Shown: piece after piece, positions 1 to 64,000 of the stretch
How positions within the stretch are numbered: position 1 is the stretch's first letter
Layout: each line of letters starts with the position of its first letter
NCBI GenBank assembly: GCA_019187105.1
Contig: JABAQM010000001.1
Span: forward strand, 372,001 to 436,000
DNA from: Fimbriimonadaceae bacterium
GTDB lineage: Bacteria; Armatimonadota; Fimbriimonadia; Fimbriimonadales; Fimbriimonadaceae
DNA length: 64,000 bases
Direction: 5' to 3'
Made by a program: the position numbers and the translations under genes
Notes under the pieces: generated by a model
What the model was told of the DNA's origin: nothing
The model's database searches: none
Seen by the model: only the letters and a program-made list of their open reading frames with translations

Positions 1-3000
1 CGGTCCATGGCGGCGTGGAGCTCGCGGAGGCGGAGGATGTCGGGGTCGCGCTCCTCGGGGTCGTGGAAGCGGTTATACGTCTTGGTCAGCCCCTCGTCGT
101 TGCGAACCATGAGCTCGGCGCGGAATTCGTAGTAAGTTTGGCCAACCGATTCGAGTCTGGGGTTTGCGTCCCAGTCACTGGGAAGCGGAAAGGTCTCAAA
201 GCAGTCTGTGGGCGTGTACCTTAGGTCGTCTTTGAGCGAGGAACCAAAGAACCGAGCCCACACTTCGTGGGGACGGGACTGAAGTATGCCAAAGGCAGGA
301 GACGCGACTGCGAAAATGATAAGATCAAGGGAATACACCATCCCAACTGGAACAAAGGTAAAGGCGCAAGTCCGACTGACTCGCGCGACTGTTAGCACCC
401 GCCCAAATCCGGCAATCGCCGCTCGCATTTCGGGGCGGGGCCGAATGAACTGCCACCACCGATCTTTTGCGCCAGCGTCATTTTGCTTCAATCGGTCTGG
501 TCTAACCTTCGAGGCCACTATAGCCATGAGGTCCGGCCAGAAGCGACGGCAATCCTCTTCGCTCTGCTCATCGAAGTTGATCACGTAGCGATGGTGCGCG
601 TGCGTTGCGCTGTCGTTAACCTCCTCGCCGCCGATGTAGGGGAATATGACTTCGGCGTTGCGCGGGTTATCGGCGATCAGGCGTTCCATGTCGGCGAGCG
701 AGTTTGCGACCCCTTTCGTGTCGGTATCGTCGAACGTAAACCCCATGCCAAGGACGATGCTCCCCTGAAAGCTCTTGCCCGCATTGGCGCGGAGCGGCTT
801 CGGGTCCTCGTTCCCGCCGCGATGGAAGAGGAACGCGGTGATGCGCTCGACTGGCTTGCCATCGAGCGATAGGGGATGGGGGATAGGGGATAGGGGATGG
901 GTCGCTTGGTCAAGGGCTGACTTCGCTTGTTCGCGAGGAGAATTCGCTTGTGCAAGGACTGAACTTGCTTGGTCAAGAGGAGAATTCACTTGTTCAAGAG
1001 CAGAACTTGCTTGGTCAAGAGGAAAAGTTGCATGGTCAAGAGCTGTCTTCGCTTGTTCAAGGACTGTCTTCACTTGTTCAGGAGCCGCCTGCGCCCGTTC
1101 AGGTGCAGAATTCCCGCCCTGCGCAGCACCCCCATCCCCTATCCCCCATTTCCCCACGCATACCACGCTCACAATCACCGCCGCCAGGCCGGGCCACTTG
1201 ACGCGGCGGCGGGCGTCGTAGATCGTTCCGCCGTGGCCGCATATCCATCGCAGGCCAGTCGACCGGGTGTCGCCTTGGCCGATTGTGTTGGTCGCGATGA
1301 GTCCGAAGGTGCCGTCCTTGCGGATAAGGTTGTACGCGCGGCGGAAGAAGTGCGCGACGAGGTCGGCGTTGCCATGGCTCTCAGGATGGATCTCCTGCAG
1401 CCACGTCGTGTACCCCTCCGGGTTCGAGGACGCGACCGTGTTCTTGCCCGCGAACGGCGGATTGCCGACGATGCCGTCGAATCCCCAGTTCCTCTGCAAG
1501 AAGATCTCGGGAAACTCAAATTCCCAATGGAACGGCGTGACCGGCAGCGCGCTGAGGCGGTCGGCGTACAGATCAAGTTCGGTTCGGAAGTCGCCCCGGC
1601 CCACAAACCCACGCACCCAATCGGCAACCTGCAGTTGGGCGGCCTTCCGCCCCTTGCCGTCCTTGCCCAGGAAGTAGGCGGTGACGACCACGTCGGCGAC
1701 GAGCCGCAGATCGGCCAGGATGCGATCCGCGCGCTCGAGTTCGGCCGCCAGCGTGTCGTGATCCTCGTCTCGCTCGGAGATGTCGAGCCGTATCCTCCGC
1801 ACCTCCTCGATCCTCTTGGGCAGGTCGGGATCGGTGAACGTCCGCTGCCCCGACGTATCCCAGCTCAGACAATCCACCTGCAGCCGATCCAGCCCAACCA
1901 GCGAATCGCCACACCGCAGCGCATGATCGAGGAAGGTGAACGCGTGATCCTTGGCCAGCGTCGCCAGCCACAGCGATACCTTGGCCAAGTCCACCGCCAT
2001 CGGGTTCCGGTCGACTCCGTAGAGGCACCGCTGGGCGATGAGCCGTCGCGCGACGATGACCTCGTCCTCGTCGGGTGGGATGGGCGGGGTGGTCCCATAG
2101 TGGTGCCAGGACTCCACAAGAGCATCAGCGAGCTGACGACAGGTCTCCACCAAGAACGCGCCCGACCCCATCGCGGGATCGCAGACGTTCAGCTCCAAGA
2201 TCCGCTCCGCCTTCGGCGGTCTGTCACCATCCTTGAGCCTTGCGAGAATCGGTTCGAGAGTGGTTCGGACGATGGGCTCGGTCAGCGAGCGAGGCGTGTA
2301 ATGGGAGCCAGACTTCCGCCGTGCTTCGCTCGGCTGCAGGATGAGCGACCCGGGTGGAACGATGTCCGACGTCGCCCGGAGGTCGACGACCTTGTGTAGA
2401 GCCGCATGGAGCCCATCGAGCGTGGCGGCATCTTTGACTCCCTTCTTGACGGCATCCGAAAGCTTTCGCCCCGCATTATCTTGGAGCCACTTCTCACGCT
2501 TCGCGCCAGACTCGGCGAGGAGCTCCTCCAAGTTGATCGTGGTCGGCGCGCCGTGCTTCTTCTCCGCCCGGATCGCGACCGAACGTCCGGTGGCGGTATC
2601 CACCTGGAATCCCATCATCGTCTCATACACCGACCCGATCTGCTCGACGTCCAGGGCTCGATACGAGAGTCGCTCTCCATCGAGGACGAGGAGCTTTTCC
2701 AGAACTCGGTAGATCGTGCCATCCGGGACGAGCGGGACCTCGAATCGCTCGCCCTGCTTGCGGGGCTCCTTTCGCCCTTCGAGGAACGGGAACCGCTCGG
2801 GGTCGAAAAGATCACCGTGCCGCTTGGGCAGTTTTCCGCCCGGATAATCCGCCCCGTCGTAAACCATGCGGAACAGAACAACAAGCTGCGCCCACGCCCC
2901 GAACCGTTGGTCCATGGTGTCGGGATAGAGAGCTGCGTCTTCCCTTAGCCGCTCGTGGAGCCCAGCGATGGAGTAGTAGCGCAGGAACGTTTCGTCCTGA

Positions 3001-3935
3001 GGCAACATGTCCCGCTCTTCGGCGTAGAGCAGGAAGACCATGCGCAAGATGACGGTCAGCAGAGCCCGATAAACGACGTCCGGGTCGCCCTCAAGGACTT
3101 CCTTCAGGAGCTCGCCCTTGCTGGCATCGTGGGCGGCTTGAAAGCCTCGGAGGAACTCATAAAGCCCCTCCAGAACTTGCTCGGCGAGCCGTTCGCTGAC
3201 CTCGTTCTGGAACTTGCGGCTGTCTTCGAGCAGAGCGGGGAGACGCTTGGTCTTGGGGAGCGAGAGGAGCCGCTCCTGACTGAGGAGCATCCGCATAGCC
3301 GCACAGATGGGTCGCCCAGCGGTACTTGCCATGTCGGAAACCTGGAAGTCCAGCCAGCCTGAACTCTCACCCCGAGGAGCCGAGACCAGACGGAGCGATT
3401 TGCCATTGAAGAGGAGTCCAGCTGAGACCCCGGTCTTCCGGAGGAGCCGCTCCATTCGGCCTTGCGCAGAAAGCTCGATTTGGTTTTTGGATTCGATGAC
3501 CTTGTCGAACTCAGTTCCGGGCTCGAGGACTTGGACCAGAAGCTGCCAAGGGGAAGCTCCTTCTTTGGGTTCGAGCTCTCGGACCGCGAAATCAGGTACG
3601 AGGGCCGGGCCACCCTCGCTGAGCTGGGTGGAGAGCTCCTCAGGTATGGGACTCTCTGGCGTTCCAGCATAGCCGTTGGGCGAGAAACTCCAGCCGAGAA
3701 CCTCCTTAGCGAATGGTTCGAAACCGAGGTTGACATCTTCAGCTCCCGTCTTGGTATCGAGCATTTCTTGCTCGATCAGCTCACGGAGGGCGCATTGGCC
3801 GTCGGTATCCCTGCGGTTGAGAATGGCACCCGCTCGAACGAGCGCGGGGGCGGAGACGACTAAGCCGACGGGCTTGACGAAGCCGAGCCATTCGAGATGG
3901 TCGAGGATGCGCGGATCGGCTTTGCTCTTCCTCAT
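1..3935 (-). CDS. drmMI: DISARM class 1-type adenine DNA methyltransferase (DrmMI-like), 3' end beyond window
   Basis: Large N6-adenine DNA methyltransferase of the Eco57I/PglX type. It would mark host DNA and work with the neighbouring helicase in phage restriction. The minus frame is open from the ATG at 3935 to the window edge (at least 1311 codons); the stop lies outside. The SAM-binding motif DPAMGSG starts near residue 586, followed by a YGVDRNPMAVDLAKVSLW segment. The catalytic motif NPPF is at residues 825-828. Near the left edge the frame reads NRFHDPEERDPDI, common in this family. The start overlaps the DrmD stop by one base (TGATG), so the two are translationally coupled. Oddity: a heptad-repeat insert interrupts the domain after NPPF (see the repeat entry). 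Only DrmD and this gene are visible, so the DISARM assignment rests on those two. A PglX/BREX-type or stand-alone restriction-modification enzyme is the alternative. Confidence 0.8.
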   Translation of the reverse strand, partial: MRKSKADPRILDHLEWLGFVKPVGLVVSAPALVRAGAILNRRDTDGQCALRELIEQEMLDTKTGAEDVNLGFEPFAKEVLGWSFSPNGYAGTPESPIPEELSTQLSEGGPALVPDFAVRELEPKEGASPWQLLVQVLEPGTEFDKVIESKNQIELSAQGRMERLLRKTGVSAGLLFNGKSLRLVSAPRGESSGWLDFQVSDMASTAGRPICAAMRMLLSQERLLSLPKTKRLPALLEDSRKFQNEVSERLAEQVLEGLYEFLRGFQAAHDASKGELLKEVLEGDPDVVYRALLTVILRMVFLLYAEERDMLPQDETFLRYYSIAGLHERLREDAALYPDTMDQRFGAWAQLVVLFRMVYDGADYPGGKLPKRHGDLFDPERFPFLEGRKEPRKQGERFEVPLVPDGTIYRVLEKLLVLDGERLSYRALDVEQIGSVYETMMGFQVDTATGRSVAIRAEKKHGAPTTINLEELLAESGAKREKWLQDNAGRKLSDAVKKGVKDAATLDGLHAALHKVVDLRATSDIVPPGSLILQPSEARRKSGSHYTPRSLTEPIVRTTLEPILARLKDGDRPPKAERILELNVCDPAMGSGAFLVETCRQLADALVESWHHYGTTPPIPPDEDEVIVARRLIAQRCLYGVDRNPMAVDLAKVSLWLATLAKDHAFTFLDHALRCGDSLVGLDRLQVDCLSWDTSGQRTFTDPDLPKRIEEVRRIRLDISERDEDHDTLAAELERADRILADLRLVADVVVTAYFLGKDGKGRKAAQLQVADWVRGFVGRGDFRTELDLYADRLSALPVTPFHWEFEFPEIFLQRNWGFDGIVGNPPFAGKNTVASSNPEGYTTWLQEIHPESHGNADLVAHFFRRAYNLIRKDGTFGLIATNTIGQGDTRSTGLRWICGHGGTIYDARRRVKWPGLAAVIVSVVCVGKWGIGDGGAAQGGNSAPERAQAAPEQVKTVLEQAKTALDHATFPLDQASSALEQVNSPLDQASSVLAQANSPREQAKSALDQATHPLSPIPHPLSLDGKPVERITAFLFHRGGNEDPKPLRANAGKSFQGSIVLGMGFTFDDTDTKGVANSLADMERLIADNPRNAEVIFPYIGGEEVNDSATHAHHRYVINFDEQSEEDCRRFWPDLMAIVASKVRPDRLKQNDAGAKDRWWQFIRPRPEMRAAIAGFGRVLTVARVSRTCAFTFVPVGMVYSLDLIIFAVASPAFGILQSRPHEVWARFFGSSLKDDLRYTPTDCFETFPLPSDWDANPRLESVGQTYYEFRAELMVRNDEGLTKTYNRFHDPEERDPDILRLRELHAAMD
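868..1156 (-). repeat. In-frame tandem 21-bp (heptad) repeat block flanked by inverted G-rich/C-rich repeats
   Basis: Inside the methyltransferase gene about ten degenerate 21-bp units lie between roughly 901 and 1105. On the minus strand they encode heptads such as EQAKTAL, DQASSAL and EQVNSPL. The block is bounded by a GGGGATA-type run at 870-901 and its inverted counterpart (CCCCATCCCCTATCCCC) at 1129-1145, which is translated as PLSPIP on one side. The reading frame is kept throughout. Units differ from one another, so the block is not a recent slippage product. From memory, relatives of this enzyme run directly from a VSVV segment to LDG at this place, so the block looks like an insertion. 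Confidence 0.75.
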
Positions 3936-6900
3936 CAGTTCGACTCCGGCCAGAGATAGACAAGGCCAACGGGCTCGATACGTGTGGCACGGACTTGATA
4001 GAAGGTCTTGATACGATCGGGCTCCGTTTGGAGATCTCGCTCGAACTGCTGGAGGCGAAGCGTCCAGGCTCGGGCATCGGCCTTGAGCTGGCGAAGCTCT
4101 TCATCGTTGAAGTCGCTTCCGAAATCCAGCTTGCCCTGGGACGCGTCTCGCTCATGCTTCGCGAGCCGTTCCTTGACTCGGACTTGCTGCGCTTTCAGTG
4201 TCGCCACCAGGTCACTGGCTTCCTTCTCGCCACGAGCAGCCAGCATCTCCTTGGCCTCCTCGGCAGTCTCTTCAGCCCGAAAAGTGAGCTGAACGAGCAA
4301 CTGTTCGATGTCAGATGAGGCTGTTTCGAGGAGTTTCTTCTGAATCGGCTCAGGGATGAAGCCATGCTTTGCCTTCCGAAGCGTGTCATCGAGGAGCTCT
4401 AGTGTCTTGGATTCAGTGTCCGCGGCGTACGGCTTCAGAGGTTCCTTTCGGAGAGACGGCTCGACCCACCTTGCCGTGATGGGGACGATCTCTTCGTGAA
4501 GACGCTCAGCAGATTGGCCGTAGAGCGACAAGCGGGCTAGCAGGACAACTCGAGGAATGGAGTCGGCGGATTGGCCGAGACAGGCGCGAGAAAGATCGTG
4601 GTGGACAAAGCCCTGTGATCGGAACCTCGCGAGCAACCTCTGGGCAACTCTTTGCTCGAGGTGGAGTTGGACCAACTCGTCCGTGAGGACTCCGGCATCC
4701 TCGAAGATTACGGGACGAATGGGCGATTCCTTGCGCCAATCAGCGATGTTCTGATTTGTCTTGCGCGGCTCGCGAAGCGTGTCAAGGGTGGCCGACCAAC
4801 TTGGATCGGTGATCGCCTTCTGGTCGAGTCGCGGAAACTCAAAGACCGTTCTTCCGTCGTGATCGACGCCTTGACGCAAGGGCTCCGAGTTCATGAGCTC
4901 GAGGGAGCAGGAGAGGGCGTTCCGGAACGGCTCCGGGTCGAACCCAGTCCACTTCCTCGAGGCATCCAAGATGGTTCGGCATCGTTCGATTTGGGCTTTG
5001 AGATCCTCTTGCCTCTCTCTCGCGTCTTCGAGTTCTTCGGCGGTCGTTTGCTTCAGCTTCTCGTCGAGATCCGCACGTTCGATTTCTTGGCGGAGGGCTT
5101 CGGCGTCTCGGTGTCGGATACCGCCTGACAGCTTCTTCTCGATGTTGCTATCGATGACCTGCGAGAGACTGCCGAGTTCCCGTTTGATGGTCTCCGTCTT
5201 CTTCACGAGAACTTCGAGAACGCGATCCTCAACACGCTGCGGTAGGACGAAGTAATGGCAACGGACCTCATCGGCGGGCTGGAGCTTCCGGTCGATTCGA
5301 CCATTGCGCTGTTCGATTCGACCTGGGTTCCAAGGAAGGTCGAAGTGGAAGAGATCGGCACAGTGCGCTTGGAAGTTGAGACCTTCGCGGGCGGCGTCGG
5401 TGGCAATCAAGATCCGGAGAGGATCTCGGGCCGGATCGGTATTGAACCTCCGCTGGATTTCTTTGCGGTTCTGGCTGCTGGTGAGTCCGTCTATGACCTC
5501 GATTCGGTCCTCGGCTTGGTCCGACGACTCAATGGCTTGTTCGAGAAGGGACTTGAGGTACCTCTTTGTCCCCTCCCGGTTCTCAGTGAAGATGATCACT
5601 CGGCGGTCATTCCATTTCGAGGTTCGCCCTTGCGCACTCATCCCGTAAGGAGGGAGATCCGGGCACATGTTGGTTCTGATCCAGTCGATGAGGGCGCGGA
5701 GCTTGGCGTCCGGATGGTGACGGGCATCCTCGGCGATCTTCTGCATCTGGTCGAGGAGTTGCTGCTCTTTGATCCAGAGTTCATTAGAGCTTTGGTCTTC
5801 TGAAATCAGACCTTCTGCGGTGAGGGTAGCCGACTCGATCTGGGCCGTTTCTTCGGCCTCGAGATCATCCGCGTCCCACTCGCCCCGTTCGTCATCGGCG
5901 TCTGGCGCATTCAGGAAGAGGTTGGGATCAAGGCGATCCGCATCATCGAGGCCAATTTCCTTGCGACGCTGTCGTTCGGCAGTGTTTCGATGAACCTTGA
6001 GGCTTCGTGAAAAGGCTTCCATCGAGGAAAGGAGACGCTGCTGGAGACCAACGATGAGGAGCCCAGCGGCCACCTGAGCTCGCTTGTTTGCTCCGGCGAA
6101 TCGCAGTTCTCGGATCGTGCGGTATTCGTCGAGCAGCCGTGACAGAACGAGTTCGGGGGCGTTGTCAGGCAAACCATCGATCGCTACACGGACGATACTG
6201 CGCTTCGGGAATCCACCTTGGATTGCGCGAATGTCCTCCTTCAGTCGACGAACCATGATCTCGTCGAGCGACTTCTTGCCTTGGACCGGGACTCCACGGG
6301 TGAAGCGATAGGGGTCGAGGAGCTCGAGCAGAGTCGAGAAGCTGTTCGAGTGGCCGTTATGAGGTGTTGCGGATAGGAAGAGACGGTGTTCAAATCTAGG
6401 GGCAAGATCTCGGATCGCGCGAGTGAACTTCGACTCGATTCCATACTTGCCACCGCTGGAGGGAGCGGCATGGTGCGCTTCATCAAGGATGAGAAGGGAG
6501 CCAGGCTGGAAGTCGCCGAGCCATTCTTCAAGCGTTTGAACATACGCGGGATCGATGAGCAGGTTGTGCGAAATCAAAAAGCGGCTATGAGTCCGCCATG
6601 GATTGACGCCAAACCCCCTTTCTCTCCGCATTCTGGTGAGATAGGCGCGGTCCAAGATCTCAAAGACGAGGCCGAACCGCTCTTCGAGCTCGGCCTTCCA
6701 TTGCTCGAGGACAGACGGAGGTGTCGCGATGACGATCGTTTTCGCTTTTTTCCGGAGCAGCAGTTCTCTTGCAATGAGACCCGCTTCGATGGTCTTGCCA
6801 AGACCTGTGTCATCGGCAATAAAGAGGTTGACTCGGGGAAGACGGAGAGCCTTACGGAGGGGCTCCATCTGGAACGCATCGATCTTGATACCAGCCCGGA

Positions 6901-7240
6901 ATGGGGATTGAAGGAGGCCGGGGTCGGTCGCGGTCACGCAGTTCCAACGAAGTGTGTGGAGGAACGCGGCAAAGAACTTGGGCTCATCGAATCCGCGACT
7001 TGCAAGGTCTTTCCAGGCTTCTTCTTGAAGCACCTCCGCGTCAACCTCGTAGTCCCATAAAACGTCCAGGTTCTGCCCCTGGGCGTCATCATCTGCGCAA
7101 GCAAGTCGGACGATGGGTGTTTGCTCGCCGTCATGAGCAACGACTTCGTCCACAAGCCACCTTCGGGAGCGGACCAGCACGAGGTCGCCAGCTCTTGGGG
7201 ACCTGACTAGGCTTGCGGGTGTCTCGATCTTGCCATTCAT
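3935..7240 (-). CDS. drmD: DISARM SNF2-like helicase DrmD
   Basis: SNF2/SF2 ATP-dependent helicase-translocase, about 1101 residues from the chosen start. The first RecA lobe shows a Walker A DTGLGKT near residue 144, a DEAHHAA box near 253 and SATPHNGHSNSF after it. The C-terminal lobe shows DAAREGLNFQ and RNGRIDR, with a charged coiled-coil-like tail beyond. These are family-typical for the class 1 DISARM helicase, thought to act with the DrmMI methyltransferase against incoming DNA. An upstream in-frame codon at 7309 exists. I prefer the ATG at 7240 because it has an AGGAG about 8 nt before it and overlaps the upstream stop as ATGA. Its 3' end overlaps the methyltransferase start (TGATG). 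drmA, drmB and drmC would be expected to the left, outside the window. Confidence 0.82.
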   Translation of the reverse strand: MNGKIETPASLVRSPRAGDLVLVRSRRWLVDEVVAHDGEQTPIVRLACADDDAQGQNLDVLWDYEVDAEVLQEEAWKDLASRGFDEPKFFAAFLHTLRWNCVTATDPGLLQSPFRAGIKIDAFQMEPLRKALRLPRVNLFIADDTGLGKTIEAGLIARELLLRKKAKTIVIATPPSVLEQWKAELEERFGLVFEILDRAYLTRMRRERGFGVNPWRTHSRFLISHNLLIDPAYVQTLEEWLGDFQPGSLLILDEAHHAAPSSGGKYGIESKFTRAIRDLAPRFEHRLFLSATPHNGHSNSFSTLLELLDPYRFTRGVPVQGKKSLDEIMVRRLKEDIRAIQGGFPKRSIVRVAIDGLPDNAPELVLSRLLDEYRTIRELRFAGANKRAQVAAGLLIVGLQQRLLSSMEAFSRSLKVHRNTAERQRRKEIGLDDADRLDPNLFLNAPDADDERGEWDADDLEAEETAQIESATLTAEGLISEDQSSNELWIKEQQLLDQMQKIAEDARHHPDAKLRALIDWIRTNMCPDLPPYGMSAQGRTSKWNDRRVIIFTENREGTKRYLKSLLEQAIESSDQAEDRIEVIDGLTSSQNRKEIQRRFNTDPARDPLRILIATDAAREGLNFQAHCADLFHFDLPWNPGRIEQRNGRIDRKLQPADEVRCHYFVLPQRVEDRVLEVLVKKTETIKRELGSLSQVIDSNIEKKLSGGIRHRDAEALRQEIERADLDEKLKQTTAEELEDARERQEDLKAQIERCRTILDASRKWTGFDPEPFRNALSCSLELMNSEPLRQGVDHDGRTVFEFPRLDQKAITDPSWSATLDTLREPRKTNQNIADWRKESPIRPVIFEDAGVLTDELVQLHLEQRVAQRLLARFRSQGFVHHDLSRACLGQSADSIPRVVLLARLSLYGQSAERLHEEIVPITARWVEPSLRKEPLKPYAADTESKTLELLDDTLRKAKHGFIPEPIQKKLLETASSDIEQLLVQLTFRAEETAEEAKEMLAARGEKEASDLVATLKAQQVRVKERLAKHERDASQGKLDFGSDFNDEELRQLKADARAWTLRLQQFERDLQTEPDRIKTFYQVRATRIEPVGLVYLWPESN

Positions 7241-9141
7241 TGGTTTAACTCCTGAAGGAGACTTTCGGGGTTCCAAACCCTGTTTGCGATCGCTTGGTAA
7301 AGGAGGCATCGCTCATCCAGGTCACCCCTGGTGAACCCATTGTAGGCATGAAACGGTAGTCCTAATTCGCCAATGAACCGTAGGAAGCCCGGGTTGTTTT
7401 GGTACGCGAGGGGAGCCATTGAGCCCGCGAGAAGGTTCTGGCCAAAGTAGTGATCTCGCTTGCTCTTATCAGGCGTCTCGCCTATGAAAGGCAGGGCTCC
7501 GTAGCTCGCGTTAAAACTCTTGGGAAGAAGTAGCAATCCGCCGAATCGGTTTCTGTGGCGGCGGAACTCGTCCGGGCTCGGAAACTCTTCTGCATGCCGT
7601 TCAGGCATATTCGCCCAGATGTGCTCGACTTCGTACCGATTCTTGCCGTCCTCCGCCATGTATTCCTCATACCGCGAAGACATGCCGCTCTGAAGCTCGA
7701 TGTACTCGGTGATTCGAGCGAGGAGGCAATGAAGCTGTTTACGGTTGCCCTGGTGCACAGTCAGGCCGATCCCGGCTTCGTGCATATAGCTGTTATTTGG
7801 GAAGTTCTCCTGCTCAGCCGTCAACTTGTCGTAAAGAACCTTAGCAAGCGGCTCCGGATCGAGCCCTCGGATGTCCTTCATCACGTTGAATGTCGCATAT
7901 TGCATCGTCGAATAGTCGGTAGCTCGATAATTCCAGATTCGCCACGCAAGCAGAATGTTGATGTATTGCCCGGCCAGCCGAAGTTTGCGCAGAACAGTGT
8001 CCCCGGAGTCTGTTGGCTTAAGCGAAGAGAGCAAAACCAAGTTCTGGAGAGTGAACCGATGGTGGGCGTTGTATCGGATGTGCTCCAGTCCTTCGGTTCG
8101 GAGTCGTGACGCATTGACGATCCCCTGGAACTGTCTGGAGAAGAAATCAAAGTCGCGGTTAATGAACTGGAAGAAGTCGTCGGATACCTTCAGCCCGACT
8201 TGGGCTGCTTGATCCCGTAGCCACCGATGAAACTCCGTTCCAATCCGGTCAAAGTCCTCGTTCTTTGCCCCTTTTTTGCGCTCTCGGATCTTGGTCGAGT
8301 ATTGGCTGCGGAGCCACGATTTGAAGAAGTCGGCTTCCAGCTTGTTCGAGAAATCCGTCTCTGCGTCGCGGTCGAGCTCTTGGATTTCCCGGATCCGCGC
8401 TTTCCATCGATCCGAGGCGGCTTCTCGCTTCTGGCTATCCGTTATGTTGGTAAGCAAGTACCCCTTGAGCATGTCGGACGGAGTAAGAGAGAGTCCCCGG
8501 TCGTTCATCGTCTCGAAGATCGTGTAGGCGTCATCGTCCGAATAGGCGGTGATCTCGACAAGGTGGACGTTGTCGGCGACCCAGTCGATGAAGAGCGGAA
8601 GGGCTTCCTCTTTGAGTTCGTCGGGGAAGCACGACTCGATGTCGGCGTATCGCTGAACGATGTTTCGGACCGATTCCGAGCGGTCGGTTGCATCGAAGGG
8701 GTCGCCTTTGTAAAGTGCCTCGAAGGCAGGGACGCGTTCACTGTCTTTGCCACCGTCGAGATTGAAAGCGATGTCGCCATACTGCTCGCTGACGATGAGG
8801 TCTTGGATCTTGGCCTTCTTCTCGCAGTGCATTTGCAAGTTGTTCAAGTAGATCAGGAGGATCGTGAGACTGGTGATGCGCTGTTGACCATCAACAATGA
8901 ACTTCAGCCCGCCCTTGTCGCTTATGATCACGGAGCCGAGGAAATAGTGCCCGTAATCTCGAACTTTGCTCCACGCATCGCCTTCCCTGTAGTCTTCGAG
9001 GAATCGATCTGACAGGTCGTCTATGAGCTCTTGAATCTGCTTCTCCTGCCATTTGTACTCGCGCTGGTAGTAGTCGATCGAGTAGCGTTTGTCCTTGAGC
9101 AGTTCACGGACGGTCTGGGCTTTACCAAGAATCTCCTTCAT
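7237..9141 (-). CDS. DUF262/DUF1524 GmrSD-like protein
   Basis: 634-residue protein with the two-part architecture of GmrSD type IV restriction enzymes and related defence proteins. The N-terminal DUF262 (ParB/GmrS-like) part shows YYQREYKW near residue 24, the nucleotide-binding IVDGQQRIT near 82 and FETMNDRGLSL near 209. The C-terminal DUF1524 (HNH-like) part shows YEVEHIW near 503-509 and N-R-GGLLLLP near 531-540. GmrSD enzymes cut modified DNA in an NTP-dependent way; whether this one does is inference. The final His-His-Asn arrangement is HNH-like but not the canonical HILP form. It is the first gene of the minus-strand defence operon; its TGA overlaps the DrmD ATG (ATGA). The 147 bp upstream (to 9288) hold its promoter region; I see no strong -35/-10 pair there. 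Confidence 0.85.
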   Translation of the reverse strand: MKEILGKAQTVRELLKDKRYSIDYYQREYKWQEKQIQELIDDLSDRFLEDYREGDAWSKVRDYGHYFLGSVIISDKGGLKFIVDGQQRITSLTILLIYLNNLQMHCEKKAKIQDLIVSEQYGDIAFNLDGGKDSERVPAFEALYKGDPFDATDRSESVRNIVQRYADIESCFPDELKEEALPLFIDWVADNVHLVEITAYSDDDAYTIFETMNDRGLSLTPSDMLKGYLLTNITDSQKREAASDRWKARIREIQELDRDAETDFSNKLEADFFKSWLRSQYSTKIRERKKGAKNEDFDRIGTEFHRWLRDQAAQVGLKVSDDFFQFINRDFDFFSRQFQGIVNASRLRTEGLEHIRYNAHHRFTLQNLVLLSSLKPTDSGDTVLRKLRLAGQYINILLAWRIWNYRATDYSTMQYATFNVMKDIRGLDPEPLAKVLYDKLTAEQENFPNNSYMHEAGIGLTVHQGNRKQLHCLLARITEYIELQSGMSSRYEEYMAEDGKNRYEVEHIWANMPERHAEEFPSPDEFRRHRNRFGGLLLLPKSFNASYGALPFIGETPDKSKRDHYFGQNLLAGSMAPLAYQNNPGFLRFIGELGLPFHAYNGFTRGDLDERCLLYQAIANRVWNPESLLQELNQ

Positions 9142-9288
9142 TTCTCGGCAACCCAGAATACTTCCTCTGAAAAGATCTCATAGCCACTTAGGTTCAGTGC
9201 AAGCTCGGGCGGACTTCCGGCCCAAGGCGGTCAGTTTGGACGAGATTCACCGAGGGAGTGTTCTTAATCGAGTTCCCACGACCGCCTG

Positions 9289-9714
9289 TTGGAGCGGGTG
9301 AAGTGGCAGGGCGGGCTCAATGGGTGTTTCGCCCTCGCTGCGGATTGGTCGGAGAACGAGTCCTCCAGACGCGTCCGGGCTCTAAGATCGATAAGAATCA
9401 ATGGATCCTGCGGGGTGGGGACGAACAATGAGAAGCACTTCCTAAGGTGTTTGCGGGACCGGGGGTTCCTTTCGCCGTGCAAGCACCATTTCGCTTTCAC
9501 CACAGGAAGCGGAGAGATCGTTCTCGAAGTGGATTATCGGGTGGAGGGCGTAAACGTGTTTGTCGATGGGAGCATCCGCTACGAGAAGTGGGTGGCGGGT
9601 ATGGACGCAGTGAAGCAAGACGCCTTAATAGACGAGGGGATCCTCTTCGATGTGTTTAGGGCCGGTGACAAGGACGCGTTCTTCGCAAGGTTAATTAACT
9701 CGATCTCGGAATGA
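9289..9714 (+). CDS. Possible isolated endonuclease-like domain protein (fragment)
   Basis: Open plus-strand frame of 141 codons from a TTG, in a 600-bp gap between the defence operon and the mobile-element genes. The C-terminal half reads LEVDYRVEGVNVFVDGSI and then D-AVKQDALIDEGI. This recalls the core of Vsr/DUF559-type restriction-endonuclease-like folds, where a VDG strand is followed by a helix starting with a D-x-x-R/K-x-x-L pattern. The N-terminal half is not recognisable and the start is unsupported by a clear ribosome-binding site. It may be the remnant of a larger protein, for instance the C terminus of a helicase. It converges on the gene ending at 9748. I would not assign a function. 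Confidence 0.35.
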   Translation: MERVKWQGGLNGCFALAADWSENESSRRVRALRSIRINGSCGVGTNNEKHFLRCLRDRGFLSPCKHHFAFTTGSGEIVLEVDYRVEGVNVFVDGSIRYEKWVAGMDAVKQDALIDEGILFDVFRAGDKDAFFARLINSISE

Positions 9715-9747
9715 GCATGAACATGGAAATGCGGGTTCGGTTTGAAC

Positions 9748-10101
9748 CTAAGACTTCGCCACCACTTCACGTGGGTCGAGGGTCAGGAGTGGCGTTCCAA
9801 GGCCGAAGTCCACGATCAGACCGTGCTTAGTCGCGCCCCATACTTTGCCGGAGCGACCCGTTTTTCGGTCAAAAACGGGGACTCCGTAGTTTGGAAACCA
9901 TCGGCGAAGGGCAGTTTCCTCGTCCGCCTCGTCCTGAAGGACAGCGGCTACGGCGTCGCGTTGCGTGCGCAACTCTGCCAACAGACTGAGCGGAAATCGC
10001 TCCGGGAAATCCAGCAGGATTTTGCCGTCCGGGCCGAGTTTCAGATGAGCGCCCTCGATTCTTGCCCGGTGGATGACCCGCCAAGCAACTTGCGCGCTCA
10101 A
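9748..10101 (-). CDS. Small TubC-docking-like protein of a mobile element
   Basis: 117 residues from a TTG at 10101. The N-terminal half (ahlKLGPDGKILLDFPERFP followed by LLAELRTQRDAVAAVL) resembles the TubC N-terminal docking-type fold that recurs in small proteins of plasmids and integrated elements, usually beside primase or replication genes. The C-terminal half (residues ~60-117) is unrecognised. The TTG overlaps the stop of the upstream primase gene in a TTGA arrangement and has an AAGGAGG about 8 nt upstream, which decides the start. A longer reading from a GTG at 10158 would overlap the primase by 60 nt with no better site. Its own stop codon lies inside an 11-base sequence (9741-9751) that recurs elsewhere in the window. 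Confidence 0.6.
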   Translation of the reverse strand: MSAQVAWRVIHRARIEGAHLKLGPDGKILLDFPERFPLSLLAELRTQRDAVAAVLQDEADEETALRRWFPNYGVPVFDRKTGRSGKVWGATKHGLIVDFGLGTPLLTLDPREVVAKS

Positions 10102-12494
10102 AACTCGATCCTCCTTCTTTCCCCCGTCCCCGCAGGAATAGGAGGAGAAGTGTCGCACGTGTCGCTAGCGTCGACAAATGCCAAATCCACGTTCAAACTG
10201 GAGGTTTCGACCGTTGACACTTTCAAAGATGCTCCGTCACAAGTGTCGAACGAAGTGTCGTCGACCAATGACCCTACTTCGGGTTCAGTTGTGCTCGTCG
10301 CCGCCTCTTCGACACTTACGACACCCGTTTTGCTGATCTTTTGGTCGAGGTGCCAAACGCGCTGTTTGCCACGCTCTTGCCAAATCTCAATGCCGACCCC
10401 GCGCAAAACCGGCGCGATTCTCCGAAGTCGCTTGCCCAAAGCGTCCGCGCTCGCGGGCCAGCCCTCGGGCCGATCCTTTGGGCCGTTGATTTCCTCTTGA
10501 AGGTTCAGCTTGGCCAGCATCTCACGCGCAGTTCCCTTGAACTCGCCAGATACCGCCAACGCCACAACGGCAGAGGAGAGCGCGTCTTCCTCTACGGTTT
10601 GCGCGTTCTTCGCCGCGCGATTCTGGGCCAGAAATTGCCACACGAGTTCGCGCTCGGCTTCCGGCGAACCGGCATGCACCCAGGCCGCAAAGTCAGCCAT
10701 TCGAGGCAACGCACCCGGTGGAGTGATCTTGCCTCTATCTCTGAGGGCCCGGGAAACGCGGTCCAATACCGCACCCAGAATCCCGCCGGCATTTGCGAGA
10801 TACAAGGTCTCCAGATCTGCCTCCGCCTTGCGATCGTCGCCTCCGGGTCTAACAAAATGAACGAAGAGTGACCGCTCGGCAAGGTCGGGTGCCGATGCCG
10901 GATCGTTGATCCCGTTAATGAGGACCGGTCTCCGCCCCATGACCACGTGTTCCTCCGAGTCCGTGTAAAGCTTACGTGCTGCGATTCCGCCACCTGTAGC
11001 TAGCGCACAAAGGGAGTCCGACAGTTTGGGCGATATGCTGGCCAAATTGTCGAAGGCAAGGATGAAGCCAGAACCAAGCGCGGCTGCAAGATCGCGTTCG
11101 TCTTTCGGTGGAAGGCGAAGCGAGGGCTCCGCCGGGTCGATAAGGCGTCGCAGAACCCTGCAGCCGAAACTCTTACCACTGCCCTGCTCCCCGGTCGCAA
11201 TGAGGATCGGGAAACCGCCCGGAGGAGGCATGAACGCGCCTAGCAGAAACGCCTCAATCATGGGCAGGCCGTCAGCGTCTACGCTAAGAAGCTCACTCAA
11301 TGCGGTCATGTTGCCGCCTGGTTTGGGCTCGGGTAGCGAGCCAGCATGTTTGGGGCGAACGAATCGCACCGGGCAGGCATCGTCGGCTACAAAGTCCCAC
11401 CCATCGGCGGCCACTCTAACAATGCGTCGCCTATCGTCGCAAAGATCGAGCCATACGGCCATGTCTGCGTGTCCTACCCGCCTGGCAATCTCTCGCTCTT
11501 GGCCCTCAAAGAATGCGTGCGCGGCCAACGTATCAACCGCCCGGTCTAGCGCGTCCTTCGGAGCCGCGCTCTTTCTTTGGTGGTACCACTCGCCGCCAAG
11601 CCATTCGCGGAAGCTCCTGTCTCTGACCGGCAAGTTATCGAACCCTCCCGAAACGTGCGGGACCGTTGCGAAGGGCTCTCGATTCGCGTTGTGCCACAAC
11701 TTGGCACGACTCCTGCCGAGCTCGATCAACCCTTCCGCCGCGTTCGCCTGCTTCTCGGGCTTCTCGGACTTGTGCTCTTCGATCAACTCGTCCAGCTCAT
11801 CCACAGTCCCGCCCCGGACGAAGAAGTCGTCGGCACCGGTTTTCGCACCGTCATCGCCCTGAAGCAAACGGCATACGTAAACTGCCGCACCCATCGCCCT
11901 AAGCATGTCAGCCAGGCGATCCTCAGCCTTCCGGACTTGTTCGTTCGTCGCTGAGTCAGAATCGAACACGATGCAGACTTTCTGTCCCTTGGGACCGATA
12001 AGGTCCCAATCGCCTCGAAGCGCGTCAACGTTCTTAAAGTTCCAGACGCCCGGCAACCCAAGTGCCGCCAAGCCCTGCGAGACTAGCGCGGCCGCTTTCT
12101 TCTCGCCTTCGGTAACGAAGATGTAGTCAAGTTCGGGCAAGGGTCTCCCCGCAACACTCTGTAAGCCTTCGATAAACGCACGCGCGGCTGGCAAGCAATA
12201 AACCCGGCACGATTGTCCCAGGGGCTGCTCGTACTTTCTTGGCCTACCCTTCGAGTCCATGCGAGGTGAGTCAGGCCGTATGCGTGAATACATCGGGCAC
12301 TCGCCGCCAGCCCATGTTAGTACAGGCAGTACAAGCGCGGGTGGCCTGATGTCTTCCTGTCGGAAGCCAATGTCCGAAAGTTCGGCTTTGGTGGTTGCCG
12401 TCCATGCTCCCATCTCGTTGATGATCGGAACCGAGATCGCAGATTCCCTTTCGAGAATGCGGCGGTGGCCTTCGGAAAGTAGCTTATGCACCAT
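10098..12494 (-). CDS. Mobile-element replication primase-helicase (DUF3854-like Toprim plus P-loop ATPase)
   Basis: About 798 residues from the ATG at 12494. The N-terminal third has Toprim-like motifs: TEGEKKAAAL near residue 128 and IVFDSDS near 176, followed by GADDFF. The C-terminal half has a Walker A GEQGSGKSF near 435 and a hydrophobic strand LAFDNLA that probably carries the Walker B aspartate. Then come a polar KLYTDSEE loop and RPVLINGIND, as in D5-like/phage primase-helicase ATPases. It probably primes and opens DNA for replication of an integrated element. The tail from about residue 730 is rich in Ser and Thr. An upstream in-frame start at 12713 would overlap the excisionase-like gene almost entirely, so I use 12494, which overlaps that gene by 11 nt. 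No integrase is visible nearby. Confidence 0.75.
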   Translation of the reverse strand: MVHKLLSEGHRRILERESAISVPIINEMGAWTATTKAELSDIGFRQEDIRPPALVLPVLTWAGGECPMYSRIRPDSPRMDSKGRPRKYEQPLGQSCRVYCLPAARAFIEGLQSVAGRPLPELDYIFVTEGEKKAAALVSQGLAALGLPGVWNFKNVDALRGDWDLIGPKGQKVCIVFDSDSATNEQVRKAEDRLADMLRAMGAAVYVCRLLQGDDGAKTGADDFFVRGGTVDELDELIEEHKSEKPEKQANAAEGLIELGRSRAKLWHNANREPFATVPHVSGGFDNLPVRDRSFREWLGGEWYHQRKSAAPKDALDRAVDTLAAHAFFEGQEREIARRVGHADMAVWLDLCDDRRRIVRVAADGWDFVADDACPVRFVRPKHAGSLPEPKPGGNMTALSELLSVDADGLPMIEAFLLGAFMPPPGGFPILIATGEQGSGKSFGCRVLRRLIDPAEPSLRLPPKDERDLAAALGSGFILAFDNLASISPKLSDSLCALATGGGIAARKLYTDSEEHVVMGRRPVLINGINDPASAPDLAERSLFVHFVRPGGDDRKAEADLETLYLANAGGILGAVLDRVSRALRDRGKITPPGALPRMADFAAWVHAGSPEAERELVWQFLAQNRAAKNAQTVEEDALSSAVVALAVSGEFKGTAREMLAKLNLQEEINGPKDRPEGWPASADALGKRLRRIAPVLRGVGIEIWQERGKQRVWHLDQKISKTGVVSVEEAATSTTEPEVGSLVDDTSFDTCDGASLKVSTVETSSLNVDLAFVDASDTCDTSPPIPAGTGERRRIEF

Positions 12495-12753
12495 CGCCTT
12501 GGCGGCGATCCGCGCTGCCCTTCCGTAGCTTCTGGGTGGAGTCTGCTTTATCGCTAATTTCCCCGCTTCCAGCCTCACCAAGGCCATCAGCCACAAAGCG
12601 CTCCAGTTCGACACGCGGAATCCGGACCCCGCGTTTGCCGACCCGAACGGTCCGGAGCCGTCCAGCCCGGATGAGCTCGTAAAGGGTCGACCGTGAAACC
12701 GCGAGGTGTCCACACGCCTCTACCAGTCTGATCAAAGTTGCAGATGTATTCAC
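12484..12753 (-). CDS. Excisionase-like helix-turn-helix DNA-binding protein
   Basis: 89 residues from a GTG at 12753. The first ~55 residues form an excisionase/MerR-type winged HTH: HLAVSRSTLYELIRAGRL, then RTVRVGKRGVRIPRVELERF. This is the usual Xis/HTH_17 pattern of an SRSTLYxLIxxG helix, a basic wing and a final ELERF. The rest is a charged tail. Such proteins control excision and expression of integrative elements. A -10-like TATAGT (complement of 12760-12765) ends only 6 bp before the GTG and there is no ribosome-binding site, so the mRNA may be leaderless. It is the first gene of a three-gene minus-strand operon with the primase-helicase and the TubC-like protein. A longer in-frame reading from 13035 would run through the divergent gene and is rejected. 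Confidence 0.75.
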   Translation of the reverse strand: MNTSATLIRLVEACGHLAVSRSTLYELIRAGRLRTVRVGKRGVRIPRVELERFVADGLGEAGSGEISDKADSTQKLRKGSADRRQGDGA

Positions 12754-12757
12754 GGAA

Positions 12758-12798
12758 CCACTATAGCACGCACAAATCTGTAGAACGAGGTATAGTGG
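12758..12798. promoter_or_regulatory. Inverted repeat with divergent -10 elements
   Basis: CCACTATA (12758-12765) and TATAGTGG (12791-12798) form a perfect 8-bp inverted repeat with 25 bp between. Each arm contains a TATAGT -10-like hexamer pointing outward: one ends 6 bp before the GTG at 12753 (minus), the other 9 bp before the ATG at 12806 (plus). The arms could be two face-away promoters for leaderless transcripts, and also the operator for the excisionase-like protein. Confidence 0.6.
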
Positions 12799-12805
12799 CA
12801 TCGAT

Positions 12806-13948
12806 ATGACGAACAACTCCCGAACAAATACGCCAGGAAACCAGAATCCGGTGCCATCGATTAGGACTAAGCTGTTGGGAGACAGTCGGGTACTAGAAGG
12901 TGCGTTTCGGTGGTTACTACGGAGGCCATGCGCCCTCTTATTTGGCGACTTCAGAATCCGCGGGCCAGTCTGTTTCCCTGAGCCGCCAAATAGTGCCCTG
13001 TATTCTTCGGGCCAAAGCGGGTGTATCGTTGTCACCGCGCCTGATCATCGAATGTTCGAAGCCGAGATCAGAATTGCGGAGTGTCTGAACCGATTCATGG
13101 AGCTGAAGTCACCCGATGAGGCACTGGCCTTTGCCAATGAATTTGGTTTCATTGGATTGGGACCTGCGAACGTCGGCTGCTACTTTGACTTGCAAAATCC
13201 TAACCAGCCGATCAAGACCTTGCCAGATTGGTTGCGTGAGTCGGAAACGGTCATGCCGCAGCCAGGAGAGCTTTCCGTTTGCCAGCTCGCGATCGAAACT
13301 CTCAACGCTTTCCCCCGACCTGACTTGCCTGACCTCCCAGAGATCAATCAGCATAACTTGAGCTTTTGTCTCCACGGTGAGCCCATTGAGATATGGCTTT
13401 GGCACGCGGAACGACTTCGAGTTTGGGCAGAGGTCGTCGGGCCGGGCACATCTGATCGGCGGGTGAGGGACCTGCTCGAACGTCCTGCGAATTACGAACC
13501 CGAATTACCTTGGCGATACCACCTATCTCACGATGCACCACCGTCTTCGTACGATTCCATCGGCGGCACCTATGAGAGAGTTCTTAACCCCAAGAGCGAG
13601 GCGCGGAGCATCATGGCAGATCGGATTGCTTTAGGGGTTCAGCAAACCGTTGACCGACACCTGGGCTTTGTGCCGAGCCAGGCACCAACCTGGCCCGAGG
13701 TTATCGTTCCAGACTCCCTTCTGACCGCCCTGTATCTCGAGTTTTCGCAACGTCATTTGCGGCGCCTCCAGGTGATTAAATCCACTCGCACCGTCACATG
13801 CGAGAAATGCGGTCGGCCAATGGAGGAAAAACTCAATGCACGGGGACGGAAGAGATTCTGCAGTGACGCCTGCCGCATGGCCCACACGCGGCTCTTGGCA
13901 CGGTTAAGGGCTTCAGATGTAAGCACAAGCGAAGCAAGCACGGACTAG
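12806..13948 (+). CDS. Hypothetical protein with C-terminal zinc-finger
   Basis: 380 residues, family not recognised. The C terminus (about residues 333-360) has CEKCGRPM, then FCSDACRMAHTRLL. This C-x2-C...C-x3-C treble-clef-like zinc-binding pattern resembles the small zinc fingers at the ends of CGNR/DUF6076-type proteins. The central part carries several Trp and Pro residues (RVWAEVVGPG, AERL) without a known motif. The ATG at 12806 has no Shine-Dalgarno; a TATAGT -10 ends 9 bp upstream, which suggests a leaderless or near-leaderless mRNA. It diverges from the excisionase-like gene across a shared inverted repeat, so it may be a cargo or regulatory gene of the same element. DNA or RNA binding is an inference from the zinc finger only. 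Confidence 0.7.
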   Translation: MTNNSRTNTPGNQNPVPSIRTKLLGDSRVLEGAFRWLLRRPCALLFGDFRIRGPVCFPEPPNSALYSSGQSGCIVVTAPDHRMFEAEIRIAECLNRFMELKSPDEALAFANEFGFIGLGPANVGCYFDLQNPNQPIKTLPDWLRESETVMPQPGELSVCQLAIETLNAFPRPDLPDLPEINQHNLSFCLHGEPIEIWLWHAERLRVWAEVVGPGTSDRRVRDLLERPANYEPELPWRYHLSHDAPPSSYDSIGGTYERVLNPKSEARSIMADRIALGVQQTVDRHLGFVPSQAPTWPEVIVPDSLLTALYLEFSQRHLRRLQVIKSTRTVTCEKCGRPMEEKLNARGRKRFCSDACRMAHTRLLARLRASDVSTSEASTD

Positions 13949-14022
13949 CGCCCGTCGAATCCTTTCCAAAAAAGCCCCGATTACACCAGGCAACAGAGTG
14001 GGGGTCTCGCAGCCGGGTGCCA

Positions 14023-14337
14023 TCAGCTACCGTACCGGCGCCGCGCAAACCAACGCCATGTGTGGGCTCGTGCGCGAGCAAGGCTGAACTCTTTCCGTAC
14101 CGCTATCTGCTGCGCTCGCTTTTTCATCAAGAGGGCGTAAAACTCTGGTTCGTGCTTGCGCATTCGGCGCAAGTGCTCATAGAGCGTCCCAATGCTCACC
14201 CCAAGCGCGGCCGCAGTTTCTCGATAGGTTCTCGCGCAGTCTTTCGCAAGCAGCGCCTCCATCACCTCAACACGCCGCTCGGGCATGTGTTTGAGCTCCC
14301 GCAGGACCTCCTTAGAAAACCCATAATTGTTGGCCAC
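14023..14337 (-). CDS. Small HTH protein (intact member of a local family)
   Basis: 104 residues from a GTG at 14337. The centre reads YRETAAALGVSIGTLYEHLRR, a sigma-70 region 4/LuxR-type helix-turn-helix. Before it comes MPERRVEVMEALLAKD and after it a basic tail ending in a run of Arg. A related but frameshifted copy is at 24638-24980; the two share M-P-x-RR, ALL-x-x-D, YRE-x-A and GT-(V/L)-YEHLRRMR-x-x-EP. This suggests a DNA-binding regulator or a sigma-like small protein. Nothing else about its role can be read from sequence. Upstream, 14338-14634 has no convincing gene. Confidence 0.6.
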   Translation of the reverse strand: MANNYGFSKEVLRELKHMPERRVEVMEALLAKDCARTYRETAAALGVSIGTLYEHLRRMRKHEPEFYALLMKKRAQQIAVRKEFSLARARAHTWRWFARRRYGS

Positions 14338-14634
14338 ACATCCGTGACGAATTGCGTCCCAGCAATGCTTCGCAATGGCCTATGGGCCACGGAATTTCCG
14401 GCCGTTTTTTGGATACCATTTGGCGGTCGAATGGTCAAAAACGCCGGTCACGTGTTTCTGCCAAATTACCGCGATGAGGATCCGCACGGAACGGTCTTCT
14501 CCCTCAAGTTTTTGGATGACGTTCGGGCCAGAGATCGCCCTCAACAGCACATTGAGCAATGGCCCGAAACCGCCCACACAGCGTCAAAAAACCCGGATGC
14601 GGAAGTGATTACCTGCGGAAATGCGTTAAAACGA

Positions 14635-16240
14635 TTTTGAACCTAAGGTGTCATGTAACTTTGGTTTTTTTAGTGACAACCCCTAGCGCCTAACAATCGC
14701 GCCCAAAGTGCCGAAACGTAATCGTGGCCTTTCGAACCATTTTTCGCGCCGCGCATGACCAATCCTATGAGCGGCGCGATGACTTTTCGGGGTCGCAATT
14801 TCTGCAACCGCTGGCGTGCGCGCGACCACTAATTGCACCCGACTGGTACCGGCACGTGTACCTTGTTCCAAGGGCAGTTTCGGGCACCTCATGTCTTGTG
14901 CGCACGCCGCACACAGGATTGCACTGCCACTTGGATCCGAGGCATCCTTGACCCGATCTTTCGGGCATGCGTCGAAATTCTGCCCTCACTACCGGCGGAA
15001 GTTTTGGTTGCGATGCCACGATCTTACGACGAAAGAGCGCCACCTTATGCATCCGAAACGTGGGCGACCATCATGGCTCCGCCGCGACGACAACGCCCAA
15101 ACATTGCCTGTGCTTGGAAGCGCGATCCCGTACGTCTCGGAAAGAGATGCCAATGCTTGACGGGAATCAGTGAGCGCTACATTTCCGATGGCGGCAATGC
15201 CCCTAACCTGGCCGTTTCGTGCGCCACAATTTCCCCGGATTGGTCAAAGGAACCACGAGTGAAAACTAACGGCTGGCACACGCGCGCATGCGCGGCAATC
15301 AGGGTGCCCAAAGGTGACGGCTCTCGGCCGCATTTGGCAAAACCCATGCGCCGCTGCATTGCCGCGCGGCGTGACGCGCCACCATTCCCGCCGCTCCACA
15401 ATTGGCCAACGTCGGTGCGCAGCATTCGCAAAAACCGGCCAAAAGCGGTGAAGCAGATTTGAACCTAAAATGTCATGGAAAATGGGTATTTTTTTCATAT
15501 CAACTCCGGTGGACGAAAAATGCGCCGCCAAAACGGCACGGATTGGCACATTAGTGCCATGACTCAAGAGGCCCATGCCGGCACTCGGGCCACACTGGAA
15601 CGCAATAAGACCACCGTTAGCGGGACCCGTCGCACACCTGCCGCGCAGCGGGTTTCATCTGGAAAAAGCCAGCTCGCCAAAACTGGTTGGACACGCTTCA
15701 CACCCACCAAGCAGAGTACGCGATTGGCGTAACCAATGCGCCGCCGCATGGCCGCGCGCGTAGTGCCGCGCCACCATTCCCGCCGCTCTGCATTTCGGCA
15801 TAGTCTGCGCGCGCCAACGCGGCAAAAGTCCGCGAAACGTCGCGAAGCAGTTTTGATCCTAAATCGTCATGGAAAGTCGGTATTTGTTAGCGTCCCACTT
15901 TTGGGTTGATAAACGCCAAACCAAAGTGGACGGATTGGTCACGTTCATGCCTCGCCCAATAGCGGTCCGTGCCCAAAATCGCCATCAATCTGCCGCACCG
16001 GCGCGCCATGTGTACGTCGTTGGCGTGATCAGCCGCACTCTTGCCGCGGAGCGGGATTTATGCGGCGAAATCCGTCGCGCCAAAACTGGTTGGCACACTT
16101 CACACCCACCAAGAATGGGACATGATCGGCACCGGGAGCCGCGCCAATTCCTTGCCCAAATTGGTGCCCACCCGACACCGGCCGCGCTCGCCATTTTGTG
16201 ACGCCAAGCGCGGGTTGCACCGCGACAATGCGCGTAATAT
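14635..16240. repeat. Cluster of decayed ~390-400 bp direct repeats
   Basis: No convincing gene. The stretch is built of diverged direct repeats. A boundary motif, TTTGAACCTAAAATGTCATG at 15458-15477, recurs as variants at 14635-14655 and 15851-15870, and once outside the cluster at 25194-25219. Between boundaries, CGCCAAAACTGGTTGG followed by CTTCACACCCACCAAG occurs at 15675-15711 and 16078-16113. A GCGCCACCATTCCCGCCGCT block occurs at 15375 and 15768. Spacings are 391-403 bp. The 14635 to 15458 distance is about twice the period, implying one further eroded copy near 15050. On the minus strand the copies carry short stretches weakly reminiscent of the 3' half of the small HTH gene at 14023, but with stops. 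Confidence 0.65.
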
Positions 16241-16244
16241 CTTC

Positions 16245-17102
16245 TCACGAAGTGGACTTCGACGAAGCGATTCGACCACTCTTACGCATCCCAACTTCTG
16301 GCGGATCCCCGGCAGCGATGCGCCGCAAAAACGTCGCGACCGCCACTTCGAATCGCGGATCATCAACCCACACTTCCAGGGTTTTTTCCTCGCCGAATGC
16401 GCGGTGCATGTCCTGCCAATGCGCCGATCGCTTATGGATGCCAAGGGGCCGCCGCGGCCCTGCAATTGCGTCCTCTGGTGACATCCCGGCTTTCATCCGA
16501 ATGGTGATCCCAACCGCCGTGTATCGGCATCGGGGATCGGTTGCCCATGCGGCCAAGGTCTTGCGCTCACCAAAGGCTTCGATGAGCGGCTTACGATAAT
16601 GTTTGGGGCGTGTGCCTTGGACCAGCGCGTCTTCAAATGCCCAGCCATCGGCCAAGCGCCGCTGGAGTAGCGCTCGACTAACCATGCAACGTGAATCCCG
16701 CAGCCAGTCCGACAGTGACTTCTCTTCCCCGAATGCGGAAAAGTGGGGCGATGCAATGTCGCGCATCGACCGCGCGCGCATGGCAACTTCAATAGGAATT
16801 CCCTTCTTCACCCGTTTCAACAAGACGGAATATTCAACCTTGCATCGCGGATCTCTGGACCATCCGTTGACGGATTTCAGCTCGCCGAATGCGCCCCACA
16901 GCCGAACAGGTTTCCGTGCCCAAAAGCGTTGGCGAGACGCATCGATTGGCTGAGTAATCGCCGTTTCTGCCTGCCATCCGCAGCGAAGACGATGGACCAG
17001 TGCTGCGTAATTGACGGCGCACCGCGCATCGCGCGACCAAGCCTTGATGGACTTGGATTCGCCAAATGCTGCGATCAAATGCGGAGTAAATCGGCCGCTC
17101 AC
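16245..17102 (-). CDS. Protein of five tandem AFGE/W-RDPRC modules
   Basis: 285 residues from a GTG at 17102, made almost entirely of five repeats of about 50-60 residues. Each has the pattern AFGE-x-K-(S/T)-(L/I/V)-x-x-W-x-x-D-x-R-(C/F), then a helix ending R-(L/I/V/M) and a G-x-x-x-E-x-A/G turn. Copies start near residues 10, 68, 120, 172 and 232. The fifth copy has Phe in place of the Cys. Comparable single modules occur, as I recall, in phage and mobile-element proteins next to HNH/NUMOD-type DNA-binding segments, so a DNA-binding array is my inference. There is no catalytic motif. It sits between the decayed repeat cluster and the RHS locus and has no co-directional close neighbour. Confidence 0.6.
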   Translation of the reverse strand: MSGRFTPHLIAAFGESKSIKAWSRDARCAVNYAALVHRLRCGWQAETAITQPIDASRQRFWARKPVRLWGAFGELKSVNGWSRDPRCKVEYSVLLKRVKKGIPIEVAMRARSMRDIASPHFSAFGEEKSLSDWLRDSRCMVSRALLQRRLADGWAFEDALVQGTRPKHYRKPLIEAFGERKTLAAWATDPRCRYTAVGITIRMKAGMSPEDAIAGPRRPLGIHKRSAHWQDMHRAFGEEKTLEVWVDDPRFEVAVATFLRRIAAGDPPEVGMRKSGRIASSKSTS

Positions 17103-17350
17103 TCAACCTTGATTCTGACCTGCTGTTGCCGCCGCGTTGCTAGCCAGGCGCGGAAGCCGCCGGTAACAACTAATCGTCAACGCGAGGGCATGGCCCTCAA
17201 GCTCAACCGAACGCCTGCGCTTGATGCAGCCAGCTTATCTGGCCGTAGCGCGAGGACGCAAGAACATGCATCGCCGAGCTTGGCAAAGCTCGCATGCAAT
17301 AAATGCGATGCATGCCACCCGGGCTCAGACAACGGTTGCGGCCACCCGCC

Positions 17351-17441
17351 GCCGTGGTCGAAGTTCGCCCGAACTATCCAGCCGGTTCAGGGTCTGGAAC
17401 GCCCGCGATCCGCTCTCCGGCGAACCCACCCGGATGAAGTC
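17351..17441 (-). pseudogene. Fragment of the RHS core (shuffled remnant)
   Basis: Positions 17363-17441 match 19679-19757 inside the RHS gene over 79 bp with only a few substitutions. The preceding GCCGTGGTCGAA (17351-17362) matches 19641-19652, so 26 bp are deleted between the two blocks. Translated on the minus strand the fragment reads as RHS core (FIRVGSPESG, RAFQTLNRLDSSGE). It has no open frame of its own. The rest of the 17103-17448 gap shows nothing I recognise. Confidence 0.75.
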
Positions 17442-17448
17442 AACAGCA

Positions 17449-18117
17449 TTACTTGGGATCCGCACCGCCTCGAATGTCGTCGGACGCTGTCATGATTTCT
17501 TGAACCTGCCGGCCCTCCCCCATTACATCCTCGTCGCGGAGCCAAGCAAACCCTGGCAACAGGCAAACTTTTGTCCCTGCACCCGCGGTAGCTACCACAT
17601 TCTCGGTGGGGAGATAAAGAGCATGGCAACCAAACATGCCGTTCCATTCCAGTTCGACGCATTCGACAGCCGGCGTCGGCAAAGCCCTTACTGTTCGGGG
17701 CAGATGCAAGATGGCATCGGCGCTCTCACGCACGCGACCAAGCAAATCCATGTGATTGATGCAACCAAACGCATAGTCACCATATGGTGCTAGGGCAAAG
17801 CGGGCGTCTTCTAAGATATCCGCCGAACGTACTACCAGAAGAAAGCGGTCTGTTTCAGTGTCCTTTTTCCCAACAATCACCGAACCGATACCACCTTCCG
17901 GCAGGAATCTGGGAGCAGGGGCACCTCGAAGAAGGATTGCTTCCGACTCGCCGACTAGGCCGAGGATGGCCGTAATTCCCGCAGCCGAAGATAGGCGATG
18001 CATCACTTGATCTTCACATGCGCCATCGCTTTCAGCGGCTAAGTACGCAATGCTGGTTGTCACAAAACCAAAGCGTTCTTGTTGACATTCCGCTTTTACC
18101 CGCCGTAAGTACACCAT
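17449..18117 (-). CDS. Presumed immunity protein of the RHS toxin
   Basis: 222 residues, no recognised family. Its ATG (18117) overlaps the RHS stop codon by one base (TAATG), the classic position of an immunity gene directly after a polymorphic toxin tip. There is no signal peptide or membrane segment, so it should be cytoplasmic, as expected for protection against a toxin that acts inside the cell. Visible segments include AAGITAILGLVGESEAILLR near residues 45-65 and DRFLLVVRSADILED near 90. The role is inferred from position only. Beyond its 3' end lies an RHS core remnant, consistent with past exchange of toxin-immunity cassettes at this site. Confidence 0.6.
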   Translation of the reverse strand: MVYLRRVKAECQQERFGFVTTSIAYLAAESDGACEDQVMHRLSSAAGITAILGLVGESEAILLRGAPAPRFLPEGGIGSVIVGKKDTETDRFLLVVRSADILEDARFALAPYGDYAFGCINHMDLLGRVRESADAILHLPRTVRALPTPAVECVELEWNGMFGCHALYLPTENVVATAGAGTKVCLLPGFAWLRDEDVMGEGRQVQEIMTASDDIRGGADPK

Positions 18118-21100
18118 TAGTCAATCATTGACTCTTTAAATCCTTCGATAAAGAGTGCGAATCGCGTCTTACCATACAGCTTCTGCGCCTGTGAAGCATA
18201 CTTGTCGTACAGGTCAATGTGAGGAGTACCATGCTTTCCAACACCATAGTCGCCAAAATCGATCCCCATTCTACTATTGTTTTTATCGCCCAGCCAGAGA
18301 TAACCGTTAGCATCAAATTGCCAGTTGACTAGCTCAAACTCTGCGCCGACCATTTTCCCAACAATTTGGCCAAACTTTTTCGCCATCATGTCAAGGATCT
18401 TGTCCTTTGCCCAGTTCTCTGCTGCCTTGCAGGCTGCAGCATTGTTGGTTTCCAATAAGTCGTCTAGGAACTGGGTAAGGATCAGGTCCATGAAAAGACC
18501 GGTGCGATCAACCGCATTAGTTGCGTTATTGCCGCAATAGACGTACCAGTTCTTTCCGTCTCCGGCCGGATCCTCACTTACAAACCGCCCCGTTCCCGGC
18601 TCGTAATACCGAGCCCGCATGTAGATGAGGCCGCTTTCGTCATCCTGCCGATGGCCGAGGTTGGCGCAATATCTTTGCCCCGGATTGCCAGTCGAAGAAC
18701 CCGACCTTACCGAGCCCCACACATCGTAAAGTCGGTTATTCGATACGGAGTAGTAAGGCGTCGAAGTAGATCGCGCCAACGTCGCGACCATATTCCCGTG
18801 GCCGTCATAGAGCGGATAGCTCGCTGTTTCATCCGCCGTACCCACCTTCTGGTAGATCGCATCTTGGCCCCTAGCCCCTAACGCATACCGCGTCACAACC
18901 CGCGCCTGCCCGGTGACGGAAACATCATCCTCATAGCAGGACGAACCATCGTACATGTACCGCGTCGTCGGCATGTCGACGGATGTGATGTCGTCATAAT
19001 GCCCGCTCGCGGTGATCTCGTCGTATTGCCAGGCAATCGTCAGCCCTTCCACCTTCTTGACTCTCATCCCATCCGCCCGGTAAGCATACGTCGCCCCGGT
19101 CGAAGCCCCGACGCACGAGAGCATCCGGTTCAACAAGTCCCAGCTATACCGCTGCACACCGCTGGTCCCATAATTCCGCCACGTCCGGTTCCCCAGAATG
19201 TCGTGCTGGTAGTCGTAGCCAGGTGAAGCGCTCATGCGGTTCAAGTTGTCGTAAGCATAGCCCGAGTTCGCCCGATTCCCGGCCGCGTCATAGCTCCAGG
19301 TGTGCGTCGTGGCGCCGTCGTATTCCACCGCCGTCAAGTAGTCCTCCAGCGAGTCGTAATCGTATTCTTCGGTGCTGTAAGCGGTATCGCTCGCATTCCG
19401 ATAGGTCGCGCTCAGCCGCAGCCCCTTTGTGTTGTCGTAGGTATACACCGTCCGCCCGATGCGGCTCTCGCTATCCAGCTCCCCGCCCGAATCGAAGTTC
19501 TGCCACCAATGGGCCACATCTAGCGCCTGGCCGCGCTGGTTGTAGGTGTTCGCGACCACCGCCCGGCGCGAGGCGATCAGCTCGTCGTAGTCGCTTGTCC
19601 CGTTGGGAGACTGGGCGAAGGCCGAATAGAGCAGCCGCCCGCCGTGGTCGAACTGGTAGTGGAACTCCTCGGCGGTCCGTTCGCCCGAACTATCCAGCCG
19701 GTTCAGGGTCTGGAACGCCCGCGAGCCGCTCTCGGGCGAACCCACCCGAATGAAATCGAAGTAGCCCCACTTTGTGGTGCCGTTGTTGGTCGCGTGGCTC
19801 TTACTCGCCACATCCCCGACGACGGTGTAATCGTAGGTCGTCGTATGATTGGAAGCCGAACTCGCCAGATGCTGCTCCTGGATGCTCAGCAGCTTGCCAT
19901 AGCGGTGCGGCTCGCTGGAGTTCGTGTAGTAGGCGTAGTTCAAGATGACGTTCGAGAGCCGGTCCCAAGCCTGGGTCATCACCCCGTTCGTGATGCCGCT
20001 CGAGCCGTAGGCGTAGCTCGCGATGTTCTTGACCGGGTTCACGTTCGTATGCTGGACCAGCGTCACCTGATCGTCGGCGTTATAAGTCGTCTCGATCACC
20101 CGCCCCGCCGCATCGGTGATAGCCAGCGGCTTGCCCCAGTAGTTGTAAGCGCTGGTCTCGGTCGTGCGGTTGATCTTGCCCGATCCCGCATCCTCAACGA
20201 CCTCCGTCACCCCGCCCCAATACGGCGAAGCCAGCGACGTGTCGTAGGCGGTGGTGGTCTTCACATAAACGTAAGTGCTGCTCGTCCCCGCCGTTCCGGA
20301 GTGCAGCTTCTCGATCTGCACCGGCCGCCCCTTGTCGTCGTATTCCATCTTGGAAACCGAAGCATTGGCGTCGGTCACCGTGATCGTGTTCCGCCAGTTC
20401 GAGCCCGACGAGTTACTGTAGCTCGCGTACTTGCTGTCGTAAACTGCCTTTAGCGCCCCCGCCGCCGCGCCGCCCGTGGTTTGGGTGTTCGTGTAGTACT
20501 CCGAGAACTTGAACCGCCCGCTCGGGTCTTTCACCGCCTTCTGTTGATAGTACTTATCGGCTCCGTGATAGGCGTATTCGGTGGTCAGGGTCGGGAGGCC
20601 ATCGGCATATTGCGACCGGTTTAGCGGTGAACCCAGGTAGTTATAGTCGGTCCAGGTTTCGCCGCGAATAGCGTTGTAGTTCTCGGTGGGGAACTGCCGC
20701 TCTTCGTAGAGGCTGCCCACGATGCGCTGCGCTTGGGAGAAGCGCTCGCTATAGACGCACAGGCTGTTGGTGCGCACGAGCTTTTGCCAGATCCCTGCCT
20801 GGTAGTTGTTGATCCACCACTCCATCGGCAGATCGGCGTCGGGCAAGCACTCTGCCTGAGTTGGCGTGGAGTCGTCCATCATGCCGACGACGAAAAAGTC
20901 CTCGTGCTGCCAGTTTCCGTTCTGGCTGTATTCGGGAGAGACATACATCATCCCCTCGTTCGTGGACACCGGGTTGGTGCCGTCGAGGTACCAATCGGTG
21001 AAGGTCGTGCCGTAGGTATCGGCCCCGCTCGTAAAGTCGGCGTTCGTCGTCCCGAAAGTGGAGAAGCTCGTCTTGGTGCCGTCCGAGTGGCTGATCCGGT

Positions 21101-22319
21101 AGGCGCAAAGTGACGTAATCGGGGCGTACCACGGGCGAAGATCGTAATCTTCCCACTCGTAATCAATCGTCGTGGTCAATCCTCTCGGATCGGTGATATC
21201 GGTGATCACCGTCGCGGTCAGGCCGCCCGTTAAGCGCGTATAGGTGTCGTAGCCGTAGGTCGTTACCTTTCCCGAACTGGTTGTCGCCGATTCAAGGTGC
21301 CCGGATGTCGTGTAGTCGAAGTCGACGTACCGTCCGCCCCCGTCGATCACGCGTGAGACGCGATCAGAAGGTTGCCCATTTCCGCCCCAGACAAACTCGA
21401 TGACCTTGCCATTCGGCGCCTCGATCTCGATGAGTTTTCGCTCGGTGGTCGCGCTGTGCGTCTTGCTGAAGTTCACGGTTTCGGTGGAATACGTGAATGT
21501 TGTCTGGTTGTTGTGGCGGTCCTTGATCCAGACGACCTTGAGGACGTTCCCTTCAACGTTCTCGCCCCACTCCGTCCCCATCGTCTCGTATCGGTATTGG
21601 GTGCCCTCCGGGGTGGTAAGCGTCATGGCGCTCATCACCTGACGTACCCCGCTGCCGTCGGCGACGTAGTCGTAGGCGACATCGGTCTTGTTGTTGTCCC
21701 AATCGGGATTGGTGAGAATGCCGTCCACATCGCGCTGGATCGTCTCGACCTGTCCAGCGGCGTCGATTGCCAGCACCGCATCGACCGGCTGCGCCGCCGA
21801 TTCGCCCAGATTCGGATCGATCGCGCCAACCGGACGCTCGGCAAAGGCGACGGGAACGGTGCGCACGGGAGCCGACGACGACTTGAGGGTCGCCCCCGCC
21901 GTCGAGCGGATATCCGAACTCAGCGTCCAGCCGACCCCAAAGGGACCCTCGTCCCCGTTGTTGGCGCTATACGTCCGGCTCACATTCACGGGCACGCCGA
22001 ACGACGTTTCACAGGCAAGGTCGGTGACTGAGAACGAGAAGTTACCGGTGGCAAGGTCCACACCTTTGTAAACCACGCTCCACTTCTGTGGGGCGGCAAC
22101 GTACGGATTCTCGCCCGTCTTGCCTTTCAGGCTGATCAGCTCGTCATCGGTCAGGAGGCGCGTTTCAGGCATTTGCCACGCGGTCGCCACCACTTCGCCG
22201 ATCGACTTGGAAGGCGTTTGTGCCTTTGCCGCCGGCAGGGGCGGAATGAACCCGGATATCAGGCCAAGGCAGGCAAAAGTCGCGCCGAGGCGATGGAAGC
22301 TCGAATGAGTGGAAATCAT
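18117..22319 (-). CDS. RHS-repeat polymorphic toxin with unfamiliar C-terminal tip
   Basis: 1400-residue secreted RHS/YD-repeat protein. An N-terminal signal peptide (residues ~1-33, ending AKA-QT) is followed by a DUF6531-like start (GVDLATGNFSFSVTDL). Many YD-type repeats follow, for example YDTYTRLTGG and YDYDSLEDYLTAVEYDGATT. The RHS-associated core is at about 1210-1275 (GLIYMRARYYEPGTGRFVSE, ending NAVDRTGL). Residues 1276-1400 form a tip of 125 residues after the core that I cannot place. It starts with an amphipathic helical part and ends with GIDFGDYGVGKHGTPHIDLY and FIEGFKE. The DNA encoding the tip is visibly more AT-rich than the core, as is common for exchanged toxin tips. The ATG overlaps the stop of the upstream peptidase gene (ATGA) and the stop overlaps the presumed immunity gene, so the four genes form one operon. 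The RHS shell should encapsulate the tip; the toxin activity is unknown. Confidence 0.88.
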   Translation of the reverse strand: MISTHSSFHRLGATFACLGLISGFIPPLPAAKAQTPSKSIGEVVATAWQMPETRLLTDDELISLKGKTGENPYVAAPQKWSVVYKGVDLATGNFSFSVTDLACETSFGVPVNVSRTYSANNGDEGPFGVGWTLSSDIRSTAGATLKSSSAPVRTVPVAFAERPVGAIDPNLGESAAQPVDAVLAIDAAGQVETIQRDVDGILTNPDWDNNKTDVAYDYVADGSGVRQVMSAMTLTTPEGTQYRYETMGTEWGENVEGNVLKVVWIKDRHNNQTTFTYSTETVNFSKTHSATTERKLIEIEAPNGKVIEFVWGGNGQPSDRVSRVIDGGGRYVDFDYTTSGHLESATTSSGKVTTYGYDTYTRLTGGLTATVITDITDPRGLTTTIDYEWEDYDLRPWYAPITSLCAYRISHSDGTKTSFSTFGTTNADFTSGADTYGTTFTDWYLDGTNPVSTNEGMMYVSPEYSQNGNWQHEDFFVVGMMDDSTPTQAECLPDADLPMEWWINNYQAGIWQKLVRTNSLCVYSERFSQAQRIVGSLYEERQFPTENYNAIRGETWTDYNYLGSPLNRSQYADGLPTLTTEYAYHGADKYYQQKAVKDPSGRFKFSEYYTNTQTTGGAAAGALKAVYDSKYASYSNSSGSNWRNTITVTDANASVSKMEYDDKGRPVQIEKLHSGTAGTSSTYVYVKTTTAYDTSLASPYWGGVTEVVEDAGSGKINRTTETSAYNYWGKPLAITDAAGRVIETTYNADDQVTLVQHTNVNPVKNIASYAYGSSGITNGVMTQAWDRLSNVILNYAYYTNSSEPHRYGKLLSIQEQHLASSASNHTTTYDYTVVGDVASKSHATNNGTTKWGYFDFIRVGSPESGSRAFQTLNRLDSSGERTAEEFHYQFDHGGRLLYSAFAQSPNGTSDYDELIASRRAVVANTYNQRGQALDVAHWWQNFDSGGELDSESRIGRTVYTYDNTKGLRLSATYRNASDTAYSTEEYDYDSLEDYLTAVEYDGATTHTWSYDAAGNRANSGYAYDNLNRMSASPGYDYQHDILGNRTWRNYGTSGVQRYSWDLLNRMLSCVGASTGATYAYRADGMRVKKVEGLTIAWQYDEITASGHYDDITSVDMPTTRYMYDGSSCYEDDVSVTGQARVVTRYALGARGQDAIYQKVGTADETASYPLYDGHGNMVATLARSTSTPYYSVSNNRLYDVWGSVRSGSSTGNPGQRYCANLGHRQDDESGLIYMRARYYEPGTGRFVSEDPAGDGKNWYVYCGNNATNAVDRTGLFMDLILTQFLDDLLETNNAAACKAAENWAKDKILDMMAKKFGQIVGKMVGAEFELVNWQFDANGYLWLGDKNNSRMGIDFGDYGVGKHGTPHIDLYDKYASQAQKLYGKTRFALFIEGFKESMID

Positions 22320-23290
22320 GGCGTTTTCGAGTGAGTAATGGGGTGGGTGGTGACAACAACGGTCGAGAAAGCGATGCGGCTGAGCTTAGCCGGATCGACG
22401 GAGAAGGTCTCTTTGGTGGCGGGGTCGTACGCCCAGAGGACACGGCCGTTGCGAGATTCCAGTACGCGGAAATGCTCCCCGCTGAGCCAGATCGCCGGCA
22501 AAGGCAACGCGGCGAAGTCATCACGATTGACGCGATACGCATAGGACTGGAGACCGGCCAGCTTCAGCCCGGCTTGCATCCCCTTGACGCTGGTGCCGGA
22601 GGCATCCGTCCCGCAAGCCGTTCGCAAGACGGCTTCGTCGAGCGAATCCCTGCCGAGAACGGACAGTAACCGATTGATGCTCTGGGGGCCGCAGTCCGTT
22701 GCCGATGCCTTGCCCATTCGATTCTGGTTGGCAGGTGGCTCCCACTCGGGCTTGTTCGCCAGGCTGTCGGTGGCCTCACCCAATCGACCGCGAATTGGTC
22801 TGGCGAGCTTCGAAGTCGGGTTGTCGTTGAGCAGTTCTCGAAGCTCGCTGCGGCCCTGCTCCGTACGTCCATCGGCGAGGAGACAAACCGCTGCTTGATA
22901 ACGTGCCTGATCCTCTAGCTGCTGACTGACGTTGGTGGAAGCCTTGTCATCGGGAGCCAACTCCGCAGCCCTTAAGAACTCTGTCCGAGCCGTACTAAAG
23001 TCTTTTTGCCGTCCGGCCGCATATCCCATGATCATCTGAGCCCGGACAGCGACGATGCGCTCTGCCGACTTTCTTGACGTGCCGAGCGCCGCGACAATGT
23101 TTTCGCATCGCACAGCGGCATCTTTGTAACGTTGCGATGCCAAGTCGCGCTCTGCATGCAGCAGCGAGGCGGAATGGGAGGGTCGAGAACCTGCCGCTCG
23201 GACCATCAGGGCGACGGCAACGACGGCGATCATACCGACACAGAGCCTTAGAACAGAAGCTGAGCTGGCTTTCATAGCGTTGGGTTTCAT
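22316..23290 (-). CDS. Membrane-anchored C39-like cysteine peptidase
   Basis: 324 residues from the ATG at 23290, chosen because it overlaps the upstream stop as ATGA. One N-terminal membrane anchor spans residues ~13-34. A helical TPR-like region (~45-170, with RYKDAAVRCENIV and DFSTARTEFLRAAELAP) precedes a C39-type papain-like domain. Probable catalytic residues are Cys200 in TDCGPQSINRLL, His273 in SGEHFRVLE and Asp289 in AYDP. C39 peptidases usually cleave leader peptides of exported proteins. With an RHS gene directly downstream, a role in processing or presenting the RHS protein or the DNRLRE-like protein is plausible but inferred. The anchor places the catalytic domain outside the cytoplasm if orientation is N-in. 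Confidence 0.75.
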   Translation of the reverse strand: MKPNAMKASSASVLRLCVGMIAVVAVALMVRAAGSRPSHSASLLHAERDLASQRYKDAAVRCENIVAALGTSRKSAERIVAVRAQMIMGYAAGRQKDFSTARTEFLRAAELAPDDKASTNVSQQLEDQARYQAAVCLLADGRTEQGRSELRELLNDNPTSKLARPIRGRLGEATDSLANKPEWEPPANQNRMGKASATDCGPQSINRLLSVLGRDSLDEAVLRTACGTDASGTSVKGMQAGLKLAGLQSYAYRVNRDDFAALPLPAIWLSGEHFRVLESRNGRVLWAYDPATKETFSVDPAKLSRIAFSTVVVTTHPITHSKTP

Positions 23291-24471
23291 TGGCTCTTCA
23301 ATATCCACAGCCGCGGCCGTGTGTCGCGAAAGGTCTTCTTGGCGGTCTCATCTAGCGCCGACAAGGCCATAATCTGGCTCTCGTACTCGCGGCTAGCGAA
23401 GTAGCGCCAGTTCTTGATGCCGGTCTGCCCAGATTCGTAGTACAACACGACTGCGACGTTGGTGTATGAGTAAGGTCGATCCTCTTGATCGGCATCTTGG
23501 GTCAGATCCCAGTTCAAGTACTCATTGTTTGGCGAACTATTGGAGACTTCGAGAATGCTGAGCGGGAGCATATGATAGGGGTAGTCGCCCTCGTACTCGT
23601 ATTCCAACTCCTGCGGCACGATGTCCCATCGGTTGGCCCAGGTAAGGGAACCTTCATCGAAAGCAAGATTAGTGTCGTCGCTTCTAGGTAAGTAGGTTCC
23701 CGCATAAATGGCCTCCGAAGCCTGCGACGGCGGCGGTAGGTGAAACATGCTTAGGACAGCGAACTTGAATCCAGTGGTTTCACCACCGGCATTTGGGAAA
23801 CGCATCTGGATTCGCGCCGTTCCACTACGGTCGCCCTTATCCAGCATTCGCCCAACGAATAGCCCGCCTTTGTAACTGCTCGTCCCAAAATTCGCGTTGC
23901 GCTCGGCATCGTTCGGGTCGGGTGCCGAATTGCCAAAGGCAAAACCTTTGCGGGAATCGATGCTCGCGTCGGCTTCGGCAACAATCTTGGTAAGGGTGTA
24001 AGGGTATGTCGTCTGGGTCATGTCGGTCTCGGTCTGGCCGTTAACAATCCGTTCCCAGTAGTTCTTCACGACAAAAGAAACCGTGCCACCGGAAACCACA
24101 TTGTCGGTACCGGCAAGAACATGGACTTCGACGAGGTTCGCCCCTCCGCTGGGCGACCATAGCCGCATGACGAGATCGTTGCCCGAGATTGGGCTTGTAA
24201 GTTCCTCGTCATACCCACCGAGTGCGGTCGAACCGCCGGTGGAAATGGTTAGCGTCGAACTTGTGCAATCCCATCCCGAGCGGGTTGGAGCCGACCCCTG
24301 TACTTTGAGCACAAACGCATGCTTGCCGCTTACGGATGTCCAAGCGCCGCTGGCGTAGACATAGTGAGTTGTGCTACGCCGTTCTTCTCCGCTGACGAAG
24401 GGATCGAGCGAGGCACCCGCCACTTGACTGATGGCAAGGGACATTAGGAGGATTTTTAATCGAACTAGCAT
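23287..24471 (-). CDS. Secreted DNRLRE-like domain protein
   Basis: 394 residues with a signal peptide (residues 1-19, ending VAGA). The mature part begins with a beta-rich stretch. Residues ~165-290 read like a DNRLRE/CBM96-type jelly roll: EADASIDSR, NFGTSSYKGGLFVGRML, GTARIQMRF and NAGGETTGFKFAVLSM. In WapA- and RHS-type secreted proteins such a domain often lies N-terminal to the YD repeats. Here it is a separate protein at the head of the operon. It probably binds or scaffolds the RHS product at the cell surface (inference). A GAGGGA lies about 12 nt before the ATG. The 166 bp upstream to the frameshifted HTH gene hold the presumptive promoter; I see no clear hexamers. Confidence 0.7.
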   Translation of the reverse strand: MLVRLKILLMSLAISQVAGASLDPFVSGEERRSTTHYVYASGAWTSVSGKHAFVLKVQGSAPTRSGWDCTSSTLTISTGGSTALGGYDEELTSPISGNDLVMRLWSPSGGANLVEVHVLAGTDNVVSGGTVSFVVKNYWERIVNGQTETDMTQTTYPYTLTKIVAEADASIDSRKGFAFGNSAPDPNDAERNANFGTSSYKGGLFVGRMLDKGDRSGTARIQMRFPNAGGETTGFKFAVLSMFHLPPPSQASEAIYAGTYLPRSDDTNLAFDEGSLTWANRWDIVPQELEYEYEGDYPYHMLPLSILEVSNSSPNNEYLNWDLTQDADQEDRPYSYTNVAVVLYYESGQTGIKNWRYFASREYESQIMALSALDETAKKTFRDTRPRLWILKSQ

Positions 24472-24637
24472 AAAAAGTGATCCCTCAGAGCTAATCGCTG
24501 GTCATGGTCGATCCGGGCGTAGTGGTTCCGTCGTGCGGCTTGGTAGCAGCAGGATCGCAACTGCGACCCATGCCAACGCTGACGAATGCTTGCATGATTT
24601 TCCCACAATATGCCCCACAGCCCAGGAGTGCCTGGTG

Positions 24638-24980
24638 TTAATCACAGTATAAGCAAAAGTTCTGAAAATTGATCAACTTTTTTTCCACACCACCGAATGC
24701 TAACGGCACCTTGACGTTGGATGGATGCCATTTCGACCGGCAGGGATGCATAGCAAGCTGCCGTTGTTTGTAGGCGTACACGTGGGGTTCATTGAGCCTC
24801 ATGCGGCGAAGGTGCTCGTAGACGGTGCCGAGGCTCATATCCAGGGACGGTCGCTACTTCTCTATACTTCATGCCTTCGTCCCCGTCAAGCAGCGCCCAA
24901 TAGACCGCATAGCGCCGGTCTGGCATCGCTTCCAGCTCGTCGTCGATAACCATCGCGGGGGACCTCTTCGCCACATCCAA
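24638..24980 (-). pseudogene. Frameshifted copy of the small HTH protein family
   Basis: Two overlapping minus frames together give a relative of the HTH protein at 14023-14337. The first frame reads LEAMPDRRYAVYWALLDGD, KYREVATV. After a one-base shift near 24845 the second reads LDMSLGTVYEHLRRMRLNEP. Removing one C from the CCC run (minus strand GTCCCTGG) restores KYREVATVLDMSLGTVYEHL. I call it a frameshifted gene; a sequencing error or a slippage-expressed gene cannot be excluded. Confidence 0.6.
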
Positions 24981-25460
24981 ACAGACGTTGGTGAACCCTC
25001 CCTGAGCCTCCCTCAGCAGCGAGTATTGTGCATCAGCCCAGCGAGCAACTCGCGACGCTCCGCTCAGGGTCGCGCTGCGCCAATGGACATATCATTTTTC
25101 GGCCCACCCACGGGCATCAATGGCCGCTTTGAGGTTTTCCTTTTTTTAAGGGTCAAGTTTTCGAGCCCATTCATGCGCCGTGAACCTCGCGCTGGAACCT
25201 GAAACGTGTCATGGAAAAACCCACTTTGGAGACACCGCCCCGGCAATACTAACGGACCGAGATTTCTGTCTCGTCGAATGGTTCAAATCACGCACATGAA
25301 CGGTGCTCAAAGAGCGAGTTTCGGACCCCTCCCGTCTGGCGGCTCATGCGAGGCGGGCCAGGCCATGTTGCCGGGTCAGCGCAATGCCCTGACCCCCACA
25401 GTGGTCTGAAGTGGCCATGTCCAGATTGGACGGTCTCTCATCGAGGTCATGCAGCTGCCC
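24981..25460. other. Intergenic region without a recognised gene, one copy of the dispersed boundary motif
   Basis: No frame in this 480-bp stretch looks coding on either strand. It contains one copy of the motif that delimits the decayed repeats at 14.6-16.2 kb (GGAACCTGAAACGTGTCATG at 25194-25213). The copy lies 214 bp upstream of the frameshifted HTH gene, comparable to the position of the 14635 copy relative to the intact HTH gene. Nothing else stands out. Confidence 0.5.
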
Positions 25461-26354
25461 TCATCTGATCAATAATCTGTTGAGCGCGTGCCGCACGCGG
25501 CTTGTGCGGATGCCCTTCGAGTTGATCGAAAACGCGTCTCCCACAAACTGTACGGTTCCCTGAGCATCGACGACAATCGCCTCAACTCCTTTCCCTGGCG
25601 CAAGGCGATTCCAAGTATCTTCCGCTAGGCGCAGATCGACCGTCCGAACTCTTCCCGTTGGCCCCACCGAGACGAATGCAACATCGCGGTAAACCTTGCG
25701 CAGAGCCGCTACTTCCCTTTCGGACTCGGCACTGATTCGATCAGGAAACCAAAGAACCGAAGCATGGGACGTGTAGGGAGTCCATGTCCTACTCCGGCCG
25801 TCCGGGCCGGCACCCATCAGCCTCGGAATCTTGGCGCCGAGCTTCGCACGCCAATCGCCAAACAGCACTTTGAGATCCTCGCCATAACGACTGGTAGCGG
25901 TTTGGCCGACCACACTAACCGCATCCCCGACGCTCTCATCAACCCACTCGACTTTCCCGTCGGCATCGATAAGCGCCGCCATGCGCTTCACGGCTCCGGA
26001 AGGAGCAAGCGCACCATAGAGTGAGCAAGTCGCGCCTGTGGGGTCGGACAACATGGGAACCCCTGCCCTCTCTGCCTTCGAAAACTTGAAACGCGTTTCC
26101 TGCGGATCACGATTAATGGCGATCGTCTCGATCCCCTTTAGGCGCCAGCTCTGGACATCGTCACGGATATCCCTAACTTGAGCGGTTCATCCGGGCGTGA
26201 AGTCTTTCGGCCAGAACAATATGAGCAACCGCTTGCCTCGGTAATCCTCGAGGCGTCGCACCGTGCCGACTTCGTCACGTAACTCGAACGCCGGAGCCGA
26301 TTGCCCCGGCAACAATGACGACTGCAGGAGGATCGCGAGGTACCCGAGTGTCAT
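25461..26354 (-). CDS. Predicted selenocysteine peroxiredoxin (in-frame TGA at the peroxidatic position)
   Basis: BCP/AhpC-type thiol peroxidase read through a TGA: 297 residues with selenocysteine at position 56 (codon 26187-26189). Before the stop the frame gives PGQSAPAFELRDEVGTVRRL and LLILFWPKDFTPG. After it comes T-A-Q-VRDIRDDVQSW, a GIETIAINRD strand and LSDPTGATCSLYGAL. This is exactly the peroxiredoxin fold with the catalytic residue of the FTPG-C-T motif replaced by TGA. No other stop occurs. A compact hairpin follows the TGA (separate entry). The ATG at 26354 overlaps the CARDB gene stop (ATGA); a short hydrophobic N terminus suggests export. Residues ~150-297 form an extra domain I do not recognise. 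Without read-through this would be two fragments (26187-26354 and about 25461-26054). A Cys-to-stop pseudogene is the alternative. Confidence 0.75.
26153..26172 (-). promoter_or_regulatory. Candidate bacterial SECIS hairpin
   Basis: On the minus strand GGATATC-CGTGAC-GATGTCC forms a 7-bp stem (one G-U pair) with a six-base loop. The stem begins 14 nt after the in-frame TGA and the loop lies about 22-27 nt downstream of it. The loop has G as its second base followed by U. Position, stem length and loop G/U fit the loose bacterial SECIS model recognised by SelB. The hairpin lies within the coding sequence, as bacterial SECIS elements do. Confidence 0.65.
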
Positions 26355-29300
26355 GGCGTGATCGCGAATCTTCTGACGTTTGACCGGCGATCTTCCAAGC
26401 CATTTTTGGCCGGGTTCAGCACGTAAAGGCTCGCTTCTCCGACCGATTCGATCAACGTCGATGAGACGTCGACTTCCAGTTCGCGCGAGGACTTCCACAC
26501 GGTGGGGCGCGCTTCGCCGTTCCAATAGACCACCGCATCAGATTCGAAGTTGACGCCCTTCACCCTTAGCGTGAAACTTGAACTGCCGGCCCTGACGCTG
26601 GTTGGCTCGAAGCCGATGAGCTTGGCGAGGATGGGGTCGGGCCCGGTCTTCTCAGTAGCGGCTTCTGCATCTGGATTGGGTGGTGCATCCTCGACGTTGC
26701 CTGCGTTGTCCCGTGCCACGGAATAGAAGCGATACGTGGCGTTGGGCTTGCCATTGAATCGCGCCGATGTCAACGTCGTGTTGTTGAGCCACGAGCGGTA
26801 GTGCCCACCGTTTTCGGAGACGAAAATGTCGAAGTGAGCGAGTCCGCTTCCGCCAGCGGGATCGCTCCCCGTCCAGGTTAGCGAAATCACATTGCGATCG
26901 ACAATTGGATTGGCGTCAATCTGGCTGACGGGCAAGTCGCTGTCCAGCGTATTCGTCACCGCATTCGTGGTCAAAGGTGCGTCGCCGTCGAAGACGATGG
27001 TAGCCGCGTTCGAAATGATGGTTCCTGTCGCCACGTTGTCGTAGGCGTCAACAACGTAGCTCAGCTCCGCTTGCCCGATGCCCGTACCGTCCTCTGGCGG
27101 GAGTAGGCCAAAGATGGCGACGGGCGGTTCGCCGGTCTGCGGATCGATCGCTTCGAACACCGCTCTCAGTTTTCGATTCACGGGATCGATGGCGATGGCA
27201 ACGTCTGCCAACAGGTCGAATTCGCGGATCTTGAGCGGTACGCGCTTAAAGTACGAACTTCCGCCCGACGTGAGATCGATCATCGAATCGCCGACCCTCA
27301 GGCGCTGGAGCCGGAGAGTCCGCAGGTCCAAGGATGGGTCGAGGTCGTCGGCAATTTCAATCCGCACCGCCCAACCTGTCGCAGTCGCCAGATTTTCGCA
27401 CCGGATGGTGTAGGGTAGCGATTTTGGAGTTACGAACTTCGCGTCGCTGAAGCCGGTTGGTCCCAGCTTGTCGTTGGGGTCTAATCGCAAGGGGAGCCTG
27501 TATGTAGTCTCGGTCTGGATAAACACTAGCCCCGCGAAGGCACTCCAGTAAACTCCGTCCCCAAAGAGATCGCCTAAATCGAACGAGAAGAGTTCACCAT
27601 CGAACGGATCTGCGAACGGCTCGAAGGCCAAGGCACCTCTGGCACGATACACGGCCTCTTCGAAACTGCAGTTAGGTGCACAAGGTGGCTTATCGCCATA
27701 CTTAACGCACATGTTGAACTCCCAAGCGCAAATAGCTTTTGCTGCCGCGAGCCAGGCCCAGCAAGCCGGAGGTCCGAAACCTTTGGTACCTAAGACACAA
27801 AAACCGAACTCAAGCCAAGCCCGCAGGTTGCAGGCAAGGAAACGGACACCACACTCGTCCTTGTGGTTTGATACTCGGGTTAGTGGGATTTGACCATTGT
27901 CTCCGCGACGGTTTTGCGGCTGAAGCAAACCAAGGGCTTGTAGCTGGCTTCTTCCGGTTTCCCAAAACACTTCAGGAGAGCTCAGCACTCCTTGGAGTTC
28001 AGGCGGCACCTCAATGTCCGAGTGAAGCAGCCCTAGGCGCAGGCTCTCGAATCGAATGCGATAGCGAGCTTCCGCATCAATCGCCGTGTGGGCGACATCC
28101 TGCACCGTTACGCGAAGCGGGAACGTGCGAATGGTGGATGGATCGAAGAAGAAAGTAGCGGTAGCGACGTCACCCGGTGCCAAGTCTCGAAGCACGAAGT
28201 AGTCAAGCGTCTGCCCATCAAGGTTCTGAACAGTAGGAGACTTGCGTCTCCAATCTGCCTCTGGAAAATCGCCCTTTCGTGGCAATGTATCTTCGGGCCG
28301 GTCGTTATAGATAATCAGACCTTCCTGATTTGCTCGGCAAAGAATCGTGACGTACGGCAGATCAAAGTTGCTCGTATTCGTAACCGCAATCGGCCTTACC
28401 ACAGAGTTTCCTCGCCAGGGATCGACCGTTGGCAACATCGCCAGCTGACCCTCACCCGATTTAGGTTCCTCGATCGTAATTCCGTCATCCAATACTGCCA
28501 GCTGACCGTCCGCATCGACCACCACGTCGTACTTCCCTCGCACGGCCTCGTCGAGGAAGAACCGGGCCCGTAACTCACCATTCGGCTTCAACTCCTTCCA
28601 CGTCGCACGGTACGTGCCCCCAGGACCAATCAGAGAAATCGCACTAACCGTCCAGAGCCGCCCACCGGATAGTGTGATCGTGACTTGCCCGCTGTCGCTG
28701 ATCGCCTTCGGTCGCACCGCTTCCACCGAGAGTGGAAGCACCTCGGCCAGGACGACCGCGGGTTCGTCGACCGGGGCAACCGGTATGCCGAGTAGGGTGA
28801 ACACTATCCCCGCCACCGTACGCGGAACGATTAGGCTCTGATCGGCCAACCACAGTTGACTGGTGCGGAAGTCATAGTTCGAGCGCCGAACGATCTCATT
28901 GGATCGAACAAACATCTCCGTGGCCGCAGTCGTTCCCGTGTTGGTCACATCGACGGAGAATCTGACCGTTTCATCGGCAGAAGTTGCAGTCTTGAAGAAC
29001 TTGTCCTTGCCTTGCCTCAGGGTCGTGGTATAGGGAACCCCGAGTGGCAACTGGATGAAGTCGACCGCCATTCTATTCGAGCTGGCGATGTCGTTGTTGG
29101 TGCGGTCGTCTTCACGCACTTGGTTACGGGCATTGGCGCGGACGATGACGTAGTACTGCCCGGGGAGGGCAGCGGGAAGATCAACTTCCAGGTTGCCCGT
29201 GTAGCTTTGACCGGAGGGCACCGGCCCCAGCTTGGTCACCCGACCGACGAACTCGTCCAATGGATCCCACGTTTGGTCGCTTGAGAGGTACACCGAGTCA

Positions 29301-32300
29301 ACCCATTCTCCCCGTGCCTCATTCGGCCCATCGTTCAGCACCGTGAACGACAGCGAGACGGGTTCGCCAGGATTGCCACTTGCCGGAATGGTAACCGAAG
29401 TCGGGATCAGATCGAGCGGCGGTGGGAGTTGTAACTGAATCTCATGGGCAGCAGAGTCGTTGTCAAGTTCGTCGGTCTCGGTGACGTATCCCGTGAGGTC
29501 GGCATAACCAATCAGGTGCCACTTTCCGGTGAGGCCTTGGGGCAGGTATGCCGAGCCCGCGTGGGTCCGAGATTGGCCAGGGAGTAGCACCTCAGAGTTC
29601 TCACCATGCAACAAGCGATAGTCAGTCGGGTCGACATTACCGTCGCGGGAGAGAAGGAGAACGTCATTCCACCTCAGCTCGACGGTCGGCTCCGTCCCAA
29701 CATTCGTCACCGTGAAACTAACGGCTATCCTTTCCCCGCTATACGCCGTGGCTGGAGCGGTGAGCCCCGTGATCCGGAGATTCGCTTCGGCGATGCGGAC
29801 TTCGATGGGGCGAGCAAGTGTGTTATTGCCTTCTCCTAGCCCTTCGAACAGGGTGTTCGGATGATCACCCGAAACGATTAAGAAGTAGGGTCCGGGAGCA
29901 ATCCCCTTCAGATTGAATTGAGCTTGTGACTGGTAACTTGCATTGACCGCAAGAGGACCGCGGCGATAGGAGCGCCCCAACTCTCGGTCTAGTGCATCCA
30001 AGGTCGTGTCGGTAGACAGGTAAAGAGCGTCACTCCATGACTCGGCGATCACGTCGACCGCTCCTCGATTCTCGCCGGTCCACGCTACGTCCACGATTTG
30101 CCCAAGATTAACGGTCCCCGGTGCGGTGATCGACGTGATCTGCAGGTCTGGGCGGTTGGCTTCCACCACGATTGAAGGACCAGCGGTGGAATTGTTCAGC
30201 TCCAAGCCGCACTCGTCGACCTGGCGTCCACGATTCGCGGTCACGATGATGTAATACGAGCCGGCTGAAAGCTGGGGAACTACGACAGACTCGTCTCGCC
30301 GGTACGTTGCCCCAGGCTGCAGTTCACCGGACCGCGGAACGTCCTGGAGAAGCAAATCCAGGCTGTCCAGCACCGAGTCGCGGCTGAGATGAATGCTGTC
30401 GACCCAAGCTGCTGTGCGCGTCTTGCCGTCCCCGGAGTTCCGTACCAGCCATTCGATCCGCATCGGCTGGCCCGCGCTCACGGTCAACGGATGAGACACA
30501 CTCGCCACCGTCAGATCGGGCACATTGGGGTTGACGTTCAAGCCGTGAGCAGCACTGTTATTATCCTCGAACGTGGCTTCGTAAACCGCCCCTTCGGTAT
30601 CGGTTTTGAAGAACAGATGGTAGGTGCCGCTTTTGCACCTCGGAATCATGATCGATGTGGAAACCTGATAATTAGCTTCCCTAGTGAGGTCCGCGGCACG
30701 TGAAACAGCCGCAAGGGCGATGTCCGAAGCGTCGAGTGTTGCGTCCTCGCTGAAGTAGACCTTGTCCATCCACGGAGCCTTGGCCAGATCGGGCCCGTTG
30801 TTGGTCACTTTCCACTTGATGGTAACGGTGTCACCCGAGTCGGCCACGGTCGGTGTCGAAGGGTCGACAGCTATCTGCAGATCCGCCACGGCCGCAAAGA
30901 TTTCGATGGGCATCGGATCACTGATCACGTTGTTGACTTCGCCAGCTACTTCGTTGACCTGATTGTTCGTGTCGCAAACGAGCAGCAGGTAGTACGTACC
31001 GCCAGGCGTGTTGTACGGAATAAAGACATCGTGTTCCTCGATGTAGCTGGCGTCCTTCAGCAGACCGCCTGTACGCGGAACGGTGAGCAAGGTCCGGTCG
31101 TTGCCGCTCAGGATCTCATCGCTTGACAGTACGATTCGGTCCGACCAATTCTGCTCATGGGGAGGCGTATCAGCGGTGCCCGTGTTGGTCACCATCCACT
31201 CGACCGGAATGGTCTGTCCGCCGGCGCCGAAGGACGGCCCCTGCAGGTAGTCGGGGTTGAGGTCGGGCAATGGCGGGGCAATAATCTCGATCGCCTTAAG
31301 CGTGCGGTTATCGCTTTCATTCGTCTCGTTGACGTTGCCGCTCGCATCAGGATGCACGACCAAGTGCCAGTTCCCCAACGTGTTGATCGGGATCTTCAGA
31401 TTGGCCGTCGTCCAGTAGGATTGTCCCGGCTCGAGGTGGGCAGGATTGGCGACGCTAACCCGAACGCGGTCACCATCCGCTTCTCGCCAAATGGCGAACG
31501 AATCCGCCCAACCCGAAGAGTTCGTTGGCCCGACATCGATGTTCTTGATCAGCGCCCGAACTTGGATCGTCGTGCCAAAAATCGCCTGAGCCGGCGCCTC
31601 AATCTGCTGCACGACGAGGTTGGGGAATGGCTCGTAAAGAACGCGAATCGGCGCAACCGCGACGTTATTCCCTTCCTTCGTGCCTTCCTCCTGCTGATCG
31701 TAAAAGTCGGTGGCAAAAATCAGATAGTAGTCACCCTCCTGCTGAACCGCGTTGCGCGGGACAAGGACATCTTGTATTCGAAGCACGAGTTCGCCTGGCG
31801 CGAGATCTGCGGTGTATTGGAACTGACCAAGCAGCCGATCATTTCCGGAAAGCGTGGCGTCCTGCGAAAGATAGATGTGATCGTAGAAACCGCCGGTCGC
31901 AGGACCTTCTCCGCTGTTCTCATCGAACCAGGCGATCGTAAAGGTCTGGTCGGTGGCCATTTCGCTCGGAGCGCTGAACGAGGGAATCGTTAGGTCAGGC
32001 AATGGTCGGTAAACCGAAACTTCTCGTCCTGCAACATCTATTAGCCAATCCGCAGCCTTGACCTGAACCGTAACCTCACGTCCCGCCGAGTCGAAGATCG
32101 ATTCGGCATCCTTAACGCGCACCGAGACTTCGCGTCCTGCGGCGTCGATGATGTTCGAGGCATCAGCCACTTTCACGGAAACTTCGCGACCAGCGGTGTC
32201 TTGCACCAGCGCCGTATCACTCACCCGAACCGAAACTTCACGACCGGCCGTGTCCTGATCCATCGTCTGAGGATTTCGCCGCTCTACCACTCGGCTGGTT

Positions 32301-32437
32301 GGAGGATTCGCCTTGCTACCAAGAGCCTTAGCGACTACCGTCGGGGGGCTAGGAGTTAATCTTGGGGTTGCTGAAAGAAGCGTTGCTGATGCAACGACCG
32401 CCAGAAAGATCCCCGCCGCCCACACTGCCAGCCTCAT
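26351..32437 (-). CDS. Giant secreted CARDB-repeat surface protein
   Basis: 2028 residues from the ATG at 32437, chosen because it begins directly with a signal peptide (MRLAVWAAGIFLAVVASATL) and clears the upstream gene; an in-frame start at 32494 would overlap it. A short tandem-repeat region (separate entry) is followed by about nine CARDB-type Ig-like domains. Their linker pattern is PDL-x-(I/V), then VTN-x-G, W-x-D-x-(I/V)-x-LS and L-D. Around residues 1480-1550 there is a Cys-rich stretch (FLACNLRAWLEFGF, then CAPNCSFEEAVYR). Next come a DUF7619-like domain (PNDKLGPTGFSDAKFV), a fibronectin III-like part (DRNVISLTWTGSDPAGGSGL) and a C-terminal IPT/TIG domain (GFEPTSVRAGSSSFTLRVKG). CARDB domains are associated with cell-adhesion and extracellular enzymes. 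The stop overlaps the peroxiredoxin start (ATGA). Confidence 0.85.
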   Translation of the reverse strand: MRLAVWAAGIFLAVVASATLLSATPRLTPSPPTVVAKALGSKANPPTSRVVERRNPQTMDQDTAGREVSVRVSDTALVQDTAGREVSVKVADASNIIDAAGREVSVRVKDAESIFDSAGREVTVQVKAADWLIDVAGREVSVYRPLPDLTIPSFSAPSEMATDQTFTIAWFDENSGEGPATGGFYDHIYLSQDATLSGNDRLLGQFQYTADLAPGELVLRIQDVLVPRNAVQQEGDYYLIFATDFYDQQEEGTKEGNNVAVAPIRVLYEPFPNLVVQQIEAPAQAIFGTTIQVRALIKNIDVGPTNSSGWADSFAIWREADGDRVRVSVANPAHLEPGQSYWTTANLKIPINTLGNWHLVVHPDASGNVNETNESDNRTLKAIEIIAPPLPDLNPDYLQGPSFGAGGQTIPVEWMVTNTGTADTPPHEQNWSDRIVLSSDEILSGNDRTLLTVPRTGGLLKDASYIEEHDVFIPYNTPGGTYYLLLVCDTNNQVNEVAGEVNNVISDPMPIEIFAAVADLQIAVDPSTPTVADSGDTVTIKWKVTNNGPDLAKAPWMDKVYFSEDATLDASDIALAAVSRAADLTREANYQVSTSIMIPRCKSGTYHLFFKTDTEGAVYEATFEDNNSAAHGLNVNPNVPDLTVASVSHPLTVSAGQPMRIEWLVRNSGDGKTRTAAWVDSIHLSRDSVLDSLDLLLQDVPRSGELQPGATYRRDESVVVPQLSAGSYYIIVTANRGRQVDECGLELNNSTAGPSIVVEANRPDLQITSITAPGTVNLGQIVDVAWTGENRGAVDVIAESWSDALYLSTDTTLDALDRELGRSYRRGPLAVNASYQSQAQFNLKGIAPGPYFLIVSGDHPNTLFEGLGEGNNTLARPIEVRIAEANLRITGLTAPATAYSGERIAVSFTVTNVGTEPTVELRWNDVLLLSRDGNVDPTDYRLLHGENSEVLLPGQSRTHAGSAYLPQGLTGKWHLIGYADLTGYVTETDELDNDSAAHEIQLQLPPPLDLIPTSVTIPASGNPGEPVSLSFTVLNDGPNEARGEWVDSVYLSSDQTWDPLDEFVGRVTKLGPVPSGQSYTGNLEVDLPAALPGQYYVIVRANARNQVREDDRTNNDIASSNRMAVDFIQLPLGVPYTTTLRQGKDKFFKTATSADETVRFSVDVTNTGTTAATEMFVRSNEIVRRSNYDFRTSQLWLADQSLIVPRTVAGIVFTLLGIPVAPVDEPAVVLAEVLPLSVEAVRPKAISDSGQVTITLSGGRLWTVSAISLIGPGGTYRATWKELKPNGELRARFFLDEAVRGKYDVVVDADGQLAVLDDGITIEEPKSGEGQLAMLPTVDPWRGNSVVRPIAVTNTSNFDLPYVTILCRANQEGLIIYNDRPEDTLPRKGDFPEADWRRKSPTVQNLDGQTLDYFVLRDLAPGDVATATFFFDPSTIRTFPLRVTVQDVAHTAIDAEARYRIRFESLRLGLLHSDIEVPPELQGVLSSPEVFWETGRSQLQALGLLQPQNRRGDNGQIPLTRVSNHKDECGVRFLACNLRAWLEFGFCVLGTKGFGPPACWAWLAAAKAICAWEFNMCVKYGDKPPCAPNCSFEEAVYRARGALAFEPFADPFDGELFSFDLGDLFGDGVYWSAFAGLVFIQTETTYRLPLRLDPNDKLGPTGFSDAKFVTPKSLPYTIRCENLATATGWAVRIEIADDLDPSLDLRTLRLQRLRVGDSMIDLTSGGSSYFKRVPLKIREFDLLADVAIAIDPVNRKLRAVFEAIDPQTGEPPVAIFGLLPPEDGTGIGQAELSYVVDAYDNVATGTIISNAATIVFDGDAPLTTNAVTNTLDSDLPVSQIDANPIVDRNVISLTWTGSDPAGGSGLAHFDIFVSENGGHYRSWLNNTTLTSARFNGKPNATYRFYSVARDNAGNVEDAPPNPDAEAATEKTGPDPILAKLIGFEPTSVRAGSSSFTLRVKGVNFESDAVVYWNGEARPTVWKSSRELEVDVSSTLIESVGEASLYVLNPAKNGLEDRRSNVRRFAITP
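31985..32254 (-). repeat. Five tandem 54-bp coding repeats (18 residues each)
   Basis: Near the N terminus of the CARDB protein five units of 18 residues follow one another. Each begins D-(T/A/S/V)-AGREVSV or AGREVTV, with variable second halves. The last unit runs directly into the first CARDB domain (RPLPDLTIPSF). Conserved AGREVSV against variable linkers suggests selection on the motif rather than pure slippage. Confidence 0.75.
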
Positions 32438-32462
32438 AAGAAGGTGTTCGCCAGACGTGACC

Positions 32463-33731
32463 TTATAGCTTCTGGGCGATGGGTTGAACGACACCCCGAT
32501 CCAGGTACCAAAAGTCCAGCTTCCATGTGCTCAGGATCTGGTTACCGCCAACCAACGTCGCTTGCAGCGGTGAATTGTATGTCTGCGTTTTCGACATCTG
32601 GCGGACTCCCACGCGCCACGATCCATCAACAGGGACGTTCCGGCACTCTATGATCGTAGTCACATAACCCTTCGTGAGCGTAACGTCCACATCATTGAGG
32701 GCGCCCTTTGGGTCGGTCGCTACGTTTTGGCCATCAATGGAGAGGATGCGACATGTGGGGGCGTCACTTGCGGGCCAGATGACGGGGTCTGATTCGAGGA
32801 CTGCAGACGATGGAATCGGGTACGTCGTGCCATTAAAGGATGCCGTCAGAAATTCAAGTCGAATCCGACCGTCGCCGCCTCGCCCCCCGCCGTTAATGCC
32901 TCCACCGGGTGGCTTCGAACGAGCTTCCACCATAGCAGAGACAGGGCCTTGTAAGGACTGACAAATGAGACGGATTCCTCCGCCGCTGCCATCTCCGCCG
33001 TAAACATTGTTTTGGTTCACGCCTCCGTGAGCTCCGTTGGCTTGGACCGTACCGTTCAACTGGACCGTGAGCCTGCTCGCTATTAGCAGGGCGCCACCGC
33101 CGCCCCCGCCTGCCAGCCCTAATGTGAGACTTGGGTCCCCAGCTCCCCCAGAGCCGCCAATAAGCGGAACGACTTGAGAATTCCCATAGGTCGTACGAAA
33201 TTGATAACCGTTATTCTGCCCTTGGGTGCCATAACTTCCCGAGTTGTAAGAACCGCTTCCTCCTCCGTAAGCGGCACCGGGTCCGAAGCCGCCAGTCTCG
33301 GTGCCTAATCCACTCTTGCCATAGCCGCCGCGGAATCCGCCAGGACCAGGAATCCCCACATCGTTGGGCACGACCGCCTTTGCGCTCGCATCGATCGTTC
33401 CGTCGATCACAACGTTGCCCTGGACCAGAAACACGACTGGCGGGTTCTTCGGATGGTTCTTAAATGTAAGCTTGGCGCCAGGCGAGATATTGATCGCCGA
33501 CCAGTGGTACACGACGGCCCATTTCACGGGGTCGTAGACACCGTTGCCCGTCGCACAGAGCTGGTTCCACGTACCGGTTGGACACTGGGAAAGGTCGAGC
33601 TCGGTATCCGCCGTTACGTTAAGCTGGCCGGAAGAGCCATTGGACGGGACGTTAATCTGGGCTGACGCAATGGCGACAATCGCAATCCACATACCCAGGG
33701 CGAACGAGCGAATAATGGAACGTCTGTTCAT
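32463..33731 (-). CDS. Secreted glycine-rich protein
   Basis: 422 residues from the ATG at 33731 (an ATG-less in-frame extension to 33746 adds five residues). Signal peptide ~1-25 (ending ASAQ). Residues ~75-120 read as a beta-helix-like strand series (GAKLTFKNHPKNPPVVFLVQ, GNVVIDGTIDAS). A long Gly-rich region with GPGGFRGGYGKSGLG and GGSGGAGDPSL follows, then LAGGGGGGALLIAS and a C-terminal beta domain with three Cys. Such proteins are common surface or matrix proteins in this part of the bacterial tree; the function is unknown. It is the first gene of an operon with the CARDB protein (25-nt gap) and the peroxiredoxin. Confidence 0.7.
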   Translation of the reverse strand: MNRRSIIRSFALGMWIAIVAIASAQINVPSNGSSGQLNVTADTELDLSQCPTGTWNQLCATGNGVYDPVKWAVVYHWSAINISPGAKLTFKNHPKNPPVVFLVQGNVVIDGTIDASAKAVVPNDVGIPGPGGFRGGYGKSGLGTETGGFGPGAAYGGGSGSYNSGSYGTQGQNNGYQFRTTYGNSQVVPLIGGSGGAGDPSLTLGLAGGGGGGALLIASRLTVQLNGTVQANGAHGGVNQNNVYGGDGSGGGIRLICQSLQGPVSAMVEARSKPPGGGINGGGRGGDGRIRLEFLTASFNGTTYPIPSSAVLESDPVIWPASDAPTCRILSIDGQNVATDPKGALNDVDVTLTKGYVTTIIECRNVPVDGSWRVGVRQMSKTQTYNSPLQATLVGGNQILSTWKLDFWYLDRGVVQPIAQKL

Positions 33732-33928
33732 CGTGCAAACCACCACCTACTGGCTGCAAGAATGTAACGCCAGATCCAAGATTTGTCAAGGAGTCAGCGC
33801 AAGATATGAGCGCTCCCGAATGGATAACGGGCCTACCCTTCTTACCCCAGACGGCCTGCAAGGGCCGTAGATGCGACCCCGCTCCAACTCTTCCCACAAC
33901 TCTTCCCAATGCCACCCCTAAACGCAAC

Positions 33929-33954
33929 AAAACCCCGCGTAGAGGCGAGGTTTT
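33929..33954 (-). terminator. Intrinsic terminator of the tRNA-Lys gene
   Basis: AAAACC...GGTTTT inverted repeat with an inner CGC/GCG part and one mismatch, 12 bp beyond the tRNA CCA end. On the minus strand the right arm ends in TTTT. Confidence 0.6.
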
Positions 33955-33966
33955 GAACCTAATACT

Positions 33967-35416
<1,450 letters not shown>

Positions 35417-35419
35417 GTC

Positions 35420-35965
35420 ATGAGTTTTGGTTGGGAAGGCAAGCTCGTGCGTCTGGTTCCTCTCGACGAGCGCCATTTCGATAACGCCTTGCGCTGGATC
35501 AACGACTCCGAGATCACGGCATGGCTGCTGGTCGGCGACTATCCGACGACTCGGATCGCCGAGCGTGAGTGGTTTGATGGGGCATCCAAGTCGTCCGAGT
35601 CGAACATCATCTTTGCCATCGAGACCCTCGATGGCCGGCATGTCGGCATGTCGGGAATCCACCAGCTCGACCGGGGGAATGGAACTGCCGTCACAGGCAG
35701 CTTTATCGGCAATCCACAGGACTGGGGAAAGGGCTTTGGCACCGATGCTGCCCTGACGAGGGCACGGTACTGCTTCGAAGTCTTGGGCCTACGGCTCCTG
35801 ATGACTTCTTTTCTGGAGGGGAACGAGCGTTCGATGCGGATGAGTACCCGAGTTGGGTTCCGTGAGATTGGACGGTGGCCAAAGAAGTACTGGAAACGGG
35901 GGCAATTCCGGGACGAGATCTTATTGGCCCTTGATCGTGACTCGTTCTTTGCCCAGCACGGGTAA
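35420..35965 (+). CDS. GNAT acetyltransferase (RimJ/RimL type)
   Basis: 181-residue acyl-CoA-dependent N-acetyltransferase of the RimJ/RimL branch. It begins VRLVPLDERHFDNALRWIND, typical of the group. It has an FAIET-DGRHVGMSGIHQLD strand pair, the acetyl-CoA-binding loop region GNPQDWGKGFGTDAAL, and the closing ERSMRMSTRVGFREIGRWPK. The substrate may be a ribosomal protein N terminus, an antibiotic or a small amine and cannot be told from sequence. It starts 3 bp after the enolase stop, so it is probably translationally linked to it. Confidence 0.85.
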   Translation: MSFGWEGKLVRLVPLDERHFDNALRWINDSEITAWLLVGDYPTTRIAEREWFDGASKSSESNIIFAIETLDGRHVGMSGIHQLDRGNGTAVTGSFIGNPQDWGKGFGTDAALTRARYCFEVLGLRLLMTSFLEGNERSMRMSTRVGFREIGRWPKKYWKRGQFRDEILLALDRDSFFAQHG

Positions 35966-36092
35966 CCGGCACCACTACCCAGTTTCAGTGGGGATTTGGA
36001 CCCGTTTTGGTACCAGTTTTCGCTCATAACTAGGAATTTTGGTGAGGGGGGATTGTCTCAACTGGAAGAACACTTCATTCCAGGAGACATTC

Positions 36093-36758
36093 ATGATGAC
36101 CGCAGCTTTCACCCTTGGCGCACTTACCGTTGGCCTCTTTGTCGGTGGTGACGTTCAAGGCGGCTTGCTGGACCAGCTGCGGCAAGACGATCCACTTGTC
36201 CGGCGACCGGGTTGCGGCATGCACCGACCGCAGGCCCTTGGCGGGATCGACTTCGAACTGACCGAGGAGGTCGGCGAGGTTCCGCCCAGCCGTCGTGTTG
36301 AGATTCCAGACTCATCCCTCACCTTCAGGTTTCCAACGGACCTCGATCTGCAAAGTGAGGAGCAAATGTCCGGGGAGGGCGCCTTCGACAAAATTTCGAC
36401 CTACATTGGCGAGTCGGCAAATTGTGTGGCGGTCGTAACGGTATCGAATGGAAAATCGCTCGAACTCACTTCCGATACAATCCTGGTGGCTTGCTCTGCG
36501 GCAATCGTCGAAGGTTTGCGGGAGCAAGGGTTTACGATCTCCGATTTCAAGGAGCACCGTGAAAAGCTCGACGCTCGCCAGTCCATCTGGATGAGCATGC
36601 TGGTGGATGATGGCGAAATCGCGCTTCACCTCCGGGTTCGCCTTATCGATGATGATAACCAGCTAGCGGTCACGACGATCCTGTCGATACCGCAGGATCG
36701 CACCTCCGAAGCAATCGCTCAGGAAGCCTTCGAATCGATTCGCTTTTGGAAAGGCTAA
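36093..36758 (+). CDS. Exported hypothetical protein
   Basis: 221 residues from the ATG at 36093, which has AGGAG seven bases upstream; a 36039 start would add 18 unsupported residues. A hydrophobic N terminus (MMTAAFTLGALTVGLFVGG) suggests a signal peptide or anchor. The mature part has a structured C-terminal domain with alternating strands (SLTFRFPTDLDL, NCVAVVTVSNGKSLEL) and ends in QEAFESIRFWKG. That ending recalls domains of the DUF1795/PsbP-like class, where a final helix closes with a Phe-Arg-Phe element, but the similarity is too weak for assignment. It converges with the ribosomal operon. Confidence 0.6.
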   Translation: MMTAAFTLGALTVGLFVGGDVQGGLLDQLRQDDPLVRRPGCGMHRPQALGGIDFELTEEVGEVPPSRRVEIPDSSLTFRFPTDLDLQSEEQMSGEGAFDKISTYIGESANCVAVVTVSNGKSLELTSDTILVACSAAIVEGLREQGFTISDFKEHREKLDARQSIWMSMLVDDGEIALHLRVRLIDDDNQLAVTTILSIPQDRTSEAIAQEAFESIRFWKG

Positions 36759-36780
36759 CACGCCCCCTAACAATAACAAC

Positions 36781-36804
36781 GAGCCCGGCGGTATTGCCGG
36801 GCTC
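36781..36804 (-). terminator. Terminator after rplE
   Basis: Perfect 9-bp stem GAGCCCGGC/GCCGGGCTC with a six-base loop, between the convergent exported-protein gene and rplE. On the minus strand it is followed by the T-rich GTTGTTATTGTT; on the plus strand there is no T-run, so it mainly ends the ribosomal operon. Confidence 0.75.
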
Positions 36805-36828
36805 GAATCTGTGTGGTGACGCGGCTAA

Positions 36829-37416
36829 TTAACGATCGCGGAGAGGCAAGCCCATCTCCTTGAGGAGAACGCGTGCTTCATCGTCCGACCTGGCCGAGGT
36901 GCAAATGATGATATCCATACCGCGGATCTTGTCGAAGTTGTCGTACGGGATTTCAGGGAAGACAAGCTGCTCCTTCAGGCCAAGCGCATAGTTGCCACGG
37001 CCGTCGAATGAGCGTGCAGAGAGTCCCTGAAAGTCTCGAATTCGGGGAAGAACAACGGTGCTCAGCTTGTCGAAGAAGTGAAGGGCGCGGTCACCGCGGA
37101 GCGTTACCTTACACCCGATCTTCATGTTCTCGCGGAGCTTGAAGTTGGAGATAGCTTTTCGCGAGGTGGTGATGACCGGCTTTTGCCCCGTGATCAGCGT
37201 CATGTCTCGAACGCTGTTTTCAAGGTTCTTCTCGTCGTTCGCCTTGATGCCCATGTTCACAACAATCTTGTCGATCTTGGGCGCCTGCATCACGGATGTG
37301 TATTTGAACTCCTCCATGAGCTTGGGTAGCACCCGGTCACGATACACCTTTCGCAGGCGAGGCGCAGGCATCGGGCCAGTCGCGATCGCGGCGGATTCCT
37401 TTTCTTTCTTTGCCAT
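36829..37416 (-). CDS. rplE: Ribosomal protein uL5
   Basis: 195 residues, slightly longer than the usual ~180 because of a charged N-terminal extension of about 15 residues (MAKKEKESAAIATGPMP). It binds 5S rRNA and forms part of the central protuberance. Family blocks: VMQAPKIDKIVVNMGI, LITGQKPVITTSRKAISNFK, KVTLRG and RIRDFQGLSARSFDGRGNYA. It is the last gene of the S10-type operon here; a terminator follows, so rpsN, rpsH and the rest of the usual spc cluster are elsewhere. It lies 14 bp after rplX. Confidence 0.97.
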   Translation of the reverse strand: MAKKEKESAAIATGPMPAPRLRKVYRDRVLPKLMEEFKYTSVMQAPKIDKIVVNMGIKANDEKNLENSVRDMTLITGQKPVITTSRKAISNFKLRENMKIGCKVTLRGDRALHFFDKLSTVVLPRIRDFQGLSARSFDGRGNYALGLKEQLVFPEIPYDNFDKIRGMDIIICTSARSDDEARVLLKEMGLPLRDR

Positions 37417-37430
37417 GCGTTACCTCTGAC

Positions 37431-37841
37431 TTACTCCTTCTCGATATTGGGGCGATCGACAAAGACTTCGCCGCTTTTCTTGGCGTAGCGCACGATCTGG
37501 TCGCCTTCCTTTCGGCGCCCGATTCTCGTGCCCTTGTTCGTCTTGGGATCTATCACCATCACATTGCTGATATGAATAGGTACGGGGATCTTAAACCGAG
37601 CCGACCGTTCGCCTTGCATCTTAGCCTTGCGATGCTTGACGGCGGCATTCAATGGTATCGGTTGATCCTCGTTCTCCGGATTGGTTTGAAGGATGATAAC
37701 CTTCTCTTCCTTCGGACTGACGGCTGCCACGAAGCCAATCTGGCCCTTGTCCTTGCCGGCGATGATAACGACCTGATCGCCCTTGCGGACTTTCGGCTTT
37801 ACGTGCTGGCTGAGTCTTTTAAGTTCGGCTTTTGTCGGCAT
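37431..37841 (-). CDS. rplX: Ribosomal protein uL24
   Basis: 136 residues against about 105 in most bacteria, with extensions at both ends (HVKPKVRKGDQV at the start; a basic then acidic tail ending FVDRPNIEKE). It is an early assembly protein of the large subunit. The KOW motif (VRKGDQVVIIAGKDKGQIG) identifies it. It follows rplN with 2 bp between, in the conserved order rpsQ-rplN-rplX-rplE. Confidence 0.95.
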   Translation of the reverse strand: MPTKAELKRLSQHVKPKVRKGDQVVIIAGKDKGQIGFVAAVSPKEEKVIILQTNPENEDQPIPLNAAVKHRKAKMQGERSARFKIPVPIHISNVMVIDPKTNKGTRIGRRKEGDQIVRYAKKSGEVFVDRPNIEKE

Positions 37842-37843
37842 GG

Positions 37844-38215
37844 TTAGAGCACCTCCGGCGCGAGAGAGACAATCTTCATAAAGTTGGCATCTCGCAGTTC
37901 ACGGGCAACCGGTCCAAAAATGCGCGTGCCCTTTGGTTCCAGGTTTGCCGGGTTGATGACCACGCATGCATTGTCGTCGAAGCGCAGAGTCGAGCCATCG
38001 GCGCGTCGGATCGGCTTCTTGGTCCTTACGATGACCGCCTTGATGACGTCGCCCTTCTTGACCGGCATATTCGGCGTGGCGACCTTTACGGCGCCGACGA
38101 TCACGTCGCCCACGCCTCCATAGCGTGGCTGCGAGCCTTTAAGAACGCGGATGCACATCACTTCGCGCGCTCCCGAGTTGTCGGCTACCTTTAGTCTGGT
38201 GAACTGCTGAATCAT
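37844..38215 (-). CDS. rplN: Ribosomal protein uL14
   Basis: 123 residues, usual length. It begins [20 protein letters not shown] and contains [20 protein letters not shown] and [20 protein letters not shown], all family blocks. It binds 23S rRNA near the subunit interface (bridge B5/B8). It is located between rpsQ (20 bp upstream) and rplX. Confidence 0.97.
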
Positions 38216-38235
38216 TGTCTTTTCCTAGCTGGCGC

Positions 38236-38517
38236 TTACTTCACCTTCTCGATGATTCGAGTGACCCGCCATCGCTTGTCCCGACTCAGCGGCCGCGTCT
38301 CCATAAGCTCCACGGTGTCGCCGACGTCGCAGGCGTGCAGGTCATGCGCCTTAAACTTCTCCGTCTTGATTACGGTCTTGCGGTAAAGCGGGTGCTGGAC
38401 GCGCCGCTCGATCTTCACCACGACCGTTTTATCCATCTTGTTTGAAACCACCACCCCTTGGCGAACCTTACGGCGGTTCCTGGCTTCGTTCTGACTGTTC
38501 ACTGCGTCATTTGCCAT
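38236..38517 (-). CDS. rpsQ: Ribosomal protein uS17
   Basis: 93 residues, usual length. The OB-fold protein binds the 5' domain of 16S r[23 protein letters not shown], the [20 protein letters not shown] segment and [18 protein letters not shown] identify it. A short charged extension of about 14 residues precedes the core. It is 9 bp downstream of rpmC. Confidence 0.96.
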
Positions 38518-38526
38518 GTTTCGAAA

Positions 38527-38736
38527 TTAGGCTTTCCCTTCCTTCTGCTTTTCCGCGATGACTGTCAGCACGCGGGCAATGTTGTGCCGGCGAATCTTGA
38601 GGCTCGCCGTGTCGGTAAGTTGTCGGAAGACGAGGTCGCGTCGAGCCTTGAAGAGGTCGGCGCGCTCCTGGCGCACCATCTCTTCCAGCTCGGTAACGGT
38701 CTTACTCTTCAGTTCTGCTGCTTTGAAGTGCTTCAT
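38527..38736 (-). CDS. rpmC: Ribosomal protein uL29
   Basis: 69 residues. The two-helix hairpin protein sits near the peptide exit tunnel. [20 protein letters not shown] opens it and [20 protein letters not shown] is the typical second helix, ending [16 protein letters not shown]. Its start overlaps the rplP stop (38733-38736, ATGA-type). Confidence 0.96.
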
Positions 38737-39338
38737 TCGACTGGCGCCTCCGTGTCTTCGCTTGCCGACTCACCGCCCGTAGCGGGCTCTGGATCCGGCA
38801 TTCCCTCTGCCGTCGCACGCTCTTCCTGAACTTCCAGTTCGGTCAGCGGCTCAGACTCGAAATCCTCCGCCGTGCGCTTGATCGCGTAGACCCTGCCTTC
38901 GATGTTGTGCTCGCTCAGTACGCCTGCGGCATCGGCTTCGGCTCTGGTCATGAACTTCGTTCGGATCGGCAGCTTGTGCTGGGCCAGTCGCATGGCTTCC
39001 TTGGCGACCTCAACCGGAACCCCGTTCATTTCGAACATGATTCGGCCGGGCTTCACCACGGCAACCCAACCCTCGACCGGCGCCTTACCCTTGCCCATTC
39101 GCTGTTCGAGAGGCTTCTTAGTGAACGGCTTGTCCGGGAAGATGCGAATCCAAACTTTGCCGCCGCGCTTGATGTGGCGGGTCATGGCAATTCGGGCCGC
39201 TTCGATTTGTCGACTGGTGATCCAGGCCGGATCCATCGCGACAAGAGCGTAATCGCCGAACGACAGGGTGTTGCCGCGAGTGGCCTGTCCAGCCATTCGA
39301 CCTCGGTGCTGCTTGCGGTGTTTTACGCGCTTAGGCAT
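38733..39338 (-). CDS. rplP: Ribosomal protein uL16 with acidic C-terminal tail
   Basis: 201 residues from the ATG at 39338 ([17 protein letters not shown], the universal start), against about 138-145 usually. It shapes the A-site tRNA binding region of the large subunit. [20 protein letters not shown] and [16 protein letters not shown] are conserved. From about residue 145 an extension of some 55 residues follows, rich in Glu, Ala and Thr ([15 protein letters not shown] and on). A second ATG 6 bp upstream is possible. The start lies inside the last codons of rpsC. Confidence 0.95.
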
Positions 39339-40140
39339 TAACATCTGGGGTCACCTCCGTGGTGGCGGCTGCCGGCTCTGCGGGAGGAGCAGCTTCTGCC
39401 GTTAACAGGGCCGATTCGGGCTGTGGCTCGGCGGCCGGCGCGTCTGCCGGCTTGCGGGCGGGTCGCACTGGCGCCTCCAGCGCCTGTCGGTGTCGCTCTG
39501 GGAGGACTTCTCCCTTGTAGATCCACACCTTGACGCCGACCGACCCATAAATCGTGAAGGCGGTTGCGACGCCGTAGTCGATGTCCGCGCGGAGCGTATG
39601 GAGCGGCACCTTGCCAACCTTGTCCATCTCGGTTCGGGCAATGTCGGAGCCGTTGAGGCGCCCGCTAACCATAACCTTGATGCCGCGACCGTTCATGCGG
39701 AGGCAGCGAGTCATGGCTTGGCGCATGGCACGACGGTGGGAAACGCGGCGCTCGAGCTGAATGGCGATGTTCTCGGCGACCAGTTGAGCGTCCAGTTCCG
39801 GCTGTCGAACTTCCGACACGTTCACCTGGGCCACGGATGTCGTGTCGGTCTTTCGGACCATTCGGTTGAGCTTGTTGGTCAGGTCGTCGATACCCTTTCC
39901 GCCACGGCCAATAATCGCGCCAGGCCGGGAGGTGAAAATGTTCACCTTGATCCGGTTTGCCGCCCGCTCGATTTCAACGCGTGAGACGTTGCCGGTGCCG
40001 ACGTGCTTTCGAATTTCGCTGCGGATTTCGTGATCCTGCTTCAGCGCTTCGGCATAGCCTTTCTTCTTGAAGAACCAGTGGCTGTCCCATCCGCGGATGA
40101 CACCGATTCTAAAACCTGTTGGATGTATTTTTTGGCCCAA
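39331..40140 (-). CDS. rpsC: Ribosomal protein uS3 with low-complexity C-terminal tail
   Basis: 269 residues against 210-230 usually. KH-domain protein at the mRNA entry of the 30S subunit. [20 protein letters not shown] is the universal N terminus; the KH motif [13 protein letters not shown] and the C-terminal [12 protein letters not shown] and [14 protein letters not shown] are intact. About 50 residues of Ala/Pro/Glu-rich sequence follow ([12 protein letters not shown] onward). It starts 5 bp after rplV. Confidence 0.96.
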
Positions 40141-40145
40141 TTCGT

Positions 40146-40787
40146 TTACTCCGCCTTCTTTTCCTGTTCGCTTAGTTCCTCAGTCGGAGCATGCTCCTCA
40201 ACTGGGGCTGCCTCTTCGGCTGCGGCCGCCGGCTCTGCTTCGGCCACGGCTTCTTCGATGACCTCGGGTTGAGCCTCTGCAACTACGTCTTCCGTCGACA
40301 CCGCCTCGACTGGCTCCGAACCTTCAATCTCTGCAGCCGGAGCTTCGGCAGTGGCCGCTTCCGCCCCGCCCTTCTTCTTTGCCGCCTTCTTGGGGGCATC
40401 GAACTTCGGCCGAGCTTTCGGCTTAGTGCCGTGAGCCTTCACCGCCTCTTCTGGCTCGTAGTCCTCGAGGATTACGGTGATGTGGCTCATCTTCTTGTTG
40501 ATGCGGTTGCCGCGGCCCATCGATCGCTGGCTGATTCGCTTCAGAACCGGGCCCTCATCGATGTTGATTCGGCTGATTCTCAGCATATCGGCCGAGACGC
40601 CATGGTTCTCTTGCGCATTCGCAATCGCGCTGACCAGAACCTTTCGCAGCAAGAACGCACCCTTGCTGGGATGGAAACGCAGCAGGTGCGCGCTTTCCAC
40701 GGCCGGTCGTCCCTTGACCTCCCGAGCGACGATGCGCACTTTTCTCGGCTGCACCCGAATAAATTTTGCTACCGCTTTAACTTCCAT
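40146..40787 (-). CDS. rplV: Ribosomal protein uL22 with long acidic tail
   Basis: 213 residues, nearly twice the usual ~110. The first 110 residues are the normal globular part and hairpin lining the exit tunnel (KFIRVQPRKVRIVAREVKGR, then RISQRSMGRGNRINKKMSHI). The remaining ~100 residues are Ala/Glu/Lys-rich, opening EAVKAHGTKPKARPKFDAPK and ending TEELSEQEKKAE. The tail would lie on the solvent side. It is located between rpsS (27 bp) and rpsC (5 bp). Confidence 0.95.
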   Translation of the reverse strand: MEVKAVAKFIRVQPRKVRIVAREVKGRPAVESAHLLRFHPSKGAFLLRKVLVSAIANAQENHGVSADMLRISRINIDEGPVLKRISQRSMGRGNRINKKMSHITVILEDYEPEEAVKAHGTKPKARPKFDAPKKAAKKKGGAEAATAEAPAAEIEGSEPVEAVSTEDVVAEAQPEVIEEAVAEAEPAAAAEEAAPVEEHAPTEELSEQEKKAE

Positions 40788-40814
40788 CGTTCCATCTCCG
40801 CGACACCGCCGCGT

Positions 40815-41102
40815 TTACTTAAGCTTTAACCCCCGCTCTGGCAGCGATCCACCGTGGCCCCGATAGGTTCGGGTCGGTACGAACTCGCCCAGCTTGTGAC
40901 CGATCATGTTCTCCGTAACGAAGACGGGCATGTGCTTCATGCCGTTGTGGACGGCGAACGTGTGCCCGATCATCTCCGGCGTGATCGTCGACCGCCTAGA
41001 CCAAGTCTTGACAATCTTCTTCTCGTTCTTGTCGTTCATCTCGTTCACCTTTTTCATCAGGTGATCGTCGACGAAGAATCCCTTTTTGATGCTGCGTGCC
41101 AT
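40815..41102 (-). CDS. rpsS: Ribosomal protein uS19
   Basis: 95 residues. It binds the 3' major domain of 16S rRNA with S13 at the head. [19 protein letters not shown] and [20 protein letters not shown] followed by [18 protein letters not shown] identify it. It is 42 bp downstream of rplB, in the standard order. Confidence 0.97.
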
Positions 41103-41144
41103 AAGTTCAGGTTTAGAGTTGCCTGCCGTTACCGGCGGAAGGCG

Positions 41145-41978
41145 TTACTTCTTGTTTCGCCTCCTGACGATAAATCGATTGGTGCGCTTGTTCGAGCGAG
41201 TTTTCTCGCCAAGCGCCTTGTTGCCCCATCGGTCGACCGGACCCTTCTTGCGTCCAACCGGCGACTTGGCTTCGCCACCACCATGTGGGTGGTCGCGTGG
41301 TGATTTGACCACGCCGCGAACGTGCGGTTTACGGCCGAGGCCGCGATTTTTGCCTGCCTTGCCGATCTGCTCGTTCTCATGGTCGGAATTGCCGACCTCG
41401 CCAACCGTGGCGCGGCAAGTGTAATGGACCATTCGCATCTCACCGCTCGGAAGGCGGAGGGTAACGTACGTTCCTTCCTTGGCCATCACCTGAGCGGCAG
41501 CGCCGGCGGAGCGGACGATCTGTCCGCCGCGCTTGGGGCTGAGCTCGATATTGTGGACCATGGTACCGAGCGGGATATTCCGAAGCTCGAGAGCGTGGCC
41601 CGGCAAGATGTCGGCCCCCTCTCCGCTTCGAATCATCGCACCGACTTCCAAATTCTTGGGCGCCAAGATGTAGCGCTTCTCACCGTCGAGGTAGTGGAGG
41701 AGCGCGATGCGGCAGGTTCGGTTCGGATCGTATTCGATTGCGGCAACCTTGGCGTCGATGCCATCCTTGTTCCGCTTGAAGTCGATCACGCGATACCGGC
41801 GACGGTTGCCGCCACCCCGGTTGAAACTGGTGGTGCGACCGGTGTGGTTGCGTCCGCCGGACTTTTTGATGCCTTTCGTGAGGCTCTTTTCCGGCTTCCC
41901 TTTGCTGAGCTCCTCGTAGGTCGAAACAATCTGGTGGCGACGACCTGGTGAGGTTGGTTTTAAGCGCTTAACGGCCAT
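41145..41978 (-). CDS. rplB: Ribosomal protein uL2
   Basis: 277 residues, usual length. It is required for subunit association and lies near the peptidyl transferase centre. [40 protein letters not shown] and the conserved [20 protein letters not shown] (with the functionally important His) identify it. It ends with a basic tail FIVRRRNKK. Three base pairs separate it from rplW. Confidence 0.97.
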
Positions 41979-41981
41979 GGT

Positions 41982-42329
41982 TTAGACTCCGTAATCCTCC
42001 AAAACTTGGCCGGGCGCGAGTGTAATAATCGCCTTCTTCCAATCCGGCTTCTTTCCTTTGAAGCGAAAACTTACGCGGCGGGACTTGCCCTTGTTCTTTA
42101 TCGTTCGAACACTGGTGACCGCAATTCCAGAGTCCGATTTCTTCTTGCCGGCGTTGTAGATGCTTTCGATCGCCTGCTTGATCTCGATCTTGTTCGCATT
42201 GGGTGCGACGACAAAGGTGTACTTTCGCACGATGTCCTTCTCGTTCTGAACCTTTGGATCGCCCATGCTAAGCGTCATGGTGCGCTCGGTAATGTGCGGC
42301 CTGATGACGATGAGATGCGGGTCTTTCAC
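41982..42329 (-). CDS. rplW: Ribosomal protein uL23
   Basis: 115 residues from a GTG. It sits at the tunnel exit and docks trigger factor and SRP. HITERTMTLSMGDPKVQNEK, KYTFVVAPNANKIEIKQAIE and NKGKSRRVSFRFKGKKPDWK are family blocks. The GTG overlaps the rplD stop (GTGA). The insert between ITERTM and KYTF is a little longer than in E. coli. Confidence 0.95.
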   Translation of the reverse strand: MKDPHLIVIRPHITERTMTLSMGDPKVQNEKDIVRKYTFVVAPNANKIEIKQAIESIYNAGKKKSDSGIAVTSVRTIKNKGKSRRVSFRFKGKKPDWKKAIITLAPGQVLEDYGV

Positions 42330-42994
42330 TTTGCCCAGACCTCCTCGATGCGAAGCAATGCGTCCTTCTCCATCACGATTTTGTGTGCAACCAACAGATC
42401 ACGGGTTGAAAAGGTATCGGTCTTGGTTGCGTCCTTCCCCTCCTCGATCCGGCTTGGTGCGGTCTTGATCGTTACGTTTGCGATGTTTCGAAAAGCCTTG
42501 TAGGTGACCTCGTCGTACTGCGGAAGAATCACGAGCACGCGCTTGACGTCAGTGACCCCGAGCGTTTTCAGCGCGGCAGCCGCCTCCTTGGTCTTTGGTG
42601 TGGCTTGGGCCAGTCCCTCCGTCACGATAAGGTCTCCTGCATCGATCTTGGCCTTCAGGGCGCCGAGAATGGCCGATTGCCGTTCCTTCCGGTTGACCTT
42701 CTTGTCATAGTCCCGGGGCTTGACTGCCAGTGCCATGCCGCCGTGGGCGTAGTGCGGTGATCGAATGGACCCCTGCCGGGCATTTCCAGTCTTCTTTTGG
42801 CGGTAGGGCTTGCGGCCTCCACCACGGACTTCGCTGCGGGTCTTCGCTGCCTGCGTACCTTGGCGGGCATTGGCCTCTTCCGCGACGACGGTGCGGTGCA
42901 GGGTCGTGTCGCTGGCGGTCGCGTTGGCAATCTTGTCGGCGAGCTTGTGCTTTCCGCCTTTACCTTTCAGTCCTTGAATCTCGAGCTCAGCCAT
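42326..42994 (-). CDS. rplD: Ribosomal protein uL4
   Basis: 222 residues, usual length. It lines the exit tunnel; in some bacteria it represses its own operon by binding the leader. The extended loop RQGTQAAKTRSEVRGGGRKP followed by RQKKTGNARQGSIRSPHYAH is conserved, as is the C-terminal FRNIANVTIKTA. It follows rplC by 3 bp and overlaps rplW by 4 nt. The long rplC leader upstream could be a target for autoregulation (inference). Confidence 0.96.
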   Translation of the reverse strand: MAELEIQGLKGKGGKHKLADKIANATASDTTLHRTVVAEEANARQGTQAAKTRSEVRGGGRKPYRQKKTGNARQGSIRSPHYAHGGMALAVKPRDYDKKVNRKERQSAILGALKAKIDAGDLIVTEGLAQATPKTKEAAAALKTLGVTDVKRVLVILPQYDEVTYKAFRNIANVTIKTAPSRIEEGKDATKTDTFSTRDLLVAHKIVMEKDALLRIEEVWAK

Positions 42995-42997
42995 GGC

Positions 42998-43624
42998 TTA
43001 GTTGACCTCCTTGTTGATCGTTACCAGGCTGCCGTTCGGTCCAGGAACGCTGCCGTCAACGAGCAGGAGATTCCGCTCGGCGTCGATCTTCACAATTTTA
43101 AGGCCCTTCTGGGTTACGCGGTCTGTTCCCATGTGGCCGGGCTTACGGGTGCCCTTGAAAACGCGCTGTGGACCGGTCGCACCGCTGGACAGCGGTCGGC
43201 GATGGGTCATGTAGCCGTGCGTCATGTGCTGGCCGGCGAAGCCGTATCGCTTCACGCCTCCCTGGAACCCACGACCCTTGCTGATGCCGACGACGGAAAC
43301 GTCCTCGCCCTCTTGGAAGATATCGACGCCGATTTCTTGGCCGAGCTCGAAAGAGGCCGTGTCGTTTACGCGGAACTCCCGGAGAGTGCGAAGGTTCTTG
43401 GCAAGGCCAGCCTTCTTCAGGTGTCCGAACTTCGGCCAGGTGAGGTGCTTGTCACTGACATCGCCAAACCCGACCTGAACGGCCTGATAGCCGTCCTTTT
43501 CGTCGGTCTTGAGCTGAGTCACGTAGACGGGTCCGGCCTGTATGACCGTTACCGGCACCATTCGACCTTCGTCGTCGAACAGATGCGTCATCCCTATTTT
43601 CGTGCCGAGGATCCCCGGTAGCAT
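42998..43624 (-). CDS. rplC: Ribosomal protein uL3
   Basis: 208 residues from the ATG at 43624, which has AAGGAG six bases upstream and gives the family start MLPGILGTKIGMTHLFDDEG; the in-frame extension to 43651 is unsupported. Early assembly protein near the peptidyl transferase centre. SKGRGFQGGVKRYGFAGQHM-type and HRRPLSSGATGPQRVFKGTR segments identify it. It is the first gene of the rplC-to-rplE operon, preceded by its own promoter and a ~200-nt leader rather than by a directly linked rpsJ. Confidence 0.96.
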   Translation of the reverse strand: MLPGILGTKIGMTHLFDDEGRMVPVTVIQAGPVYVTQLKTDEKDGYQAVQVGFGDVSDKHLTWPKFGHLKKAGLAKNLRTLREFRVNDTASFELGQEIGVDIFQEGEDVSVVGISKGRGFQGGVKRYGFAGQHMTHGYMTHRRPLSSGATGPQRVFKGTRKPGHMGTDRVTQKGLKIVKIDAERNLLLVDGSVPGPNGSLVTINKEVN

Positions 43625-43803
43625 GCAATCTCCTTGTTCGTAGCGTTGCAAGGCGCATCAGCCGAACTTCGGCACGCGAAAGCGAGCCGAAATGGACGTC
43701 AAAAACGCCTTGTCGGTCAGCGTCATGATCGAATTGACTCTGTGCCGTTGCCCGAAACTGCTACTCGGGTCGGTCCGCCACGCTCGATCGTCGAAGCCGC
43801 CGT

Positions 43804-43824
43804 GTTCACGGTGTTTCCGTGAAC
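43804..43824 (-). promoter_or_regulatory. 5'-terminal hairpin of the rplC leader
   Basis: Perfect 8-bp stem GTTCACGG/CCGTGAAC with a five-base loop. It begins at the position where transcription from the rplC promoter would start (about 43824), so it would be the very 5' end of the mRNA. About 180 nt of untranslated leader follow down to 43625, with no gene. Confidence 0.6.
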
Positions 43825-43830
43825 CTGCAG

Positions 43831-43860
43831 ATCATACCACCGCCTAGCATAAAAGTTCAA
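43831..43860 (-). promoter_or_regulatory. Promoter of the rplC-rplE operon
   Basis: On the minus strand TTGAAC (43860-43855), an 18-bp spacer and TATGAT (43836-43831): a near-consensus sigma-70 promoter located after the rpsJ terminator. Confidence 0.75.
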
Positions 43861-43905
43861 GGGCCGGTGGTTTCGGGGGCCAGACTTCCGTACTCGGAAA
43901 CGAAA

Positions 43906-43929
43906 GCGACCTCGCAAAAGCGAGGTCGC
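43906..43929 (-). terminator. Terminator after rpsJ
   Basis: Perfect 10-bp stem GCGACCTCGC/GCGAGGTCGC with a four-base loop, followed on the minus strand by TTTCGTTTCC. It separates rpsJ from rplC. Confidence 0.8.
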
Positions 43930-43949
43930 CCCAACAAATTGGCAAGATT

Positions 43950-44258
43950 CTAAAGTTTGATTTCGATATCGATGCCGCTGGGTAGGTCCAGCCGCATCAG
44001 CGCATCGATCGTCTTGTTGGTCGGCTCATGAATGTCGATCAGCCGGTTGTGGGTGCGCAGCTCGAAGTGCTCCATCGACTCCTTGTCGATGTGCGGTCCT
44101 CGAATCACGCAGAACTTGCGGATGCTGGTCGGCAACGGAATGGGTCCGCTGATCCGCGCGCCGGTCCGCTTGGCGGTATCGGTGATCTTCTCGGCCGATT
44201 GGTCGAGAATCCGATGGTCGTAGGCGCGCAGCCGAATTCTAACTTTGGGTCCCTTCAT
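43950..44258 (-). CDS. rpsJ: Ribosomal protein uS10
   Basis: 102 residues, usual length. Head protein of the 30S subunit, also the NusE transcription factor. [40 protein letters not shown] and [20 protein letters not shown] are diagnostic. It is normally the first gene of the S10 operon. Here it lies 54 bp after tuf with a terminator hairpin in between, and a second terminator follows it. Its start codon is 11 nt after the T-run of the tuf terminator, leaving no room for its own promoter, so it must be expressed by read-through or from inside tuf. Confidence 0.97.
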
Positions 44259-44269
44259 GAGTCTTCTTC

Positions 44270-44301
44270 AAAAAAAGAACCCCTGAGGCTTGCTCAGGGG
44301 T
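44270..44301 (-). terminator. Terminator/attenuator between tuf and rpsJ
   Basis: Perfect 9-bp stem ACCCCTGAG/CTCAGGGGT with a five-base loop, followed on the minus strand by TCTTTTTTT. It lies directly after tuf and ends 11 nt before the rpsJ start codon. Confidence 0.85.
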
Positions 44302-44312
44302 CGCTCGTTTCC

Positions 44313-45539
<1,227 letters not shown>

Positions 45540-45649
45540 TTGTCTGTTCTGTCTTCGTCCTTAATTTTTTCCGCGTCAGGGGGGCAGGCCCTCGCCAACT
45601 TATCCACGGCACATTTCTGAACCGAGGACCGGCATAAGATTGAGCCAGG

Positions 45650-45679
45650 ATTTTACCCGTTTTTGTGGACCGCAAGCAA
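45650..45679 (-). promoter_or_regulatory. tuf promoter
   Basis: On the minus strand TTGCTT (45679-45674), an 18-bp spacer and TAAAAT (45655-45650), leaving a leader of about 105 nt before the tuf ATG. Confidence 0.6.
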
Positions 45680-45730
45680 CCTTCGGCCAAGGGGCCCCGT
45701 CTTAACTTGCCTGGCTAGGATCTAGGTTAG

Positions 45731-46525
45731 CTAAAGGGCTCGCAGAATCCTTAAAATCCGCTCCCAGGAATCCGCGCGGGCTTTCTTGTTCCCGGGCTGA
45801 GCATCCGGCATTTGTCCCGCCCGCATGTAGCCGTGGCCAGCGCCTTCATAGGTTACCGGCTCGTATCGCTTCCCCGCGCTGCTCATAAGCTTCTCGCTTT
45901 CGGGAATCGTGGCATTGATACGGGCGTCGTTGCTTCCATAGAAGCCGTATACCGGCGCCGAGATTTTTGCGATGAGGTCGCGGTCGGTCGGACCGGAACC
46001 GTAAAACACCAAAGCGGCCTTGATGTCGCTACGCTGGGTGGCATACCGAAACGCTTGCGTGCCGCCCCAACAAAAGCCTCCCACCACGACCTTGCCATTC
46101 GATGCCGGCAACTTCATGCCGTAATCAACCGCTGCGTTCAGGTCCCCCGTGACCTGGTCGGGAGCTAGGCCGCTGATCGCTTCTCTTGCCTTGCCAACGT
46201 CCTCGAACGAATCGGTTCGGCCGCCGCCGGGACCCATGCCGCTCAAGAAATCGGGAGCGATCGCGATAAATCCCTCCTTGGCAAACTGGTCGGCCATCGA
46301 CATGACCCAGTCCGTCATTCCCATGATCTCGTGGATGAGGACGACAACGGTCGCTTTCTCTTTCTTCTCTGGATAGACGACAAACGCCTTAACCGTGCGG
46401 GCGCCGTTCTTGAGGTCCACCCACTCTTGATGACGCGGGGAATCTTCGAGGTCCTTCTTAGCCCAGTCCTGTCCTTGTGAAGCCGAAGCGAGCAAGACGC
46501 CAAGCAAGCAAATACACCATCTCAT
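45731..46525 (-). CDS. Exported dienelactone hydrolase family protein
   Basis: 264 residues with a signal peptide (1-19, ending QGQ). Alpha/beta-hydrolase of the dienelactone hydrolase type, with Cys nucleophile. The triad is visible: Cys152 in GGFCWGG, Asp200 in GSNDARI and His231 in GAGHGYMRAG. The oxyanion/strand region is VVVLIHEIMGMTDWV. The family hydrolyses dienelactones and other esters; the natural substrate here is unknown, and the signal peptide points to an extracytoplasmic one. It lies between the fusA-side exported gene and tuf, both minus, and ends about 50 bp upstream of the tuf promoter. Confidence 0.88.
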   Translation of the reverse strand: MRWCICLLGVLLASASQGQDWAKKDLEDSPRHQEWVDLKNGARTVKAFVVYPEKKEKATVVVLIHEIMGMTDWVMSMADQFAKEGFIAIAPDFLSGMGPGGGRTDSFEDVGKAREAISGLAPDQVTGDLNAAVDYGMKLPASNGKVVVGGFCWGGTQAFRYATQRSDIKAALVFYGSGPTDRDLIAKISAPVYGFYGSNDARINATIPESEKLMSSAGKRYEPVTYEGAGHGYMRAGQMPDAQPGNKKARADSWERILRILRAL

Positions 46526-46572
46526 GAAGTTAGTCTACGTTGGATTGCAAACTTTTCGGACTTCGCGCCAAG

Positions 46573-47115
46573 CTACTTCGTCTTCGTGCGGTCCGGCATC
46601 TTCATGGCCATCAGTTCTTTCTCAACCTTGGGTCCGTTTTGCTTTAGCCACTGGGACATTGCCTCGCCGACCTTCGCTCCATAGATCCTATGGGAATAGA
46701 CCAACGACGCTCCGGCCTTGCCGTTCATCACAAACCGGGCAAACGCCGCTTCTTGAAAATCCGGCCTCCCAAACACCACCACGATCAGGTGCTCCGCGGG
46801 ACGCTTCTCCGTGCGGGGAACGGACGAAGTGTTCACCACAAGGGCTTGGTCCTGTTTGTAGGTCTCGAGCACGCCATTGGCGGCCTGCGCCAGCCCGTCG
46901 CCATCTCTAACATGGGGATAGTCGTTAATGGTAATCATGTCCGTCCACTTCTTGAGGTCCGACTGTCCCTTGGGAGTGAACTCGCTAAGATTGCCTTTGC
47001 TGTAGCGCGCCACATAAGCTTGGCCGCGGAAGTTGAAAGCCGCCTGAAGCGGAGGCACTCCGGGAGACAGCGAGAGCACGACACCAAAAGCAATGGCTAG
47101 CATGGTGCTAGCCAT
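46573..47115 (-). CDS. Exported hypothetical protein
   Basis: 180 residues with a signal peptide (about 1-25, ending LQA-A). No family recognised. The mature part is mixed alpha/beta with an internal VVVFGRPDFQEAAFARFVMN segment and a Lys-rich end (ELMAMKMPDRTKTK). It lies between fusA (24 bp upstream) and the hydrolase gene in the same direction. A perfect inverted repeat covers the two possible start codons (47115 and 47103), which could limit translation initiation. No Shine-Dalgarno is apparent. Confidence 0.65.
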   Translation of the reverse strand: MASTMLAIAFGVVLSLSPGVPPLQAAFNFRGQAYVARYSKGNLSEFTPKGQSDLKKWTDMITINDYPHVRDGDGLAQAANGVLETYKQDQALVVNTSSVPRTEKRPAEHLIVVVFGRPDFQEAAFARFVMNGKAGASLVYSHRIYGAKVGEAMSQWLKQNGPKVEKELMAMKMPDRTKTK

Positions 47116-47116
47116 T
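47092..47116 (-). promoter_or_regulatory. Hairpin covering a start codon
   Basis: AATGGCTAGC/GCTAGCCATT, a perfect 10-bp inverted repeat with a five-base loop. The ATG at 47115 lies in its 5' arm on the mRNA and the alternative ATG in the loop, so the folded mRNA would hide the initiation site. Confidence 0.55.
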
Positions 47117-47139
47117 GTAACCGACTTCGAGAACGCAGC

Positions 47140-49269
<2,130 letters not shown>

Positions 49270-49286
49270 TGCTTCAGCTCAAAAAA

Positions 49287-49757
49287 TCAATATCGGTAAT
49301 GGGCGAACGCCTTGTTGGCATCCGCCATGCGATGGGTATCTTCGCGCTTCTTAATCGAGGCGCCGGTGCCATTGAAGGCATCGACCAATTCGTTCGTCAG
49401 CTTTTCGATCATCGACTTGCCGGAACGCTTTCGTGCGTTCTCTATCATCCAACGCAGGGCGAGCGTTCGGCGTCGCACCGGTCGGACTTCCATGGGAACC
49501 TGATAGGTCTGGCCACCGACGCGGCGAGGTCGGACTTCGACCGCCGGCATCACATTGGCGAGCGCCTTCTCGAACACTTCGATAGCAGGTGAGCCGGTTT
49601 TTTCCTCGGCCTGCTGCATCGCCGTGTAGAAGATCTTCTCGGCGACGGTCTTCTTGCCGTCCAGCATCATGCGGTTGATGAACCGCTGGACCATTTCGCT
49701 GTTGTAGACCGGGTCCGGGGTGACGATTCGCTTGGGTGCTTGACCTTTTCGAGGCAT
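49287..49757 (-). CDS. rpsG: Ribosomal protein uS7
   Basis: 156 residues, usual length. Primary 16S rRNA-binding protein of the 30S head; a translational repressor of the str operon in E. coli. [40 protein letters not shown] and [20 protein letters not shown] identify it. It ends with [18 protein letters not shown]. It starts 17 bp after rpsL. Confidence 0.97.
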
Positions 49758-49774
49758 CTCTCTCTTAAAACTCC

Positions 49775-50155
49775 TTACTTGCCGCCCTTGGGCCGCTTCG
49801 TGCCGTACTTACTTCGGCCCTGCATGCGATTGGCGGTTCCGGCGGTCTGCTGGGTACCGCGAACGATGTGATAGCGAACACCGGGCAGGTCCTTCACTCG
49901 GCCGCCGCGGACGAGCACCACCGAGTGCTCCTGCAGGTTGTGGCCGACGCCCGGAATATAGGCGGTGACTTCGATGCCGTGGGTGAGACGAACACGAGCC
50001 ACCTTTCGGAGGGCCGAGTTCGGCTTCTTGGGAGTCACGGTTCGAACAATCGTGCAGACACCGCGCCGGAACGGATTCCCCTTCAGAGCAGGCGACTTCG
50101 ACTTGACTTTGGGCGTGCTTCGGCCCCTTCGAACCAATTGATTGACGGTAGGCAT
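49775..50155 (-). CDS. rpsL: Ribosomal protein uS12
   Basis: 126 residues, usual length. Decoding-centre protein. [40 protein letters not shown], the loop [20 protein letters not shown] and [14 protein letters not shown] are diagnostic. The Lys residues of PKKPNSA and of the region where GRVKDLPG occurs are present, as in streptomycin-sensitive enzymes. It is the first gene of the str operon; a terminator-like hairpin lies 36 nt before its start and a promoter about 165 nt upstream. Confidence 0.97.
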
Positions 50156-50187
50156 ATTTCTCGTTTTTCACCGCATCCCGCTCAAAG

Positions 50188-50217
50188 AAAAAACCCAGCG
50201 CATCATACGCATGGGTT
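50188..50217 (-). terminator. Terminator-like hairpin (attenuator) before rpsL
   Basis: On the minus strand AACCCA and TGGGTT enclose an inner GCG/CGC pair with one bulged base, then a run of six T. It lies between the str promoter and rpsL, so transcripts would terminate there unless antiterminated; it cannot simply serve the upstream gene because the promoter lies between them. Confidence 0.6.
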
Positions 50218-50321
50218 CTGCCGTCTCAATCGATTCAGTCGTATTCGATTCGAGAAACCTCTGGCCGGCCTCCTCAAGCGGTAATGCGACAGGCGCCTTT
50301 GGAGCGCGATGTCAACTGGGA

Positions 50322-50351
50322 ATTATGGTCGGTGAACCCGGGGGATGTCAA
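50322..50351 (-). promoter_or_regulatory. Promoter of the rpsL-rpsG-fusA operon
   Basis: On the minus strand a perfect TTGACA (50351-50346), an 18-bp spacer and CATAAT (50327-50322). A second TTGACA follows immediately downstream of the -10 but lacks a good partner. The leader to rpsL is about 160 nt. Confidence 0.7.
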
Positions 50352-50368
50352 GAGGTCGCCTGGCCGGG

Positions 50369-51037
50369 CTAATTCCGGCCGAAGCGCAGCTTTCTGGGGG
50401 CCGGCGGTCCCATCTCGGTTGGTGCTGATCCTGGCACGACAGGATAGAGCCGCGTTGCTCGGTTCCGACCGTCGACCGTGTGCCAATCCAACGTGCCGTC
50501 GAGCCGGACGATGCGGTAGCGGCGCGGCCCGAGCTCCGCCATCGACAGGCCGAGCGCACCCTCCCACATCATGGCGATGGGCAGCCGGTTACCCTGCGCA
50601 CGAACCCAGGCCATGTCCGGCTGCGGCTCCGCAGCGCCAGCCAGGAACGGCAGTTCAATGGCAGGCGTGATCTTGGCACGCGCAGAGCGCCGACCGAATT
50701 TTGCTTCGTGGGTAAGCATGGCGGGATCGACGCTCCACTTGTTCGGCGGCTCAGCAAAGAGGGTCTCGACACCGGGAAGCTTGAGGTCGGTCATGGATTT
50801 GGCCTTCGCCACGGCGACCCCGCCATGGGCCGCCCTGTAGGCGTACACTTTCGCCTGAATAGCCCGCAGCTTGTTATCCACCTGCTGCAACTCGGCTTCG
50901 ACATCGGGCTCGGGTGGATGGGCGGGAACCGGCGGAATGTCGGACCGATCCATGGCGTCGTTGAAGGATTTTGCCGTCCACACCAGCCATGCCAGCGCGC
51001 CGACGACCACCACCCCAAGCCCAGCAATCCACTTCAT
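50369..51037 (-). CDS. Membrane-anchored hypothetical protein
   Basis: 222 residues from the ATG at 51037 (AGGA nine bases upstream; the in-frame extension to 51094 is unsupported). One N-terminal membrane helix (IAGLGVVVVGALAWLVW), then a short coiled-coil-like helix (EAELQQVDNKLRAIQAKVYA) and an unrecognised domain with LPFLAGAAEPQPDMAWVRAQ. The layout, an anchor helix plus a helical stalk, recalls pseudopilin-like exported proteins, but the pilin cleavage motif is missing. It diverges from lysS and lies upstream of the str promoter. Confidence 0.6.
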   Translation of the reverse strand: MKWIAGLGVVVVGALAWLVWTAKSFNDAMDRSDIPPVPAHPPEPDVEAELQQVDNKLRAIQAKVYAYRAAHGGVAVAKAKSMTDLKLPGVETLFAEPPNKWSVDPAMLTHEAKFGRRSARAKITPAIELPFLAGAAEPQPDMAWVRAQGNRLPIAMMWEGALGLSMAELGPRRYRIVRLDGTLDWHTVDGRNRATRLYPVVPGSAPTEMGPPAPRKLRFGRN

Positions 51038-51120
51038 TTCTTGTCCTCGACTGTTCAGACGAGAATCGCTGCGGTCGTGGTTTCCCGTCGGCATGACTCA
51101 CCTTGTAAACTCATGGGCTC

Positions 51121-52653
<1,533 letters not shown>

Positions 52654-53271
52654 CTAACGACCACGTGCCTGGACGTATTCTTTGTCATTCTTTACGATGC
52701 TCTCCGGTATTCGATCGACAACGATTTCTTGACCGTTGGACTGCGGGAATCTTTTCAGCCCTATCGACAGAAAGCCTTCTTGAAGTAGTTTGAGATGGGC
52801 GGGACGGCTTAGGCCGTGCATTCTTGTCAATAAGAAGGGCAGGTACGTCGAATCCAGTTTCCAGTCGGTACCGATATGATGGACTTGCGTGTGAACTCCG
52901 GTCGGCCTGCCATCAAACTTTGGAACAGCAATGAATTCAATTACCTGATGATATCTTCCGGGCGTGTTTCCAATCTTTGCCTGAGGTATATCCTTCCATT
53001 CTGCAGTGTCGAAATACTCGCTGGGAAGGCTGCTGGAGTAAAACTTCATGAGTTTAATGAAATCGATTCTGCTAACACCAAACTCTTTGAGGTCGGGCAC
53101 GCTTAAGTCGTAGATTCCGCCCCAGTTCCGCGTGCGCAACAAATCAAAATGCCTTGCGGCGACAGCTTCTGCACTCTGCTGTCGCCGCATCCATACAACA
53201 GTTCCTACGAGGCCGAGGGCTATGAAAGCCACTGCTACCGGCACGCCTACTCTCGATCTCGTCTTCGTCAT
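52654..53271 (-). CDS. Membrane-anchored hypothetical protein of the pseudopilin operon
   Basis: 205 residues. N-terminal membrane helix (VAVAFIALGLVGTVVWM), then an extracytoplasmic domain. Its first part (HFDLLRTRNWGGIYDLSVPD, followed by FIKLMKFYS) resembles the NTF2/SnoaL-like pattern of a helix then a curved sheet; I do not make an assignment. The C terminus carries QEIVVDRIPESIVKND. It begins 2 bp after the Cys-rich gene and stops directly against the convergent lysS stop (zero gap). Confidence 0.65.
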   Translation of the reverse strand: MTKTRSRVGVPVAVAFIALGLVGTVVWMRRQQSAEAVAARHFDLLRTRNWGGIYDLSVPDLKEFGVSRIDFIKLMKFYSSSLPSEYFDTAEWKDIPQAKIGNTPGRYHQVIEFIAVPKFDGRPTGVHTQVHHIGTDWKLDSTYLPFLLTRMHGLSRPAHLKLLQEGFLSIGLKRFPQSNGQEIVVDRIPESIVKNDKEYVQARGR

Positions 53272-53273
53272 TT

Positions 53274-53591
53274 TTACGGTGTATCACCGCACGTCCCGCC
53301 AGCCTGGCAGTACTTAAAGTAGTTGTAGCTGATATACGTTTTATCAGTTCCACTCGAAGTGCTGCATGGAACGATGATCTGATCGCATTCAAAGTTCTGA
53401 CACGAAAACTGGCAGCAATCAGTCGTTTGGGCCGTGCAACAGCAGTTGTAAGCGCTCCCAACGTTCCGCTTGTCACATTGGGCTCCGCAACTGACGGTAA
53501 TGGTTTGGCAGGGTATGGCACAATCACCAAGTGCCGTTCGACTTAGAGACCCTAGCGAGAGAACGACAAAGAGAAGTAGCCTTCCATTCAT
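53274..53591 (-). CDS. Secreted cysteine-rich small protein
   Basis: 105 residues from the ATG at 53591, with GGAG eight bases upstream; the longer in-frame reading to 53657 would overlap the pseudopilin. Signal peptide 1-22 (ending ALG-D). The mature ~83 residues contain 14 Cys, with clusters CCC and CC (CDKRNVGSAYNCCCTAQTTD, then CCQFSCQNFECD). This suggests a disulfide-stabilised extracellular peptide. No known family matched from memory. It lies between a pseudopilin gene and a membrane protein gene in one operon, so it may be part of a surface structure. Confidence 0.7.
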   Translation of the reverse strand: MNGRLLLFVVLSLGSLSRTALGDCAIPCQTITVSCGAQCDKRNVGSAYNCCCTAQTTDCCQFSCQNFECDQIIVPCSTSSGTDKTYISYNYFKYCQAGGTCGDTP

Positions 53592-53623
53592 AATTTGACT
53601 CCGTGAGTATTGTCTGGTGGAGC

Positions 53624-54244
53624 CTAGCGCTCCAGCGTTCGAGGTGAGCTGTAGCAAGCTCGAGCAATAGTAAAGTTCCGAAGTGTGTGTAATCGACCAG
53701 CTTTCGCGTGACCATCGGCGTATAGCTGGACGACAAAGGGCGGGTTGTATTCGGGAGACATTTCGCGCTCCCGTGGATAGTAGTAGAGCTCGTCATGAAT
53801 GAGACAAAAGACTATTGGGAACGGTTTCTCCGGGTCATCGAAGTGAGCATTGTGCCGCTTCATAAAGGCGTCGTATCCCTCGCGCGTGGTGTCTTCCCAT
53901 CGTGCCATCCACGTGTACGTCGAGAAGTACTCTTCCTTCACACACTGAGGCGTATCAGGACAGTACTGGACCCGCCTATCAGGCAAATATGGCAAGAGCT
54001 TTGAGGAATGCAGCATCGGAGCATTCGGGATGTCGATGTTCTCATGAACCGGAAGATAGCCTGGATAATCGTTACCGTACATCGCCAACGCCATATGAAT
54101 CTGGCGGAGCTGCTGCATGCAACTGACTTCCTTCGACTTCTCCTTGCCACCCTGAAACACCGGATACGCGATTGCCGCGATGATGCCAATGATGGCGATC
54201 ACGCACAGGACTTCGATCAGAGTTATTCCGCGCAGCCGCCGCAT
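53624..54244 (-). CDS. Type II-secretion-like pseudopilin
   Basis: 206 residues from the ATG at 54244, which has GGAGG nine bases upstream. The N terminus is a class III signal: RRLRG, then ITLIEVLCVIAIIGIIAAIA. Cleavage by prepilin peptidase is expected after Gly6, followed by the hydrophobic assembly helix. The C-terminal domain is of the DUF1559-like type found in Planctomycetota and Armatimonadota pseudopilins: MQQLRQIHMALAMYGNDYPG, then YLP and a final YADGHAKAGRLHTL. The Cys residues could form a disulfide. It probably assembles into a pilus-like filament or a secretion pseudopilus; the assembly genes are not in the window. It overlaps the small upstream gene by 22 nt. Confidence 0.85.
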   Translation of the reverse strand: MRRLRGITLIEVLCVIAIIGIIAAIAYPVFQGGKEKSKEVSCMQQLRQIHMALAMYGNDYPGYLPVHENIDIPNAPMLHSSKLLPYLPDRRVQYCPDTPQCVKEEYFSTYTWMARWEDTTREGYDAFMKRHNAHFDDPEKPFPIVFCLIHDELYYYPREREMSPEYNPPFVVQLYADGHAKAGRLHTLRNFTIARACYSSPRTLER

Positions 54245-54414
54245 GGTGCGTCCTCCCCCGGTCCAACTCGAACTGAATTTTGCTTGAAGTAGTCGACCTC
54301 CGGCTGGTTCGACTGCCAATATCGCTCGTTAACGGCTTTGGCCCAAGCCACCGCGCAAACCAAGGCGAGGACAACCAGCATTCCCGTACCTCGAGGCAGT
54401 TTTGTTGTCTGCAT
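54223..54414 (-). CDS. Small single-pass membrane protein
   Basis: 63 residues from the ATG at 54414 (an ATG at 54432 would add six). One hydrophobic segment (MLVVLALVCAVAWAKA) and a short polar C terminus with CGGC. No family recognised. Its reading frame overlaps the start of the pseudopilin gene by 22 nt and is in the same direction, a layout typical of genuine operon starts. A -10-like TATACA lies just upstream of 54432. Confidence 0.5.
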   Translation of the reverse strand: MQTTKLPRGTGMLVVLALVCAVAWAKAVNERYWQSNQPEVDYFKQNSVRVGPGEDAPCGGCAE

Positions 54415-54533
54415 GTTCGCTTCTGCCCACATTGTATATCCGTTAGTTCCGATGAGAGTATAAGAATTTTGCCCCCCCCAAGTCAGGTATAAGTACTAGG
54501 CAGTTATCCTTAGGATTTAGGTAAACAGGCACA

Positions 54534-54977
54534 GTGAAGCGCATGACGCAGATTGTCGTCGGTTGGGCGATGGTATCCGTGGTCTTGGCCGCATTCTCCA
54601 CGGACTGGGTCGGCACATATAAAGGACAGTCGATCGTGGATGAGTCGATTATCAACCCGCGCTATGACGGGAAACAGCAAGCCGAAATGAGGGATCGGAT
54701 TCCCAAGATCCGAAAAACGCGCCTAACCCTTACGCTTCGGAAGGATATGACGTGCGTAGCCACGTCCGAGGGCGGAGCCGTGACAGGTCGCAATGTTGCT
54801 TCGGGCACGTGGAAAACCACAAGCACTGGCGTTCTGGTGACCCTCAAGGAGTCACAGGGCAAGGTGATCGCTAAGCCACGCACAATGAAGCTGGTGGAGA
54901 CGCCAGGCAAGAAGATTCTAACGCTTAACGAGCCTTACGGCCCAAACTCGAAGGTGATCTTCAGGCCAACCAAGTAG
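54534..54977 (+). CDS. Exported hypothetical protein
   Basis: 147 residues from a GTG at 54534 (an ATG at 54543 is possible). Signal peptide about 1-20. The mature domain has a lipocalin-like strand pattern: WVGTYKG at the start, then RLTLTLRKDMTCVATSEGG, ASGTWKTTSTGVLVTLKESQ and a final SKVIFRPTK. This resembles copper-resistance NlpE/DUF-type small beta barrels, where a WxGxY motif opens the barrel. That is an analogy, not an identification. It converges with the lipoprotein gene ending at 54982. Confidence 0.6.
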   Translation: MKRMTQIVVGWAMVSVVLAAFSTDWVGTYKGQSIVDESIINPRYDGKQQAEMRDRIPKIRKTRLTLTLRKDMTCVATSEGGAVTGRNVASGTWKTTSTGVLVTLKESQGKVIAKPRTMKLVETPGKKILTLNEPYGPNSKVIFRPTK

Positions 54978-54981
54978 CGAT

Positions 54982-55404
54982 TCATTGACGGACGTAGAAC
55001 GGATCGGCAACCGCCATGGCTCTCGTCTCCTCCCCGGATGTCAGGAAGACGATGTCAAGGTGCTGGCTGGAAGCAAAGTAGCCGTGAAAGATCTCGTGGA
55101 CGGCGGCCATCAATCTTGGGTCGGGGTTCTGGCCGTTGCTAATGCCAAGAAAGACGGTTTGCTCTCCTGAAGCGAGCTTGCCTCGCAGCAGGTATGCGGC
55201 CTGAACATCCTTGAACTCGGTAAGGCAAGGTTGAAGGCGCTTCATCAGTTCGATTTCCGCCTCCCCGGTCTTCGCACCGAGGAATGTCACGCCGTCGGTC
55301 GAAATCGGCTTGACCCCCTTTGGGGTCGTTGGCGCCTCTCGGCAGCCTGCCGCCATCAGAAGCAGCAAGAGAGGCCACACAACTAACTTGAGCTTGGTTT
55401 TCAA
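54982..55404 (-). CDS. Lipoprotein with SseB-like C-terminal domain
   Basis: 140 residues. A lipoprotein signal (VVWPLLLLLMAAGC, lipobox LMAAGC, modified Cys21) is followed by a short linker. The domain reads EIELMKRLQPCLTEFKDVQA, AYLLRGKL-ASGEQTVFLGIS, then HLDIVFLTSGEE. This fits the SseB C-terminal domain pattern. SseB proteins are linked to serine sensitivity in E. coli and to secretion contexts elsewhere; the role here is unknown. It would be anchored in a membrane outside the cytoplasm. It lies 47 bp downstream of the response regulator in the same direction. Confidence 0.65.
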   Translation of the reverse strand: MKTKLKLVVWPLLLLLMAAGCREAPTTPKGVKPISTDGVTFLGAKTGEAEIELMKRLQPCLTEFKDVQAAYLLRGKLASGEQTVFLGISNGQNPDPRLMAAVHEIFHGYFASSQHLDIVFLTSGEETRAMAVADPFYVRQ

Positions 55405-55451
55405 GGTCGGGTTTCCGACGGGCCAAAGGGTACTTGGGCTCTGCGGACTGT

Positions 55452-55865
55452 CTACAGGTCGTAGCGCTTGGGGCCCTCGCCGCCATCGCTTCCCTGGGCG
55501 ATGCGCTTGACGAACGTCACCAGCTCCATCGGGTTGAACGGCTTGGTCAGGTACATGTCCGCGCCGTAGTGGTAGCCCTCAAAGACGTCCTTATCCTGTG
55601 CCTTCGCGGTGAGCATGATCACGGGCAGCGCCTCAAACTCCGGTTCGCGACGAAGCGTCTTCAGCACCTCGAACCCATCCATGTAGGGCATCATCACGTC
55701 GAGCACCACCAGATTCGGCTTTTCGGCGCGAATCTTCTCCAGGCCTTCCTTTCCGTCGTACGCGGTGACGACGGTGTAGCCTTGTCGTTCGAGATTAACT
55801 TGGATGAGGCGGACGATGTGTCGTTCGTCGTCGCAAACGAGAATCTTCAGCGGCTTGTTGCTCAT
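55452..55865 (-). CDS. Response regulator, receiver domain only
   Basis: 137 residues: a complete CheY-like receiver and a 17-residue tail, no output domain. Phosphoacceptor Asp56 (VVLDVMMP), acidic pocket Asp12/Asp13 (VCDDE), Thr86 (MLTAKAQ) and Lys108 (LTKPF) are all present. It probably relays phosphate between a histidine kinase and another partner. A two-component histidine kinase (57945-59537) lies 2 kb away on the other strand, and the partnership is not shown by position. The 107 bp to the divergent FAH-like gene hold its promoter. Confidence 0.88.
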   Translation of the reverse strand: MSNKPLKILVCDDERHIVRLIQVNLERQGYTVVTAYDGKEGLEKIRAEKPNLVVLDVMMPYMDGFEVLKTLRREPEFEALPVIMLTAKAQDKDVFEGYHYGADMYLTKPFNPMELVTFVKRIAQGSDGGEGPKRYDL

Positions 55866-55972
55866 AGCGAATGTGTTCGAGGCTAGGCAATTCTAATACG
55901 CCTCTGACGGCTTAGGATGCTACCCGAACACGGGCCCGCTGTCAACGAACGGCAGGTACCCTTTGGCCGGGA

Positions 55973-56710
55973 ATGAAGCTGGTTCGATTCGACCTGACGG
56001 CGAGTCCGGGGCAGGTGCGCTCAGGCATCTACTACGACAACCGTATCTACGAGACGAACGGCAATCAGCCGGTCGGCATTCATGACCTGAGCAAGCTGAC
56101 CCTTCTCGCCCCGCTCGGCTCTCCGCCGTCGGTGCGCCGTTTTTCCCCCCTCGCCGACGGTGGCTTGGCGTACGAGTTCCTGAACCCAACTATTCTGCGG
56201 GGTCCGTTGGCGGAGATCGACGCCCCCGACTTCACCCGTGATCTCGCTCCGGAGCTATCGCTCGGAATCATCGTAAGCGATGCCGGCGAAATGATCGACG
56301 AGACGGAGGCGCCCGGTTTCATTCTCGGGTTTACCGTGGTAGCCGTCCTCGTAGCCGAGGATCTCCGCGAGGAGGAACGCAAGCTGGGCCTCGGTCCGGG
56401 TCGTTCGAGCGACATCGGCATCGTCGTGGGGCCTTTCCTAACGACGCCGGACGAGCTCGACGAAGAAGGCGGCTGGCAAAACCGGGACTGGACCGCCACC
56501 TTGCGGATCGGACAGGGAGACACTCTCGCCACGCCTCTCACCGCCCCCATCATCGAGATGCTGATTACCGCTAGTCGAAATGCCCCGCTCCAAGCTGGCG
56601 AGGTGCTGTTGACGCCTCCTGCCCGGCTGCCCGCTTCCCCGCTGATGCCTGCCGATCACGTTGTCGCCGGCATTGCTGGTCTCGGCGATCTCCATTTCTC
56701 GGTGATCTGA
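55973..56710 (+). CDS. Fumarylacetoacetase-like protein lacking metal ligands
   Basis: 245 residues resembling the fumarylacetoacetate hydrolase (FAH) fold. An N-terminal half has IYETNGNQPVGIHDLSKLTL and LLAPLGSPPSVRRFS. The C-terminal part reads PELSLGIIVSDAGEMID and GFILGFTVVAVLVAEDLREE and ends with GEVLLTPPARLPASPLMPAD. Active family members carry a metal-binding Glu-x-Glu at the equivalent of PEL-S-L and a downstream Asp; here Ser-Leu replaces the second acid and the usual Asp of GYTVVND is replaced. It may be catalytically dead or bind something else. It precedes the M16 peptidase gene by 5 bp, suggesting an operon. Confidence 0.65.
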   Translation: MKLVRFDLTASPGQVRSGIYYDNRIYETNGNQPVGIHDLSKLTLLAPLGSPPSVRRFSPLADGGLAYEFLNPTILRGPLAEIDAPDFTRDLAPELSLGIIVSDAGEMIDETEAPGFILGFTVVAVLVAEDLREEERKLGLGPGRSSDIGIVVGPFLTTPDELDEEGGWQNRDWTATLRIGQGDTLATPLTAPIIEMLITASRNAPLQAGEVLLTPPARLPASPLMPADHVVAGIAGLGDLHFSVI

Positions 56711-56715
56711 CTCCT

Positions 56716-57942
56716 ATGACAAACCCCACCCTCTACACCCTCGATAACGGCGTGCGCATCATCGTCGACCCCGTCACCTACGTCGGCTCGGCGGCCGTGG
56801 GCCTCTGGTGCACGACCGGCAGCCGCCACGAAACCGATAGCGAAGCGGGAATCACTCACTTTATCGAGCACATGCTCTTCAAGGGCACCGAGCGACGCTC
56901 TGCCAAGCAAATCGCCGATGAGATCGAGGGTCGCGGCGGCATGCTGAATGCCTTCACCGACAAGGAGCAGACGTGCTACTACTGCCGTGTCCTCGCCGAG
57001 GATGTTGCGGTTGGCATCGACGTGCTTTCCGATATGGTCGCGAACTCGCTCCTCGATCCGGAGGAGCTTGCCCGCGAACAAGGCGTGGTGCTGGAAGAGA
57101 TCAAGCGAAGCGAAGACGAGCCTAGCGACCACGTTCACGAGCTGCACCTGGGATACCGCTGGGGTATGCACCCCTTGGGCAAACCTGTGATCGGGACGCC
57201 GGAATCGGTCTCCTCTTTCGGTCGCGACGATCTTGTCGGCTATATGGATCGGCGGTATCGCGGTTCCAATCTGGTCTTGGCCGTCGCCGGCAACGTGGAG
57301 CCGCAGGAGATTCGCCGATTGGCTGACATTGCCTTGGGCAAGTTCGAAATTGGGGAGCCGGCACCGGCCATGGACCGTCCCAGTGGCAAGTCGACGGAGA
57401 ACCTGGTGAAGAAAGAAGTCGAACAGGTCCACTTCTGTATTGGCACGGACGGCACATCGCACTACGACGACGACCTTTACACCATGGCCGTGCTCGACAA
57501 CGCCCTCGGTTCCGGCATGGGCAGCCGTCTCTTCCAGGAGATCCGTGAGCGGCGGGGGCTCGCTTACTCGGTGGGGAGCTACACGCTGACCTACACCGCC
57601 GGCGGCGCCTTCACGGTTTATGGCGGGACCAGTCCAAAAACCTTCGACCAGGTTCGAGAGCTGGTCAGGGTGGAGTTCGACAAGGTGATGGCCGGCGGTC
57701 TCGATGACGATGAAATGCGCCGGACGAAGAAGAACATGAGCGGCAATATGGTCTTGGCATTGGAGGGAATGAACGCTCGCATGATGCGGATGGCGCGCAA
57801 CCTCATCGTTCACGGCCGCCACGTGCCGCTGGAGGAGACCTTAGGCAAGATCGAATCGGTTACGAACGACCAGCTGGTTGCGGTCGCCAATCGGGTCCTA
57901 GCGTCCGAAAAGATTTCAACGACCGCGATCGGCCCCTTTTAG
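56716..57942 (+). CDS. M16 family metallopeptidase (pitrilysin-like)
   Basis: 408 residues, the usual length of bacterial processing-protease-like M16B enzymes. The inverted zinc motif HFIEH is at residues 48-52, with the next Glu ligand in the helix around residue 128 (EEIKRSEDEPSDHV). The C-terminal M16 half has GSGMGSRLFQEIRERRGLAY, the substrate-binding Arg-Tyr pair typical of the family, and SYTLTYTAGGAFTVYGG. It degrades or processes peptides in the cytoplasm; no signal peptide is seen. It follows the FAH-like gene and precedes the histidine kinase by 2 bp, so three genes probably form one transcript. Confidence 0.93.
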   Translation: MTNPTLYTLDNGVRIIVDPVTYVGSAAVGLWCTTGSRHETDSEAGITHFIEHMLFKGTERRSAKQIADEIEGRGGMLNAFTDKEQTCYYCRVLAEDVAVGIDVLSDMVANSLLDPEELAREQGVVLEEIKRSEDEPSDHVHELHLGYRWGMHPLGKPVIGTPESVSSFGRDDLVGYMDRRYRGSNLVLAVAGNVEPQEIRRLADIALGKFEIGEPAPAMDRPSGKSTENLVKKEVEQVHFCIGTDGTSHYDDDLYTMAVLDNALGSGMGSRLFQEIRERRGLAYSVGSYTLTYTAGGAFTVYGGTSPKTFDQVRELVRVEFDKVMAGGLDDDEMRRTKKNMSGNMVLALEGMNARMMRMARNLIVHGRHVPLEETLGKIESVTNDQLVAVANRVLASEKISTTAIGPF

Positions 57943-57944
57943 CC

Positions 57945-59537
57945 GTGGCCAGAGCGGCACCGATCCAGCTCTTCCCACTCGCTGCGGTTGCCCACAGCGA
58001 AGATGACCTTCTCCATCGGATAGCCCAGGCCATCGAAGAGGCTGCCGAGGTCGACGGCGTGGCCATCGTACTGCGGGAAAGCGACGGCAGTTCCATCTTG
58101 GGCGCCAGCACGCTTTCGCCCGAACAAGTCGGACGGCTCAGGTTCGGGCCGGGCGTTGGCATTTCTGGGCTTGCGATGGAGACCGGCACACCGGTCTTGA
58201 TACCACGCCGCCTGATTGACGACGCCTCGTTCGTGCGATCGCCCGCGGTCGACTACGGGGAAATGGAGGCCGCCCTGGCCGTTCCCATGGCGGGGGAGCA
58301 TCTCAGGGGCGCTCTGGTTCTGTTGAAATCCAAGCGGTGGCAGCCAAGCCCGGCGGTACAAGGGCGACTGAAAGAAGCGGCCAATGAGGCGGCCCTGACA
58401 ATCGCCGCCTTTCGCAATGCCTTCCGGCACGGAGCAGACAGCGACCGGCTTACCAAGCTATCGGAAGTCACGCGCATCATCAAGACCAGCCCTTATCTCG
58501 AGGAGATTCTCCAGCTCCTCGTCAACGTGACCGCCCAGCAGTTTGGTTACCGGGTCTGCACGGTCCGCCTTCTCGATGAGACGCGCAACGAGTTGGTCTT
58601 GCGGGCGACTCAAGCCTCCGACCGTGCCTACCAGCGCAAGCGCGCGATCAAGCTGGGTGAATCCATTGCCGGCCGCGCGATTGCCGAGAATCGGGCCATC
58701 TTTGTTCGCGACGTCCAGAAAGAGGAATCGTATATCGGCCACGACCTTGCCGCCGACCAAGGGCTCTGTTCGATGATCTGCATTCCTCTAACCATTCAAA
58801 ACCGACCGGTTGGCGTGATGAGCTGCTATACGGATGAAATCCGCGACTTCCCTCCAGACGAGGTGAAAGTGCTGGAGACGCTTGCCAACCAGGCGGCGAT
58901 GTCGATCGAGCACGCCAAGCTGCAGGTCCGATCCACCCTCATGCAGGAGATGCACCACCGCGTCAAGAACAATCTGCAGCAGGTTGCTTCCCTTTTGCGG
59001 CTGCAGGTGCGTCAGCAGCACTACAAGTCGTTGGAAGAGGCCATCAACGATTCCCTCTCCCGGATTCTAGCCATCAGCGCCGTTCACGATCTTCTGAGTC
59101 GAGAGGACCTCGACTTCGTTGGACTGCGCTCGATTGCCGAATCCCTGGTCCATCACCTCCAGCAGGCGCTGATTCCTCCGGAGAAATCGATCGAGTTCGA
59201 CATTCGCGGGGAGGACATCCGGCTCAGCATGAACCAGGCGACCCAAGTCGCCTTAATTCTCAACGAGCTAATTCAGAACGCGGTCGAGCACGGATTCAAA
59301 ACTGCGGACGAGGGCGAAGTGCATGTCAACTTCGAGACCAAGAACACGGAAGTGGCCCTTTGGGTTTCGAACTCCGGCAATACGCTGCCTCCCGGATTCG
59401 ATGCGTCCACCGATGGGCACCTGGGCCTGCAGATCGTTCAGAGCCTGGTCAGGGGCCTTGGCGGCCAGCTCAGGGTCGAGGACCGTTTGGGATGGACGGT
59501 CGCGGAGGTTGTGTTCACCCGTTCTGGCGGAGAATGA
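57945..59537 (+). CDS. GAF-GAF sensor histidine kinase (HisKA_2 type)
   Basis: 530 residues from a GTG two bases after the peptidase stop. First GAF domain about residues 15-150 (VDGVAIVLRESDGSSILGAS), second GAF about 175-325 (YRVCTVRLLDETRNELVLRA and GESIAGRAIAENRAIFVRDV). A HisKA_2-type dimerisation helix follows, with the phosphoacceptor in MQEMHHRVKNNLQQVASLLR (His337 or His338). The HATPase_c domain has NQATQVALILNELIQNAVEH (N box) and GHLGLQIVQSLVRGLGG (G boxes). There is no membrane segment, so it is a cytoplasmic sensor of a small molecule, redox or light cue. Kinases of this type commonly pair with a stand-alone receiver such as the one at 55452-55865. Confidence 0.92.
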   Translation: MARAAPIQLFPLAAVAHSEDDLLHRIAQAIEEAAEVDGVAIVLRESDGSSILGASTLSPEQVGRLRFGPGVGISGLAMETGTPVLIPRRLIDDASFVRSPAVDYGEMEAALAVPMAGEHLRGALVLLKSKRWQPSPAVQGRLKEAANEAALTIAAFRNAFRHGADSDRLTKLSEVTRIIKTSPYLEEILQLLVNVTAQQFGYRVCTVRLLDETRNELVLRATQASDRAYQRKRAIKLGESIAGRAIAENRAIFVRDVQKEESYIGHDLAADQGLCSMICIPLTIQNRPVGVMSCYTDEIRDFPPDEVKVLETLANQAAMSIEHAKLQVRSTLMQEMHHRVKNNLQQVASLLRLQVRQQHYKSLEEAINDSLSRILAISAVHDLLSREDLDFVGLRSIAESLVHHLQQALIPPEKSIEFDIRGEDIRLSMNQATQVALILNELIQNAVEHGFKTADEGEVHVNFETKNTEVALWVSNSGNTLPPGFDASTDGHLGLQIVQSLVRGLGGQLRVEDRLGWTVAEVVFTRSGGE

Positions 59538-59582
59538 CTTTTTTCTAAAATCCGCAACGTCGGCGATCCGGTTATCTACCTT

Positions 59583-59642
59583 ATGAGCGGAAGGAAAAAA
59601 TCCAAGACTCTCCACTCCAAAAAGCATCAAAAAGCATCCTAA
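59583..59642 (+). CDS. Possible 19-residue basic peptide
   Basis: MSGRKKSKTLHSKKHQKAS: ten of nineteen residues are Lys, Arg or His. The small frame lies between the kinase stop and a strong terminator. No clear ribosome-binding site is present. It may be a chance frame; I list it because it is compositionally extreme. Confidence 0.25.
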   Translation: MSGRKKSKTLHSKKHQKAS

Positions 59643-59649
59643 ACTTCTG

Positions 59650-59689
59650 GCCGCTCCCTCATCTCTCCCGAGGAGCGGCATCTTTTTTT
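59650..59689 (+). terminator. Terminator after the kinase gene
   Basis: GCCGCTCC (59650-59657) and GGAGCGGC (59672-59679) form a perfect 8-bp stem, followed by TCTTTTTTT to 59689. The T-run overlaps the rsmG stop codon on the other strand. Confidence 0.85.
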
Positions 59690-60368
59690 ATAGCGGCCTC
59701 GCCTTCATTCGCGCCCACGGTCGGGGAAACTCTGATGGCGTGGCCCTTACTTTGGTATAGATCGGGAACAGCCGATTCGTCTCGCTGCCTGGCAACGGGA
59801 TTTCGATCATTGCGGACAATTCCAAGCCGATGCGTCCGGCGTTAAAGGTCTCGATGAACGGTCGCTCTTCAGGAACCCGAAACGGGACGACGCGACCCCC
59901 GATTCGGCATGGAGCGGCGCTGATTTCCAGCTGAATCGAGAATGGAGCGACGGCTCGGCCAGTCACAGCGTCGAACTCCTCCACCCAGTCCATGCTCTCC
60001 ATCCGCTCTTGGACAACGGTGAGGTTTGGAAGCGCTACCGACCGCGCAAAGTCGGCCATTTTCGAATTGCTTTCGACCGCCGTAACCTTTACCCCGGGTA
60101 GCAGCCACGCTAAGGGCCAAGCGGGAAAGCCGGGTCCCGCACCGATGTCGAGGACACTGGCACACCCTTCAAGTAGCGGCGCCACGAGCAGCGAATCCAC
60201 CACATGACGGACTTCGAAGTCCTCCACAGGTACTCGCGTCAAGTTCCGAGTTTCGTTGACCCGATAGAGCTCTTCGCGAAAGTGCCGCAATTGATCCCAA
60301 TCGTGGTTTGCTGAAAAACCGTTGACCTCCAAGAAGGAGCTCAAGGTGGGCCAGTCGGAGCAGGGCAC
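59688..60368 (-). CDS. rsmG: 16S rRNA (guanine-N7) methyltransferase RsmG
   Basis: 226 residues from the GTG at 60368. SAM-dependent enzyme that methylates G527 of 16S rRNA (E. coli numbering). The SAM motif VLDIGAGPGFPAWPLAWLLP, the VTAVESNSKMADFARSVA segment and the FDAVTGRAVAPF motif are family-typical, as is NETRNLTRV near the N terminus. A longer in-frame reading to 60578 would run across the divergent gene and has no family match. A TACCAT -10-like hexamer ends 6 bp before the GTG, so the mRNA may be leaderless. Confidence 0.9.
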   Translation of the reverse strand: MPCSDWPTLSSFLEVNGFSANHDWDQLRHFREELYRVNETRNLTRVPVEDFEVRHVVDSLLVAPLLEGCASVLDIGAGPGFPAWPLAWLLPGVKVTAVESNSKMADFARSVALPNLTVVQERMESMDWVEEFDAVTGRAVAPFSIQLEISAAPCRIGGRVVPFRVPEERPFIETFNAGRIGLELSAMIEIPLPGSETNRLFPIYTKVRATPSEFPRPWARMKARPL

Positions 60369-60422
60369 CTGCAGATGGTACTTCGCCTGACGGTTCCGAC
60401 CTGATTCGCCGAGAATAGGAGC

Positions 60423-61100
60423 GTGCTGATCGCCGCCCTCGCTATCGCCTTGTCCGAACCGATGATGGATCCTGTGGAACTTGAGAGGGGTGCAGTATCC
60501 GCGCGAAAGGGCCACGACCTGACGAAGACCCTCGGGCACCACTGCCGGGGACTTGGTCGATGGCACGACGGTATCCAATTCAGAACGACCGAGTTGGCCG
60601 TCGCCCTGACGCCGAAGGTCGTATCTCGTTGGATTGGCTGGCTTCAGGCCTCAAACCGCTGGGGTCAGGACCAGACCGACTCTGCTTGGCGGAACTACCT
60701 GGAATCCCGGCATACCGGGCTAGTCATCCTGGTGCGACTGACCGCTTTTCCCAAGGAGCCTATCCTCGAGCTAAACGAGCGGCTGCCGGCGAATCCTCGC
60801 GACCTGACCAACCTCTCGTTCGAGGCCGTGCAGTCGAATGTGCCCGTAACGGTCGAAATCAGGGCGACTTCCCGAAGGCAGCGACATGAGGCTGCCGACG
60901 TGCTTGGGGACTTCTGGCTCCATCTAGCCGAACCCACGACCCTTCGCCCTACTCCCACCGCCAAGTACGCGTATCCGATCGGCGATTACCATGCCGAGTA
61001 TCTCAGGCTCTGCGCAGCTACCACCTCGACCAGAGGCACACTTGATCTTAGAATTCTAGGTAACCGGCGTCCGCGAACCGCCAGGTTCAAATTGGAGTAG
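60423..61100 (+). CDS. Exported hypothetical protein
   Basis: 225 residues from a GTG at 60423. The N terminus (LIAALAIALSEPMM) is a short hydrophobic stretch compatible with a signal peptide. No family recognised. The sequence is basic, with LVILVRLTAFPKEPILELNE in the middle and LRLCAATTSTRGTLDLRILG near the end. It diverges from rsmG. An AGGAG directly upstream is closer than usual. Coding is supported by the length of the open frame; the opposite strand of the first 150 bp is the unlikely rsmG extension. Confidence 0.5.
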   Translation: MLIAALAIALSEPMMDPVELERGAVSARKGHDLTKTLGHHCRGLGRWHDGIQFRTTELAVALTPKVVSRWIGWLQASNRWGQDQTDSAWRNYLESRHTGLVILVRLTAFPKEPILELNERLPANPRDLTNLSFEAVQSNVPVTVEIRATSRRQRHEAADVLGDFWLHLAEPTTLRPTPTAKYAYPIGDYHAEYLRLCAATTSTRGTLDLRILGNRRPRTARFKLE

Positions 61101-61173
61101 TGATAAAATTGGAATCCAGGACGAACCGCTGCAGAAAGCCGCGCGTTCGACGTAATGGTTGGCAGAGGAAACG

Positions 61174-61725
61174 ATGAACCCGCTAGTAGTCGCGCTTGGA
61201 ATTTGGTCGGCTCCCATTCGGTTGGAGCCCACAACGCCAGAAGATCAGCTGGCAAAGACGGAAATCCAGAAGGAGTACCAGGCCCTGTCGGCGGCTATGC
61301 GCAAGAAGCAAAAGAACGTCATGGCCGTTGTCGGATCTCCCGACATGGAGTGGTGCGAAAGCGGTATTCGTATCAAGCTCGACTCGTTGAATAAGGATTT
61401 CAACGATACGTTGAAGGAGACCAAATCGATCGATGGCTTTAAAGTGGACATTTACTCATGCAAGGCGACGGGCAACGAGGCGGTCGTCACGACTCGCACT
61501 GAGATGAATGCAGTCACATACGACATCGAATACAAGAAATACATGAAGATGGACACCTATTACAACACTGTCGATACGTGGCTGAAGAAGGATAATCGAT
61601 GGAAGTTAAGGGAAACCGTTATCTTGAATAGGAAGATCCTCCTAAATGGTAAAGACTTTTGGAACATGGGCGAAGATGGCAAGGAGAGAAAGAATCTCGC
61701 AGAAACCGGCGGTGGCATGAAGTGA
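61174..61725 (+). CDS. Exported hypothetical protein (SnoaL/NTF2-like)
   Basis: 183 residues from the ATG at 61174, with GAGGAA seven bases upstream; the in-frame start at 61159 lacks one. N terminus NPLVVALGIWSAP is a weak signal sequence. The body reads IEYKKYMKMDTYYNTVDTWL and RWKLRETVILNRKILLNGKD, which fits a cone-shaped NTF2-like fold where a WKL strand precedes the last strands. Function unknown. The stop overlaps the GTG of the next gene (GTGA), so the two are coupled. Confidence 0.6.
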   Translation: MNPLVVALGIWSAPIRLEPTTPEDQLAKTEIQKEYQALSAAMRKKQKNVMAVVGSPDMEWCESGIRIKLDSLNKDFNDTLKETKSIDGFKVDIYSCKATGNEAVVTTRTEMNAVTYDIEYKKYMKMDTYYNTVDTWLKKDNRWKLRETVILNRKILLNGKDFWNMGEDGKERKNLAETGGGMK

Positions 61726-62438
61726 TCGGTCCTCTCGCCATTGCTACCTTAACGCTTGCAGCGCAAACCAAGAATATAGAAGATTGCCTTCAGACAAAGA
61801 TCGAGGATGCATCTTTCGTATCTCGTCGCGTCACGGGCATCCAAAAGGAGCTTCGTAAAATCAATACGGATTTTGCGAATTCCTACCGATTCTCTTATCT
61901 GACCGTCAAATTGAAGGAGCCGATGAAGCTTCGGCTCGACACCAATGTCGACGACACCGACGTGGTTCTGATCTTCAATGGCCCGAGGCGCCTCATCCGC
62001 ATTCCCCGCTCCAACATCAACGACCGCCAGAACCTCGCTAAGAAGCCTGGCCAGCGCCAGACGATCTTCGATTTCGGTGTGTTAACGCCTTCACTCATAA
62101 AGGAGATGATCGACGCCAAGTTTGTGCGCGTGGATCGGGCCACAAACGACTGGGTGTTTGACCTGACCTACCACAGAAATCTGGACGACGATACGCGACA
62201 CCGCGTTTGGATTGATCCAGAGAAGAAATTCATTACGAAACGAGAGTGGTACACGCAGTTAGGAAATAAGGAGCTCCTCGCGGTTTTTACGTACGAAGAT
62301 GCTAAGCTGCAAGACGGCGTTTGGTTTCCCACCAAGGTAACCGTTAGAAACGCGGACAACAAGGTTGCTGGCGTCACTCAGCATTCCGGTTTGAAAATCA
62401 ATAGCGGACTGCCGGACAGCCACTTCAAGATCGACTAA
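61722..62438 (+). CDS. Outer-membrane lipoprotein-sorting-like exported protein
   Basis: 238 residues from a GTG at 61722, chosen because it overlaps the upstream stop as GTGA and opens directly with a signal peptide (VIGPLAIATLTLAAQT). The mature domain shows FSYLTVKLKEPMKLRLDTNV, DVVLIFNGPRRLIRIPRS, VWIDPEKKFITKREWY and AVFTYEDAKLQDGVWFPTKV. This strand series, ending with W-F-P-x-x-V, is typical of LolA-like half-barrel proteins that shuttle lipid or lipoprotein. An in-frame extension to 61659 lies inside the upstream gene. Confidence 0.7.
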   Translation: MIGPLAIATLTLAAQTKNIEDCLQTKIEDASFVSRRVTGIQKELRKINTDFANSYRFSYLTVKLKEPMKLRLDTNVDDTDVVLIFNGPRRLIRIPRSNINDRQNLAKKPGQRQTIFDFGVLTPSLIKEMIDAKFVRVDRATNDWVFDLTYHRNLDDDTRHRVWIDPEKKFITKREWYTQLGNKELLAVFTYEDAKLQDGVWFPTKVTVRNADNKVAGVTQHSGLKINSGLPDSHFKID

Positions 62439-62440
62439 CC

Positions 62441-63481
62441 TTGGCACTTTTTTCAGCTTTTATGGTCGGCGACATTACCGTCGACCCTCCTTTGTTGCTT
62501 GCACCCATGGAGGATGTAACCAATCTTCCCTTTCGAAGGCTAGTGGCTAGGATCGGCAGGCCCGGTTTGATGTTCACCGAATTCGTTAGTGCCATGGCTA
62601 TACACTACGGCGCTGAGAAGACATTGAAGAAAATGCGCATCCATGACGAGGAGCGGCCGCTAGGCATCCAAATCTTCGGAAGCGATCCTGCCATCATGGC
62701 CGACACGGCAGCCCTTTGCGAGGATATGGGCGCGGACGTGATCGACATCAACATGGGCTGCTGGGTACCCAAGGTCTGCAAGACCGGCTCGGGCGCTGCC
62801 TTGCTGAAGGACCCGGAAGCCGCGGAGGCGATCGTGGCGGCTGTTGTCCGCGCCGTCAACAAGCCGGTGTCAGTCAAGGTTCGTGCGGGCTGGCATTGGG
62901 ATTCGTTTGCGGCCCCTGAATTGGCCAAGCGGTTTCAGGAAGTCGGTGCGAGCATGCTTACTCTTCATGCGCGATTCGCCAAGCAGGGTTTCGATGGACA
63001 GGCAGATTGGCGGCTGATCGAGCGCATGCGGAAAGCCGTAACGGTTCCTCTGATCGGCAATGGCGACGTTCGGCAGCCTGACGACGCGATCCGCATGCTT
63101 CGCGAAACCGGCTGCGATGGCGTGATGGTTGGTCGAGCGGCCATCGGCAACCCCTGGTCAATCGCTCGGATTCGGGCCGCCATGGTCGGCGAGGCCGAAC
63201 CGCCACAGCCGTCCTTGGATGCGCGGATTGGCGCCGCTCTCCAGCATCTTCGCTGGATGATCGCATTTGAACACGGCCAAGATGAATTCGAGCAGATTGA
63301 ACGCTTTGATCCTGCAGCCGAATTGCGAGCCGTACGCGCGCTTCGCGGACAGCTGCCTCTCTATATCAAGGGCTATCCCGGTGCAGCGCTGCTCCGGGGA
63401 AGCCTCGTTCAAGTCAGCACGCTGGAGGAAGCAAATAGGCTCCTTACGAGGTTCGCAGAAGGACTTGCCGTAGTACACTAG
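62441..63481 (+). CDS. tRNA-dihydrouridine synthase
   Basis: 346 residues from a TTG two bases after the upstream stop (the ATG at 62462 is an alternative start). FMN-dependent reduction of uridine to dihydrouridine in the tRNA D-loop. LLLAPMEDVTNLPFRRLV opens the TIM barrel; the catalytic Cys region is INMGCWVPKVCKTGSGAALL. VSVKVRAGWHWDS, VPLIGNGDVRQPDDAIRMLR and CDGVMVGRAAIGNPW are the FMN-binding parts. It is closest in pattern to the DusB branch. Downstream, 20 bp separate it from the proline dehydrogenase gene. Confidence 0.93.
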   Translation: MALFSAFMVGDITVDPPLLLAPMEDVTNLPFRRLVARIGRPGLMFTEFVSAMAIHYGAEKTLKKMRIHDEERPLGIQIFGSDPAIMADTAALCEDMGADVIDINMGCWVPKVCKTGSGAALLKDPEAAEAIVAAVVRAVNKPVSVKVRAGWHWDSFAAPELAKRFQEVGASMLTLHARFAKQGFDGQADWRLIERMRKAVTVPLIGNGDVRQPDDAIRMLRETGCDGVMVGRAAIGNPWSIARIRAAMVGEAEPPQPSLDARIGAALQHLRWMIAFEHGQDEFEQIERFDPAAELRAVRALRGQLPLYIKGYPGAALLRGSLVQVSTLEEANRLLTRFAEGLAVVH

Positions 63482-63501
63482 CAACCGCCCCTGATTCGCC
63501 G

Positions 63502-64000
63502 ATGATCAGCCGTACGCTTGTCTTGCGCACCGCCGCGCTTCCACCGGTCGAACGCCTCGTTCGCCGTTCTCGACTCTTCCGCCCCCTCGTTAGGCGCTTT
63601 ATCGCCGGCGACACCCTGGAGGAGGCCATGACAGCCGCTGAGCGACTGGTGGCTTCGGGACTGAAGGTCTCCCTGGATCTACTTGGTGAGAACGTCTCCA
63701 GCCTATCCGAAGCGGAACGCGCCAAATCGACCTATATCGAGATGCTGCACCGGATCGCCAAGAGTCCAAACCGGGATCAGATAAACATTTCGATCAAGCT
63801 GACCCAGTGCGGCCTCGATTTGGGCGACGACGTCGCGGAGAACAAGTATCGAGAGGTCTTGGATGCTGCAGCTGCCAGTGACACCTTCGTCCGGGTCGAC
63901 ATGGAGTCCTCCGACTATACGGAGCGGACGATCCAGCTGATCGAACGAGTTTGGCCCGACTTCAAGAACACCGGCACGGTTCTGCAGAGCTACCTACACC
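63502..64000 (+). CDS. Proline dehydrogenase, 5' part
   Basis: First 166 codons of an FAD-dependent proline dehydrogenase, cut by the window edge. The start at 63502 gives RTLVLRTAALPPVERLVRRS. The following GLKVSLDLLGENVSS, YIEMLHRIAKSPNRDQINIS and IKLTQCGLDLGDDVA, then FVRVDMESSDYTERTIQL, match the monofunctional bacterial PRODH family closely. It oxidises proline to pyrroline-5-carboxylate. Confidence 0.9.
   Translation, partial: MISRTLVLRTAALPPVERLVRRSRLFRPLVRRFIAGDTLEEAMTAAERLVASGLKVSLDLLGENVSSLSEAERAKSTYIEMLHRIAKSPNRDQINISIKLTQCGLDLGDDVAENKYREVLDAAAASDTFVRVDMESSDYTERTIQLIERVWPDFKNTGTVLQSYLH

Follow-up and report, generated by a model that had tools for sequence, protein, structure and literature searches.

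Few bacterial families are known in which tandem units read DNA unit by unit. NUMOD1 and IENR1 are small hairpin-plus-HTH (helix-turn-helix) DNA-binding units found on homing endonucleases, C2H2 zinc-finger arrays are beads on a string with variable recognition helices, and TALE-like repeats are 33–35 residues long and superhelical. Phage HNH endonucleases of the PHROG 3377 type (YGGRGI...DRID HNH) are site-specific and usually carry a single small module behind the HNH domain. We have analysed a stretch of 64,000 nucleotides from a Fimbriimonadaceae bacterium (the window), which encodes a protein having five such modules and no nuclease. As judged from sequence comparison, this protein consists of multiplied copies of the probable HTH tail of the HNH endonucleases, with no nuclease attached. 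Like the TALE-like repeat proteins, including STAR, as treated in the main text of PMC11417379, it has tandem units in one protein and is likely to read DNA in a composite manner. Passages of PMC10293859 likewise describe several HTH domains in one target-selecting protein for the TnsD selectors of Tn7-like transposons.

The array gene occupies 16245..17102 on the minus strand and encodes 285 amino acids (GTG start at 17102–17100; the stop codon is included in the coordinates). An AAGG sequence four bases 5' of the GTG (17107..17110, minus strand) was picked by eye as a possible, weak ribosome-binding site, and a consensus scan of 16100–17500 found neither a sigma-70-like promoter nor a terminator. 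The modules, of about 45 residues each, start at residues 12, 71, 123, 176 and 235, with spacings of 59, 52, 53 and 59. All on the minus strand, they correspond to 16947..17069 (module 1, residues 12–52), 16770..16892 (module 2, residues 71–111), 16614..16736 (module 3, residues 123–163), 16455..16577 (module 4, residues 176–216) and 16278..16400 (module 5, residues 235–275). Over the 41 columns compared, any two modules shared 13–21 identical residues (mean 40.7% for the ten pairs), and the residues A, F, G, E, K, W, D, R, R, G and E occupied 11 invariant columns. Alignment scores for the ten between-module pairs were 62–106, while the best of ten pairs reached a maximum of 45 over 1000 shuffles of the protein; chance is thus excluded as the source of the five-fold modularity. 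The residues beyond the five modules form short basic linkers only, so the description in the earlier note of an open reading frame made of almost nothing but five diverged modules was correct. The AFGE...W-RDPRC motif given there does recur five times, but its RDPRC part is not strict: the second R is kept, modules 1 and 3 have A or S at the P position, and module 5 has F in place of C. The isoelectric point is 10.4 for the window protein and 10.0–10.4 across four arrays.

No Pfam family matched the 285-residue protein at E ≤ 10, PADLOC gave no match, and NCBIfam returned one irrelevant match far under the cut-off and nothing naming the protein. Four stretches of the array protein matched phrog_3377, 'HNH endonuclease' (E = 1.2e-12), and besides this module match no nuclease family was found by the Pfam, PHROG and NCBIfam searches. 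The protein is therefore, as had been claimed, an array having no nuclease or other catalytic part. The profile search proposed earlier as a check thus connected the module to no Pfam family and, through phrog_3377, to the C-terminal tail of phage HNH endonucleases.

Structure prediction of one module, the other proposed check, gave a confident β-hairpin and three helices (AlphaFold2 with 75 aligned modules as input; residues 6–60, covering module 1; mean pLDDT 89.8). The full array was predicted with a mean pLDDT of 85.5 and a pTM of 0.35, which indicates confidently folded beads on linkers without a fixed mutual arrangement. Fold searches of the PDB with the module and with the array yielded nothing at E ≤ 0.001 (Foldseek) or Z ≥ 2 (VIA-align), a result that carries little weight for a query of 55 residues, and a PDB profile search with the RDPRC form gave no match. 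In a library of viral predicted structures the best matches were phage HNH endonucleases, PVL ORF-50-like proteins and an 'HTH homing endonuclease', with TM values of 0.7–0.8, probabilities of about 1 and E-values of at least 1.5e-3 (none under 0.001).

Among relatives of one HNH protein, a motif-defined tail was present at 52 of 52 loci. Three of these tails were of the RDPRC form, 13 were of a plain HTH form by a crude pattern and 36 stayed unclassified; by eye most of the latter are plain, and some loci are without a tail altogether. A plain-form profile made from 31 tails picked by eye aligned in hhalign with the RDPRC profile at 98.7% (E = 4.4e-16), the extra DPRC residues sitting in the turn. 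Individual plain tails matched HTH families weakly (27 families at E ≤ 0.1, best 0.0013), and the plain-tail profile matched the SigW HTH in the PDB with an E-value of 0.0023, with the first two helices covered. The phage endonuclease tail and the array unit are thus the same module by sequence profile, by profile–profile comparison (plain form) and by predicted fold, the difference being that the window protein has five of them and no nuclease. We therefore regard the module as, most probably, an HTH whose turn is enlarged. DNA binding is its likely role because the HNH relatives bear the same tail as a plain HTH, and the modules are probably DNA-binding. This is in line with the putative function suggested for them earlier, which is also supported by the high isoelectric point and by module-specific conservation of helix 2 in a related protein, described below. 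Module homology, predicted fold, architecture, absence of nuclease, constraint on the protein and recurrence were computed; DNA binding by the nuclease-free arrays is inferred.

By the tests made, the array protein lies outside the TALE, zinc-finger and NUMOD1 families. NUMOD1 and IENR1 are likewise small HTH-bearing units and are likewise multiplied. Membership in NUMOD1 (PF07453) was rejected, as there was no Pfam match and the hhalign probability against the RDPRC module was 0.2%, using a NUMOD1 profile of 38 copies (of 46 found) gathered via T4 MobB relatives; the plain-form tail reached 38% over 22 columns. The TALE-like type, with near-identical repeats differing at two positions, is ruled out by the mean identity of 41%, the spacing of 52–59 residues and the separate hairpin-HTH beads. 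C2H2 arrays follow a similar bead logic but the fold of the array module is different, no Cys or His occurs among its invariant columns, and the lone Cys of RDPRC is F in module 5. The TniQ core of TnsD was not seen in the array proteins, and the TnsD Pfam model touched only one relative, from Planctomycetes (L076), under the cut-off. The PVL ORF-50-like family (PF07768) gave good fold matches and also sub-threshold sequence matches from long arrays; the window protein had no match to it, and the array at L060 scored 23.6 bits against a cut-off of 27. PVL ORF-50-like is a single-unit Staphylococcus phage protein, the remainder of which is unlike the array proteins. We also observed a parallel nuclease-free array on a phage contig (L135), a protein of 278 residues in which repeated NUMOD1 gave the strongest Pfam match and no nuclease was seen.

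The module occurs in several architectures. Rhodococcus phage Peregrin gp61 and a Salmonella phage SPN9CC endonuclease carry one C-terminal module each. When viral contigs were scanned with the array alignment, 33 loci emerged, mostly with one module behind an HNH-type domain and some with two or three; one locus (L026) encodes a 7-module array with no visible nuclease, and at another (L028) the array is divided over two overlapping frames. The 69 distinct proteins among the loci fetched by then contained 174 modules, under a filter that demanded W..D.R and thereby excluded the Streptomyces plasmid array. One module was present in 36 of them, 25 of which were HNH-like by a simple motif, and at least three, up to 11, were present in 22, with the motif absent in 18 of these. 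Forms with HNH plus one, two, three and eight modules and nuclease-free forms all occur. Nuclease-free arrays of 3–11 modules were observed in Fimbriimonadia-type Armatimonadota, on a Streptomyces plasmid (WP_159026371, five modules), on an Aneurinibacillus plasmid (five plain-form modules with an unrelated N-terminus ahead) and on phage contigs. The five-unit array is thus unusual, as the earlier note had it, but not unique, since a second gene exists in the same genome and relatives have 3 to 11 modules. A Nostoc plasmid protein contains the HNH-plus-module unit twice. In two Planctomycetes loci (L075 7509–9569 and L076 6921–9749) we saw an HTH, a YGGRGI-type HNH-like domain and a module repeated several times. 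A plasmid gene annotated as XopAD/skwp effector (NC_019265.2 56652–57761) gave a weak tblastn match to the 11-module array (20% identity, E = 2e-4), possibly due to chance or composition.

Occurrence within the phylum is patchy. The full-protein search had matches in 9 of 101 genomes (own and relatives) at E ≤ 0.001; when the module alignment was used, at E ≤ 1e-6, matches were present in 20 of 291 genomes from the phylum. Named records with the module comprise MAGs of Armatimonadetes and Fimbriimonas as well as two from Planctomycetes, and genome G161 encodes a relative with two modules; a Planctomycetota sample of 246 genomes had two positives, both known beforehand. A FastTree tree of 169 modules had 29 changes of label between array and HNH modules, which indicates no single array clade, a tree of such short sequences proving little. 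In the passages of the literature searched, no report of such arrays was recognised, and the terms HNH, homing, phage, HTH and Armatimonad are all absent from the main text of PMC11417379, which screened for tandem repeat proteins that bind DNA.

The second five-module gene of the genome lies at G000:C1:2724137-2724910, and its 282-residue frame is 47% identical to the window protein. Nucleotide identity between the two genes was 57, 67 and 39% at codon positions 1, 2 and 3, respectively, and 36 of the 113 identical residues (M and W excluded) share the same codon. This pattern reflects a long divergence under constraint at the protein level. Agreement in register was best for modules 4 and 5 (24/43 and 23/43), module 4 being in clear register with its counterpart and module 5 having C replaced by F in both proteins; it was unclear for modules 1–3. 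In the module tree, modules 2–5 of the window protein were nearest or second nearest to modules 2–5 of the paralogue. Columns 21, 22, 25, 26 and 29 lie on the predicted exposed face of helix 2. At the predicted surface positions 20–22 and 25 the two proteins agreed in 0–20% of modules, and they may therefore bind different DNA sequences or lack sequence specificity. The paralogue is located near an HD-CE protein.

Five genomes of one genus encode a three-module relative whose C-terminal domain is conserved but goes unnamed in Pfam. In the four closest of these orthologues (L100, L101, L103 and L106), helix-2 columns 20–29 showed 76% identity when one module was compared between species and 18% when different modules were compared (P = 0.00045 against random ten-column sets), and the best of 36 eight-column windows was columns 20–27. 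Of all segments in these four orthologues, the predicted recognition helix thus varies least from species to species and differs most from module to module. A four-residue tail behind the module showed a similar difference (0.55), so the pattern is not confined to helix 2, and the signal was weaker (P = 0.059) in a set made up of L101, L103 and L105, a diverged fifth member. dN/dS among the three-module orthologues was 0.13–0.32, computable for six of ten pairs, with dS saturated. The four loci share a neighbourhood consisting of a gene with PheRS beta chain domains, a 461-residue protein and a 106-residue protein, which indicates a vertically kept chromosomal gene. Their C-terminal domain reads GGELWVY...RISLI, and a protein with two modules (L097) has a similar C-terminus.

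We consider, with a probability of roughly 0.65, that the window protein is a nuclease-free five-unit HTH array that would bind DNA non-catalytically at a composite target and act as a repressor or site-blocker. In the proposed course of events, the C-terminal HTH unit of an HNH endonuclease, usually single and in the phage enzymes helping to locate the cutting site, would have been multiplied, the nuclease being absent. The second helix of each module would insert into the major groove, with flexible basic linkers allowing the beads to track the DNA. We infer that the composite target extends over some tens of base pairs and is bound tightly without catalysis, with repression or site blocking as the outcome, probably at a mobile-element or conflict locus. 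Most likely, the array works like a multi-finger DNA-binding protein.

Two other readings start from the same modules. The array could be a relic of a homing endonuclease, a multiplied tail that has stayed on as a functionless remnant after loss of the nuclease domain; the coexistence of HNH forms having one, two, three and eight modules with nuclease-free forms, and the patchy occurrence in the phylum, would agree with this. However, two open frames of 285 and 282 residues have been kept at 47% identity with codon position 2 slowest and position 3 saturated, arrays stay intact at up to 11 modules, and a syntenic orthologue group exists in at least four species, all of which makes a functionless relic improbable. 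Somewhat less improbable, though still unlikely, is a sequence-nonspecific or nucleoid-type binder in which extra modules add avidity only. A basic protein of flexible beads would suit such a role, and so would the difference in helix-2 surface between the window protein and its paralogue; against it, each module of the four orthologues keeps its own helix 2 while the modules differ mutually, and single modules are appended to phage endonucleases, which are site-specific.

That the repeats bind RNA or protein instead would fit the failure of Foldseek to find an HTH in the PDB, but the homology of the module to the HTH tails of DNA endonucleases leaves this very unlikely. The least probable reading is that the array targets the DNA adjoining the gene. 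Decayed repeats are indeed present there, as noticed earlier: 15334–15711 and 15724–16113 are 69% identical over 393 columns, with units of about 390 bases, and weaker partial copies lie further left of 15334. We observed no three-base phase in gap lengths or mismatches and no frame with a module remnant, so 15334–16113 is a non-coding, diverged tandem repeat, and the idea that these repeats are decayed modules or genes was rejected. Its adjacency and its diverged, non-coding nature would be compatible with a binding target. On the other hand, the repeat unit is unique in the genome and nothing like it stands beside the paralogue. In flanks of up to 5 kb per side (shorter for L005, L062, L063 and L064), 11 of 16 array loci had no direct repeats, and a diverged tandem repeat was found only at the window and at L062. 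The suggestion that the array reads these repeats is therefore unsupported rather than disproved, and we regard it as highly improbable. Flanking direct repeats also occur at L061 and L062, and the pair at L062 resembles a dispersed palindromic repeat.

The site-finding unit of homing endonucleases thus recurs in strings that lack a nuclease and reach eleven units, and Fimbriimonas-type bacteria have a version that is inherited vertically. More speculatively, and in our view doubtful, the arrays could form a bacterial polydactyl HTH class, in which each second helix reads a few base pairs, the order of modules spells a long target and modules are perhaps swappable. Should the modules bind independently, array length and recognition-helix residues would make up a testable code, and the arrays would mark a route from a selfish nuclease to a host DNA-binding protein.

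No neighbour is widely common to the array loci, the PheRS beta-chain neighbourhood being limited to the four orthologues. As there is no fixed partner, it is from the neighbours only that a role in conflict or on mobile elements can be suggested. In the left part of the window, a DISARM DrmD-type helicase (E = 0, 1020.8 bits) and an adjacent GmrSD-like restriction protein form a defence island at 3938–9141. It is followed at 10098–13035 by a DUF3854 primase-like gene that stands beside an HTH_17 gene, an arrangement resembling a small mobile-element core. An RHS protein is encoded to the right of the array gene. In the intervening DNA, the segment 17363–17441 (79 bases) is 95% identical to 19679–19757 inside the RHS gene and resembles the remnant of a displaced RHS tip. 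Finally, members of one Pfam-less protein family are found next to the arrays in two genomes only, G016 and G034 (L060 538–1479 and 12636–13646; L064 1642–2379), and the frame at L064 abuts the array.

Follow-up and report, generated by a model that had tools for sequence, protein, structure and literature searches.

In Streptococcus suis, the SrtB / SecF-like / WapA-CT1 system couples a Sec-exported, non-T6SS (type VI secretion system) RHS toxin to an upstream gene for a cysteine enzyme, and includes an RHS shell, a cleaved tip and an immunity gene (PMC12704120). The locus analysed here, which lies in a 64,000-nucleotide stretch of Fimbriimonadaceae DNA (the window), has predicted counterparts of all of these. 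It differs in several respects: S. suis is Gram-positive and its enzyme is a sortase, whereas the window encodes a C39 peptidase; and WapA carries DNRLRE and LysM in cis, has two RHS domains and exceeds 300 kDa, unlike the window RHS protein, while the accessible portion of that description reports no C39-type leader such as the latter possesses (PMC12704120). How Sec-exported RHS toxins mature and are released without a T6SS is an open question, to which the recent S. suis work contributes a cognate sortase for one group of such toxins (PMC12704120).

The window peptidase shares the C39 fold and the Cys-His-Asp triad with PCAT1 and ComA, and the leader of the window RHS protein shares with double-glycine leaders the hydrophobic residues at -12, -7 and -4 and the Gly at -2 (PMC7018657, PMC8794836). 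Unlike PCAT1 and ComA, the peptidase stands alone with TPR repeats, has no ABC transporter and probably lies outside the inner membrane; its cargo would be a 1400-residue Sec-type protein, its oxyanion Gln is missing, and Lys or Arg takes the -1 position in split systems, where peptidase and RHS protein are separate. Tox-PL-C39 domains of polymorphic toxins likewise tie a C39-like papain fold to RHS proteins, but they are listed as toxin domains (PMC3482391), whereas the position of the window-type C39, at the N-terminus or in the upstream gene, suggests a processing enzyme. T6SS Rhs effectors (RhsA, RhsP, Tse5) resemble the window protein in their RHS shell and in the conserved Asp pair for tip release, and orphan tip/immunity modules downstream recall the orphan rhs-CT modules of Enterobacteriaceae (PMC3967940). 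Unlike those effectors, the window RHS protein has no PAAR domain and its genome no TssC, a Sec signal and a C39 leader being found instead. No description of a C39- or double-glycine-linked RHS pairing was found in the open-access literature.

It seems likely that the locus is an antibacterial RHS polymorphic-toxin operon, relying on Sec export, a trans-acting C39 leader peptidase, aspartyl release of the tip and cognate immunity.

Organization and recurrence of the operon

Four ORFs, all on the minus strand and spanning 24471-17449, encode in this order a predicted secreted partner (DNR), a TPR-C39 peptidase, the RHS protein and an immunity candidate (Table 1). As initially annotated, they form an operon with ATGA, ATGA and TAATG junctions, located at 23290-23287 (counting the C39 gene from its ATG; a GTG at 23308 is an alternative start upstream), 22319-22316 and about 18117, respectively. 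This layout is not a product of chance, because both the order and the tight spacing are repeated in same-family genomes, where the gap between genes 1 and 2 is mostly -4 to 0. As for the four-gene order looked for in related genomes, the first three genes are found in the same order within the family, while the tip-immunity pair of the window was seen once elsewhere. Promoter and terminator scans fell below shuffle expectation and are hence uninformative.

Beyond the family, C39-RHS pairs are recurrent across Armatimonadota, adjacency of the two genes extending to other families. In some families (order- and phylum-level relatives), TPR-C39 is even fused N-terminally to RHS, an ELSxxELxxAWGG-type linker joining the peptidase to the shell. 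All 15 genomes with a strong match to the RHS N-terminus spanning the leader also encode a C39 peptidase. The initial annotation held that RHS homologues without the partner genes would count against a dedicated system; such genes do exist in the same genomes, but they belong to a separate RHS group without the leader, and for that reason they support the pairing with C39.

Table 1. Features of the RHS locus, in window coordinates
Feature	Coordinates	Strand	Basis
Gene 1, predicted secreted partner DNR, 394 aa	23287..24471	-	ORF, 13-member family alignment
Gene 2, TPR-C39 cysteine peptidase with membrane anchor, 324 aa	22316..23290	-	Pfam, PDB profile matches, alignment
Cys200 catalytic codon (CGP motif)	22691..22693	-	invariant in core alignment
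His273 catalytic codon	22472..22474	-	invariant in core alignment
Asp289 catalytic codon	22424..22426	-	invariant in core alignment
Gene 3, RHS protein, 1400 aa	18117..22319	-	signal peptide, C39-type leader, DUF6531/RHS shell, Asp-pair core, variable tip
C39-type leader motif LTDDELISLKGK, RHS aa 56-67	22119..22154	-	conserved in C39-paired RHS
RHS core end, conserved Asp pair (RARYYEPGTGRFVSEDP...AVDRTG), before tip	18498..18614	-	10-relative alignment, TIGR03696
Variable tip, predicted toxin, 126 aa after VDRTG	18120..18497	-	motif D-F-x-D-x(5,8)-G-x-P-H
Gene 4, putative immunity protein of 222 aa, cytoplasmic by prediction and lacking TM segments	17449..18117	-	pairing with tip
Scar of RHS core, 79 nt	17363..17441	-	95% identical to 19679-19757

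The peptidase and the leader of the RHS protein

The description of gene 2 as a C39-like peptidase is confirmed by its match to Peptidase_C39 (PF03412; 3.7e-13, 49.9 bits against a cutoff of 22) and by the invariant catalytic triad. It also matches TPR models, and a PDB profile search returned the peptidase domains of PCAT/ComA; the protein consists of TPR and C39 only, with no ABC transporter fused to it or present at the RHS locus. Cys200, His273 and Asp289 are retained in 14/14 members of the core alignment, which are 19-27% identical to the window peptidase, and nearly all more distant C39 relatives keep the triad. Ordinary peptidase-containing ABC transporters among the C39 matches (L147-L149) were left out, and a plasmid search with C39 returned NHLP transporters only. 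At the position six residues ahead of the Cys, where C39 enzymes canonically have the oxyanion-hole Gln, no Gln occurs in the window peptidase or in the 14-member alignment.

Gene 3 is, as first described, a 1400-residue RHS protein with a signal peptide: DUF6531 (PF20148, 2.5e-9), RHS_repeat (PF05593) and the TIGR03696 Rhs core (2.3e-18) all match above their cutoffs, and a Sec signal peptide was recognized by eye at the N-terminus. The shells of relatives are 32-42% identical to that of the window, and the Pfam scan detected DUF6531 and RHS_repeat only, with no PAAR domain at the N-terminus. Between signal peptide and shell, C39-paired RHS proteins carry the pattern L[ST]xxE[LM]xxLxG[KR], whose spacing is that of the double-glycine leaders of C39 substrates (LSxxELxxIxGG). 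It is present in 30/32 of them (shuffles: mean 0.82, maximum 4), a count that does not represent 32 independent events because the paired RHS proteins are related by descent, and in 0/12 RHS proteins not paired with C39. C39 substrates are expected to have hydrophobic residues at -12, -7 and -4 and a Gly at -2 (PMC7018657), and the window leader, LTDDELISLKGK, conforms to this rule, with a predicted cleavage site after GK. Its -1 residue is Lys, as in most split relatives (Lys/Arg), where canonical substrates have Gly, Ala or Ser; true GG sites are confined to the fused C39-RHS forms.

Given the Lys/Arg at -1 and the absent oxyanion Gln, cleavage at the leader is not guaranteed, and the C39 domain could instead bind the leader without cutting it, serving in docking or as a chaperone, in membrane retention or in delivery to an outer-membrane exporter, a role that the TPR repeats, suggestive of protein binding, would also suit. 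The C39-like domain of HlyB, which binds but does not cut, has lost its Cys. The window peptidase, unlike HlyB, has kept that residue; Cys, His and Asp are invariant despite the great divergence of the 14 aligned proteins, and the fused forms retain their GG site right beside the peptidase. We therefore regard a purely binding C39 as unlikely, though it is the strongest of the alternatives, and favour a peptidase that cuts. Because the proposed enzyme and substrate are specified down to single residues (Cys200, LKGK site), the question is directly testable in vitro.

The variable tip and its neighbour

By its repeats and core, hypervariable tip and downstream immunity candidate, the window RHS protein can be assigned from sequence to the polymorphic toxin type, the hallmarks of which are a hypervariable tip, a small gene linked to the tip and orphan modules (PMC3482391, PMC3967940). 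The tip (predicted to form three helices, four strands and two helices) and the gene 4 product had been noted as unrecognizable, and this still holds: the latter has no significant family match, and no known toxin could be assigned to the tip by Pfam, NCBIfam, PDB Foldseek, VIA-align, plasmid tblastn or a GTDB contig scan. The best Pfam match of the tip, Ntox25, stands alone and below cutoff (E=0.063), and a structure model from two sequences (pLDDT 70) gave a best Z of 3.8 and no Foldseek E below 0.1.

The presumption that gene 4 encodes an immunity protein is strengthened by the two behaving as a pair, homologues of tip (52% identity) and immunity protein (26%) being adjacent in L057/L064 with the same 1-base overlap, the one recurrence of this pair elsewhere. 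Could the RHS protein rather be a structural or adhesion protein of the cell surface, its C-terminus no toxin and the 222-residue protein no immunity protein? The tip has no recognized fold, its role as a toxin is predicted only, and several relatives end in short hydrophobic segments. A structural protein would nevertheless sit poorly with a conserved core followed by tips (116-144 residues in relatives) that are mostly unrelated, with 2 weak pairs among 18, with a small gene that travels with the tip, with membrane-type tips whose partners are small membrane proteins, and with the arrays of orphan tip/immunity modules downstream of several relatives. We consider such a role very improbable and retain the toxin-immunity reading. 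The arrays also offer toxin and immunity families of Armatimonadota that await characterization.

The secreted partner and the proposed export route

Gene 1 encodes a protein with a hydrophobic N-terminal signal and a conserved C-terminal domain (approximately residues 163-394; SID(S/T)R..G...DPN...NFG...YKGGLFVG...DRSGTARIQ...W.NRW...WRYFAS.E) that has no sequence match in Pfam, NCBIfam or PDB. The label 'DNRLRE-like' in the initial annotation could not be confirmed: with a threshold of E<=1, none of the 13 family members matches a DNRLRE model of Pfam or NCBIfam, and the genes found in these genomes with NF033679 are others, not DNR. An hhalign comparison of the DNR family with nine genuine DNRLRE domains of the same genomes was weak (P=0.12), albeit collinear end to end, and the single-sequence structure model was poor (pLDDT 35); neither these nor the PDB profile search confirmed the label. 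Outside the family of the window and its close kin, other large secreted proteins occupy the partner slot, while the C39-RHS combination is constant.

That constancy, together with direct TPR-C39-RHS fusions, a leader motif limited to C39-paired RHS proteins, a locus devoid of ABC transporters and a DNR alignment in which no matching motif was noticed by eye, makes it least probable of all that C39 processes another protein, for instance a small GG peptide or the secreted partner, with RHS a mere neighbour, even if C39 enzymes usually process small peptides exported by ABC transporters and ordinary PCAT-type C39 transporters occur in these genomes (L147-L149).

With RHS as the substrate of C39, the precursor, judging from its N-terminal signal, would cross the inner membrane via Sec. 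At the outer face of that membrane, the TPR-C39 peptidase tethered there would recognise the leader just upstream of the shell and cut after it, freeing the shell from the signal/anchor segment, as motif, triad, pairing and fusion suggest. The Asp pair at the core end, as established in known Rhs relatives, would then release the tip inside the shell, and the partner may retain the shell at the surface or present it to target cells. The tip, with a probable target in the cytosol, would kill non-kin, and the pairing of the two suggests that the 222-residue protein guards kin. That this export and processing route lies apart from T6SS, as had been proposed, is upheld by the C39-type leader on paired RHS proteins, by the C39-RHS fusions and by the absence of the T6SS sheath protein TssC/VipB (PF05943) from the 99.6% complete genome (an E. 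coli control was positive).

Whether this amounts to a phylum-wide, previously undescribed mode of RHS-toxin export, with Sec, C39 leader removal on a ~150 kDa protein (in trans at G-[KR], in cis at GG) and an exchangeable displaying partner, we judge to be evenly balanced. If so, the C39 leader code of small bacteriocins and pheromones would also serve giant shell toxins, and the split and fused versions would constitute a natural experiment in the co-evolution of the -1 position with the peptidase.

The downstream orphan tip/immunity modules may serve tip exchange. Directly after the immunity gene of the window lies the 79-nt scar of the RHS core, seen at the codon level as a match of 28 codons with 93% identity, which, as far as its sequence tells, is the remnant of a displaced RHS module.

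A peptidase paired with an RHS protein

Reading of the open reading frames confirmed all four genes on the minus strand, with the overlaps at their junctions reported by the initial annotation. Domain scans matched DUF6531, RHS repeats and the Rhs-associated core in gene 3 and TPR and Peptidase_C39 in gene 2, bearing out the proposed C39-like peptidase beside an RHS protein; neither gene 1 nor gene 4 had a significant match in these scans. The host genome (3.3 Mb, near-complete at 99.55%) carries a single copy of the C39 gene and lacks TssC.

The C39 protein is present in 21 of 101 relatives' genomes, and a profile search found C39-like matches in 96 of 291 Armatimonadota genomes, including some ordinary peptidase-containing ABC transporters. 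The four-gene order expected in related genomes holds in part: same-family genomes keep gene 1, C39 and RHS in this order, genes 1 and 2 usually overlapping by a few bases, whereas elsewhere (f12, f26 and further families) other large secreted proteins are encoded in the position ahead of C39. C39 immediately precedes an RHS gene in many families, and in several the two form a single polypeptide, anchor-TPR-C39-linker-RHS (loci L063, L145, L146, L150). Such a fusion is strong evidence that C39 and RHS share a common task.

Cys200, His273 and Asp289 are invariant in 14 proteins only 19-27% identical to the window's peptidase, and this triad is retained in nearly all more distant C39 relatives. 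Among proteins of known structure, the PCAT1 and ComA peptidase domains match best in sequence; the oxyanion Gln at -6 is absent. Judged by eye, the C39 proteins start with one membrane anchor, or in some relatives with a lipoprotein signal, which makes a periplasm-facing enzyme most likely.

The leader of C39-paired RHS proteins

One conserved element, (S)R.L[ST]..E[LM]..L.G[KR], is common to all RHS proteins of these operons; it lies between the signal peptide region, itself little conserved, and the shell. The substrates recognised by PCAT C39 peptidases have hydrophobic residues at -4, -7, -12 and -15 ahead of Gly-Gly, Gly-Ala or Gly-Ser (PMC7018657); of these, the RHS motif shares the hydrophobic -12, -7 and -4, and it also has an acidic residue at -8 and Gly at -2. 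It is kept in families with otherwise very different RHS proteins (L134-L144, L159, L160). The C39-RHS linkers of the fused proteins, LSQQELASAWGG-SHLG, ISAQEMKLVWGG-SHLG, LSMADLENAWGG-CCG or LSPEELRNAWGG-CCG, are by their sequence a textbook double-glycine leader.

Of 32 C39-paired RHS proteins, 30 have the register-derived motif ahead of the shell (22 in strict form; shuffle control, mean 0.82, maximum 4). These proteins share ancestry and are not 32 independent trials; the fused double-glycine forms and the contrast with unpaired RHS proteins are the stronger arguments. The two exceptions carry visibly degenerate versions. Homologous RHS proteins without the partners, which the initial annotation held would count against its proposal, do occur: 12 with DUF6531 have no C39 neighbour (two of them from the same genome). 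All 12 lack the motif, which speaks for the pairing and not against it. Of the 101 relatives, 15 give a strong match to the RHS N-terminus that spans the leader, and a C39 gene is present in every one of these genomes.

Tips, immunity genes and orphan modules

Relatives' shells are 32-42% identical to that of the window, with tips unrelated save for two weak pairs. These tips (L042-L055, L126-L132) span a narrow 116-144 aa, as if bounded by shell volume. Both Asp residues at the end of the Rhs core are kept in 10 of 10 aligned relatives, so these proteins have probably retained the aspartyl self-cleavage of known Rhs proteins.

Among 200 other genomes, only two carry a homologue of the window tip, at 52% and 36% identity. 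Directly after the closer homologue, with the same one-base overlap, comes a gene for a 223-aa protein homologous to that of gene 4 (26% identity), which marks tip and gene 4 as a presumptive toxin-immunity pair. A tip homologue identified by name lies in Chthonomonas sp. UBA2017, an Armatimonadota MAG of the same family as the window. Both were at first unrecognised and have stayed so, gene 4 having no family match and the predicted tip model (pLDDT 70) no convincing structural match. Conserved tip residues (D90, F91, D93, G100, P102 and H103, numbered on a 136-residue construct) are compatible with a hydrolytic active site. Since many relatives' tips contain predicted membrane segments and are followed by genes for small membrane proteins, pore-forming and cytosol-acting tips probably both occur.

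In relatives (e.g. L049, L052, L053), tip-bearing RHS end-fragments form arrays, each fragment with a small gene behind it, and resemble orphan rhs modules (PMC3967940). A module of this kind probably left, as a scar, the 79-nt RHS core piece that lies 8 nt after the window's immunity gene. Elsewhere in this genome, L038 is a stranded orphan array; L039 holds further RHS genes.

Proposed route and the partner slot

The operon, triad, leader, fusions, tip variation, tip-immunity pairing and lack of TssC can be read from the sequences themselves. In the route we propose, the RHS protein would be exported by Sec, C39 would cleave the leader, the shell would then be released and the tip would act as a toxin, with gene 1 presumably also contributing. 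Pairing, leader, fusions and the absence of TssC favour the dedicated export and processing route distinct from type VI secretion that was first suggested; its Sec export and cleavage steps stay conditional. The system would work like Sec-exported WapA toxins, among which WapA-CT1 of S. suis is encoded next to its cognate sortase and a SecF-like protein (PMC12704120), and would borrow the peptidase-leader pair of bacteriocin-type systems. Zhang et al. (PMC3482391) list C39-like domains among the toxin domains of polymorphic toxins; none of the papers found describes a C39-like domain that processes in trans and has a matching leader.

The family of gene 1 is conserved (13-member alignment), and its C-terminal layout recalls that of DNRLRE domains; none of the tests reached significance, however, and the label DNRLRE-like was not upheld. 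That other secreted proteins can replace gene 1 suggests a role in display or adhesion and not a chemical one; the model is weakest here. At L135-L138 and L142 the gene before C39 encodes a secreted protein of 650-1900 aa in place of the 394-aa partner, some with repeated Ig-like motifs.

Features of the window and of the rest of its genome
Feature	Position	Strand	Description
Leader, window RHS	aa 54-67		RLLTDDELISLKGK; conserved in C39-paired RHS
L038	G000:C1:2423011-2426687		second set of RHS end-fragments, 60-74% identical to window RHS core, other tips; no full-length RHS or C39 adjoining
L039	G000:C1:3103930-3116164	both	at least 4 other RHS genes/fragments of a different subgroup, without C39
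Direct repeats	14606-16130		degenerate; 67-nt, 102-nt and 58-nt families, spacing ~390-820 nt; no convincing genes
285-aa protein	16245-17102	-	downstream of operon; ~5 repeats of AFGE.K....W..DPRC.V....L..R...G; no family match
Peroxiredoxin-like (AhpC/TSA) gene	25461-26525	-	apparently split over two ORFs; possible frameshift
2047-aa secreted protein	26351-32494	-	just upstream of operon, same strand; eight CARDB repeats, DUF11, choice-of-anchor Z type repeat
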